From the NCBI GenBank assembly GCA_951230915.1, contig OX579635.1:14756001-14820000 (forward strand): a stretch of DNA of 64,000 nucleotides, given 5' to 3'. Below the pieces are notes generated by a model. That model was not told where the DNA came from. It did not search any database and saw nothing but the letters and a program-made list of their open reading frames with translations. A program made the position numbers and the translations under genes. The DNA is from Antitrichia curtipendula (lineage: Eukaryota > Streptophyta > Bryopsida > Hypnales > Leucodontaceae). This document shows, one piece after another, positions 1 to 64,000 of the stretch; the stretch's first letter is position 1; every line of letters starts with the position of its first letter.

Positions 1-2519
1 ATGTACTAGTCAGAATACAACCTCTAGTTGAAGGGTGGAATTTATCTATTTCTAGTTCAATCCTAGGAAGTTATGTACATTTTTTCACTTTATACAAATT
101 AGCTCTAATTCTTACAATAGGAGGATTATCCTTACATTAGTCATCTTTTTACTTTATTTTTTTTCATCTTCAATATAAATGTACCCTAAATTCTTCAAAA
201 GTCCATATTCTTGATGAATAAAATATTTGTATGTAAGGGCATTTTCATGCTACAGGTACTCTAGTAGACTTGAAATTAGAATTGCATATTTAGTGCACAA
301 TGTGCATGTAGAGAAATTAATATCAAATTGACCATTTTGAAACAAATTTTGTAATTAATTCTTAAAAAATACGAATACAAAAATTTGATTTATAGAAATT
401 CTAATATATACCTAAGCTATAAAATTTCTTAAATAATTGAAACAAATTCCATTAAAAAAGATTTGGGGATTATAACTATCTTTCAAAATCTTTTTAAAAT
501 AACTTCCAAATAGAAGTTGAAAGTGAATTAAATCACAAGTATATAGGAAAATGTGTATAACATAGATTTTTTTATAGCCGACCCTTACATCACTAGATTA
601 TTCTTAAATCCAATTGTTTAAAAAGCCACTATACAGGATCAAAGTGTCAAAAAAGTGTTTGAAAATATTTTATGCTTTAGTTATATTTAAATACTAGAAA
701 ATAATTTAAAAAATTTGATTTGATATAAATGTTTTGTTTTTCTTCTACTATAGATGAAAGAGTTATTAGCACTGAATTATATAAGAAAGTATGGTTTTTT
801 ATTGCATTTATACATTTCAATAAGTGCGACATTTCATAAAAGAACTCCATTTGGTGGGTTTTCCTATTTCCAAAAATTACCAAATTTTGAAAACATATAG
901 AATTCAAAACCTTCGTCTAGAATTCAAATGGAATAAACATTTTATAAATCCTATAATTGACAAGTGTCAAAGCTTCAAACTATAAAATTGTCAATTTGTA
1001 ATTGCATTTTTGGAATACTTGTACTAGGATGAAATACCATTAGTTATTTATTTAAATAATTCTTCATTCATCAAAAATAGTATTTGAGTCTTTAAAATAA
1101 AACCTTCCATTATAATCAATTGAATAAAATTGGTGCACTTAGGCAATATATTTATACCAAAATATAAGTAAAAATTAATGTGTAAAATATTCAAAATTGA
1201 TTTGGGATTTTATTATTTGGTTGAAGCAATGTTAGGAAAAATCATACAACATTTGATGATTTGAGAGAATTTAAGGCCTTGAAATTGACCCTTGTTTAGC
1301 AAAAAAACTCACTTTAAGAAAAGTCAAATTTTTGGGATTCTATTTGATAGGGCTAAATAAAACCTTTTGATTCTTGGCTTCAAATACTATAATTTTGCAA
1401 CCTATCAATCAAAAGTTTTCCAAATATTTTCAAACATTGTATAGCAATATAGTAAAATTTTGAATGGATGAATTTTTTTTCCTTTATTATTTTCTTTGCT
1501 TACTAGTAAATGGCAAGCAAACTCACTAGTAAATAACAATTTTTGTCAAGTTTTGCTCGATTCATATCATTGGTTCTTCAAGGGTTAAATTTCTTCTCAC
1601 CTTCTTAGATCTTCAAATCCCTACTTTGAGATGATTTTAAATATAATTTATTAGTCGAATGATAATACCTAACTATTTATAATGTTATATGACATGTATG
1701 CATTTTACATAAATTGTGAGGATGGATTTGTATAATTGTATTATTTTATTTATTGAAATTCATTAATTATCTTTCAAGAAAGGGGTGGATAGATATGTTA
1801 GTATTGTTTTTGGCCTAATATTCATAATTATAAAAAATTCATGCAAAACTAGTGCAAATGAAACATTTTTATGGAACCTGAGTTTATAATGGGACTTTGT
1901 ATACTATAATGCACATGCAATTAGTTCCTTATTTTCTTAATATATCCTAAGCTTTGTGTGTATGTATCTAGAAAGATGTAGTCTGTATCCAATAGTGTAA
2001 GTTGAGGTTCAAATGGAACACAAGTTTCACTTTGATAGAGCTCAAATCCATTGACCCTATCAAACAAAGAATACTTTTTTTCTAGTTCAAATATTATTAT
2101 CTTGCAATCCACAAGCCACAAGGTCAAATGGTCTTAAAAAAAACTTTCCATTATTTGCCATATTGTTCTAATAAAGTTTTTTATGGTTTAAAGTTAATAA
2201 AATTTTCCGTTTTCAATTGAGGTCAAAGCAACAAAAAAAGGCAATTTTTGAAGAATTTTGCTTTAAACCAGTCTCCTAAACTCCATGCAATAAAGCTTCA
2301 TACATTGAGCCTGATGAATACAAGTTGTTCCTAAAATTTCATGCAAGAAAAACAAAATATGAAGTCAAATGGAGCATGCCTGAGTTCTCAAAAATGAAGC
2401 CCAAAGTAGGCTCTCCTTAGGCCTTTGTCAAAATGGGCCTTGAGTCATATAGCTTGTTGATTTGTGGAGTAAGAATCCAGTGAACATCTGTAATTACTAT
2501 TGCAATCAAAGACAATTTC
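1..2519. other. AT-rich left flank, no gene seen
   Basis: This is AT-rich DNA with only short chance reading frames. It is repeated in unit 2 at about 14360-17830. At 2263-2266 it has an uninterrupted TTAA exactly where unit 2 carries the 971-bp TTAA element. No promoter, RNA gene or coding homology was recognised. Confidence 0.6.
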
Positions 2520-3185
2520 TTCTTCAATATGAAATTTTATTACCATTTGGCAACTGGATCCAAATACTAGATCCCAGAAGTTCAAATCTCAGTCAGGAAA
2601 TTTCATAACTCTCGCCTGTCTTGCAGTACATGTACCAGTCGTTACTTTTGAAGGTAGGATATTGCAAGAGCATTGTACAGTACAGTTAGTAAAGCATTGC
2701 AAGTTTAAAAATATCAACTAATAAGTATTCAACGTTTAACAAAAAGAACTCCTGAAGATTGAAAAATTAAGACCTTCTCAGGTGGAAATTCCTGTGCAAC
2801 AGTGCAGCATTTGTTAACGCCTTTGGCCACCAAGGTACAAGCAAGTGGAGCTGGGGAAGACAAGCGTCACGAAATCAAACAAATCAGGCAATTTCAAACA
2901 AGTGAGCGAAAAATCCGAAAATAAATGCTCATTTCAGTCAGTTAGGTGCTGGGAAACATACCAGAGCGTAGGCGAAGGCGGGTCCTTGCACTGTCTCGGT
3001 GACCATCGCCTTTGTGGAAGAAACTGACGTTCCTCATCTTCAGTCGTGAAATCATATTTGAGATTTTCGTCTCAAGTTCTCCATGTTTCCGACACGACTG
3101 CTCTAGGCAAATTAATAAAATTCGGTAATCATATATATCACCTTGATAAAAACTACCTCGCTGACATATCACTGGGAGAACGGGA

Positions 3186-3305
3186 GGGCGTTACCCCCGG
3201 TATTATATCGGGGGGTGTAACTTGACACCCCCCAAACTTTCTCAAAACAGAAAGTTTTGGGGGGGTCAAGTTACACCCACCGATATAATACCGGGGGTAA
3301 CGCCC
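3186..3305. mobile_element. 120-bp fold-back (hairpin) MITE
   Basis: The sequence is an almost perfect hairpin. It starts GGGCGTTACCCCCGGTATTA and ends with the reverse complement, with a tiny loop near 3243-3250. A decayed copy with the same C-rich and G-rich core lies at about 35260-35400, and a truncated half lies at about 18506-18562. Arms B and D lack it, so it entered the ancestor of arms A and C. No coding capacity is present, and no clear target duplication was found. Confidence 0.75.
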
Positions 3306-4554
3306 CGCCGGTTTCCCTGTCGACATAAATTAAGCGGCTGGCTCCGTTTCTATCTCCTTCGCAGCTGCAAGAATGAACCCAAAGCAAGCGTTACCATCGG
3401 GTCTCAGACTAATATGTTCCCATCGATCATGAACGCATTTCGAAATAACACAAGCGAAGCTCTGAAAGTGCCGACACATACAAACAAACGATCGAAGGGC
3501 AAGACTGCAGGCAAATCCAGGAAATCGAAATATGAAAATCAATCTTGAAAATAAGTCCTCGAAACAGGGAGACAGACAGCAACACTAATGAACGAACTCA
3601 CCCGTAATGCATGAACCCGGCCGTCCTTAGCCTTGAATTGCCCACAACACACTTTGCACAAAGGACTCAAATATGATGAACGCCAGACAGGAGTGCCACA
3701 TGCAATGAAGCTCTGCAAGTGCTTTATTCGGACGACGACATACTGCAAAATCGGAGAGTCAATCAACATGCAATGAAATGAAGTAAGGTTCTGCTGAAAC
3801 AGGGAGACACAAATACAACGGGAACAGTGATCGATGAAAGAACACTCTCTGGACACAACCTTGTCCACAACCGACAATGATCCCACATGATCGATCTATT
3901 TCCAAGTCGTCACATACATGAAATGAACTCACTAAAGCTCGTGTTCTATTCGGAGTGTCCACGAACTGCAAAGTCAAGAAACCTAACATAAAATCAAGCT
4001 GCTGAAACGTACAGCTAGCCACGGCGACCCACACTGCCACACTGTACACAGCAACAGTGACATTTGGCATGCAGAACTTACTAGCTCGATCACTCACAAC
4101 CTTGTGTAACTTCACCAAACCAGTGAAACCAAACCCCTCCCGACATGCACATGCACCCCTCCCAGCGACCAGGATTCCTCTCTCCGACCAAAACCATACG
4201 AATCACACGAATACAGTTCCATGCAAAATTTACAAAACAACACTCTCCGGTCGTTCTCGTTGGTAAGTGTAGTGAGCCCTCTTCCTCGCAACTACAATCG
4301 TCATAATAACACACAGACAGACACAGAGAGTGAGAGAACTGGATCGATGAGCACCTGTGATCAACGGCACCTGGAACTCCCTCCGACCTGCCTTGCCTTG
4401 AGAGCTCGCTCAAGTTGAAGTGAGTCTCAGAACACTCAGGAAATGTGCAGCTAGCTCACAAGCTCCTGCAGCACAGAGCAAGCTAGCAGGGACTTAAGCA
4501 AGAACTTAAGCAAGAATGGATTGGATCACACTGCTACACTGCTGTTTATACTAG

Positions 4555-4560
4555 CCAGGC
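4555..4560 (-). promoter_or_regulatory. TATA-like box in arm A
   Basis: TTTATA on + reads TATAAA on the minus strand. It lies in a block conserved in all four arms, followed by a run containing CAGCAGTG. This is a plausible core promoter by position and conservation only. Confidence 0.35.
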
Positions 4561-5268
4561 AGGGGAGAACCCTATCGCACCGGCCATCAGAATCGATCAT
4601 CCCGTTGCGTTGCGTTCCCAGTCCGCCAGTCCCAGCGCTGAGTGTGCAAGGGGGAAATGGCGTCCCTGTCGCCGTCGACTGAAAGATCTGTGTGGCGTAA
4701 AAGCAACGCAAATTACGTGTAAAGGAGAGACTGGTACCGATGCGCAAGGGAGGGGCGTCACATTCAAGTCCGTGATCACCTTCATTTCGAGTTGGATAGG
4801 TCTTTAGAATTGGTCCACAATTGCAGGCATGATCAATGACTCACAACGCAAGGCAAAGCATGATGATCCAGGCATCGCTTCCAAACTGCACGGCCCATGC
4901 CGCTTGTCAGCCGTCGCGTGTCGTGTGTCGCTGATCGTCCTGGAATTGGATGTGATGCCGTCCTGCATGTCTATTCAACTGTTTGGGCACATATCCCCTA
5001 ACTAGTTAACACACTAACTTCAATGTGGAGGGAAAGCAAAGTTTCAGCAAGCTTTTTCAGCATCCATTTTGTCAAGTTTTGAAACACGCATGCTTTGATA
5101 TTGTTTTCTTGGAAACATGAAATTTTTGGAACATACTTCAACCAATTTGCAACAATTTTCATCAAACAAGTTAATGTTCCAAATAATGCTCACTTTGAAC
5201 CGAGTTTAGTAGCAAGTGAATGTTGAATGTCAACTTCATTGTAACACTTTAGCGTGAATATTGACTAT

Positions 5269-5468
5269 NNNNNNNNNNNNNNNNNNNNNNNNNNNNNNNN
5301 NNNNNNNNNNNNNNNNNNNNNNNNNNNNNNNNNNNNNNNNNNNNNNNNNNNNNNNNNNNNNNNNNNNNNNNNNNNNNNNNNNNNNNNNNNNNNNNNNNNN
5401 NNNNNNNNNNNNNNNNNNNNNNNNNNNNNNNNNNNNNNNNNNNNNNNNNNNNNNNNNNNNNNNNNNNN
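5269..5468. other. Assembly gap (200 N)
   Basis: Exactly 200 unknown bases sit at the inner end of arm A, where a long inverted repeat would hinder assembly. Reading frames drawn through it are meaningless. Confidence 0.99.
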
Positions 5469-5756
5469 GCTTTCCACCACGAGGAGAAGGGGAGGTCATT
5501 ACCGCCGACCCTACTGTCGTGGTATTATATTGGAGGATGTGACACTATGACTTTTTTCCATGCGAACTTTTCTAAACCCAAAAATTTATGGTGGTGGGTG
5601 AAGAATACACCTTCCAAATTTTCAGTACAATCCTATAGAGGGGTGTGGGGTAATGCCTTGGCTACCAATTTCCTTGGGCACTGAGTTTGATTTCCACTAT
5701 ACCAACAATTAAAAATGTGGCTTTAAACTTTAAAGGACTGTTTTAGAAGGTTTTGG

Positions 5757-5780
5757 TACCTACAATTTAAAGTTTTACCT
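5757..5780. other. Uninterrupted target site of the large transposon
   Basis: The reverse complement of this stretch continues across the point where unit 2 is split by the 13.8-kb element. The bases left of the element (GGTAAAACTTT) and right of it (CTAGGCACCAAAAC) align here as one continuous sequence with a few substitutions. A second uninterrupted copy is at about 35140-35165. Confidence 0.8.
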
Positions 5781-6145
5781 ATAACCGGCCAAGTGCAATG
5801 CCTTATTGTCATATTGCCAATTTGCCATAGTGTCATTGTCCTTGTATACTATGCTATAAACTTTCATTTTTATATGAATCCTCATAACACGCTTGAGGAT
5901 GTAGGAAAATGCAATATAAGTAAAGATCTATCCCTTTCCAAAGCCCAAAGAAAATAGGCCAACTCATACAAACTTGCTTAGTCTAGTCCTACAAGCTTCA
6001 AGTTCTTCAAAAATCTAGCTAGTCATATAAACGTACAAAATACACTTCATCCTACCAAGCATGAACGACTACAAAAATCATCTTAGAAAAATATAAAAGT
6101 ACTCCGCTTCAAAATGTCTAATTCTCATCAAGAATTACACAAAAG

Positions 6146-6461
6146 GGCAATTTCGTTAAAATGGCGAAATTCTGTAACTTTGGCAGTATTCACAGTTCAG
6201 AGCGGCCACTCTGAAATGTTTACCTGTCCTAGATTTCGGAAATCTAAACCATTTATAGATGTCTAAAATCTATAGTAGTAATAGATCTTGCTTTCAAAGT
6301 TCAGACTATGCGATTTGAAATGTACATTAGTGCTATATTCCCGAAATCTATAGAAGAAAAAGACTTTTGTAATCTATATCCCTCGTAGATGTCACTTTCG
6401 CAATTCGAAGTGGCCGCTCTGAAAATTGCATACAGAATACCCCCATTTTAACGAAATTGCC
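6146..6461. mobile_element. 316-bp MITE with 19-bp TIRs
   Basis: The ends are perfect inverted repeats of 19 bp, GGCAATTTCGTTAAAATGG at 6146-6164 and its complement at 6443-6461. A second inner inverted pair around GAGCGGCCACTCTGAAA makes most of the element self-complementary. It has no reading frame. The ends resemble those of the 252-bp element at 50177-50428. It is absent from the corresponding place in unit 2. The target duplication is not clear. Confidence 0.65.
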
Positions 6462-6589
6462 GTTACATACACTACGCCCTTCCTATCCTACTATTCACGG
6501 ATTCACCCTTATAATTCACAACCTCCAGAATTGTGCTTCTTGATCTACAACAATGTGCTACACTAGAAGAGGTTAGCACTCCCTATGGA

Positions 6590-9190
6590 AAGTATGTTGT
6601 ATGGTCAAGTGACACCCTTCCAAGTCAATATTCACACTAAAGTGTGACAATAAAGTTGACATTCAACATTCACTTGCTACTAAACTTGGTTCAAAGTGGG
6701 TACTATTTTGAATATTAACTTGTTTGATGAAAAATGTTGCAAATTGATTGAAGTATGCTCCAAAAATTTCATGTTTGCAAGAAAATAGTACTAAACCATG
6801 CGTGTTCCAAAGCATGTTTGATGAAAAAGCTAACCCTTGCTGAAACATTGCTTTCCCTCCACATTGAACTTAGTGTGTTAACTAGTTAGTGGATATGTGC
6901 CCAAACACTTGAATAAACATGCAGGAAGGCATCACATCCAATTCCAGGATGATCAGCGACACGCGACACGCGAAGGCTGACAAGCGGCATGGGCCCTGCA
7001 GTTTGGAAGCGATGCCTGGATCATCATGCTTTGCCTTGTGTTGTAAGTCATTATCATGCCTGCAATTCTGGACCAATTCTAAAGACCTGTCCAATTCGAA
7101 ATGAAGGTGATCACGGACTTGAATGTGACGCCCCTCCCTTGCGCATCGGTACCAGTCTCTCCTTTACACGTAATTTGCGTTGCTTTTACGCCACACAGAT
7201 CTTTCAGTCGACGGCGACAGGGACGCCCATTTCCCCCTTGCACACTCAGCGCTGGGACTGGAGGACTGGGAACGCAACGCAACGCGGATGATCGATCCAG
7301 ATGGCCCGTGCGATAGGGTTCTCCCCTGCCTGGCTAATATAAACAGCAGCAGTGTAGCAGTGTGATCCAATCCATTCTTGCTTAAGTTCTTGCTTAAGTC
7401 CCTGCTAGCTTGCTCTTTGCTGCAGGAGCTTCTGTGCCGACTAGCTTGTGATCGATCGAGAACTCCAGCCTAACTAGCTGCACATGTCCTGAGTGTTCTG
7501 AGACTCACTTCAACTTGAGCTATCTCTCAAGGCAAGGCAGGTCGGAGGGAGTTCCAGATGCCATTGATCACAGGTGCTCATCGATCCAGTTCTCTCACTC
7601 TGTCTGTCTGTTTGTATGCTATTATGACGATTGTAGTTGCGAGGAAGAGGGCTCACTACACTTACCAACGAGAACGACCGGAGAGTGTTGTTTTGTAGCT
7701 TTTGCATGGAACTGTATTCGTGTGATTCGTGTGGTTTTGGTCGGAGAGAAGAATCCTGGTCGCTGGGAGTGGTGCATGTGCATGTCGGGAGGGGTGTGGT
7801 TTCACTGGTTTGGTGAAGTTACACAAGGTTGTGAGTGATCGAGCTAGTAAATTCTGCATGCCAAATGTCACTGTTGCTGTACGCAGTGTGGCAGTGTGGG
7901 TCGCCGTGGCTAGCTGTACGTTTCAGCAGTAAGTTTTGTTAGTTGATTTTATGTTAGGTTTCTTGACTTTGCAGTTCGTGGACACTCCGAATAGAACACG
8001 AGCTTTCGTGAGTTTCATGTATGTGATGACTTGGAAATAGATCGATCACGTGGGATCATTGTGGGTTGTGGACAAGGTTGTGTCCAGAGAGTGAGTTCTT
8101 TCATCGATCACTGTTCAAGTTGGATTTGTGTCTCCTTGTTTCAGCAGAACCTTACTTCATTTCATTTCATGCTGATTGACTCTCTGATTTTGTAGTATGT
8201 CGTCGTCGTCCGAATAAAGCACTTGCAGAGCTTCATTGCATCTGGCACTCCCGTCTCACCGTCTGGCGATCATCCCCTCGAGTCGCGATATCATATGTGA
8301 GTCCTTTGTGCAAAGTTTGGGCAATTCAAGGCTAAGGACAGCCGGGTTCATGCATTAAGGGTGAGTTCTTTCATCACTGTTGATATATGTCTCCCTGTTC
8401 GGGGACTTATTTTCAACATTGATTTTCATATTTCGATTTCCTGGATTTGCCTGCAGTCTTGCTCTTCGATCGTTTGTTTGTTTGTGTCGGCACTTTCAGA
8501 GCTTCACTTATGTCATTTCGAAATGCGTTCATGATGGAAACATATTGGTCTAAGACAGATGGTGACGCTTGGTTTGGGTTCACTCTTGCAGCTGCGAAGG
8601 AGATAGAAACGAAGCCAGGCGCTTAATTTATGACAGCTAGCTAGCTAGTTTTGATCACGATGATATGATCACCGAAAGTCTACATATGCCCAGAACAATC
8701 GTATCGAGAACATGGAGACGAATATGTGGCATATGGTTTCGCTACTCAAATGATGGCCACGGAGATAGTGCATGGACCCTTTGCCTATCTCAGGTATGTT
8801 TGCAAGCACATAGATGTGAGCATTTTTTTTACTTGTTTCTTTGAACTTGCTTAATGTGTTTGATTTCGTGACGCTTGTCTGCTGCACCTCTACTTGCTTG
8901 TACCGTTTGTGACCAATGGTGTTAACAATGGCATCCCTGTTGGACAGGAATTTTCGCCTGAGAATGTCCTATATTAACTTCAGGAGTTTGTGTTTTGTGA
9001 AACGTTGAAAACTTTTTAGTTTACATTTCTAATCTTGCAATGCTTGACTGCACAATGCTCTTGCAATGTTCGCTACCTATATCATTATCAAAAGTAACAA
9101 CTGGTACACGTACTCCAAGACAAGCCAGAGTAATGCATTTCCTCACTGAGAGATCCGAACTTGTGGGAGATATCTTTAAGCTGGCTTATT
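6590..9190 (+). repeat. Long inverted-repeat arm B
   Basis: This is the inverted partner of arm A and a direct copy of arm D. Up to 8540 it differs from arm D by substitutions and indels. From 8541 onward the two become identical. It contains a TATA-like box at 7338 and repeated splice-like signals in the + direction. Fragments such as a KDSRVHALR-like peptide just before a GTGAGT recur in the arms and may be exon relics. No continuous protein can be assembled. Confidence 0.75.
7338..7343 (+). promoter_or_regulatory. TATA-like box in arm B
   Basis: TATAAA is followed by CAGCAGCAGTGTAGCAGTG. The block is conserved in the other three arms, which supports a promoter relic or a live core promoter. 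Confidence 0.35.
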
Positions 9191-9329
9191 TTTAAAATGT
9201 GGCAATGGTTGTACTGAATGTTCCATTGCTCCGACCATGATGATCATTGGAATTAACAAACGCTGAACTATCTCACTTAGAGCATCTCCTCAATAAATTC
9301 ATGGTCGTCAACTTGTCAATATTTCCTTC

Positions 9330-10510
9330 AGTCCATCAGTCCATGAAGCTCCATGCTTTGGCTACTGCCTTGACGATCATTCGCTTGAACTGATGCTTTC
9401 AATGACTGTTTGTGCAGGAATTTCCATGGACGTTTGTAAGAGCTCATGCCACCAGTTTTGGTGCACACGCCACTTTCCAACCGGTAACTCGTGACCAGAC
9501 GTGGCGCATGCATTAAGGTCACGGTGAAGGAAGACTCAACACCGAAGCATTGAGTCTTTGCGTATGGTCCTGGTGGCTGGAAACAGTGGAAAGTCTTTGT
9601 GGTCGTGAACGACATGAGGGTCGATGATTTCTTTGGTTTTCTCATGTGGGGTTCCGAGTTTCATGGTCCACCTCATGGAGGCTATTCCTGCGGAGGAACA
9701 ACGAGGAGGATTCTTCGGTCAGTTGATCATAATTTTTGAAGAACATCGATGCCATCGTTGTATGAAAGTGCCACTGCAAGATGACCCTTGGTTTGTGGTG
9801 AATGTAGAACCCACATAAGTCAATCAATTGGTAAGTGAATATCGGCAACGGTAAGCTTAAACTTGTAATTGCACATTCTTTTGGGAATTGATGAATCTTG
9901 TAATTAGTTCTTTATTTGCACCTCTTGATTTATGGCAAATGGATTCTAATTAGGAACGACCCAATCTCGTTAATATGGTAGCTTGCTCTAATAAACTTCT
10001 AGGAGTGCTTTCTCAACATGTTAACTTTCTAATTAGAATCCATTTGCTAAACACAAGCTTCACCAAATCCCAAATGAATGATTGTGCAATTAATAGTTTC
10101 TTCTCAAGTTTAAGCTTGCTAGGTGCCCTCAATATTCATTACCAATTTATTGACATCTGTGGGTGCCATGTTCACCCCAAACCGAAGACCATCTTGTAGT
10201 ACCAGTGCCTCCTCGATGTGCTTCAGAAATGATGATGGATCGAGTGAAGGATCTTCTTCCTTGTGATCCTTCCCAAGAACAACTTCCACGACGTGAATCC
10301 TAAAGCTTAAAGCCCCCACCAATGAGAAAACCAAGGTGTCACCGGCTTCATGTCGTTCTCCACCCAAAAGGCTTTCTAACCACCTGCCCATATGCGAAGA
10401 TCCAATGCTCCAGTGTTAAGTCATCTTTCAACGTGATTCTTAGCAGCAATCCCAGTTTTCATGATCTTTGCATCACAATGTTTGGCATTAGAATCCTGCC
10501 AATTCCAGTT
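9330..10510. repeat. Imperfect palindrome in right flank
   Basis: The left half (about 9330-9953) and right half (about 10029-10510) are inverted diverged copies. The best matched inner arms are 19 bp, GCAAATGGATTCTAATTAG at 9935-9953 against 10029-10047. Frames from the halves share peptide patterns such as YAKTQCFGVESSF (minus, left half) and YAKIQCSSVKSSF (plus, right half). This suggests an inverted duplication of a once-coding segment, but no family was recognised. The copy in unit 2 is at about 38335-39515. Confidence 0.6.
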
Positions 10511-10947
10511 TAAGTGGAAACTGAAAAGGTTTTCACTTTGGTCCTCATGTGGGTGTGTTGCTCTCATCTGCATCTTCCATTCCCCACTCATGTCTGTTGC
10601 TCCAGCAATGGGGTGCTTCTGGTCTAAATTTCAAAAAGCGGTCCAGTGCAACTACAGAAACCGAGTGTAGCAGCTTGTTAATATCACGTTTTGTTGGGTG
10701 GAATCGTGTGTGTGATATTATGGAGGTTCTGCATCCCTGTTGCCTTTGGCTTCCTCCTGCTTGCTTTTCCACTTTGGGGCTCCAAGGAATCCATTCAAGG
10801 GTGAAAGATTGCAGCTTGTTGTGAATGACTTGCTTGCTCACATGTAAGAATTCGTGAGGACGCTTCGGCGTTTGCGCTAGACCGGAGCGGCGGTTTCGGC
10901 GGTTTCGGAGCGGCTTTGGCAGCAATCAACTGAGTGAGCTCGGGGAG

Positions 10948-11105
10948 ATGTCGATCCTGAAGTACATGGTGCTCCTCCACAAGGATGTGCCGCGCGCTGC
11001 TCAATTTTACGCGCACGGACTGGGACTGGCCGTCAATGTGTGCACCACTCGCTGGGCGGAGCTGCAATCCGGACCTTGCAAGATTGCCCTCATGGAAGCT
11101 CCCAG
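10948..11105 (+). pseudogene. Glyoxalase-like gene, exon 1 only
   Basis: This 158-base exon is identical to exon 1 of the intact gene at 39953 and ends at the same CAG|GTGCTT donor. It encodes the first half of a glyoxalase/VOC fold, starting MSILKYMVLLHKD and containing the RAAQFYAHGLGL helix. Exons 2 and 3 are missing. The copy breaks at about 11700, inside intron 1, where unrelated sequence with the last exon of coatomer alpha begins. Splicing exon 1 (phase 2) to that exon would shift the frame and stop within a few codons. A functional product is therefore not expected. Confidence 0.8.
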
Positions 11106-11746
11106 GTGCTTGACCTGCCTTTGATTGCCATTTATGTCGACTTAGGGTTTCGTCTCTGACTTAGGGTTTGGATTCGACGAAGTAACGAATGAGTAAACCG
11201 AGCCAAATGGAAGAAGGTGCGATTGACTGGATCGAGATTGTCTCACGGAAGGTTGTGTAGTCAGGGGTTTAGAGGGGTTTGAGTTCGGATTTGCTCGAAG
11301 TTGGTTTCGGTCTTCTGGCCTTCGTAGTAAGTGAGGCATTCGAGATATGCGTGCGCATTCCAGGATTGTGTTCGCCCTTAACAGATATATAAATATGCAT
11401 TTGACATGCTGAGAATGATGAACCATCATAATTGAACAATGCCTGATGGATTTATTGACAGTCGAAGACCAGTGAAAGCTGCATTTTTCAAACGCTTACA
11501 TCTCTCTTGATCTTATTCATTTCTGTGCTTGGAATATTCCAGAAAATGACTAAAAAAGTTTTGACACGGGTCCTGGCTCTATGCATTGACTGAAATTTCC
11601 ATTATGTGGCTCTAAATTTGAAATTCTCATGTTCATGGCGAGGATGCAGTCATCCGTTTCGAGAGTGCTACTCCTGCTGCTAACGAGTGAGGAATTCGTT
11701 ACATCTATGTGTTATTTTCACATTAACAACCTTTTCTCTTGTGCAG

Positions 11747-11992
11747 GTCTTGCAAGTGAGTGAGAAGAATCCAAGGGATGAGATGAAGCTGAACTACGAT
11801 CCCCGAAATCCTTTTGTCGTCTGTGGGGCCACTTACACTCCAATTTACCTTGGCAGCAGGGATATTTCATGTCCATACTGCAAAGCACGTTTCGTTCCAG
11901 AAACCGCATACCAGCTGTGCCCGGTTTGTGATCTTGCTGTGGTTGGGGCTGATGCCTCAGGCCTGCTTTGCTCTACATCCCAGATGCGGTAA
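11747..11992 (+). pseudogene. Coatomer subunit alpha (COPA), last exon fragment
   Basis: The 81 codons match the extreme C terminus of plant alpha-COP, the COPI coat subunit that works in Golgi-to-ER vesicle traffic. Key features are NPRDEMKLNYDPRNPFVVCG, a CPYC pair and the ending CDLAVVGADASGLL with the usual CSTSQMR tail. A clean acceptor (CTCTTGTGCAG) precedes it at 11746, and TAA closes it. The rest of this roughly 1,200-residue protein is absent, and the preceding DNA is the broken glyoxalase intron. It looks like a transplanted terminal exon. The exon itself shows no damage, so purifying selection was recent or the move was recent. Confidence 0.85.
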
Positions 11993-12690
11993 CTTCGGAG
12001 TCGTGAGCAAGAATAGAGGGGTTAGAAATAGGTTCACACCTCTGTTGAGTCCGTAGATGTGCTTTGAGAACAGTTTTGAAGAGAGCTGCAAGGACGCTTA
12101 GGTCTTCGTTGCATTCTAACCAATTTAATTCCAGTATAGCGCACTTTGATTCTTTGTACTTTATGTACAAACAGTATAAAATCTTCTATTTTCAACGTCT
12201 GTTGGGCAAGTGATCGCGTTTCTTCCTCAGGGGATTGCTTCAAGAGTCCATGAATTATTTGTTCTCTTATTTTCTCTTCTGTAAATGATTTTCGTATTAC
12301 GTTCTGAAACCAAGTCAGAAGCTAACGTTAGCGCTTGTGCCTTTGGTGCCTTCTTCAGAGACCTAGTTAATAACTTGGCCTTGCCAAATAGTGTAAATTG
12401 GTTGCGGAGGTTACGTTGACCCCACAGATAGACACATCTCCTGGTGGGCTTGTCAGTAGTGTCCTTTAGTGCCCAGTACTCGTCTTTCTAGCCTCCCTCT
12501 GAATCCTAATTTCAACTTTTCTCTTTCTGCAAGTGTCGTTTTCGTGCTGACCAATTTGTGACGTTATCTAATATGCGACGTCAAGGGCTTCTACTTCTCT
12601 GTTTTCATCCATCAATGTTACGAGCGTTGGAAAATCACATTCCGAAGCATTGGAAGAGATGGGTGCCTGACTTCGGGTTGCGAGTAAAAA
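11993..12690. other. Downstream of COPA fragment, no gene seen
   Basis: This is moderately AT-rich sequence that could be the COPA 3' untranslated region followed by the promoter of the histidine-rich gene. No conserved protein or RNA was recognised. Confidence 0.4.
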
Positions 12691-13271
12691 ATGAGATTTC
12701 TGGGATTGTGTGCTGTGGTCGCCTTGCTCTGCCTCATCGACGTTGCCGGCACAGCATTCCGAGAGGAGCCTGAAGACGAGGGACTGGAAGCCGAGTATCA
12801 TGACCACTAGCCTCACCCGCGCCCCGGCCACCATCACCAGGTCAGGGTCTCTTCGAGGGGATGAACTCCACCGGTAGTCATCCTTCTTTTCCCATTTTCA
12901 ACCAGTTCTTTTCTTTCTCGCAGCTGCTTCGACCCTATCCCTAGTTCGAAATTTTCACCAGTAGTGTATTAACCTGTTAGTTCAAAAACCTATCGTTTTT
13001 TTTCTATTATTTGTCGGATTTCTTTACACTTACTGTCGATTTCTCCCCACACCCTGCCTGCACCAGGTTCAACAATACCGTCCCAACCGTCCCATCGGGC
13101 ACTACCACCACCACCATCATCCGCAAGTTCCTTACGGGCACCCACCAACATGGGCATCCTGCGCTGCGCCCTCACCACCCTCACCATCACCAACTCCCGC
13201 GCCAGGTGCAACTGCAGGACGATGACCTTCCGGAGTTCTCCGAGGTGGATGCAGAGGATGACTTCCCATGA
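12691..13271 (+). pseudogene. Small secreted His/Pro-rich protein, broken
   Basis: Exon 1 (12691-12840) opens with a clear signal peptide, a charged start MRF followed by the hydrophobic stretch LGLCAVVALLCLIDVAGTA, then acidic residues. Exon 2 (13067-13271) follows a GT-AG intron and is rich in His and Pro (HYHHHHH, PHHPHHHQ), ending in an acidic tail. Two lesions are visible: an in-frame TAG at 12808-12810 where CAG (Gln) would fit the His-rich context, and a one-base shift near the CACCCACC at about 13139-13146. A secreted metal-binding or wall protein is possible, but no family is recognised. The lesions could also be sequence errors. Confidence 0.55.
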
Positions 13272-14359
13272 CTGCAGTCATATGATGGATTCCTCTTTAT
13301 TCAAATTATTTATGCTGAAGGTGATGTATCAGTGTTGGCCCTGGACCGAAGGGGACGTAGTGAGGGAGAAGTTTGAGTTGGTTTGAAAACTGAGCCCTAG
13401 TTTTGTAACGTGAAAGAAGTTACTTCTGCAATGCAAGTACCGTATGTTGTGAAATCATGTGAAATAAGCTATAGGTTCTCTTGATGCTTTGGAGTTGCAC
13501 TATGACGGGAACAATGCCTCTTGTAGTGTTGCTTTGTTTAAAATTAAAACTCTGTTTACAAACTAAACAATACAAACTAAATAAGAACATGAGAAATGTT
13601 AAAAAAGAGAAATTTCTTGTGCTCATCACCAATAGTTGAAAATATGAGACATGGGGAAGGAAGGCATGGTAAACCTTTCCAAAGGAATCCTTTGGGAGGC
13701 GAAATTGAGTTGGTGATGTGTGAATTCTACCATTTGGGTACTCATTTGTCTTTGCTCTTCTTTTGATGCTTTATTAAAATGGGTTTTGGAATTGAATTCT
13801 CTTTGTTTAAGTTGTTCACTACTTTCACTTCAACATGCCTTCTTTTAGATTTGTTGAACAACCTTTATTATCTCTTCATTAAATTATTGATATATATTTT
13901 TAATTGTAATTAGAAAAAAATACATGTACATACTTTATATAATAGGCATCTTGATCCCTATTAGTCAAGTGAATAGTGATGAGATTTTGGTATAACAATT
14001 GAAAAAATTGGTCCTTTCATCTCAACAATTGAATTTAGACTATTAATGTATTATTTAGGATAGAACATATTAAACTTATGTCATTGCATCTTTAGCATAT
14101 ATAATATTAGTTTGGAACCGTTTGAGGGGCATTTTTTAATTTCTAAAGGATACTTTTATTACAAGGGAGGTAATATAAATTAAAGAAATTTAAGATTTCA
14201 AACTTAATTGAATCATCACTTGTACCAAGGGGGGAAATCTTCACCCTCAGTCAATGTGGTGCATGGCATGGCATAGTAGATAGGTTACCGGTATATTTTA
14301 AACTAATGAAGGCTATAATTTGCAGACACAGGATTATATTATTCAAAATAATTAAATTT
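13272..14359. other. AT-rich spacer between units, no gene seen
   Basis: This spacer becomes strongly AT-rich after about 13.8 kb. No feature was recognised beyond short frames. Confidence 0.5.
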
Positions 14360-16618
14360 TGGAAGAAAGTAGTAAGAATACATTGTCTAGTTGGAGAGTG
14401 GGATTTATCTATTCCTAGTTCAATCCTTGGAAGTTATGTACCTTTTTTCCCTTTATACAAATTAGCTCTAATTCTTAGGAGGAACATTATCCTTACATTA
14501 GTCATTTTTTTACTTCAGTTTTTTTTCATCTTCTATATAAATGTACCCTTAATTCTTCAAGAGTCCATATTCTTGATGAATAAAGTATTTGTATGGCATT
14601 TTAACACTACAGGCACTCTAATGGGCTTGAAATTTGGATTGCATGTTTAGTGCACGATGTGCATGTAAAGAAATTAATACCAAATTGACCATTTTGAAAC
14701 AAATTTTGTAATTAATTCTTAAGAGTTAAGAATACAGAAATCTGACGTATAAAAACTCTAGTGTATACCAAAGCTATAAATTTTTTGAAATAATTGAAAA
14801 AATTCCATTAAAAAAGATTTGGAGATTATAACTATCTTTCAAAATCTTTTTAAAACAACTTCCAAACAGAGGATAAAAATGAATTAAATCACAAATATAT
14901 AGAAAAATGTGTATAATATAGATTTCTTATATCCGACCCTTACATTACTAGATCATTCTTTAGATCCAACTATTTAAGAAAAAACTATATAGAATCAAAG
15001 TATCAGATAAATGTTTGAAATTACTTTATGCTTAAATTATTTAAAAATATTAGAAAATAATTTTTAAAATATGATTTGATATAAATGTTTTGTTTTTCTT
15101 CAACTATAGATGTAAAAGTTCTTAGAAATAAATTATAAATGAAAGAAAGTATGGTTTCTTATTGCATTTATACATTTCAATAAGTGTGACATTTCATAAA
15201 AGAACTCCATTTTGTAGGTTTTTCTATTTCCAAAAATTACCAAGTTTTGAAAATGTATAGAAATCAAAACTTCATATAGAATTTGAATGGAATAAAGTCA
15301 ATAAACATTTCATAAATCCTATAGTTGACAAGTGTCAAAATTGCAAATTATAAAATTGTCAATTTGTAATTGCATTTTTGGAGTACTTGTAGTATGAAAA
15401 CACCTTTAATGATTTATTTGCATAATTCTTCATTCATCAAAAACATTGTTCGAGTCTTTAATATATAACCTTCTATTATAATCAATTGAATAAAATTGGG
15501 GCAATTAGGCAATATATTTATACCAAAATATAAGTAAAAGTTAATGTGCAAAATAATCAAAATTGATTCGGGATTTAATTATTTGGTTGAAGCAATGTTC
15601 TAAAGGAAAAAGCATACAACATTTGGAAGAATTTAAGGCCTTGAAATTGACCTTTGTTTAGCAATAAATCTCATTCTAAGAAGAGTCAAATTTTTGAAAT
15701 TCTATTTGATAGGGCTATATAAAACCTTTTGATTCTTGGCTTCAAATATTATAATCTTGCAATCTATCAATCTAAAGTTTCCCCAATATTTTCAAATATT
15801 TTATAGCAATCTAGTAAAATTTTGAATGGATGAATTTTTTTTACTTTATTATTTTCTTTGTTTACTAGTAAATGACAAGCAAACCCACTAGTAAAATGAC
15901 AATTTTTGTCAATTTTTGTTCAATATGTATCATTGATTCTTCAAAGATTAAGTTTCTTCTCACCTTCTTAGATATTCAAATTCCTACTTTGAGGTGATTT
16001 TAAATATAATTTATTAGTCGAATGATAACATCTAATATTTATAATGCTATATGGTATGTATGCATTTTACATAAATTGTGAAGATGGATTTGTATAATTG
16101 TATTTTTTTATTTATTAAAACTCATTGATTATCTTTTAAGAAAGGGATGGATATATTAGTATTGTTTTTGGCCTCATATTCATAATTATAAAAAATTCAA
16201 GCAAAACTAGTGCAAATGGAGCATTTCTATGCAACTTGAGTTTATAATGGGCCTTTGTGTATCATAGTGCACATGCAATTAGTTCCTTATTTTTTTATTA
16301 TATCCTAAGCTTTGTGTGTATGTATCTAGAAAGATGTAGTTTGCATCCAATAGTGTAAATTGAAGTTCAATTAGAGCACAAGTTTCACTTTGATAGAGCT
16401 CAAGTCTATTGACCCCATCAAACAAAGAATTTTTTTTTTTTCTAGTTCAAATATTATTATCTTGCAATCCACAAGCCACAAGATCAAATGGTCTAAAAGA
16501 AATTACCACTGTTTATAATATTGTTCTACTAAAGTTTTTTATGGTTTAAATTTAATGATTTTTTTTGTTTTCAATTGAAGTCAAAGCAATAAAAAGGGCA
16601 ATTTTTGACGAATTTTCT

Positions 16619-17597
16619 TTAACCCCAAAGTGACAAAGAGGACAGAAAGTGTCCTCACACAATTTCAAGTCCAGTTCAAAGTGCTGTAACTTTTGTATCC
16701 AAAGTCCAAATTCAATAAAACTTGTTAGAAAAGTTGCTTTCTCCCCTCTAGTTTGTGTGGTAAAATTTTCAGATTAATCCAAGGTTTATTGATTCTTTGG
16801 AAGCCAATTGAAGTTCACAACTTCAATTTGAGTTCACCAAATTGTATTTTAGGGCTGCAACTTCGGGGCCTTGTATCTCCTTCATCCATTGCTCATTTTC
16901 AATATAAAAAACTTGGATTTTGTTTCCCTTGAAGTATAGTTACTGTGGTAAAGTTTTCATGTCAATCCAAGTTGTTTTGAATGTTTGGGAGCAATTCGAA
17001 GTCCCGAATCCTGCCACTTTTGGAGTATAGTGAACTTCGGTGGCTTGTTTCTTCTTCATACAGAGTCCGTTTTCAATAATTCTTTTTGGAAAAATTGCGC
17101 ATACTAATCTAGTTTGTGTGGCTAAAATTTCATGTTAATCCAAGAATTAATGAGTGACAGAGAAGCATTCTAATAGAAGGAGGTTCTACTTTAGATCTGT
17201 TTTTTGCAATTTTTCTGGCTGATTTTTGACATTTCAAAGCCGTTTTGTAGACACAATGAGTCAATTGAATGAGTTTATTTTCTACCAATGTGTTTGTGTA
17301 CTAGTTTTGAATCATTTTATAGTGTACAGTTTTTTCATTTGAGTAGGTTTAGAAATCAAATTTCACCTCCAAATGTGTTTTTGGGAAAAATTTAGCATCC
17401 ATTTTCAACACTAAAACATTATGATCTTGCAATCTATGTGGCCAATTGACTTCAAATTTTGTACATGTCATCTACAACATGTACACTACAAGATTGTACG
17501 GTTGAGATTTGTGTAACTTGAAGACAATTAGATCCATAAAGCTTCAAAAGCAATGATGTTTTTGAACCCCAGAAATTGAATGTCACTTTGGGGTTAA
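16619..17597. mobile_element. 971-bp non-autonomous TTAA (piggyBac-like) element
   Basis: The element is 16623-17593, with perfect 13-bp ends CCCCAAAGTGACA and TGTCACTTTGGGG, flanked on both sides by TTAA (16619-16622 and 17594-17597). Unit 1 has a single TTAA at the matching place (2263-2266), which shows a clean insertion with TTAA duplication. Duplicated TTAA and ends starting CCC are characteristic of piggyBac-type elements. No transposase frame is present inside, so movement would have needed a protein supplied from elsewhere. Confidence 0.85.
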
Positions 17598-17829
17598 ACC
17601 AGTCTTCTAAACTCCATGCACCAAAGCTTCATACATTGAGCATGATGAGTACAAGTTGTGTCTAAAGTTTCATGCAAGAAAAACAAAATATGGAGCATGC
17701 CTGAGTTCTCAAAAATGAAGCCCAAACCACGCTCTCCTTAGGCCTTTGTCAAAACGGGCCTTGAGTGATATTGCTTGTTGATTTGTCTGGTAAGAATCCA
17801 AATAACATCTGTAATTTCTATTGCAATCA

Positions 17830-20640
17830 AAGAAATTTTTTTCTTCAATTTGGGATTTTATTACCATTTGGCAATTAGATCCAAATACTTGATCCCACAA
17901 GTTCAAATCTCAGTCAAGAAATGCATAACTCAGGCCTGCCTTGCAGTACATGTACCAGTCGTGACTTTTGAAGGTCGGACATTGCAAGAGCATTGTACAG
18001 TTAGTAAAGCATTGCAAGTTTAAAAGTATCAACTAATAAGTATTCAACATTTAACAAAAACCATTCCTGAAGATTGAATAATTAAGACATTCTGACATGA
18101 AAATTCTTGTCCAACAGTGCAGCATTTGTTAATGCCTTTGGACATTAACAAGGTACAAGCAAGTGGAGCTCTAGCAGACAAGCGTCACGAAATCAAACAC
18201 ATTAGGCAATTTCAAACAAGTGAGCGAAAAGTCCGAAAATAAATGCTCACTTAAGTCAGTTTGGTGCTAGGAACATACCAGAGAGTAGGCGAAGGCGGGT
18301 CCTTGCACTGTCTCGGTGACCATCGCCTTTGTGGAAGAAATTGGCGTTCCTCATCTTCAGTCGTGAAATCATATTTGAGATTTTCGTCTCAAGTTCTCCA
18401 TGTTTCCGATAAGATTGTTCTGGGCACATTAATATAATTCGGTAATCATATATATCACCTTGATCAAAACTAGCTAGCTGACATATCACTGGGAGAACGG
18501 GAGGGCGTTACCCCCAGTATTATATTGCGGGGTGTAACTTGACCCCCCCCCAAACTTTATTAAACGCCCCGCCGGTTTCCCTCTCGAAATAAATTAGGCG
18601 GTTGGCTTGGTATCTATCTCCTTCGCAACTGCAAGAGTGAACCCAAACCAAGCGTCACCATCTGTCTTAGACCAATATGTTCACATCATGAACGCATTTT
18701 GAAATGACATAAGTGAAGCTCTGAAAGTGCCGATACAAACAAACAAACAATCGAAGTGCAAGACTGCAGGCAAATCCAGGCAATTGAAATATGAAAATCA
18801 ATCTTGAAAATAAGTCCTCGAACAGGGAGACATATATCAACACTGAGGAAGGAACTCACCCGTAATGCATGAACCCGGCTGTCCTTAGCTTGAATTATCC
18901 AAACTTTGCACAAAGGACTCACATTGATATCGCGAGGGGATGATCGCCAAGACGGGAGTGCCACATGCAATGAAGCTCTGCAAGTGCTTTATTCGGACGA
19001 AGACATACTGCAAAATCAGAGAGTCAATCAACATGAAATGAAATGAAGTAAGGTTCTGCTGAAACAAGGAGACACAAATCCAACTGGAAGAGTGATCGAC
19101 GAAAGAACTCACTCTCTGGACACAACCTTGTCCACAACCCACAATGAACCCACATGCATGATCGATCTATTTCCAAGTCGTCACATACATGAAAGCTCGT
19201 GTTCTATTCGGAGTGTCCACGAACTGCAAAATCAAGAAACCTAACATAAAATCAAGCTGCTGAAACGTACAGCTAGCCACGGCGACCCACACTGCGTACA
19301 GCAACAGTGACATTTGGCATGCAGAACTTACTAGCTCGATCACTCACAACCTTGTCTAACTTCACCGGTGAAACCACACCCCTCCCGACATGCACATGCA
19401 CCACTCCCAGCGACCAGGATTCTTCTCTCCGACCAAAACCACACGAATCACACGATTATAGTTCCATGCAAAAATTACAAAACAACACTGTCCGGTCGTT
19501 CTCGTTGGTAAGTGTAGTGAGCCCTCTTCCTCGCAACTACAATCGTCATAATAACACGCAGACAGACAAAGAGAGAGAGAGCGGGATCGATGAGCACCTG
19601 TGATCAACGGCACCTGGAACTCCCTCCGACCTGCCTTGCCTTGAGAGATAGCTCAAGTTGAAGTGAGCCTCAGAACACTCAGGACGTGTGCAGCTAGCTA
19701 GGCTGGAGTTCTCGATCGATCACAAGCTAGTCGGCACAGAAGCTCCTGCAGCACAGAGCAAGCTAGCAGGGACTTAAGCAAGAACTTAAGCAAGAATGAA
19801 TTGGATCGCACTGCTACACTGCTGCTGTTTATACTAGCCAGCCAGGGGAGAACCCTAGCGCACCGGCCATCTAGATCGATCATCCCCTTGCGTCGCCAGT
19901 CCCAGCGCTGAGTGCGCAAGGGGAAATGGGCGTCCCTGTCGCCGTCGACTGAAAGATCTGTGTGGCGTAAAAGCAACGCAAATTACGTGTAAAGGAGAGA
20001 CTGGTACCGATGCGCAAGGGAGGGGCGTCACATTCAAGTCCGTGATCACCTTCATTTCGAATTGGACAGGTCTTTAGAATTGGTCCACAATTGCAGGCAT
20101 GATCAATGACTTACAACGCAAGGCAAAGCATGATGATCCAGGCATCGCTTCCAAACTGCAGGGCCCATGCCGCTTGTCAGCTGTCGCGTGTCGCTGATCG
20201 TCCTGTAATTGGATGTGATGCCGTCCTGCATGTCTATTCAACTATTTGGGCACATATCCACTAACTAGTTAGAACACTAACTTCAATGTGGAAGGAAAGC
20301 AAAGTTTCAGCAAGCTTTTTCAGCATTCATTTTGCCAAGTTTTGAAACATGCATGCTTTAGTACTGTTTTTTTGCAAACATTAAATTTTTGGAACATACT
20401 CCAAAAATTTGGAACAAATTTGCAACATTTTTCATCAAACAAGTTAATGTTCCAAATAATGCTCACTTTGAACTGAGTTTAGTAGGAAGTGAATGTTGAA
20501 TGTCAATTTTTATTGTCACACTTTAGTGTGAATATTGACTTCGAAGGGTGTCATTTGACCATACAACATACTTTCCATTGGGAGTGCTAACCTCTTTTAG
20601 TATGGCACATTGTTGTAGATCGAGAAGCACAACTTTGTCC
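17830..20640 (-). repeat. Long inverted-repeat arm C
   Basis: This is a direct copy of arm A and the inverted partner of arm D across a core of about 15 kb. It carries a truncated version of the hairpin insertion near 18506-18562 and a TATA-like box on the minus strand at 19828-19833. The inner end matches arm D through the TTGTAGATCGAGAAGCAC region near 20610-20640. Confidence 0.75.
19828..19833 (-). promoter_or_regulatory. TATA-like box in arm C
   Basis: TTTATA on + reads TATAAA on the minus strand, in the conserved arm block. Confidence 0.35.
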
Positions 20641-21104
20641 TATGGTCCACAAAGCAAGTTTTTAGTTCGTGCTTAAGAGCTTAAGAGATGATATCTGTGC
20701 TTGGTGAGAGCTGGTTGTCTTCCTTGGTTATTTCATTTTTAAATTCTTGATGAGAATTAGATAATATGAATCCTAGGAGTTTAGTATTTTTCTAAGATGA
20801 TTTCTTTAGTCGTTTATACTTAGTAGGATTAAAGGGGAATTTTTTTTTTATATGACTAGTTAGATTTACAAAGAACCTGTGGCGCGTAGGACTAGAATAA
20901 GGGAGTTTGGATGAATTGGCCTATTTTCTTTAGACTTCTGAAAGGGTTGAATCTTTACTTATACTCCCTTTTATGCTTCCTCAAAGGTGTTATGAGGATT
21001 CATATAGAAATGAAAGTTTATAGCATAGTATACGATGACAATGTCACTATGGCAGTATGACAATACAGCATTGCATTTGGCCTGTTGTAGGTAAAACTTT
21101 AGTT

Positions 21105-21134
21105 GGGTCATTGCACGAAACACTTGTACTATTT
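21105..21134 (+). repeat. Left terminal inverted repeat of large transposon
   Basis: These 30 bases are the exact reverse complement of 34833-34862. They end in TGTACTATTT, which resembles the AGTACTATT motif scattered inside the element. Confidence 0.9.
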
Positions 21135-21964
21135 TCCGTCACATGTTGCAAGTGAAAGTGATTTTGTGCCATAAGTTTTTGAAAAATGAACCAATGAATA
21201 CAAAATTCAAGGCGAAGGTTGTACTGGGATTTTCAACATGCTCAAATTTTTTCAAATTTTTTCAAATTAGTTTAGCATTTAATACTGATTTTTTTAAATT
21301 TGTCACACTTTCCATTTTTGGGGTTTTTAGTACTATTGAGAGCCCAAAATAGGGAATTTTGACTAGAGCTTTGGTGAACCTCTTCCTATAAGCAACATAC
21401 ACCTTCTGCCGAGAGGGATTCAAAAATTCTTGCTTCCATTATCTTCTGGTTTGCCCTAAAGTGTGCTTCAATGAGCATGCATTTCTGGAGAGTAGAATTT
21501 CATAATTCATAATTTTCTTGAAGATTACCTTTCTCCACTAAGTTCTCCAAAATGGCCATTTTTTACCTTATTTTTTTAAGCCTTTTTTGTAATTTAAAAA
21601 AATATAAATGTCAATAGCCTATTTTCCAGGGGAAATTGAAGTCTCTACCAAAAAATAGTACTGTAAGGTTCCCCGTGGTACTCAATAGTACTGGTGGGGG
21701 CCCACTTTGGATGATAGTCTCTGACGTGGATGGCAGTTGGCGTGAATTTCTTAGTCACTGCTACCTGGATTGCATCCTGATCGAAACAGCTATCGCATTC
21801 CGTCGCGAAGGAAGTTGTGTCTGATCACCTGTTAGGGTTTCTCAATGAAAACTCGTGAATTCTAGGCTGCCATCATGCAGGTGCTTGCTCATATGCGGAT
21901 CTTAGTGTTTTCAATGTATTAGTCCTACGTGTTTCGATGTTTTCGATGCAGACGTATTCCAGGA

Positions 21965-24900
21965 ATGGATGCGCGAAGGGTGCAAAGCCGGTCAGGTCCA
22001 AGAAGTCGGAGTGATGCGGCGGCTGCTACCAGGGAAGACCAGAGGCGGCAATGGAGAGAACGCCAACGTCGCTGTCGCGCTTGAGGAGCTGAATCAGATC
22101 TAGTATTGGAAGAAGGAAACAACCATGGAGGCGCAGATGCGGCACTGCGATGGGGATGCGCCAGGCATTGAAGTACTGTGTGGAGAAGTGCCCAAAGAAT
22201 AGCAGCGGAACTGATTCGGAAGTTAGTACGTCTTCAAAATCCTGCTGTACGAGATGCTGTTTTGGAGCAAGTCTTCAGAAACTAGAGCGTGCGACCTTTG
22301 CTTCCTCATTACTACCCATGTTCTGAGGAAGCAAGAGCGCAGTGTGAAATTTTGAGAAACATTCGGGGAGACTTGGCGGCTCTGAAGATACCTCATTCGT
22401 CAAGAATGTTGGCTAGGAAGCGGGGCATCCTAGAAGCGGTTGTATCAGAGTTGGACTCGGACATCAGCAACTTCCACAGAATTTTGGGTATACGTAAGGA
22501 AAACCTATTGGCTGCAGTAGAGCGCTTGAGATCAGCTGCAATGTCGTCAACCAACAGATACCAAATTCCAGCACGTAAGAAACGGGAGGGTGGCCTTTTG
22601 GAGGAATTAAAAGCAGCTGTGATTCAATGGTGGACTCAAGAAACACGAGTCAGCCCAGGTCGAAAGGACATACGACGGAAATGACGGGGACGTTGTGTAT
22701 ACGATACCCATAGCGCTCAACTTCTGCTCGAAACTCAGGTGTGCAAGTGGACAATTTGCTGCATTACATGCATTCATGACTATTTTTTCCATTTGTGTTT
22801 CTGTGACATGTCCAATGTTGTTGCCTTCTGCATTTTAGTGTGTACCTTCTTCCCGCACGGAGCTTGTGCGAATCGGTACAGTGTACGTTGTTATAGCCTG
22901 TAGTAGCCTGGTGATGATGCAGGAGTGCAGCATGTCCTATAGACTTAGCAAACATGTGCACTGGCGGTTCTCAAGTATGAATTAACCATGTTCTTCCTTA
23001 CTTCTACGGTACCATGACTTTGTGCATACAGAAGCATTCCTTCCAAGATGGTCGATTACTTACCACTCCTTCGGTACTGCCCTCTAAAAACCTCTCCACT
23101 CCCATGCTTTCCCTAAGTGTGCTGTGAGGACAAACATCCGTCCCTTTCCTTCCGCTCTCTGTACTACTAAACACATATGCATCACTCAAAGGGTGCATCA
23201 TACCCATTGCTGTTAGTGATGCAGTACTATGGATGATGTGTCCAGTATGCAGAGTATACTACTAACTCCTGCGTCATTGACTTCTGCATCTTTCTCGTCC
23301 TATGGAACTTCCTGAAAATACTACTGCAGCGTCTTCTTTTGGTCCCAGAGTACTATGCGGTACTTTGTATGTCTTCGGAGTATTAGAATGCCATCTTCGT
23401 AGTAAGCAAGTACTGTCCACCTACGTAGCTCTGTGTAGCGTCTTACATCTAGTGCTCATAATACAAGTACATAACTGGTTAGTGTTCTTGTGGTACTATT
23501 CGATACTATTTGGTACTACTCGGTACCATTAATTCAATACCATTAATTCAGTACCAGTCAATACCATTCAGTACCATTTATTCAGTACTATTCATTAATT
23601 ACTACTACCATTCGGTACTATTCAGTGCTATTTGTGATACTGCTTCTACAAATTTTCCACTCAACCTCTCCTGATGTCCACGTCATCGCTTACATACTTG
23701 GAGCATGTAATGTTTTTCTCTTCTTCTTCATATGCTTCATGTGTTAACAGTGGTACCTGTTGAAGAGTCTATGCAAATGCAGCTGTATTACCGATTCATT
23801 GAGGCACATACCCTTTGGTCCATTCAACATCATGCTTTCTTCAAACTCCGTCTTTTCTTTGTGATTAAATGCAAGGACCGTAACGTATGATGTTGCAGGT
23901 ACCACATTCAAGTTCTCTATCTCCTAGAGGCTTTGAATGCCTTCCGTGACCCTCAACAAGGTGCCCATGTCCGTTTCCACTGTACTTGTGAGTGCATAGT
24001 TTGTGGTGTGGACAATGGAAGAGTGTACAATGTAGACAGCAGTCGATTTGCTGGAGTTACTGCATTGTGGGAGTCCCTCCTGTGCCCAAAAGGTGAAGAT
24101 GAAGAATTCCACAATGCAAAATGCCTCTTCGGAGCTTGCAACAGATGTGGTTCGAAATTCTTCTATGTCTGTCCCCGAGAAAGGATAGAAGATGCTACTC
24201 AGAGTATTCAGTGGAAGCAGTTCCAATATGAAATTGTGGGCACCTCAGCAAACGATCAGCCTAAGAAGCGCATCAAAGAGGTTCAGTTGACTACTTCCTT
24301 CTCGGAGTTCCTAGATTTCTTCTACCCTACACTGCAGCATTTCATTTGGCACAATTTCATAGCAAAGTGGCAAAGTGAGCAAGCCAGGCTTCTGCAAGCA
24401 TGCCTACAGCGAGGGAGCATTTTAACACACATTGATTTCTCGGAGAATTACACATTTGTACCTCAAAATGAAATCCAGTCCATGTACTACTACTCTGACC
24501 AAGTCTCTATCTTGGTGCAAGTGACCTATTCTGCAGATGCTGGTGACGATGCTCTTGAAAGAAGCATGCAATTGACAAGACAGACACTCTACTATATATC
24601 AAATGATAAGAATCATGACACATTTTTTGCGCAGCATTGCCTCATGCTGCACTGGCGATGGATGGAATCTATGGGAATGTCTCCAGACACTCACTACGTC
24701 TATAGCGACGGATGCGCTGGACAGTTTAAGAGCGCTAAAGCAATGTACTTTGTTGCCAGGTGAGTTCATTTCTTATGTTCCATTCCCTTTTTTATTCCCT
24801 CCAACACTACTATTGAATACTATGCATTCCTAGTGAAGCGCACTCAGTGTTACTCTATACTATTGAGTACTATTCCGCATTACTGAGCCCTAGACTCTCT

Positions 24901-26121
24901 CTAAGGCCTTTCAAGTTCAATTGAGCATATGTTTGTATGCGGTTTACATAGAAGATTGCCTGAGTACTTCTCTGTCATATGAGGCAGAGTTGGGACCCTC
25001 CTGAAATTTGTGCTCCTCCACTTGTTGCAGATATCCGTCTTTGACGGGGGGGGGTGCAAGATGATGTGGAACTACTATGGTACGGGGCATGGGAAAGGAG
25101 AATGGGATGGAGCTGGAGTTGTCGTCAAAAGGGCCCTTCGGCAAGAGCAGCTGGTGAATCCGCATAGACGCCTCCAAAATGCAGCGGACTGTGTGGTTTT
25201 CTTGGACGCTACGATGGCTAGTCAAGTACCTACACGTCATGGTGAAATGAGGTATTACCTTCCGTGACTTCCCACAATGATCGGCACCCTGGTGGCTTGT
25301 ATTCCTCCTCTAAATGGAATTGGAGGTACTCCGTGTGGTTTTCATGCTGGTTGGTCAAGAGTCCACCATTCTTGTTCATCTATTTATATTTCTCCACTTT
25401 CTTCAGGTCTTTCAGGTATTTCCACCACATTGGAGTGCACAAAGTTGAACGCAGAGGTCGTGAGGCATATGATCCCATTGTAGGCTCCTCAAAATTGCAC
25501 TCCATTTTCGCACCCGATGCTAGTGACCCAACAAAGTTGTTTGTACGTCACTTGTCATGCTTCTGTGGCCCATGCTTGGAGGAAGACTTCATGCAATGCG
25601 AAAAGCAAAACTATGTGAAGCCATAGACTGCATTGAAGATACAACCACGGAATGCTGCATACGCTGCAGAGCACATGACTGCGACTGAGGGTGACGGAAG
25701 TTGGGACTATGAGATTGACGAAGATTCCATGGCAGATTTAGTTCAAGCTGGAGACAACTTTGCAGTCCCTGCAGCACCAGACAATGATGAAGTTGTCTCA
25801 TTTTACATTTTGCAGTGCCAACTTCCAAAGCACACATTGTAGGGGGACGTTGATTGCATTTGGGGAGAGCACTTTCAAGCAGGGGACTCTGTAATCTGTG
25901 GTACATACTACCAGAAATGGGGACGGCGTGACCACCACAACTATGTCTACTTGCGGAAATCCAGGCCAGCATATGTAGACTCCAGTATAGTACTCGCTTG
26001 CAAATTTCAAATGATATCCCAACAACATAGAGTGAAGGGTGGAGATGTTGTGTACAGCCTTCCAGATGAGACAGTTGATGTTATCAACACAGCATTGGAG
26101 GAAATGGATGCTACAATGTGA
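21965..26121 (+). pseudogene. Transposase-like gene, DFSENY/SDG/HGKG family, degenerate
   Basis: Four exons fit one reading: 21965-22738, 23783-24759, 25031-25251 and 25407-26121, about 895 codons. Order: basic N terminus, a helical DNA-binding-like region ending WWTQETRVSPGRKD (near codon 230), the YHIQVLYLLEAL segment, then motifs DFSENY (Asp at 24434), SDGCAGQFK (Asp at 24707) and GHGKGEWDGAG (Asp at 25106). A Cys-rich LSCFCGPCL segment and a C-terminal YVYL/VVYSL region follow. The three Asp motifs probably form the catalytic triad of an RNase H-like transposase; similar motif sets occur in uncharacterised animal and plant proteins. Lesions are in-frame stops at 22082, 22169, 22283, 22682, 23888, 25624 and 25840, and a one-base shift in the G run at 25046-25054. 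Conserved residues continue across every lesion. Confidence 0.8.
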
Positions 26122-26330
26122 AAACCACGGCTACTATTCCCAGCTTTTTTTCCTTCTCTAGAAATACCTTCTCAGACAGGGTTCGTACAGGACTAAAACT
26201 GCAGAGCACATGCTCACCTACACAATGGAATGCCCCCAAAAATGCTTCTGTGTCTCTTCGCAACTACCAGAATGCCAATCCCACACTACCGTCATCAGTA
26301 CCTCTTAGTCCTGAGAAGTATGCACTCAGT

Positions 26331-26560
26331 ACTATTCCACTGCCAATGCAGTACTATTTCTCTACATTTGCAATACTATTCCACTGCCAATGCAGTACTA
26401 TTTCTCTACATTTGCAATACTATTCCACTGCCAATGCAGTACTATTTCTCTACATTTGCAATACTATTCCACTGCCAATGCAGTACTATTTCTCTACATT
26501 TGCAATACTATTCCACTGCCAATGCAGTACTATTCCTTTGCCAATATAGTACTATTCGGA
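26331..26560. repeat. 44-bp tandem repeat array
   Basis: Units start ACTATTCCACTGCCAATGCA at 26331, 26375, 26419, 26463 and 26507, giving four full copies and a degraded fifth. Each unit contains AGTACTATT and the related AATACTATT. It sits between the convergent transposase and SET gene ends. Long frames here are products of the repeat. Confidence 0.9.
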
Positions 26561-27212
26561 TGTGCTTAGTACTTAAGAAATAGGCGCAGAGTACTATTCC
26601 ATTGCCACGTTAATACTATTTGGATTCCCTCAGTACTATAGAAGCTGCACTCAGTACTTCCTAAACCGCTATAATACTTCTTGGATGTGCTCAGCACTTG
26701 AAAAGTTGCGCACATTTCCATTTTGATTATTTCCCTTACATGTCACTCTCCCTTCAGAATCAGAGTCTTGTGGACAATATTTTGCTGCTCATTTCGTAAT
26801 AGTATTCTTTATTGGATTTGAACAAAGCACTGTTGACACAATTGACAGTGCTATTAATCAGAGCCGCTTCTGATGAAGGTCTTGTGCATAGTGGGAGTTC
26901 AATTTCTCAATCCTGGTGCTCACGGGTCTTAAGTTCTTGCCATGTTGACATTTCAATATACAACTACAGCGCCCAAAAGTCTACAAATAAATTACAAACT
27001 TATACATTGGACTATGGGAGTGATGATTGTCTTCGTTGCTCGCATACTCTACTCTGGTTGTCTACACAGTACACTACCACAAGTGCAGCGGAAAGATACT
27101 TGCATGCCGTCTTCCTCAGCAAAAGAGCAGCCATAGTCCCACGTGAGCTCCTCCCCCTGTTCTACATTGCGCACTGTAAAAAATGCCACCTGCTACATGA
27201 ACCACATGTTTA

Positions 27213-28613
27213 TTAATTAGAATCATGCCACGGGAAAAGTCGATTAATGGAAACAACACTCAGCATAGAAGGCAATGCAAGTGCAATGGTGGTACGTGCA
27301 TGGTAAAGTGTTGGAATCGTGTTCTCTATCCAGACTGGGATATCCATTAAGTTCGCATCCCCACACCTGCACCGACAGATGGCACCAAGGATTTCTGTGT
27401 ACATTAAGGTCCAAGCACAACTTCGTCAATGGAAGAGGGACACAACTATGATGAGATAACATACACCGTATACAGTGACTGCCTCGTACCTGTGATTCAA
27501 GTACCGAGCAATGTTACATTATACAGAGGCATCGATAGAAAGCAATGAGTCATCTCCGTGCGCCACTTCAGATTGCCAATGCGCATCAAGTGCCAACGAG
27601 TACTTCAGAAATGATCCACGGCGCAGCAACTCCGCATGGGTCACTATATCTCCTCCATACTCAAATACAAAAGAACCGCAATTGAGTTTGTCTATGGTCC
27701 TGATTCTCCAGCCCTTGGAATCGTCTACATGAAAGACTTGCACACTTCCGGAGTCAGTATTAATTTGTAGAATGATACGGTAGAAAACCTAACAGCTGAT
27801 TCAATGTTTTCCCGTTCGAGGTGGTATTGGAGGCCGAGAACAAACCATGCCTTTCGAGAAAAACTCCAATGACGACAACATTCTAAGGAGGAGCAATGCT
27901 AACCTCAAATTGCTTTTGTATGCCATTTTGGACCATTCTATTAATGCACGGTGGGATGCAAGCACACACACGGAAACACTCCTTCACGTACAACCGCTGC
28001 ACATGCTCGCCGCAACGTCCATTGTTGGATTCTGGACAAGAGTTGTTCCCTCCACAACGAATGAGTCCTCCATTACCAAAACTTCGAGTACGCTTAAACT
28101 GCAGCACCATAGAGGCAGCCATTACTTACATCAAAGCCTATGCTGAATGTGTACAAGTGCTGCAGCTGCATCGTTATTGCCAAACATAGCGCATAAGGGC
28201 AGCAAAGACAAAGGACAGACAGAGCTGAATCGATTATAGAGGCAGCTCTGAAAATGTACCTCCGTGATGTAGCGGGGGTGGATGACACCGTCTGCCAAGT
28301 ATGCGCCACTTGCAGCCACTGAAACGCTGATGAAGTCTCCAAGACGGTGACCGGATTCGCCATCACCAATGCATGATGACAGCGTACGAACAGCACGTGA
28401 AGCACCTAGAACTAGGACACTCACGGACTCATGCAAAATAGGACTGCATGTATACGTGTAGGACTTCTCTAGTACTTTGAAACCATGTGATGTCACTGCC
28501 TCAGAAAGGAGGATGGGAACATTTTCCATGCCTTTCGACAAGTCACAATGACAAAGTTGTCGTGCACCCTGTTCATGGCAACAAATCAGAGGACGCACAA
28601 AAAAGTGTACCAC
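27213..28613 (-). pseudogene. SUVR-like histone H3K9 methyltransferase (pre-SET/SET), damaged
   Basis: Reading on minus, exon a (about 28598-28260) has CDLSKGMENVPI, like the start of the SUVR pre-SET region. Exon b (28098-27904) has ECFRVCACIPPCINR followed by MVQNG, the end of a pre-SET domain. Exon c (about 27743-27490) gives VQVFHVDDSKGW, the FVFEYGGDI motif, LALDAHWQSE and the IARYLNHR motif. Exon d (from 27366) gives CGDANLMDIPVWIEN. These match plant SUVR1/2/4-type enzymes, which methylate histone H3 lysine 9. Damage: TAA at 27519-27521 just before CNIARYLNHR, missing cysteines in exon a, and no recognisable EELTWDYG end. The acceptor of exon c is unresolved. The gene lies inside the large transposon. 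It could be the C-terminal part of the RING-like gene upstream. Confidence 0.7.
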
Positions 28614-29258
28614 AAACTATATTGCAAAATGCACAGGGTACAAATATATTTACTTTCATGGTATGCTCTGCACTAGGCATGCGCAGCATGCTTTCGCTTT
28701 CCGTGGACTACCCCATTTCCTTTCGTGAGGTAGGGCCCAAGAACTACCAAATAAGGGCCCAAATGCTTGGGCCCTATGGCCCGGTTCAGACCCTACATTG
28801 CTCACAACCACCCAAGGCAATCCTCCACCGGCATCACTGGCCAGCCACCACTTCACAGGCGACGAGCTCCACCTCATCACAATTTTCTTTTACCCACCTC
28901 GTGGTCATTGCTTGCCCTTGGAAGATTTCTTGATTTCTCTGCCGCTGCTAAGCCAGCTGCCTGCAACCGGGGCCGCAAAATCCTTCTAGTCTTTGCTGTA
29001 GAATTTCTTATCGTTGATGGACCATGACTTGCAATATTTGCTGTCCCTACATGTCATGGCACGGTGTCACAGTGAGAAATCCATTTGATCAACTAGCAGC
29101 ACATAAGCTTCTCACCAACTCCTCTACTGTTAAGAAAAAAATCTACAGCAAAAGAGTACTTTTGTACTTGCTATAGTCCTAAGGAGTACTAGAGGGAACC
29201 AGAGAAAGTGAAGGAAATTCCTAAGGGACCGGTCTCATGGACTTAGTGGCGAACGCAC

Positions 29259-29373
29259 CTGAGGAGGAATTCACAATGCCTTTCACTGGGCTCCCTATAG
29301 CGACGTTCACAGTTGCCTTTGTAGCATCGGCTCTTGGGGGGCCAATTGTTATATCCCAAGGATCTTCAATGAC
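29259..29373 (-). other. Possible exon between RING-like and SET segments
   Basis: On minus, an acceptor CACTATAG precedes 29373 and a donor CAG|GTGCG follows 29259. Between them is an open frame reading VIEDPWDITIGPPRADATKA and onward. It lies in the same direction as both neighbours and could link them or serve as an N-terminal exon of the SET gene. The phases to its neighbours do not fit simply. Confidence 0.3.
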
Positions 29374-29562
29374 CTATAGTGAACTTCCATGCAACACAGA
29401 CGTTCTAAAATGGTTCAATTTGGGCAGAAAAAAGAGAAAGCAGGCCTCACATGAATATGCATTAGTTAGCAGCAAAGCTTTCAGCACAACTCCTATAGAA
29501 TGCATGTTCCCCTACATTGTAGATACGACCACAAAGACTACAGGAATTCCAAAATTGTGTAC

Positions 29563-32500
29563 CTCATTTGGAGAACCGCTTGGTGGCGGTACATCTTGGA
29601 CGGTGTTGGAATGTCAGCTTCTGTTCCAGCCTCTCTCCCCTGCACATCCGGAAGCGTCATCGCCAGGCTACTATCATCGTCAAAAAAGTCAAGCGCCTCC
29701 ATTTCCGCTGCAGTCACTTGTGTCACGTCTGCATTTGGTTGGTAGTCCTCAAGTCCGGCCTGCAAATCCCATGAGTCCGTTGCCACGGTCTGCATCGAGT
29801 CAGACAAGTGTGACGCCACTGACTTCCAGGTAGACTTTGGGCACTGCAACGATATTGTTGAGGCCAGTTGCGGTGGAGAACCGGTACAACTGCGCTTCAA
29901 AACTGCAGACTTTGTGGAACATTTGGAGGCAAAAGGATTTGAAGAGGTATCTCCCTCCAGAATGTGAGAACTAGGACTGATGTCAAGAAGGCTGTCTTCA
30001 CCGACTGCTGCAGCAACCGTGGGATAGTAGCCCCCTTCTGCTATACAATTTGTGAACGTGCTGTCAGAGGCTGACAGACTTGGCGCACCCGTTTCAACGG
30101 AGAAGAGACCTGCACAATGGGATGGCAGTCCGGGAAGTGAGATGAAGAAAGCTTGTGACATGAAGAAAACTTGTGACATGAAAAACGTCTCTCTTCCTCT
30201 GGGATGCTGCCCTCAGCCACATTTGCTTCTACATGACATGCATAGAACTTCCCTCAGTACACCAAGGGTGGCAGAGACAAAAGCATGCCATAAATCCAGA
30301 ACTTTACTACACCTACAGGACTGCATTGCAATATAATTGCAGTCATGTGCTGCTGAAGATACCTACAATACTACCATTGCTGAATACATAGTAATACTAG
30401 TCAGTGGAAAGAAGAACTTGGCCAAGTGAAGAGACTAGCATATGGATATTGTACACAGCATGAGGTTGAGCTCAGCACGCACTACGGTTGCAAGAGTGCA
30501 TGTAACTAGAACGACAAGCACAAGAGACAGTCGAAGTGCTGCCATAGTCACATACCGATGAGAGGGGCGTCCTTGCTTGGCGGAACCGGTGGGCCTGAAG
30601 CGTGGCCCGTTCCTGTGACAATGTCTTCTGCTTTATCTTCACTTGCTGGAAGCCCCTCCGTAGCAGGTGAGATGCCCCAACTTGCTAACCACAAGGGATG
30701 CACAAGACCACAATCACTTCCTGCACAAGTGGAAGTCGACTGAAACCACTGCGCACCACACCATGGATGATACACGTGGTGGCAGCTGCAGAGCATGAAA
30801 TCCCCATATGGAAAAGATTCCTTGCATACAGCGCAACGGAGACTGTCCATAGTGATGATGGCTAAGGAAACAAGACTGCTAGCGAGCACGTCATTGCGCT
30901 GCGGCTGCGGTTGCAGAATCACCCCTTCCCCACCATGACGCAGGTCTTCAAGGTAGTTGTTGAGGGATTTGAGGCGAGATTGGAAAAGCACCACCTTTGC
31001 GGTCACTTCCTCCAAATCGCTCCTGAGCTGCTCTTTGGCCTCCCCAAATTCGCCAAGTTTCTTGAGGTGGCCATCCAGTACTCGCTGCAGCACTTCCGAC
31101 CCACCTTCGTCCCCCATCTCAGTCATAGTCTCCTGTAGTTGGTGAATTCCAAGGAGTCTTGTCCGATGTTGCTTGTCTACTTCCTCAGCCTTCTTTCGTA
31201 GCTCGTGAGCACTATCTTGCATGTGTTTCATCTCTGCAGTAACAAAGTCTATCAACAGCTGGGCAGTCTTCTTCCTACAACGCAATAGAGCCCAAAACAC
31301 AGGTTTAACGTTTTTAGTACTAAAAGTAATAAGTAGTATTGGGACATAGTACTGTAAGTACAAAATAATGCTACGACATAGTACTCTAAGTATAAAATAA
31401 AACTAAAACATAGTACTCGAAGTACTAAATAATACTAAGACATAGTACTCTAAGTACAAAATAATACTGGGACATAGTACTCGAAACACTAAACAATACT
31501 GAGAGATAGTACTATGCACAAAATAATACATAGGCATAGTACTCGAAGCACTAAACAATACTAAAAAATAGTACTAGAAGTACTAAATAGTATTGGAACA
31601 TGGTAATATCGTACGACAAAGCAGAGTTTCTTCACTAGATGTTGGAACTCAGACTACGACTACTAATTACTTAGTGAAAACATGCAGATCTGGAGAACAA
31701 CCGAGGGGCAAACATAGAGGACACCGGTGAATATGAAGGGCATCCAAAGTATTTCTGTATGAAGAGGGAATGCAAGGCAAGTGAAAGGAACAGCTGTAGT
31801 AGAGAAAATGGACTGACCTCTCAGCCACTGCTGCGGTGCTTACAGTTGAATGAAGTCCTATCGCCATAATGCCTTCTTTCTTGTCGATATTCTCAGTCCC
31901 ACCCTGCATACGACGGAACAATTGCACCATCGGCTCATTCGGCTGCTTTTCGTCTTTCACATCCAAATATTTGGAAAAGCCCTCTTCCTCGGCCACCTCA
32001 GCTAGTGGTTTCTGAACCGCATCAGCTAGCCTTGTCAGCCACTGCTTTGCCCACCTACCATAAGCTCGTCGTTGGCCCAAGTTTGTCTCCGCTGCAAAGC
32101 TAGCCCAGTTGATTTTCTCCCCTTTCGCTTGAAGAGTCCAACCCATGGCTAGCTCCTTGCCCACATGAGTACTATTATATGGCTTCTGGAAGCATTGGCA
32201 GTAGAGGGATTCCACTTCTTTTCTTAAGGCTGGAATGAGCTTCCCTACAAGTAGGACGCCATTGCGTCCTTTCTCCGGACCAAAGAAGTTTTGCACATCT
32301 GATGACGAGACATCTTTGTCCATGCGTAGTCTGTGTGGGTTGAGGCCATCACGGCCCAACTTGCAGACCGTGGCAAATATGTCCTCCAACATAGCAGTTG
32401 GAGGTCGCTTTGCCGGATCATGTAGCAATTGAAGTTGCCGGCGGCACTCAGTCTTCGTGTATACTTTGGGAGAAGATGAACTTTTCTTCCGCTTTGATGG

Positions 32501-32917
32501 AGTGGTGACGCCTGGCTATTTGGCACTATCAGCATCGGAGACATCCTGGGTGTGGGCTGAGCAATCTTCATTGCTAGCATGAGAAGTGGACATCACTCGC
32601 TTCTGCTTCTTTCGAGAAGTGGGCCCCATCTTCCTTGTGGCCGGGCTGATGGGTAGAGGTGGCTGCGAGGCAGCAGTCCTACCCGCTTTCTTGTTCTTCT
32701 TGCTACCACCTGCCGCAATAGCAAGGGGAACCTCTAGTCCCTCCTTCTCAGAACCGCTGGGCAAATCCGAATGCTTTGCCCGCCGCTTGCCTTTCTTCTC
32801 ATATGTAACGGCCGCGTTTTGCAGTAGACTGTCATCATCGTCATCGCTTAAATCCACCGCTCGCCCAGCTACTGCCCTTGCACGGTTCTCCGCAGGTGTA
32901 TTCTTCATCCTTGCCAT
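29563..32917 (-). pseudogene. Coiled-coil and RING/PHD-like zinc protein of the transposon, one internal stop
   Basis: On minus, exon 1 runs from ATG at 32917 to 31818, exon 2 from 31274 to 30556 and exon 3 from 30109 to about 29563. Joins 1-2 and 2-3 keep phase exactly. The N terminus is acidic, then basic with Lys-rich nuclear-type clusters (KKGKRRAK, SRKKQKR). Exon 2 has a heptad-like coiled coil of about 130 residues, then CAVC, LCSCHHVYHPWCGAQWF and CAGSDCG, a RING or PHD-like zinc module. Exon 3 is low-complexity and acidic. The only lesion seen in exons 1-2 is TAG at 32516-32518, where Gln would fit. It may be a chromatin or ubiquitin-ligase type cofactor. It faces the SET segment in the same direction and may be one gene with it. 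Confidence 0.6.
31310..31610. repeat. Cluster of AGTACT/AATACTA motifs
   Basis: This intron of the RING-like gene is packed with irregular repeats of the form CATAGTACTCKAAGTACTAA, spaced about 35-50 bases apart. Similar motifs recur at 23500-23640, 24780-24890, 26280-26690, 33225-33260 and 34760-34850, and also end the terminal repeats. They may be binding sites for the element's own protein. Confidence 0.55.
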
Positions 32918-32929
32918 GAAAAAAGCAGA

Positions 32930-34832
32930 AGGACCTGGGCATTGGGAAAATGAAAGGTTAGTTACTTGGGGACCAACACTGTTGCTGTAGTACTATGAGT
33001 ACCCAACCTTACTATCCAGGAACTCAGAGTACAGCAAAGTGTCCTACAGCAATAGGGAAGGACTGCAAGACCAGTATAAGTGGTTTACCAACAACGTATA
33101 ACGGACGTCGGCCACCATAATACTTGACAAAACAAAGCAGCAGAAGACAACGAACCAGACACGGAATTAAAAGACTGCAGAGAGTTGAAAGAGAACGTAC
33201 CAGCATAAACAAGGTCGCCGTCGTTAGGGAGTACTAAGGAGTACTAAGGAGTACAGTAGCACCGCACAAGAATACTACTCCACAAGAAGAAACGAGGTCC
33301 TAGGACGGTCGACAGCAATCTGTGTCAGTGAAGGACACAAATAGTACTATCGAGTACGCACACAGTACAACATGGATACATTGAATAGAAAGAGTACATC
33401 ATGAACAAATATTACGTATCCTGAGTGCACACTTCCTACTCTATGTATGGAAGGAGTATAGGAATCAAGCATAAAGTATAGGCCGAACACCTAGTAGTGC
33501 AAACGCTAGACGACGGAAGTACTATGAGCATATTTATCCTATATTTGGCATACTAGATGGTGCAATTCAAGAATTTCAGTGACGACGTAGTACAGCAACG
33601 GTAGCCTGAAGGAACACCCATGTACTGAAGACCAAAAACTAGTATACAAGGACACTGAACGTAGAGGGAGACGTAGAAGAAACGCTGTAGTATACAATCA
33701 ACACTGAAGAACCCCAGCGGTTTCAATTTCAGTCGTTGTAGAGGTCCACAACGCACTACGTAAGGCGGAAGGGATGTACCGACGAGTTGTAACTATTCAG
33801 GAAGACCACTAATGTAATCCCAAATATTTGGACTGCACCAAGGACAACAACATAGGATGCACATCCTATGAACAAAGTGTTCTTGACGATTTTATAGGGC
33901 AGCAATTGGCAAAGACGGAGGCATGCTCTAATCGCTAGGGGAGAGCACTATCCAAACATGATGGAAGCAGAAACTAAAATTAGCATACAGTGGAGCACAT
34001 AACCGTCGGCAAAATAAACTACAACGCTAAAACCCTAGTTCAGCACCACGCGCGCCAGCAATTGGTGTACAAGTACGCTGCAGCCACCAATTGGTGCTGT
34101 TCAACGTGCAGAAAAATAAGAAGAGGATGAGGGAGTACAAGGCTAGGGACTCACCTGACGAAGCGGAGGAGGGGTTTGTTGGCGCAAAACCTGCAGAGCT
34201 TCCGCCGGCAGTTGACGTCGAAGTAGTCCTCCACCCGCCACCAGCAAACCCTCGCCGCCTTCTTCCTGCAGAAGCCGCTGTTGTTCTCACCAAAGCAGCA
34301 GTCAATCGTAATCGCCGACCTTCCTATTGCTGCACTCACCGAACGTCCTCTCCCAACTAACAAAGCACATAAGACGCCATTTTCCCGATACCAACCAATA
34401 GCAACATAAATTGTCCACCTTCAGCAACATACGCAATCTCTCACAGTTCTCCCACATCACTGTCGAATCCTTCCTCCAACTGGATTGACCAAGCATACCG
34501 ACCAGCATCTGCAACGTTCGGCGGAAGCTCACAAAATCCGATGAGATTGCGCCGCCGCCATACCCACGACCGGATGAGAGAGACAAGGTACGGGCGGATG
34601 AAGAACATCATTTACAATTCATCCACATACATCCGTCCATCCAAGCCCCCTCCCCTCGGATGAACAGACCTCACCATCCGTCCCTATCATCCAATCACGG
34701 ACGTACACGTGGTAGCGGCGCAGAAGATCATCAGAAAGATTAACGGCCCAGATTTTTTCTTCTACACCGCTATAGTACTCACAATACTAATAGTACCTAT
34801 AGTACTGACTGACCAAAAAGGCAAAACGCAAC
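32930..34832. other. Right subterminal region of the transposon
   Basis: This lies upstream of the minus-strand RING-like gene. It contains scattered AGTACT motifs (for example GGAGTACTAAGGAGTACTAA near 33230). Minus-strand frames at about 34586-34302 and 34363-34027 show no family, so this is probably the promoter and 5' leader. Confidence 0.4.
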
Positions 34833-34862
34833 AAATAGTACAAGTGTTTCGTGCAATGACCC
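34833..34862 (-). repeat. Right terminal inverted repeat of large transposon
   Basis: These are the exact reverse complement of 21105-21134 and are followed directly by the AGTT duplication. Confidence 0.9.
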
Positions 34863-34866
34863 AGTT

Positions 34867-35290
34867 TCTAGGCACCAAAACATTCTAAAACAATTCCATT
34901 AAAGCCACCTTCTTGATTGGTGGAATAGTAAAAATCAAACTCAGCGCACAAGGAAATCAACAGCCAAGACATTACCCCCCCTCCGGTATTATATTGGAAG
35001 ACATAACTTTAACCATCCTTAAGGTTGTTATGAGGATTCATATAAAAATGAAAGTTTATAGTGTAGTATACAATGACAATGACACTATAGGTCTATAGCA
35101 ATATGACAATAAGGCATTCCATTTGGTTGGTTATAGGTATATTTTAGCTTTTAGGTACCAAATCTTTCTAAAAGAATTCTTTTAAAGCCACCTTCTTGAT
35201 TGTTGGTATAGAGAAAATCAAACTTAGTGCAAAGAGAAACCAGTAGCCCAGGCATTATAGATACCCCTCTGAAATTACATTGGAGGGCGT
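34867..35290. repeat. Partial tandem copies of the transposon target segment
   Basis: A segment with CTAGGCACCAAAAC, then AAAGCCACCTTCTTGATTGG and AAATCAAACTCAG occurs at 34867-34945 and again at about 35150-35230. The second copy includes the bases left of the insertion point, so it is an uninterrupted version of the target. Confidence 0.65.
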
Positions 35291-35549
35291 AACTTTAATC
35301 CACCCCCCAATTTTTTGGTTTAGGAGAGTTTTGGGGGGAGACAGTTATACAACCCAATATAATACTGGAGGGTGGCGGGGTTGCCGGAGGGGTAACACCC
35401 CCCAATCCTCAAGTGGTGGTACGAGCAAAGGTACAATATTAGGTTGGCAACTTTAATTAAACACCTTTGTATAATAACACACCCAATTTGAGAAGCACTT
35501 TAATTGGAAGCACTACACCCTTCATCTCATACAATTCACCCCTACAATT

Positions 35550-38195
35550 TACAACCTAAATAGTTGTGCTTCTTGATCTGCAACAATGTGCCACACAAGA
35601 AAAGGTTAGCACTCCCTATGGAAAGTATGTTGTATGGTCAAATGACACCCTTCGAAGTCAATATTCACACTAAAGTGTGACAATAAAAGTTGACATTCAA
35701 CATTCACTTCCTACTAAACTCAGTTCAAAGTGAGCATTATTTGGAACATTAACTTGTTTGATGAAAAATGTTGCAAATTTGTTCCAAATTTTTGGAGTAT
35801 GTTCCAAAAATTTAATGTTTGCAAAAAAACAGTACTAAAGCATGCATGTTTCAAAACTTGGCAAAATGAATGCTGAAAAAGCTTGCTGAAACTTTGCTTT
35901 CCTTCCACATTGAAGTTAGTGTTCTAACTAGTTAGTGGATATGTGCCCAAATAGTTGAATAGACATGCAGGACGGCATCACATCCAATTACAGGACGATC
36001 AGCGACACGCGACAGCTGACAAGCGGCATGGGCCCTGCAGTTTGGAAGCGATGCCTGGATCATCATGCTTTGCCTTGCGTTGTAAGTCATTGATCATGCC
36101 TGCAATTGTGGACCAATTCTAAAGACCTGTCCAATTCGAAATGAAGGTGATCACGGACTTGAATGTGACGCCCCTCCCTTGCGCATCGGTACCAGTCTCT
36201 CCTTTACACGTAATTTGCGTTGCTTTTACGCCACACAGATCTTTCAGTCGACGGCGACAGGGACGCCCATTTCCCCTTGCGCACTCAGCGCTGGGACTGG
36301 CGACGCAAGGGGATGATCGATCTAGATGGCCGGTGCGCTAGGGTTCTCCCCTGGCTGGCTAGTATAAACAGCAGCAGTGTAGCAGTGCGATCCAATTCAT
36401 TCTTGCTTAAGTTCTTGCTTAAGTCCCTGCTAGCTTGCTCTGTGCTGCAGGAGCTTCTGTGCCGACTAGCTTGTGATCGATCGAGAACTCCAGCCTAGCT
36501 AGCTGCACACGTCCTGAGTGTTCTGAGGCTCACTTCAACTTGAGCTATCTCTCAAGGCAAGGCAGGTCGGAGGGAGTTCCAGGTGCCGTTGATCACAGGT
36601 GCTCATCGATCCCGCTCTCTCTCTCTTTGTCTGTCTGCGTGTTATTATGACGATTGTAGTTGCGAGGAAGAGGGCTCACTACACTTACCAACGAGAACGA
36701 CCGGACAGTGTTGTTTTGTAATTTTTGCATGGAACTATAATCGTGTGATTCGTGTGGTTTTGGTCGGAGAGAAGAATCCTGGTCGCTGGGAGTGGTGCAT
36801 GTGCATGTCGGGAGGGGTGTGGTTTCACCGGTGAAGTTAGACAAGGTTGTGAGTGATCGAGCTAGTAAGTTCTGCATGCCAAATGTCACTGTTGCTGTAC
36901 GCAGTGTGGGTCGCCGTGGCTAGCTGTACGCTTCAGCAGCTTGATTTTATGTTAGGTTTCTTGACTTTGCAGTTCGTGGACACTCCGAATAGAACACGAG
37001 CTTTCATGTATGTGACGACTTGGAAATAGATCGATCATGCATGTGGGTTCATTGTGGGTTGTGGACAAGGTTGTGTCCAGAGAGTGAGTTCTTTCGTCGA
37101 TCACTCTTCCAGTTGGATTTGTGTCTCCTTGTTTCAGCAGAACCTTACTTCATTTCATTTCATGTTGATTGACTCTCTGATTTTGCAGTATGTCGTCGTC
37201 CGAATAAAGCACTTGCAGAGCTTCATTGCATGTGGCACTCCCGTCTTGGCGATCATCCCCTCGCGATATCAATGTGAGTCCTTTGTGCAAAGTTTGGATA
37301 ATTCAAGCTAAGGACAGCCGGGTTCATGCATTACGGGTGAGTTCCTTCCTCAGTGTTGATGTATGTCTCCCTGTTCGGGGACTTATTTTCAAGATTGATT
37401 TTCATATTTCGATTTCCTGGATTTGCCTGCACTCTTGCACTTCGATTGTTTGTTTGTTTGTGTCAGCACTTTCAGAGATTCACTTATGTTATTTCGAAAT
37501 GCGTTCATGATGGATGGGCACATATTGGTCTAAGACAGATGGGCACATATTGGTCTAAGACAGATGGTGACGCTTGGTTTGGGTTCACTCTTGCAGCTGC
37601 GAAGGAGATAGAAACGAAGCCAGGCGCTTAATTTATGACAGCTAGCTAGCTAGTTTTGATCACGATGATATGATCACCGAAAGTCTACATATGCCCAGAA
37701 CAATCGTATCGAGAACATGGAGACGAATATGTGGCATATGGTTTCGCTACTCAAATGATGGCCACGGAGATAGTGCATGGACCCTTTGCCTATCTCAGGT
37801 ATGTTTGCAAGCACATAGATGTGAGCATTTTTTTTACTTGTTTCTTTGAACTTGCTTAATGTGTTTGATTTCGTGACGCTTGTCTGCTGCACCTCTACTT
37901 GCTTGTACCGTTTGTGACCAATGGTGTTAACAATGGCATCCCTGTTGGACAGGAATTTTCGCCTGAGAATGTCCTATATTAACTTCAGGAGTTTGTGTTT
38001 TGTGAAACGTTGAAAACTTTTTAGTTTACATTTCTAATCTTGCAATGCTTGACTGCACAATGCTCTTGCAATGTTCGCTACCTATATCATTATCAAAAGT
38101 AACAACTGGTACACGTACTCCAAGACAAGCCAGAGTAATGCATTTCCTCACTGAGAGATCCGAACTTGTGGGAGATATCTTTAAGCTGGCTTATT
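35550..38195 (+). repeat. Long inverted-repeat arm D
   Basis: This is the inverted partner of arm C and a direct copy of arm B. It contains a TATA-like box at 36363 and splice-like signals in the + direction. It has a small internal duplication at about 37515-37565 (GGGCACATATTGGTCTAAGA twice). From 37546 it is identical to unit 1. Confidence 0.75.
36363..36368 (+). promoter_or_regulatory. TATA-like box in arm D
   Basis: TATAAA is followed by CAGCAGCAGTGTAGCAGTG and is conserved with the other arms. Confidence 0.35.
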
Positions 38196-40131
38196 TTTAA
38201 AATGTGGCAATGGTTGTACTGAATGTTCCATTGCTCCGACCATGATGATCATTGGAATTAACAAACGCTGAACTATCTCACTTAGAGCATCTCCTCAATA
38301 AATTCATGGTCGTCAACTTGTCAATATTTCCTTCAGTCCATCAGTCCATGAAGCTCCATGCTTTGGCTACTGCCTTGACGATCATTCGCTTGAACTGATG
38401 CTTTCAATGACTGTTTGTGCAGGAATTTCCATGGACGTTTGTAAGAGCTCATGCCACCAGTTTTGGTGCACACGCCACTTTCCAACCGGTAACTCGTGAC
38501 CAGACGTGGCGCATGCATTAAGGTCACGGTGAAGGAAGACTCAACACCGAAGCATTGAGTCTTTGCGTATGGTCCTGGTGGCTGGAAACAGTGGAAAGTC
38601 TTTGTGGTCGTGAACGACATGAGGGTCGATGATTTCTTTGGTTTTCTCATGTGGGGTTCCGAGTTTCATGGTCCACCTCATGGAGGCTATTCCTGCGGAG
38701 GAACAACGAGGAGGATTCTTCGGTCAGTTGATCATAATTTTTGAAGAACATCGATGCCATCGTTGTATGAAAGTGCCACTGCAAGATGACCCTTGGTTTG
38801 TGGTGAATGTAGAACCCACATAAGTCAATCAATTGGTAAGTGAATATCGGCAACGGTAAGCTTAAACTTGTAATTGCACATTCTTTTGGGAATTGATGAA
38901 TCTTGTAATTAGTTCTTTATTTGCACCTCTTGATTTATGGCAAATGGATTCTAATTAGGAACGACCCAATCTCGTTAATATGGTAGCTTGCTCTAATAAA
39001 CTTCTAGGAGTGCTTTCTCAACATGTTAACTTTCTAATTAGAATCCATTTGCTAAACACAAGCTTCACCAAATCCCAAATGAATGATTGTGCAATTAATA
39101 GTTTCTTCTCAAGTTTAAGCTTGCTAGGTGCCCTCAATATTCATTACCAATTTATTGACATCTGTGGGTGCCATGTTCACCCCAAACCGAAGACCATCTT
39201 GTAGTACCAGTGCCTCCTCGATGTGCTTCAGAAATGATGATGGATCGAGTGAAGGATCTTCTTCCTTGTGATCCTTCCCAAGAACAACTTCCACGACGTG
39301 AATCCTAAAGCTTAAAGCCCCCACCAATGAGAAAACCAAGGTGTCACCGGCTTCATGTCGTTCTCCACCCAAAAGGCTTTCTAACCACCTGCCCATATGC
39401 GAAGATCCAATGCTCCAGTGTTAAGTCATCTTTCAACGTGATTCTTAGCAGCAATCCCAGTTTTCATGATCTTTGCATCACAATGTTTGGCATTAGAATC
39501 CTGCCAATTCCAGTTTAAGTGGAAACTGAAAAGGTTTTCACTTTGGTCCTCATGTGGGTGTGTTGCTCTCATCTGCATCTTCCATTCCCCACTCATGTCT
39601 GTTGCTCCAGCAATGGGGTGCTTCTGGTCTAAATTTCAAAAAGCGGTCCAGTGCAACTACAGAAACCGAGTGTAGCAGCTTGTTAATATCACGTTTTGTT
39701 GGGTGGAATCGTGTGTGTGATATTATGGAGGTTCTGCATCCCTGTTGCCTTTGGCTTCCTCCTGCTTGCTTTTCCACTTTGGGGCTCCAAGGAATCCATT
39801 CAAGGGTGAAAGATTGCAGCTTGTTGTGAATGACTTGCTTGCTCACATGTAAGAATTCGTGAGGACGCTTCGGCGTTTGCGCTAGACCGGAGCGGCGGTT
39901 TCGGCGGTTTCGGAGCGGCTTTGGCAGCAATCAACTGAGTGAGCTCGGGGAGATGTCGATCCTGAAGTACATGGTGCTCCTCCACAAGGATGTGCCGCGC
40001 GCTGCTCAATTTTACGCGCACGGACTGGGACTGGCCGTCAATGTGTGCACCACTCGCTGGGCGGAGCTGCAATCCGGACCTTGCAAGATTGCCCTCATGG
40101 AAGCTCCCAGGTGCTTGACCTGCCTTTGATT
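37546..40131 (+). repeat. 2,586-bp block identical to 8541-11126
   Basis: This is the unit 2 copy of the identical block. It includes the outer part of arm D, the second imperfect palindrome (about 38335-39515) and glyoxalase exon 1. Confidence 0.85.
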
Positions 40132-41306
40132 ACCATTTATGTCGACTTAGGGTTTCGTCTCTGTCTTTGAGGATTTGGAGTCGGCTAAGTATCGCGTGAG
40201 TAAATAGAACAAAGATGAAAGTAGCTACGATTCACTTGAAAGATCGCCCTCATGGAAGCTCCCAGGTGCTTTGCCTGCCTCTGAGCTCTTTCATTGCCTA
40301 TTATGTCGAATTAGGGTTTTGTCTCTGCTTTTAGGGTTTGGATTCGACGAAGTAACGAATGAGTAAACCGAGCCAAATATAAGAAGGTGCGATTGACTAG
40401 ATCGATTGTCTCAGGGAAGGTTGTGTAGTCAGGGGTTTAGAAGAGTTTGAGTTCGGATTAGCTCGAAATTGGTTTCGGTCTTCTGACCTTCGTAGGAAGT
40501 GGCCATTCGAGATATACGTGCGCATTCCAGGATTGTGTTCGCCTTTTAACGTCATGCAAGTTTTGTCATCTTTATACCGAAATGTTGTCAATTCTATTAT
40601 TCTTTTGGTGGATTGGCTTTGTTATTGAATTTTGCTATTACTTCAAAGTAGGACAGTGAAAATTGAAATTCAAACTAACATTTAGTTTTTCTTGTTTTCA
40701 ATGATCTGCTGAATGTAAGATTACATTTGAATAACAGATATAGAAAAATGCATTTGACATGCTGAGAATGATAATTGAGCAATGCCTGATGGATTTATTG
40801 ACAGTCGAAGACCAGTGAAAGCTGCATTTTTCAAACGCTTGCATCTCTCTTGATCTTATTCATTTCTGTGCTTGGAATATTCCAGAAATTGACTAAAAAA
40901 GTTTTGATAGGGGTCCTGGCGAGAAATTTGAAATTCTAATGGTCATGGCGAGGATGCAGCCATCCATTTCTAAAGTGCTACTCCTGCTGCTAACGAGTGA
41001 GGAATTCGGCTTGGCAGCAATGTGGAGTTGTCGAAGGGCTACTCGCCGTTTCTGTCGTTCAACGTGACGGACATGGACGGCACTGTGTTGAGGCTGCTGT
41101 CTATGGGTGCAGAGCTCGATGGTCCAATCAAGCATCCTCCTCAGGGCAAGGTGGGCCGCTGCTCTTCTTTCTTGCTCTTGAACCTGGCTTGTGATCGTTA
41201 GAAAAGTCTTTTGGTGCTAATTGCAACTTGCAATGTGCAGGTGGCGGCAATGCGAGGCTTGGATGGTCACTTGTTAGGCCTGTTTGAGCCGAACCAGCCT
41301 GAGTAA
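39953..41306 (+). CDS. Small glyoxalase/VOC-fold protein
   Basis: Three exons (39953-40110, 41018-41150, 41241-41306) join in phase to give 118 residues, the usual size of a one-domain VOC protein. The frame starts MSILKYMVLLHKD with the helix RAAQFYAHGLGL. It continues WAELQSGPCKIAL, has the second half GYSPFLSFNVTDMDGTV and GAELDGPIKHPP, and ends GLDGHLLGLFEP. The last His and Glu are typical metal-site positions of the family; the substrate is unknown. It resembles plant glyoxalase I-like or bleomycin-resistance-type proteins rather than the long two-domain glyoxalase I. Intron 1 is long (907 bases) and contains a partial copy of the exon 1 end. The next gene on the right is the ADP/ATP carrier on the opposite strand. 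Confidence 0.85.
40239..40280 (+). repeat. Duplicated exon 1 end and donor site inside intron 1
   Basis: This stretch repeats 40084-40124 with few changes, including GCCCTCATGGAAGCTCCCAG and the following GTGCTT donor. The repeat unit is about 155-190 bases and includes the TTAGGGTTT stretches after each donor. In unit 1 the two are collapsed into one. Confidence 0.75.
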
Positions 41307-42583
41307 GCAGCTACAGTAAGAGCGTCCTTATTCCAACATTTTGAGACCATTGGAGTATCAGTGGCTGTCATTTTAAGGTTTCTTAAGTGGAAGACCTACA
41401 CGGCCTTGAGGCCATTCTGGTGGTATCGCAAATCCTACTGGCTGCTCCCTGTAAGAGATCGTGACATACGAGTTTTTTAGGAATATATCTTGAAGATAGG
41501 ATTTGTGGTCAAATCCTAGTGGCTAATCTCTGTAAAGTTTGTGATTTCTTAGAGGCTTTGAAGAATACTTTGAAGTTAGGATTAGGGGTCTACATTTCTG
41601 GTTGTGAAGAATGGAGCCTTGAGGAAGAAACCCTATAATATGTTGACTTCCGTCCAAGTCCATTAGCATACAAACTAGCCATGAAGGGAGCTCTACAGTC
41701 AATGATTGAAATTAATTCTCATATACGCGCTATTACTGGTTGTAGATGAGCCAGGTGTTGTGCAACCTACTGTTCAATAGTTCCAAGGAGGTCAACTTTT
41801 CCAATGGGCAGTAGCAGATCTGAATGTTCAGGATCACCATGATGTAGTGCTGCATGGAAGAAGATTTTTCATTGCAGTTGCATCTACTGTCTCTTCCTTC
41901 GTCTTTCCACATATACTACCACAGTGAGCACATGGCTTCGCTACGAGAAAGATGAAGTTACTGTACCAAATGGCAACGTTTGCAGTTTTGAATAGGAAGG
42001 CATGACCTCTCCGGAGCATGAATCCTGCGATAGCGAAAAAATTGATGTTCATGTGGATCACAACACTGACAGCAGATAACAATGATTACAGCTTCTTATG
42101 GATAGTCAGAAAAAGCATCTGGACCGTAGCTGAAGGAAGACCAACCTTAAAAAATGGTGATCGAATGTTTCATTGATAGTTTACCTCCAAATCTGAACGG
42201 AAACTGACCTCCCTGGACATATGGGAGTTTCTTCATCACTAACTGCCGCCGGCTAAGCCAACCCATTTTCTCCCAATTTCCTCCCAATTGTCCAATCATA
42301 TAGCACGGTCAACTGACTCATCAAGCTAAGAAGCAAGAGGATGATCTACACGAAGAACAACCTTGACTGAGCTCAAACTGGTCCAGTGAACAACGGACAC
42401 CCCGAGTTCATCGAATCGCTTTCAAGAAAGACAACGAAAGATCTGAGTCCACAAACATCGACCAGAACACACTAAAATTCCAAATTCAGAACCTGCATCT
42501 TGCACTCAAGGACCGAGTGCAGGGTGCACCAGAAACTAGTACTGCACCCAGCTATCCAACTACAATACACACAGGCAGCCAGG
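41307..42583. other. Intergenic, no gene seen
   Basis: This lies between the convergent ends of the glyoxalase-like and ADP/ATP carrier genes. Only short frames are present. Part of it must be the two 3' untranslated regions. Confidence 0.5.
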
Positions 42584-44346
42584 TCAGCCGCCTCCACCAC
42601 TGTAAGCCTTGCCGAAGAAGATGAGCTGAAGTTGGTCGTAGCCCGACAGCACGCCCGCCCCCGCCACGGCCCGCAGGATGTTGGCGCCGGCTCCTTTGAA
42701 CAGCGACGTGTGCCCTTCCTTGGCCACGATCTGCTGGAAGGCATCGAAGCTGGACTTGTACTTCACTGCCGATCCCGAAGTCATCATCATGCGCCGCCTC
42801 ACGGTGTCCAGCGGGTAAGAGACCAACCCCGCCCCGATGGTGATGCTCCACCCCAACATGAAGCTCGCCAAGAAGTTGCCCTGCACGATCACACGCACAA
42901 ACATAAATTCCATTCACTCATGCCAGTCACCTGAAGATCAGAACGTCTTCCAAACATACACATTCGATCTCTCACAAACCAAGTCAAATCCAGACTGCAA
43001 GCCAGATGTCTAGCCGCGAAACGGCGCGCTTGATAGGTAGCTTGCAATTCATCAATCGAGCGCTACACCAGCAAATACCTAATTATGTGCATGAGGTGCT
43101 GAATCTGGAGCCTAATTCCATGTGCTAAGAAGTGGCCACGGACGCACCTCCAGGTCCCCGACCAAGAGGACCGGCTTCAACGAGTCGTACATGCCGAAGT
43201 AGAGACCGCGGTACACCACAATGCCTACGCACGAGATGACGAAGCCTCGGTACAGTCCCGCGATGCCATCCGAGGCGATCGTCTTCTTGTACACGTCGAA
43301 CAGCCCGTCGAACTGCCGTTCGCCGCCGCCCTTCTTCGTCGACTTGGCATCGTTCGCCAAGCGGGTCCGCGCGTAATCCAACGAGTACACGAAGAACAAC
43401 GACGACGCTCCCGCCGCCCCGCCCGACGCCAAGTTGCCCGCGAACCACCACCAGTACCCGTCCTTGTCCTTCTGCATGCCGAACATCTTCTTGAAGTGGT
43501 CCTTGAACGCGAAGTTCAGAGCCTGCACACCACCAACACCATTAGATGCAGCGACAATGAAAGTTCGCAGGAGAGGGATCGAGGGACACATGAGAACAGC
43601 ACGATTGGTTGCGTTCAGGAGCAGTTAGTGCTGCATCGGCTTTGTTAGAAGATGAATTGTTAACGTGAATCACCAGAATGGACCTCGACATGTCATATTT
43701 CACAACCAATTGTTCCGACTGAAGTCGGATTGTGTCCCAGATGGTTAAGCTGATCGAGTCGGGATCATGGACTCGGGGCAATGAAGGAGTGAATATTCAC
43801 CTGCGTGGGGAAGTAACGGATGACATTGGCCAGGTTCCCTCGCCACAGCGAAATCACGCCCTCGTCGGCCACAGTGCGCCGGAAGCATTCCGCCACGCCT
43901 TTGTACGGCTCCGTCAGCCGGCCCTGCTTGATCATCTCGTCCTGGTTCTGGACGAGGAGCTTGATGCGCTCGATGGGCGCAGCCGCCGTCTTGGACACGG
44001 CCGCGGACACGCCTCCCAGCATGAAATCCATGAGGAAGTTCTTCTCTTGCACGGCATGGGCCACCACAGCGGACGATGTGGGCCGGGCTATGGCGGCAAC
44101 GGAGCTGCTCATTGTGGGTTCGCCGCAGAGAAACCGAGCTGGGCACTTCAAGACTCCCGAGCAGGCCACCTCGCGAGCCTGAATGGCAGTGGGGGGCTGC
44201 AACATGAACGGAGTTGCTGCCGTATTGGTGCCTGCCAAGGCTGACGGCGTCATTCTTGAAGATGGTGAAAGCAAACTGGAGAGATACGATGATCCCACAA
44301 GAGAGTGAAGCCTTGCAGCCCTGTTGTTCAGCCTCTCGGTTCCCAT
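42584..44346 (-). CDS. AAC: Mitochondrial ADP/ATP carrier
   Basis: The protein exchanges cytosolic ADP for matrix ATP across the inner mitochondrial membrane. Three exons on minus (44346-43801, 43522-43148, 42880-42584) give about 405 residues. Carrier signatures are present in all three repeats: PIERIK, SLDYART and PLDTVRRR. The diagnostic ADP/ATP carrier hexapeptide RRRMMM lies near residue 335. The first 105 or so residues are a Ser/Ala-rich, plant-type presequence before [20 protein letters not shown]. The ATG at 44346 was chosen because it precedes the presequence. The frame is open upstream, and an acceptor-like site near 44405 hints at an intron in the 5' leader. Introns interrupt after FPTQ and after GDLE. 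No damage is seen. Confidence 0.93.
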
Positions 44347-46907
44347 CAGGAACAAACCCTGAGCTTGGAATACCGTTGCAGTTGAAATGAGCTGCAATGT
44401 TTCTGCACAATGGAATGAAATATTTAAGTCATGGATTGGACAAACTCGAGACAACCTCGAGTTTCTGTTGCCATGTGCAACATTGACTTCCTACAGCAGC
44501 GTTATTGAGATTTTTACTAATCAATGGTTGAAACTAGGTTATCAGTCCAGGGCGTGTTTACTTCGTATGTCGTTGACATCATATTAAATACCATTCCTTC
44601 AGCAAAGAGCTCTACCACTTTTTTAAACTCTCGCTAATACAGGACGTATTTGAATGTCCCATGCGTTCTTAAGAAAAGTCCAGTCTACCGGGCATGATAG
44701 GCGTCTTAGACAACCACCCAATCAACCGAAACAGACGCATGTCCGGGAGTATCCACTTAAAGAAAACCCTGTTGTTAGATGTTATGGAGAAATTTCAACA
44801 TCAAAAAATGACATTGGGTGTTATTTCAACCTCCCCGTTGGTTCAAATATCCCACTAAGTTATCTCAACCGGTATCGATCCTCAATATCTTAACGACCTT
44901 AAGCACTAAGGGAACCGGTACTCGTCAAAGCCTGGACCATTGATCAAAATACAAGCACATCTCATTGACAAGTAATGAATTAACTGGTAGCGCGCGAAAA
45001 CGTCTTAATGTTGGACACGCCTCGATGTTGAAAACCCTACAAGAAGACAAGAAATGCTTTTTAAGCGACAGGGCACACCGAATCAAATGAACTGAGGCAT
45101 CGACAGTGTTCTGACAACAAATTGTAGGACACACAACGTTTTCAAAATTGGTTGCAATACTAAGGACCTGATCCAGCCTCTCGTTTCCTGGAGCGGTCCC
45201 ACTGGTGAGAATGTTTCACCAACCTCCGCCCTGAAATGCGCACAATACGTTGATTCTGTGTGACTGAACAAGGGCGATGGTGAGAAGGTCCGCTGATCCT
45301 GGCAAAGAATCAGGCAGGCGGGCGCGCGAGAAAGAATGGACGACGGTGCCAAGGGCACAAGATTGTGGAGGCCGACGAGCTGATGCGTTGCGCAATGGAC
45401 GGCTGAGATGCATCGATCGGGCGGCCATGCAGATGAGCTACCCTAATATCCACTTCGTCTTTCACACTGATGCCTCTTTCCCGCTTATTTTTGCTGATCC
45501 TGATTTACCCGGGTTCATACAATCATCCACAGAATACCATGCCAGTCAGGATCTGTCCACACTATCCACACGTCAACATGTGCGGTACTAGCTACACTCA
45601 ACCCTCTCTAATTGCACACTCTGTGATTATACATTCCACATATCCCCTGAAACTCTCAAATCCACAACTTTCAAATTACGAATTCAATATGCGAGGGCAA
45701 TTTAGAAGCCATTTGTTCCGCCAGGCAGTGCAATTAGAGAGGGTTGAGTGTACCGGTAAGTCACGCCTCAGGCGTCCTCACGCACTCACCTCAGTTGGCT
45801 CGAGGTTGTTGTGAACTCAAGGGTGCAGGTGGCGCAGAGTCACCACGACAGCGTCCTCGAGAGCGTTTCTGGGTACTGGGGCGCCTCTTCGAATGTACCG
45901 GTATTCAGGGTTAACACGATTTCAACTAAACTGGCTGCTGAGCTAGAGGATTGCTTTTAGTTGGAAATTTGATGACCATGCTCTCAACATCAGAAATCGG
46001 AATATCTGTGATGAAAATTATAATTATAGTGATGAAAAAATGATAATACACGGTACTTAAGGAACCTCAATTAACTCACATGCAAGTCGAAGCACTCGGA
46101 CACTCCAGCCGTCTGCCCAACTCTATACAAAATTCCCAGATTCGCACCATATGTTAGTCCAAACACTCTCATGTCACCCCACTACCGCAACCGTTTTCTT
46201 TCGTAGGCTCTATGGTCGTGCGTAGTCAGAAATTATCAGTTGCACAAGCGAGCAGGTTAGATGCGACACTAACACAACGAAAAGAGTAAAACAATTTGAA
46301 AAATGCCAGTCTTAACACATGCTCCCGGCCTCGCTCACAACCTCCTACGAAAGGCCACAATAGAGAAATCAAGATAATCAGAGTGACATTTGAGATGTCA
46401 AGTCCGACAAAAAGGAGCAGAAACAGTGAACCACAGAAAGTAGACTACATGACTGTAATCTTATATGCTGCTTGCGGCAATCAACGCTCAAATACCGTGT
46501 TTCCCAAGATCCTAATCCTAAGAAGCAGACAACAGAAGATATTCAGCCATGCGGCTCAATGCTTTCTGAGCTTGTAGCTCTTTCATTAATATATCTATAT
46601 CTGGCAGCAAACTCATCAACTCTGTCTCTTGGTCCCACTGAACCCCAGCTCATCTAATGTGAGAGACACTTAAAACTAGTACGACACTTCAATTTACCGA
46701 ATCTATGTGCAGTCAATGTGATGCACTCGTGCACTCATGAGCACTCCACATCAGCCCAATATCTCCTCAGCAAGGCCTTAAATCAGTGTTTCCCCTCTCA
46801 ACCTCCTTGACGGAGTTTCAAAATAGTACGAGAAACCTCTTGAAAAGAGAACCAACCAAAACTATGTGCAAATTATGAGAGCGCGCCTATTCGTTTTCTC
46901 AATCCCA
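44347..46907. other. Intergenic, contains one MITE
   Basis: This is upstream of the ADP/ATP carrier and downstream of RABH1, which both read on minus. Apart from the 156-bp MITE at 45595-45750, nothing was recognised. Confidence 0.5.
45593..45752. mobile_element. 156-bp MITE with 23-bp TIRs and TA flanks
   Basis: The perfect inverted ends CACTCAACCCTCTCTAATTG plus CAC (45595-45617 and 45728-45750) are flanked by TA on both sides. The size, lack of coding capacity and TA duplication fit a Tc1/mariner (Stowaway-like) MITE. Confidence 0.7.
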
Positions 46908-48664
<1,757 letters not shown>

Positions 48665-49600
48665 CCAGTCTGGTCCCCTTCTTCTAAAGCCTCACCCCTC
48701 CAAATCTCAAACCTTCTCTTCTACCCCTGCTTCCTAAAATAAGCGATCTCAAACTTCCGTCCGCCACATGCTCCAACAAGGATCTACACTTCGAATCAAA
48801 TCACAAACCCAAGGCTCCACAACCCCACGCACTTAGGGTTTGCAAGTCTACTTCCCACACACTCCCTCCTGCAACTCGCCCTGCAACTCAGACCCTCTCC
48901 TCGTAAAATCCCCGAATCCCAGCACCAACTACCGAACTCAACCAAGTCGAATCCAAACGACCACCAAACGTCTTCAAACCTGGATCCCAGAGAGGCTTCA
49001 AACCCTCAGTCTCCTCGAAAAAACGAGGCTCCGATCCACAACGCAGTAAGACGGAACACCAACAGGAAGTTCGGAATCAGACCAAGCATCCAGCAGACGC
49101 TACCCTGGAAACAATAGGGTCACCACTACTGATGCGGGGTGCTCGGACCACTAGTCTAGCTAGGTCGGAAGTAAACCCAGAGAGGAAGACCCAGAGACAC
49201 TGTGTGTGCGCGTTTGATTGCACTAGCTGGATGATTCCAGTCAGTCAGTCAGTGAGTCCCAGTTGTGCAATCACGGCCATGGAGACGGAGAGCATGGCAG
49301 CATCGGGGGTTGGCAATCATGCAAGAGAGGCTCTGGCAGATCTCGTCGCCTCTGCTCAGCGGACCTTCATGGCAGGCTTCTGGGCTTCGTCGGCTTCATC
49401 GGTTTCGAACGGTGGGAGCCAGAACGCCGGAGGGGAGCGGCCATTCTGAAACGCTCCGGGTTTCAACTCAAGGTTCCGGGTTTCGACTCAAGATCCCGGG
49501 TTTCAACTCAAATATCCGGGTATCAAACGAGGACCTGTCCTGGCTAGCTCCTTGTTGGATAAATGGGAGAGAGAAGCTCACTCCTACCCTTTTTCCCCGA
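48665..49600. promoter_or_regulatory. Upstream region of RABH1, with a divergent open frame
   Basis: A Pro-rich, C-rich stretch just upstream probably includes the RABH1 leader and promoter. On + an open frame at 49279-49449 reads METESMAASG and ends NAGGERPF, with no recognised family. It could be a truncated first exon of a divergent gene. Confidence 0.35.
49455..49534. repeat. 20-bp tandem repeat, four copies
   Basis: CCGGGTTTCAACTCAAGGTT-type units begin at 49456, 49476, 49496 and 49516. The array lies at the junction with AT-rich DNA. Confidence 0.8.
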
Positions 49601-51379
49601 GTAAAATAGCCGGCATGAATTATGAATGTTTTTGAGAGCTTACTTGGAAGCTACACAAAGGGGATAAAATATATCCAAATATGTTGAAAAAGCATTTTTT
49701 GCGACTTCATAGATGTGACTAGCCACGTCATACAAGGCTTGATGATCATTGTTGAAGGTTCTAAATGAGTTTCTATAAGAATAGGAAGAAAAGGACAACT
49801 TCCCAAAATGAAGGATTGGTGTGTAGATTCTTCTCAAGATGTAATTATTTTTTTGCCTTAAAAAGCTCCAAATCTACATCTATCTTCCTCCCAAAGTTCT
49901 TAGGGGTTAATTGGGTTGGCGTAAACTAAGATTTTTTTCATTTTGTATCCTAGGTGCAACTCAAATGTACAAGCTTGTTTGATATTTACAATAGAATTGA
50001 AGTAACAATGATTTTGATTTTTCAATTTGTTGGTATCTATTGGAAAATAATTTTAAAGTTTCTAGAATTGGAATTGCTTTAGTAGTTTTGTCCATGCCAC
50101 TTCCATGATGTTTAAATGTTTGTTTATATGATTAAGGAGAACTAGGCTATATTTTAGGATTATCTTTGTCTTTAAAGGCCATATTCATTAAAATGAGACA
50201 AAGTGTAGTCTCAATTTTATCTTTGACTCAAAGATAAATCGTTATAACTATTTCATTTTGAGACTATTTGGTAATTTGAGACTTTCATATATTAATATAT
50301 ATAAAAACCTTTGATTGCCCAAAGGTTGACCTTTCATTTTATCTTCGACTCGAGGATAAAATCACTATAATTGTTTTAGGGTTGAAGTCTCAAAATGACC
50401 ATTTTGTCTCATTTTAACGAATATGGCCATTTTAGTCAAACTAGGATTATCTTTGTCTTTTAAATTAAAAAATGCAACTTGTAAGCCCTTCTATAGTAGA
50501 AGCACTGATAGTCAACCACTTCAGCAATTCCATGCATAATTTGGAGCAATATAAGGCAATATAAATTTTCTACCATGTAGGAAGATAGAAATCATAGGAA
50601 TTGCAAATTTTTTAGTAATTTTATGCCTTGAATTGAATCTTCTTGGCCTAAACCATACCCAACATACAGACTCTTCTTATTTCGATCATTCAAGAACTAC
50701 TTTCCTGCTCACTACATTGGAACGGAAATGGCTATTTCTCACCCTTGAGAAAGCGGTTATTTAATAGATTGCCTCGTACTGCGCAATATTACTGTAGCAG
50801 ACCCAATAGTGTGGGTTTACGTGCCACAGTCTGACAACGGTAGCCAACGGTTCCTCTGCCCGCGGGTGCCTACCCAAAAAAAATTCCAATGTCCTTCTGC
50901 CACTGTTTTGCTCGCCTGCGCCCACATGCCCCATGTGCCCCATGTCCCATGCCCCATGCACGATGAATGTGCACGCAGTGCAATGAAGAGTGATGACAGC
51001 GCCCATCGGTTAAAAAAAGGCTCCGACAGTGTTTGGGCACGACTTCATTTTAAAATGAGATTGCAGTGTTTTGGCACGTTTTTTCTGGTGTAAGGATTAG
51101 GATTTAGGAATGCAACGTTCCCTTAGTTGAGGACGGTTTAGCGTGTGGTTTAGTGTTCAATCGCAGTTTATCCAACGATTGCCTGTCAATGTTTAATTCG
51201 CGTTCCTTCGAAGGTTGTTGCTGATGTTGTCTGCAGTTGCTCGGTTTGTAGTTTGAAGTTTAGGGTTTGCCCGCACTGTTGTCGTCCTTCCTTGCATACT
51301 ATTGCATCTCTATCAGTTTACCCTTGTTTGGATTTAGGGCTTTCCTATATTTTAGGCGGTTTAGAAGTGTAGGCTCGCA
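49601..51379. other. AT-rich spacer, contains one MITE
   Basis: No gene was recognised up to the MULE start. The last 600 bases are less AT-rich and are probably the 5' part of the MULE. The MITE at 50177-50428 is the only other feature. Confidence 0.45.
50177..50428. mobile_element. 252-bp MITE
   Basis: The inverted ends GGCCATATTCATTAAAATGA (then GACAAA) and the complement at 50403-50428 differ by one base. An almost identical 19-21-bp segment, TAGGATTATCTTTGTCTTT, lies just left (50155) and just right (50442). This is too long for a usual target duplication. The ends resemble those of the element at 6146-6461. Confidence 0.6.
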
Positions 51380-54300
51380 ATGGAAGCTAGCTGCAATTCC
51401 GAAATGACGGAGGACTCGGCAACCGATCTTCCAACATTGTCGCCGGTGCCCTGGGTTGACTTGTATAAAGGTCAGTTCTTGGCACACCTGTAGCAAATAG
51501 AAGCTAAGGTTCAGCATCCGCCAACAGGGCTTATATGCAAGGCAGATCTGCTTTGGGAGTTCCGGGAGACCCATCGGCCCCGGCCATTACCGGACACCAA
51601 AAAAAAACGCGCAATTGTTGTGGAGCAGTGTTTCATTCTCACTAGTAGAACAGACAACTTCATTCGCGGGATGGAGACTGGGGGTGGGGTTGCTCCGTCC
51701 AAGTATGTCAAGATATGCACGCAGCCAGAAAAAAAACACGGTAGTGTCTACGCTACTAGTAGTACCTCAAAGGAGGTCACGCGATAAGTGAACTAAGAAT
51801 CCCCTGTGCTGGTGCATTGTTTTCCCTAGAGTGTTCCGTTGTTGTTCTTATGAATGCGTTATTTCTAAGTGCAGGTATCACTGCCAGTATGGTCCCCAAG
51901 ACCATAGTGGAAACGTCAAAGCAGTGACATCTTTGTTGCTGCCAAAATAGAGACCGAAGGTGCTTGTCGCTGGAGCTGCGAAGACTAAACAAACTTCGAA
52001 AAACTTAGGTCTGCTCTTAGAGGGTGAAGTCCAGCCTTTCCCTGAAATAAAAAGAAAGGGAAGGTCGCGGAAAAAAACTAGAGATCCCTGTTTAGGCCAG
52101 CCTACCAAAGAAAAGAAGCCTAGGGGAAGGCCTAAGGGAAAAAAACTAGCAGTGTGGGTGCACAGGAACACCCCCAAGAGAAGAAAACACGTGGAAGGCC
52201 CAAGAAGAAGGTCACACCTCAGGTTGAGACACTGGTTGAAGATGAGCAGAATAGACGGGGAAGAGCAGCAAGTGCCACAAAGGGTTCGTGTGAAACAGAG
52301 CCTGCCAAAGAGAAGAAGAGAAGGGGAAGACCGAAGAAGGTGACGACTGTTGTTGTTCGAAATGCACAACCTACAATGCTACCAATATCAGAACCTCTCC
52401 GAAACATTGAAGGCTTAGATGCAGTGCTTTCAGAGTCCACGAAGGCCAAGAAAATTTGTAAGGCCGTTCCCTGCAAGCGGACAAAGCCTTCTAAGAAACC
52501 GACAATTATGCTGTCCGCAGGGCTCCTTAAACTTGACCTCAATGCTCCACCACAGAAAAGTAGTCCAGTTAATCCCAATCCAAAGCCGCGTGCATGCAAG
52601 CGATATAGAGCTACTGTTCAATTCGACAGAACACTATCTGACGGTTTAGGGGAGCTGGACATAAATGGTCCACCACTAGAGTCCGGAAATGAGAGCATGT
52701 CCAATGTCACAGAATGTGCTCAGGAAAATGGTGATGGCTTCACGTCGTCAACTACTACTGATGGTTTTGGGGTGGAGTTCAGCAGAAGTACTACTGAGCC
52801 GCACAGTGAAACAATCCTTTCGGTTGAAACGACTAAAAACACAGGTGCAGTTGGGGTTCAGACCATGGACATGAACGCTGCAATGGCCACTTCCACCGCC
52901 GAGGAAAGCAACAATCCGACTACAAGCGCATTGTCACGAAAACCAAGAGATTCCCGAAAGCAATGGGGAGGATCTCTAAAGTGTGGATGCCTTGCCGGCT
53001 TCAACGTAAAGAGCCTTTATCTCCTGCCGCATGTCACGGAGGTCTCCATCTACGAAGGGAAGCATGTGAATGCCCTAGGCGTCCAGTGTCATGGCCTGCA
53101 TAACATTGGAGATCGTGGGGCATTCTCTTACCAGTTATCATCGAAAATCAGGCAGTTTGTTCTTAAGCTCCTACGTGAGGGGCATAGTGTTTCACAGATA
53201 ATGGTGAAGCATATCAGGGTTGTCAAGGAGTCCCTCGGGAATGGGACCGAGATTTCGAGAGACATGTTTCTTTGCGAAAGGGATGTTCGGAATCTAGCCA
53301 CAAAAATTGCGCGCGAGACTTACATGCTTGACCCTCACGATGCTAAGAGCGTCAAACTGTGGGCGCAAGCTAACCATGACAGTGTTTTCTTCTACCATGA
53401 AACGGGTGTTGTCGGAGAAGGAACCTTGACTGCTGCGACAATGCCCTTCACGGTAGGCATCCAAACGAAGTGGCAACGGGAAGTTATGGTGAAGTATGGG
53501 CATGCTAGTGCTGTTTCAATAGATGCCACATTTGGTACTAATGAGAATAAGGTATGTATGCATGAATTTTAGTACACTGCCTTCCACTTGTGAATTGTGA
53601 TAACTCTGCGGTGAAAACAGCTAATTGTTGTGCCCTCATCACTATGCAGTTTCCTCTATATACAACTATGGTATTTGACGAGTGGCTGAATGGGATCCCT
53701 GTTGCATTTATTCTCACATCGCGTGCTGCCCAGAACAACCTCACTCCTTAGTTGAGGGCGTTGGAAACTACCTTGAAACGAGAGCATGCTGATTGGAAAC
53801 CCAATGCTTTCATAGTGGACTGCGCGCAGAGGGAGATTAACAGCCTAAGGTATTTGATTCAGCCTCACAGAACACTATAGTTACATTTTACATGGGTATT
53901 CATTGTAGATTCCGAAACAGTTCAAGATTGCACTGTCATTATCTGGAACTGTCGTTCGACGGTCCAACATGCTACTAGAACATTTGATTTTCTGGTGTCT
54001 AATAACGTACATGACAGAGTTTAGGTTTAGGAACTCTAAGAGACTAATTGAAAATAGTGTGCTACGCGTAGGGAGGTTTGGCCAGACACCGCTGTGTTTT
54101 TGTGCTTGTGGCATGTGCATAGGGCGTGGCAAAAACAAGCATGCATAAAAATTCAGGACACCAACATGTGAGCCCAAATTCTGAAGGGTCTGTGTTCCGT
54201 CATGTATGATCGCAGCGGACCAGGGGGAGATGCAACCACTGCAAGGGCGACTCAAAAACTGGAGGAGTTGTAGTATTCTTTTCCTGCTGCTAAGGAGTTT

Positions 54301-55278
54301 TGGGATTATGTGAAAGAATAGTGGTTACCAAAGGTCCATATGTGGGTGGTCGGATACCGGAGTCTACCGTATGCGGGGCAGGACACAAATGCTACAGTAG
54401 AGAGTTACCACAACTATATGAAATCCATGCTTAAGGCAGAAAGGAGTCGAATGGTTGGCCGACGCGTGGATTGGTGTATTCATGTTCTAACAGGGGACGT
54501 TCTAACACACTATTGGTACTTGCGCTTTCAGAAAGAGGGTGGGTTCCGGGAGAACAGCAAGGAGCAAGGCATTGTCGTTTCTGCCCTCATCTTCGCGCGA
54601 GACATACCTGACACTGATGTAACACTGCCAGTGCAAGAGGGAGGGCCTGCCTATGTAACGTCCACCACGCACATGCATGTGCGATATGTGGTGCAGAACC
54701 CCAGAGACATGTGGGCAACATGCACATGCCTCCATGCACAGAGAGGAAACACCTGCAAACACAAGGTGAAGGTGTTAAGGCTGTTGCACCTGGAGCTGGC
54801 GGAGGGTATTGTCGCTAGGTACTGCGGAACACTGAAAGGAACAGCTGCAGCGAGCATTACACACTTACTAACTCCAGTGTTTGGGGATCCTGCTGCCCTA
54901 GATCGGTCACGTCAAGCTCCGACGCCAGATGCATGTGTTCGCATTCCGGGGGTACCGTCTCTTCTGGAAAGCAAAACCGAAGACCTTCATGCGAGATTAA
55001 CAGTACAAGCTCAAAATCTTTTGGACTTCGTAGTGGGAAACGAAACACTGATGGAACACCTTCAGGGAGATTTCTACCGACTTCTAGATAAAATGAATAC
55101 ATTGGCAGCGGAGATTGAGGCCAGGGTAATACATCCATCCAAGACAACTCCTGTGTTTCATCGTGTTGAAGATGGCATGGGTATGGGCTTGGGCCGCTTG
55201 AAGGACATGCTAGAGAGGACCAAGCGACCTCCCGTCTATAGAAGGTTAGGTTTGGGTGGCAACTTGCCCGCTCATTGA
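51380..55278 (+). pseudogene. MULE transposase with AT-hooks, degenerate
   Basis: This is a Mutator-like element transposase. The early part (from ATG 51380) is poorly resolved. A Lys-rich region follows with several AT-hooks (RGRPKGK, RGRPKKK, RGRPKK at about 52120-52345). Next is a Cys/His segment CGCLAGFNVKS and then the DDE core: SIDATFGTNENK (exon end 53551), AFIVDCAQREINSL (53650-53849), LCLWHVHRAW (about 54105) and VESYHNYMK (54396). These supply the Asp, Asp and Glu of the triad. A SWIM zinc motif CTCLHAQRGNTCKHK lies near 54722-54766. Lesions are TAG at 51491, 51948, 53749, 54271 and 54319, TGA at 54169, and a frame change near 52160. Gln or Arg would fit at the stops. Terminal repeats were not found. 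Confidence 0.85.
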
Positions 55279-55829
55279 AAATTTCACGGTAGTACTGTGA
55301 AGATGGTAGTTCCAAACTCCAGGAATAGTGTTTCGTGCAGTACTGAAGCAGTGCAAACATGCGGTTTTAGGTAATGACTAATAGGCGCCATACGGCTATC
55401 TTTGTACATTTGCTAAATTCATCAAACTTCTAAAGTTTAGGCTTTAGAAGTCCTCATGTTGGGGGTTGGGGGGGTTCAGTGTTTCATAGTTCCTAGCTGT
55501 CAGTTTGATGTGTTATTTTGTCTTCCATATTCTTGGGTACATGTTCAAACTGGACATGTCTTAAGGGTTGCCATTTTCGACTGAGTATACTATCTTTGCT
55601 TATAGAATACGCAGTTGGCATTACATAATTACGTACTGCTTGATGGAGAACACTAAATCTCATGCACCTTAAATAAGCCTGGCAGTTGCTGCCTTTTTTG
55701 GGTCCTCATTTAGAGTGAGTCAACAAGCTGTCCGGAGTTATGTGGTCTGCAGCGTTCTAGTAGGGTTGGATGGACCATGGGCATGCATGGCCATGCATGC
55801 TTGTAAATTACGTTGTTTCCAGTGGGTCT
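55279..55829. other. Downstream of MULE gene, nothing recognised
   Basis: No coding or repeat structure was recognised. The right end of the MULE should lie here or beyond. Confidence 0.4.
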
Positions 55830-56035
55830 GTTGTATTGTTCCGGTTAGGTCTGTTCCTGTGTTCTGGACACACTGTTTCTCTGTGCCAGTTGGGTCTGTG
55901 CTTCTGGTCCGGTTAAATCTGTTCCGGTCTTCCTGTTGGATTTGTACTACTGTTCTGATTGGGTCTCTTCCGCTGTTCCGTTGATCCAGGCTCACTGTTC
56001 CGCTGTTCCGGTTGGGTCTGTGTTCCGCTGCTCAA
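55830..56035. repeat. Degenerate GTTCCGGTTGGGTCTGT minisatellite
   Basis: Variants of GTTCCGGTTGGGTCTGT recur about six times with uneven spacing (roughly 20-40 bases). A long minus frame here is a by-product. Confidence 0.7.
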
Positions 56036-56056
56036 GATTCACTATTTAGTTGTTTA

Positions 56057-56325
56057 GAAAAGAAAATGAAAAAAAAAACTGATAAAGAATCAAAGGAAAA
56101 AAATAGAAATGAAAAAAGGAATTAATAATGAAGAAGAAAAGAAAAAGAAAATGAAAACAATAAGAAGAAGTTGGAACAATAATGAAAAGAAATGGAAAAG
56201 ATGAAAAAAGTGAAAAGGAATAATGGAAAGAAGTGAAAAAGATGAAATAAAATTGATGAAATGGAAAGAAAAAGAAATGTGAAATTCTTTTTTTAAATGG
56301 AAAAAAAAAAAATTTAAAAATCAAG
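56057..56325. repeat. Purine-rich low-complexity tract
   Basis: About 270 bases are nearly all A and G on + (GAAAAAG-type runs) with occasional T. The minus frame rich in Phe and Ser is an artefact of composition. Confidence 0.85.
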
Positions 56326-56379
56326 GAAAATTGCTAAATATAGAAACAAATTAAGAAACTAGAGAGGAGGCAAAACATA

Positions 56380-57325
56380 TTAGATGAGTAAATAACTCAA
56401 CAAGGATTTCAATTTCCAAATGAAATGTAGGATATTCCCAAGTGTGACTTTTTCTTCTTCTCCAATGCCTTCTTCTTTCAAAACCTCTTCCAAATGCTTG
56501 AAGACAATAGGAAACTGCATCTTCAAATGGTCACTAATCATTGTACATAAGAGATCAACACGACGATAGCAATCAGAAGTATCATGTTTGAACCTGAAAA
56601 ACTAACAAACACCATATAAGTACATATTTTTATAAAAACATTGATGACAGGAAAAATTTACTTCAATATCAAAGTGAATGAACAAACCTTCCAATTTGCC
56701 CATAAGCATATCGAAAACCAAATGTTACAATTCTTGAATCACGATCTGCTCTCTTCATCTCCCCTTGTTTAGTAAGATTCTCGTAGGTCTCTAAAAATGC
56801 CACATGTTCAGTCATCTCAGCAAGCATATTGTAGCCGAATTTGCCATTTACCATTAAAAAATGGAACCCATGCCCTGTAGAATCACCACATAAAGTTGGA
56901 GAACTAACTTTATCAAAAGTATTATATTCCTCCTCAAGAATATACTCCTTAGCCCAATACGTCTTGGGCCTAATTCTCTGAACTCTATATATGATATCAG
57001 GTTTTTCACCTTCAGAATGCCAAATCTGTGTATCCCAAGATAAACTTGGTTACAGTTTGTTAGAGCCCACAGAATGGACACTGTAAAGATGAGCCTTCAA
57101 CTTCTTCACATCAACTGGGATCCCAATCTTACCACACTCCCTACAACCATAAGTTTTTTTGCCAGTGGTAGGAAAAATGCCATGCCCTTCAAAAAAAAGG
57201 GTGTAAAAATGAAGCTTCTCCAAACGACGATGCATTTTCCCTGTGTAGTGCTCATTGAGGGATTCTTCTGAATTCGATATGAAGCACTTGCAAAACAAAC
57301 TTTTGTGTTTGTTTGGATCCTCCAT
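56380..57325 (-). pseudogene. C2H2-type zinc-finger protein of unknown family, one internal stop
   Basis: Two exons on minus (57325-56688 and 56593-56380) join in phase (CGR|FKHD) to give about 283 codons. The start MEDPNKHKS is followed by a finger-like CKCFISNSEESLNEHYTGKMH and a second, CRECGKIGIPVDVKKLKAHL then YSVH. After that comes a Trp/Tyr-rich region (IWHSEGEKPDIIYR, RPKTYWAKEYILEEEY), then TLCGDSTGHGFHFLMVNG and a helical C terminus. The only lesion is TAA at 57050-57052, where CAA (Gln) would fit; sequence on both sides is in one frame. Function is unknown. It could be host or transposon-derived. The lesion could be real or a sequence error. Confidence 0.55.
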
Positions 57326-59864
57326 ACCAACTTCTCTCCTCTCTCGTGCCTTTTTTTTTTGCCTTTGACCTAGTCTTTCCCATCCTTTACAACAAAATAA
57401 AACGCATACATTAAAATATTGTTACAACAAAAATGAATAAAAGAAAAAAGATGATACAAACTTTCTACATGTGTGTATAGGGCTCAAATTTTAGAAGTAT
57501 GGGAAAGGTATGCATCAAAGCATCCTGCGATGCTCCCAGCTAAGTAGGAACACCCCACAGCCAACACACAAGCCCCTTCCCATACTTGGACAATAGCTTC
57601 ATTTAAAGAGACTCAAAGCATCCTGTGGTGCTGCAAGCAAAGTTGCAGAGACCACACAGCCGAGACCTCTAAGAACAAATAACTATGGTCCCGAAAGAAC
57701 AAGGTATATGTAACAATTACAAGGTTGAGTTGAATAAATGAATAACAATCTATTAAGCAAATAAATCCAAATTGTTGTCAACCATTAATTTACATCAAAA
57801 TATACCTTAATGTCTTGTTGCAACAAATTTAACACATGCCTCCAAGTTTGATCAAACACCAAAATTTTGGTGAGAAGGCTATCCTTCTTTTATGTAGGCC
57901 TGTAAGTTCATCATGCCATAATCCAAAGGAATCAATAATACAATATTCAATGCACTAACAATTTATCTCTAATTACAATTTTACACACTATGGTAGCTAC
58001 ACTTAAAATTGCACAATAAAGCAATTCAACATGATTCTCATCATTTTCTTTTTACTATTTAACCATGCAAAAATGGCAGTTTTGAGTGATTTTCGACCCA
58101 AAATAGGCCTTGGCACTTTAAGAGTTAAGTTTAATACATGTCGCATTTAGGAACCTTTTCTATTACTTTTTGCGTGCTACAGTGTTTGTTTTCAGACCGC
58201 ATGTGTGTGGGTTTTGCAGGGCCTAGAGATCATAAATAGGTACCTATGGCAGAATTCTTTGAAAATTCATAAATAATTCATAAATGCTCTGAAAAATATG
58301 AAACCACTTGGGTTAGGTTTCAAATCAATTTTTCTTCAAGTGAAAAATACCACCGGATAATTTCATGCATTTAAAGACCATCAAAAAGGCCAACCAGCCC
58401 TTAAGGAACGCTTTATGAGCCCACTACCTTAGACTGAATATGGTTGACATTGAATGATCTAAACCATCTCCTACAATTCAAATATTTGTGAAACAGTTAT
58501 TATGTTTAAATGTTGATTAAATATTGATTAGATTTTTGACTTTGCATTGTGAAATAATTAATTTAAATATTTTGAATCAAAATAGAAAATCAAAATCATT
58601 TGAATTACTAATTAAGCCAATGAGTTTATGTATATTCTATCATCACAAAAAGAAGGCAAAAATGTTGTTCCATCTGCACTCCATCTGTTGAATATGCTGA
58701 CTTATTCACAATCAACAACGATTGAAAAAGTATTGTCCAAATCAATGTATCTGAGCATTACAGAACAGACAAACAAACAACAGAGCAGGGAACCAAACAA
58801 ACAACTAAGTTGCAATTTTACAAGACAAATTTAAAATCACTTACTCTGTTACTAATTGAAATTAGAATTGCAGTGAGTGAATACCTGGAATCAAAAAGTA
58901 TAGTGCAAGAAATAAAAAATGTCCAAGACATCCCTGCCAACTTCCTTGGAGTAATTAGCTCTGAACTGCGGAAATTGAGACCATTCGTTTGTGTACAAAG
59001 CTCTCATGGCAGCAACCACCTGAAGACACAAGCCACAAGCATTCCAATCAATAGATATCAACACTACGTTGGATTCCAGACAGTATGTGTAAGCCTCTTG
59101 ACCTTTACAACATAATTAGCAATGAAAAAGCACGCATGACGACTCTTCTGATTGATTCGAATATCAATTAATATACATAGCAAAAGATGCATATAAATTT
59201 AATTCTTAAAAAGACAGTGCACAAGTGGAGAATGCGATGTGCCATGAACAACCACCAATTTCAAGTCTAATGACATGGAATGCACGAAACTTTACAGTCA
59301 GAAATTTACCTTGGGAAAAGACTGGAAAGGATTATTAACACCAACAGATTCCAAAGGCAGAATATTGTAGGCCTTGAACTACTCAATCTTTTTGGCATCA
59401 GCATCCAGTGCCTTTTTCTGGATACGGAGAAAATGCGTTGTCATGATCTAAGAACATTTTTTATCCACAGACACCTATGAAAAAGGCAGACCAGCCCTTA
59501 AATGGTCACTTTCAGAGCATACTAGTATACTACCTTGCATGTACATTTTTCACATGGGATTCAACATGAGCTACCAGTAAAATGAGAAATGTGACAATTG
59601 TGCTGAGGCTCTCTAGTACTCTGAATTCTCTTATCAGTCTTATGTCTTGTCGCTCTTGATCAGTCTGATGTTGGTGAGACCTGGTCAAGACTAGCTCTGC
59701 TCGAACCTGCATCTAGGTCTCAGCAACTTATGCCTACTCCGCCACTCACCATTTAAAACAAATTTGACAATCAAATCACGCAATGATGCAATAAGACATG
59801 CAATAAGACAGAAAATAGAAACCAGTTCTAAAAAACTTAGGAAGCCAGTCACCAGAATGCACTA
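57326..59864. other. AT-rich spacer, no gene seen
   Basis: Only short frames occur. A loose direct repeat around CTCAAAGCATCCTG lies at about 57510-57660. No RNA gene was recognised. Confidence 0.45.
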
Positions 59865-60731
59865 CAGTCAGACCTCGATAAGTGTTAGGGGTTGGGAGCA
59901 TACTTTTAGGTAACACTTAGACACTAGTAACACATAACACTTATAGAGGGTGATGCCGATGATTTGTAACACTTATAAAAAATAACACCTAGAAGAATTA
60001 AAAAGGTAAATACATAACATTTATAGAAAAAATGGATGAAATTACAAAATATTGATTCATTATTCATCTAAGTCCGTTGAAAGAATGAATGAATAGTACT
60101 TTGGCGAGTTTCTGCTACACGCCAAAATTCTACTTCCTTTTCTAGTGCTTCAATATTCCTAATAGATAACATGGTGTCATTAGGTCTTTGCTCCAAAAAC
60201 TTTTTCAAAGTTTGAAGAGCACTACCTACATCTTTAAAGCCTACAACCTCTTCTACTCTATTGTGAGGATTAGCTTCATCAGGATCACTATCTTTGTGTT
60301 CACTACCTTGTTGTTGAGATGGAAGCATTTCAATAATTTCTTCATCAATGGGTTGATAAGGGTTATTCAAATCAAACTCAAGCTCATAATTTAAATACTC
60401 TTGAACATTCATGTTAGGGGTCTCAGTCTCAGAGGATATCAAACTTAGTTGTTCCAATACATCTACCTATCAGTTTGTTTCTAGAATGGACATCTAGAGT
60501 CACTTTGCAACTAGAAACTATTACTTTACCTCAAAATTATCTCCCCCAAGCGATGGCTCTTATGAAAAGCCTTTTTTTGGAAACTTATCACTTACCAAGG
60601 TAAAATTAACAAAGTCGGGAGCGCGACATTGCGTAACACTTAACACATAACACTTACTAGTTTTAATTTTAAAGGAGCGGAAATCTCCATAACACATATA
60701 GAGTTTTAACACTTATCGAGGTCCGACTGTA
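59863..60731. mobile_element. 865-bp Tigger/pogo-type element remnant
   Basis: The inverted ends CAGTCAGACCTCGATAAGTG and (from the right) CAGTCGGACCTCGATAAGTG extend to 23 bp with one mismatch. TA flanks both ends (59863-59864 and 60730-60731). The ends and TA duplication fit the pogo/Tigger branch of Tc1/mariner. Only the C-terminal part of a transposase remains inside. Confidence 0.85.
60068..60457 (-). pseudogene. Tigger/pogo transposase, C-terminal fragment
   Basis: The 129-codon frame has the acidic EYLNYELEFD region and ends with VEFWRVAETRQSTIHSFFQR, resembling the tail of Tigger/Jerky (CENP-B-like) transposases. The DNA-binding and DDE domains are gone, so it is a deletion derivative. 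Confidence 0.7.
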
Positions 60732-62139
60732 TCAACCTTTAAGTTTGTCAAAGACTAGGTCAAAAGAATATGAAGACTTCACCAAAAGTAATGGGAGCAG
60801 TAACATACTATTTAGGGTTCTCGTTTTCCAAAACCTGAAAGCAAAGTATTTTGGAAGCAAACCCGATTAAGAAGTACAATAAAGAAAAGAATGCAGAGCG
60901 GAGGAAGATCTGCGAGAGATAAGGTTGGACCACCTATACCTAATCACTTAAGCTCCTGTGGCGCAGACGGTGAGCAATTGAATGCGATGGAGGTTCTTCC
61001 CATGTAGGAAGATAGAAAATACTAAGATTGCAAAATTTTCAGAATTTTTTTTGCAGAACTGAAATTTCTGTGAATTTTGGGAGCCAAAAAGTGTTCCGAA
61101 CCAATTCCCAATCACTAGAGTCTTCCAATTCCAATCACTCAAGAACTAGCTTCCTACTATCTATTTTCTTGTTATTTTTTGCATACTTTAGGACATGTGT
61201 CGGGATCTTACTAGTCCCAAAGTTAAAAAAGAGTAAAAAACACATTACAAGCCTTGATTGAAAATAGGGGCACTACCGGTTGGGAATTGGTCCTGGTTGG
61301 AAATGGGTGGTCCGACCTTAGAGCTGTAAAGAGCGATGATTCTGCGAAAGAAATTACCGATGGTTCGCTTGTTTCGTCGGTTGGTTGCAGACAAGCGATG
61401 AACGCGCTGAATGCTGCGACTGGTGACTGGTGACTTGGGAACTGGTGACTTGGGGACTGGTGACTTGGGAACTGGTGACTTGGTGACTGGTGACTTGGGA
61501 CTGGTGACTTGGAATGGCCACAACTTGACCTCTCCCTCTCTCGCATCTTCAACGACAGTGGGAGCGTGAACCTCTTTAATAGCACCCTCTGCAATATCAC
61601 ATCCGTTATGAACAGATGTTCATGGTTTGAAATCTTAGGGTGGCTTCACACTAAGGTAGGAGGTCCATAAACCGCTCATCTAAAAGCTAAATTTGAATTT
61701 TGGGGAGGTAAAACTTCTTAAACTATTTTTCAGTAAATTTTCCTTGAAAGGCAAGAGAAATTGGCATCTAAGCCAAGTTGTTTCATATTTTTTGAAGCTT
61801 TGTAGATTTAGTTATGAATTTCCGAAGTGGCAAAAAAGTGCATTTTTGAGGGCTCTAAAACCGACCACCTCCTCAAATGCACACCACTTGTACATTGGAA
61901 AGTGCAAAATTTACTTATAGAGCTTGATTGGTTTTAGAACCTGCTCCATTTTAGAACCTGCTCCATTTTAGAACCTATTACCTTACGTCACAGGGTCGAG
62001 AGGCTGTCGATTTTAATAGAAGTTGTGGACAATGAATATCTTTGATGTGAACAAACCTTATGATATTTGGAAATACAAGTCAAAAGTTATGACCTAATAT
62101 GCTACTTTTTCACCGAGTAGGTAGTCTAGGTAGAGAAGA
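60732..62139. other. Spacer with minisatellite, no gene seen
   Basis: Apart from the 15-bp array and a triple TTTAGAACCTGCTCCAT repeat at about 61936-61980, nothing was recognised. Confidence 0.4.
61416..61512. repeat. ACTGGTGACTTGGGA minisatellite
   Basis: About six copies of a 14-16-bp unit occur in a row. The minus frames with KSPVP or HQSPS repeats are made by the array. Confidence 0.85.
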
Positions 62140-63620
62140 AAAAATCACTTTTTTTTAAAACAAAAATTTGAAATTGGTTTTCTAGATTTATATTCATGGG
62201 GAAAGCTTTGAATCATTCCATCTCAATCAATGAGTCAAAAGTTATGCAAAAATGCCCTTTGCGGGTAGTTATGGATTGTCATCTCTAAAATCAACATTAA
62301 AGTCATTTGGTGTTCGGAGCCATTCTCTACTTCTTCTAACCCCTAAATGTTTTTGACTATGTTTTCACCAAAAACGCTCCAAAACTGCCATTTCTAATAC
62401 TAGTGCCAAATTTTAGAAAAAAAGAATTTTTGGACACATGTAACCATAGGATCTTGTAGTACGCTGGTTTAAGAAGATGTGGAAAAAATTTCAGAATTTT
62501 CCACCATGTGGATTGCAAGATAATAGCGTTAGAATTGACAAAAATCCTTTTTTTGTCCCTGCGGAAAAACGGGCAGCTGCCCTTCACAAGGTCACATTTG
62601 TATGGAAAAATGTCCAAAGTGGTGGTTACTCTTTGGATTTATTCTTGAAGGCAAGTTGGCTACATGCTTAAAAAATTTCAGATCATTTGGAATTGTACAA
62701 CATATAGGAAAAAAATAGTAAGTAGGAAGAGGTAGAGAATGATTCAAAACACTAAATTGTGAAGAATTTATTTATGGAATTGAAAAATGGCAATTCCAAC
62801 GGCTGTAATGTTGTAATAAAAAATATACACCCAATGTTTTTATTTTTTTTCAAAAATACTGAAAACTGAGTTAAATAAAAGACTTCAAAGTTTATTTTAG
62901 AGTTGAGATTCCATAACTACCCTTATACTAAGAATCCTCATAACTTTTGACTCATAGATCTAAATGGAATGATTCTAAGCTTCCTGTGTACATATAAATC
63001 TAAAGAACCAATTTCAAATTTTTATTTTCTTAAAAAGTGATTTTAAAAAAAGTTTTTTTTGCTGCCCGCGCTGCCCGCCAAGGACTGAAAATGACATATC
63101 ATGCAATAACTTTTTAAACATGTAGTCAAAAGTTATGAAAATTGTTGGGCCTTAAAGCAACTCCTCAGGCACGTGTTGTTTGAAAATTTCAAAGAAAAAA
63201 AATATAAATTCCATTTGTAGTGAGCTGCCCAAAATTGCTATGTTGCCAAAAAACACACTTTGGTCCTTTAGGGGTTAACTTACTATTTTTTCCTATATGT
63301 TGTACAATTCCAAATGATTTGAATTTTTTCAAGCATGTAACCAACTTACCCTGAAGAATGAATCCAAAGAGTAACCACCATTTTGGATATTTTTTCATAC
63401 AATTGTGACCTTGTGAAGTGTAGCTGCCCTTTTTTTTGCAGTGATTTTAAAACGATTTTTATTAATTCAAATGCTAATGTCTTGCAATCTACAAGATGGA
63501 AAATTCTGAATTTTTTTCCACATCTTTTCAAACCAATGTACTACAAGATCCTGTGGTTATATGTCCAAAAATGGTTTTTTTCCAAAATTTGGTATTTGTG
63601 CTCAAAATGACAATTTTCAA
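62140..63620. repeat. Alternating inverted repeats X-Y-X'-Y'
   Basis: X (about 62140-62275) is inverted at X' (about 62920-63055); both contain the GAGTCAAAAGTTATG motif. Y (about 62370-62720) is inverted at Y' (about 63240-63620); both contain a block from the TTGTACAACATATAGG area to TGGACA. The copies are diverged. No gene is seen. Coordinates are estimates. Confidence 0.6.
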
Positions 63621-64000
63621 GCATTTGGGGGGAAAATATAGTCAACAAACTTAAGGAGTTAAGGGTTAAACATAAAATTGAGGTAAATTATATATATTTA
63701 TAAAGATATGTATAGCCAAAATATGCACAAATTCAAGAAAGGATTGAGTCAAGCACCGAGGGTTCCTAAGCCATGAAAAATGCACTCTTCATGCAAGAAA
63801 GTTAGGCATTCAAACATGGTTGGAATTTTGTGTGTATTGTACATTGTAGCAAACTACATAGAATAGAGGTTTTGAGGGGACCCATACTAATTAAATGACT
63901 TTAAAGTAGAACAACCCATTGTGGTCATATAATCCATGACGAATACCTAAAGAATGACCCTATGATGAGTTTTTTTAGTTTATGAGATTTTGTGCCACAA

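Follow-up and report, generated by a model that had tools for sequence, protein, structure and literature searches.

The SET gene of the DNA transposon in this 64,000-nt stretch of the Antitrichia curtipendula genome (the window) is a standing component, kept under selection, of a varied family of large DDE-type transposons, and on balance it would encode a putative SUVR-type H3K9 methyltransferase that acts in trans on the chromatin of the elements. This reading builds on direct observation of the element borders, the repeated carriage of the gene, the gene order around it, purifying selection, and the catalytic motifs. A sequence-only reading of the window had proposed that the SET gene is carried inside a transposon, and the gene indeed lies within exact terminal inverted repeats (TIRs) flanked by a target-site duplication (TSD) (Table 1).

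Table 1. Coordinates of the transposon and of its coding features in the window
Feature	Position	Strand	Remarks
DNA transposon	21105..34862	.	13,758 bp; 4-bp TSD AGTT on both sides
Left terminal inverted repeat	21105..21134	+	30 bp, exact; starts GGGTCATTGCACGAAAC
N-terminal transposase exon or ORF	22286..22684	+	Motif RVSPGRKDIRR; resembles a stretch found in families A, B, F169, F237, F251
Transposase exon with two putative catalytic acids	23771..24763	+	DFSENY, SDGCAGQFK; in-frame TGA at 23888-23890
Transposase exon with third putative catalytic acid	25032..25253	+	GHGKGEWDGAG; ends approximate
C-terminal transposase exon	25407..26121	+	Broken by two in-frame TAG
SET exon 5	27040..27189	-	ELTWDYG, post-SET CTCGSVLCR, stop
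SET exon 4	27300..27366	-	CGDANLMDIPVW; GC donor common to 5/5 copies compared
SET exon 3	27490..27737	-	FVFEYGGDI ... NHR; in-frame TAA at 27519-27521; preceding acceptor AA, not AG
SET exon 2	27904..28098	-	Contains ECFRVCACIPPCINR
SET exon 1, as modelled	28260..28616	-	GMENVP..., degenerate pre-SET; 5' end provisional
ORF between RING and SET	29538..30209	-	Resembles by eye the same-place ORF of subfamily C3_15k; no Pfam match
RING-finger gene	30548..31402	-	Pfam zf-RING_2, E 5e-5, 23.8 bits, under the curated cut-off of 27.3
Conserved cassette gene G2	31667..32515	-	Kept in the cassette
Right terminal inverted repeat	34833..34862	-	30 bp, exact

A related site without the element is present in reverse orientation at 5647-6136 of the window, with flanks approximately 80% identical. 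The 1.95-kb inverted repeat at 18684-20634 and 35562-37512 (99% identity) was rejected as the element border, as it is part of a palindrome that is itself duplicated and that received the element as an insertion. The palindrome-duplicated segment occupies 1-11.6 kb, 14.4-20.6 kb, and 35.5-41 kb of the window; the second palindrome holds the transposon midway, and another copy of both arms, separated by a short middle, lies at about 3.3-8.6 kb. AGTACT words are concentrated in the element (46 of the window total of 58), as is AGTACTAT, all 19 window occurrences of which lie inside it; these words are arranged as short tandem arrays around 26.3-26.6 kb and 31.3-31.6 kb that are perhaps candidate binding sites of the transposase. 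Outside the element, a mitochondrial carrier gene is encoded on the minus strand at 42584-44490 (Pfam Mito_carr; ADP/ATP carrier-like by eye), and Rfam and tRNA scans of the window gave 0 matches.

The cassette order G2-RING-SET on one strand, with the transposase on the opposite strand, tail to tail, is common to six subfamilies, including that of the window. Besides the window element, the same order facing the transposase was observed in eight of nine stretches of sufficient length (A, B, F169, F237, F251, C3_15k); the F251b stretch displays SET and transposase only, with no G2 or RING seen. Among stretches of 10 kb, C3_34.6 and C5_29.9 contain G2, RING, and SET, C3_2.3 contains SET along with a RING piece on the opposite strand, C8_16 a weak SET only, and C1_31.7 nothing. 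The ORF between RING and SET in the window is probably an additional exon of one of these two genes. On the right, elements of A, B, F169, F237, and F251 close in ...ACCC, as does the window element. Families A and B (L009-L014) additionally harbor a second, diverged G2-RING pair upstream of the first within the same element. The genome-wide RING search employed the family A protein as its sole query, and the matches listed omit the window's own RING.

The transposase of the window copy is broken by one TGA and two TAG codons in frame, the first of which occupies the codon of a cysteine in the relatives P0003 and P0006. It presents the D, D, and E of an RNase H-like core, all three acids being putative. 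Neither a Pfam transposase family nor the KDZ (Kyakuja-Dileera-Zisupton) domain was matched in Pfam by any of 30 transposase relatives. A search of PDB sequences with the transposase profile gave a single match (E 0.32), Foldseek on its own provided no useful lead, and two scans of viral contigs with the transposase yielded no confirmed match in either. A transposase relative is present in Klebsormidium, which, like the SUVR relatives, the genome's own SUVH genes, and the CG/CHG footprint described below, points to a green-plant host. In a transposase tree from a short search, with SH-aLRT support only, P0021 falls in a separate clade of nine unnamed proteins (SH-aLRT 95).

HarbingerS and PIF-Harbinger elements are characterized by a 3-bp TSD and a Harbinger transposase, while Helitrons and Helentrons encode a Rep-helicase and have neither TIR nor TSD. 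The former were ruled out by the 4-bp TSD, found in all three copies read at both ends (AGTT, TAAA, and ACAT), together with the lack of a Pfam transposase match in the 30 relatives; the latter were ruled out by the TIR and TSD and by the absence of Rep or helicase from the ORFs scanned. The TSD length fits Sola2, for which a passage in PMC3627910 describes an AT-rich TSD of 4 bp, the comparison being one of descriptions and not of Sola2 sequence.

All four motifs quoted in the sequence-only reading, which gave no strand, are real and occur once each in the window, on the minus strand: ECFRVCACIPPCINR at 27937-27981, FVFEYGGDI at 27645-27671, IARYLNHR at 27489-27512, and DANLMDIPVW at 27330-27359. 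Five exons, from 28616 to about 27040, were spliced by hand into a single reading frame, which includes the cofactor and catalytic motifs of SET and ends with a post-SET of the form CxCx4C followed by a stop. Thus, the range of 27213 to 28613 first assigned to the gene holds as to its place; however, the gene extends slightly past 27213, to about 27040. The window protein matches Pfam SET (E=4.5e-12, 46.8 bits), and the best PDB matches by sequence are SUV39H2 and EHMT1 (E 1e-25 to 1e-23). The first protein search returned two matches, namely a protein of Apium and Linum SUVR4, the latter with 44% identity across 56% of the query. Judged by these sequence matches, the likeness is not due to chance.

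The TAA in exon 3 is private to the window copy among five copies, with tyrosine at that codon in all four sisters, and the acceptor AG of this exon is kept in three of the four. The GC donor of intron 4 was rejected as damage because it is common to all copies compared. In-frame stops are frequent in the window subfamily, since four of five SET genes contain one, those of the three other sisters lying away from the position of the window TAA. Only C3_42.9 (C3:42.96 Mb) has no in-frame stop; however, it has lost two cysteines that the others keep. The window copy of the transposon is probably dead. The earlier suggestion of a captured, decaying host gene is correct in that both SET and transposase of the window are decaying, but not as a single capture, given that six subfamilies carry SET.

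Regarding the enzyme type, a profile of six SETs (the window, four other element SETs, and Linum SUVR4) gave 268 matches, of which the best 120 are plant SUVR-type proteins or unnamed proteins with the same domains. When five element SETs are aligned with Linum SUVR4, 61 columns do not vary, GW, NH, C, and LTWDYG among them; the element SETs display the SUVR core, i.e., SET with NHxC and LTWDYG and the post-SET cysteines, of which one is missing in C3_42.9 and C3_15k. In a tree of 22 rows, the element SETs group with 12 angiosperm SUVRs against two SUVHs of the host genome with support of 100/100, and identity as a SUVH (KYP type) was rejected on this placement. The tree, with long branches and the two SUVHs as outgroup, is built without SUVR3, SUVR5, and the host's own SUVRs, so that the placement proposed in the sequence-only reading, in a tree with host SUVR genes, was obtained in its angiosperm part, whereas the SUVR-type identity it had assigned is upheld by the Linum match, the profile, and the tree alike. 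The element SETs are split in the best tree, which implies two changes, while a single change is found in 30% of bootstrap trees, so that one origin and several origins are both compatible with the tree.

The pre-SET region differs between subfamilies. The F237 SET matches Pfam Pre-SET with 55 bits and SET with 67 bits, while no Pfam Pre-SET match was obtained for the window protein or C3_42.9. The pre-SET cysteines are mostly kept, by eye, in F251, and are lost in the window subfamily and, again by eye, in C3_15k; the branch of the latter two may therefore have changed its activity. SUVR1/2/4 proteins carry an N-terminal, ubiquitin-binding WIYLD domain, and SUVH proteins of the KYP type carry an SRA domain. 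Scans of six upstream ORFs from five elements, including that of the window, detected neither WIYLD nor SRA, nor any further Pfam domain with a convincing match, with exons not based on transcripts. Compared with plant SUVR1/2/4, the element genes share the SET core, NH[KR]C, LTWDYG, the post-SET, and, in F237, the pre-SET; unlike them, they are multicopy within transposons and no WIYLD was found. From the encoded residues, the element SET is predicted to be a lysine methyltransferase of the SUVR1/2/4 type, and several copies retain an intact catalytic core.

The genome searched is that of the window (400 Mb, 303 contigs). Searching for exact matches to 17 bases from the window-subfamily TIR identified 69 ends, which resolve into eight long copies (13.6-48.5 kb), 18 short derivatives, and 17 unpaired ends. 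The presence of SET in other copies, a check proposed at the outset, was confirmed for all eight long copies with both exact ends, which hold transposase and SET, and for 17 of the 19 long TIR-bounded copies of subfamily A. The latter (TIR GGGTGAAAGCACACTACGG) is represented by 78 ends, which also include two copies of 611 bp; two long copies that were read measure 20.2 and 21.8 kb and have the TSDs TAAA and ACAT. The 18 short derivatives (0.89-1.10 kb), which bear the TIRs of the window element, were presumably mobilized in trans.

Across 134 transposase sites, entered from 135 matches after the copy at C8:4.95 Mb, matched in two fragments, had been reduced to its first, the nearest listed SET lies within 30 kb and tail to tail at 84 as a lower bound, and in another arrangement at 3; no SET was found within 30 kb at 47, which is an upper bound because the SET list double-counts some loci and misses others. 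That list comprises 129 rows (any SET domain, not only the SUVR type) and 38 more chosen among the matches listed, the genome search scoring only part of its candidates. Random placement, which ignores repeat clustering, gave a mean of 0.84 tail-to-tail sites and a maximum of 5 in 200 runs. Twelve further SET places were checked, and none lies within 30 kb of the 47 sites. By table reading, about 41 of these 47 belong to a class of 38-42% identity, five resemble family A, and the remaining one is assigned to a 60% class. At least one of the five A-like sites, C1:50830151, sits in a TIR pair that does hold SET, and C2:43279504 may be another. At one site of the 41-site class (L057), 5.5 kb read past the transposase exon contained no SET, and the C-terminus of its transposase resembles P0021 by eye. 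With about 41 of the sites lacking a detected SET in one class, SET carriage is usual in several lineages, not universal, and this type of transposase can do without it.

Purifying selection, which the sequence-only reading had named as a check on the gene, acts on SET between subfamilies, with dN/dS of 0.20-0.30. By the NG86 method, dN/dS of the SET core is 0.304 for A vs F169a, 0.280 for B vs F169b, 0.291 for A vs C3_34.6, and 0.302 for B vs C3_2.3, and that of SET is 0.204 for F237a vs L046. The comparison of the window subfamily with C3_15k (pN about 0.30, pS about 0.80) is saturated and was set aside; likewise, RING of B vs C3_2.3 is saturated and was excluded, and L047, which has no overlap, was left out of the F237 alignment. 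For comparison, RING gives 0.25-0.28 in three A/F169-type pairs and the transposase 0.11 in two. Between close copies, SET dN/dS is 0.19 (A, B), 0.52 (F169a, b), 0.28-0.83 (window subfamily), and 0.634 (F237 cluster), a spread that is as expected of partly dying copies. In a codon model of 16 rows (the F237 cluster and L046), omega is 0.327 (lnL -2389.7), as against lnL -2424.2 with omega 1 on the same tree and kappa held at 3.7. Of 14 further copies from the F237 cluster, 9 are without an in-frame stop, one of the nine having a one-base gap. The SET dS of A/B vs F169 is about 0.5, i.e., approximately half the RING and transposase dS of the same pairs (0.85-0.93), for which module exchange between subfamilies is a possible explanation.

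The copies also bear a substitution footprint. In five SET stretches of the window subfamily, 144 positions depart from the majority, and 112 of these changes are C>T or G>A, distributed over CG (36), CHG (42), and CHH (34) contexts with 134, 145, and 493 available sites, respectively, such that 78 of the 112 lie at CG or CHG. In 15 copies of F237, 110 of 127 differences are of this kind (CG 38, CHG 28, and CHH 44, vs 34, 53, and 261 sites). As a sequence signature, this is what DNA methylated at CG and CHG would be expected to show.

In the mechanism that we propose, the SET protein would be produced from the element and, like SUVR4, methylate H3K9; it would act in trans on the chromatin of the element family, altering the silencing of the family by the host. 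The neighboring RING protein may provide a ubiquitin signal that is answered by SUVR4-type enzymes, and the proximity of the two suggests a ubiquitin-stimulated writer moving element chromatin out of the me1/me2 loop of the host, although this part is weakened by the lack of a detected WIYLD domain in the scanned upstream ORFs. Passages of a review (PMC7218100) describe SUVR4 as converting H3K9me1 to higher states and binding ubiquitin via WIYLD, disagree as to whether me2 or me3 results from ubiquitin with SUVR4, report no in vitro activity for SUVR1 and SUVR2, and place most H3K9me3 of Arabidopsis in euchromatin. Counter-silencing, by pushing me1/me2 to me3, is accordingly put forward here as a tentative version of the mechanism, which we slightly favor over self-limitation of the element. 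In its widest and rather doubtful form, the proposal is that an undescribed transposon superfamily (GGGT...ACCC ends, a 4-bp TSD, and an RNase H-type transposase without a Pfam family) might use a portable RING and SUVR module against the host, driving the H3K9 methylation of its copies beyond the me1/me2 that is read by the silencing loop, and so escaping or resetting silencing.

Self-limitation, in which the element imposes H3K9 methylation on its own copies and thereby limits damage, is less likely than not, although it falls only slightly short of counter-silencing in probability; the methylated-DNA footprint is in line with it, yet ordinary host silencing would leave the same footprint. 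Two further readings, on a par with each other, are less likely still. The enzyme might act on host chromatin, repressing host silencing genes in trans instead of marking the element, and the long, charged ORFs that lie upstream of the element SETs, in which no Pfam domain was found, would leave room for this. Alternatively, it might methylate a non-histone partner, i.e., the transposase or the RING protein, and tune transposition directly: SET, RING, and transposase travel together, and the degenerate pre-SET of two subfamilies could admit a new substrate, whereas F237 keeps Pfam Pre-SET, F251 keeps most of its cysteines by eye, and the residue before DYG in the element SETs is W, as in plant SUVR. 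The reading that one host SUVR gene was captured recently and is now decaying accounts for the TAA and the lost acceptor of the window copy, but is refuted to near certainty by recurrent carriage, in the same place and orientation in six subfamilies, together with purifying selection, and is further opposed by the privacy of the TAA and by the finding of no near-identical SUVR outside the repeat classes among the matches listed, the host's own SUVR1/2/4 not being among the genes identified.

In plants, H3K9 methylation has transposons among its main targets, and a selected, transposon-borne writer of the SUVR type is thus a natural experiment on the control of this mark. Since SET-plus and apparently SET-less transposase classes coexist in one genome, in many copies and with a RING partner, whether the enzyme helps or restrains the element is directly testable, with the class of about 41 SET-less sites as a natural comparison group. 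Annotators should also be aware that a SET gene accompanies the transposase at 84 or more sites of this genome.

Mobile elements encoding chromatin or DNA-mark enzymes have been described in other lineages. HarbingerS and MuDR DNA transposons of Phytophthora carry a SET histone methyltransferase gene (Kojima and Jurka 2014, Repbase Reports, as cited in PMC12730594) and are thus alike in combining a DNA transposon with a lysine methyltransferase gene of the SET type; they differ in their oomycete host and their Harbinger or MuDR transposases, whereas the present elements have a green-lineage host, a SUVR1/2/4-type SET, a transposase with no Pfam match, a 4-bp TSD, and RING and G2. A proto-Helentron of Phytophthora infestans has a Clr4-like SET ORF (PMC4067079), and is likewise a mobile element whose SET ORF resembles an H3K9 enzyme, but it is a rolling-circle element, in contrast to the TIR element with a conserved SET-transposase cassette described here. 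Fungal DNA transposons of several lineages carry TET/JBP dioxygenases (PMC12730594), enzymes of a chromatin or DNA mark that act on 5mC and not, as here, on histones. Retrotransposons of dinoflagellates and charophytes carry cytosine methyltransferases (PMC5890265); they too encode a writer of a silencing mark, although they pair a retrotransposon with DNA methylation and not a DNA transposon with histone methylation. In the open literature, subscription papers, preprints, and Repbase aside, no report was found that describes a green-lineage DNA transposon bearing a SUVR gene. Hence, while transposon-borne SET genes are known from oomycetes, what is new here is the green-lineage host, the SUVR type of the enzyme, a transposase without a Pfam family, and the RING partner.
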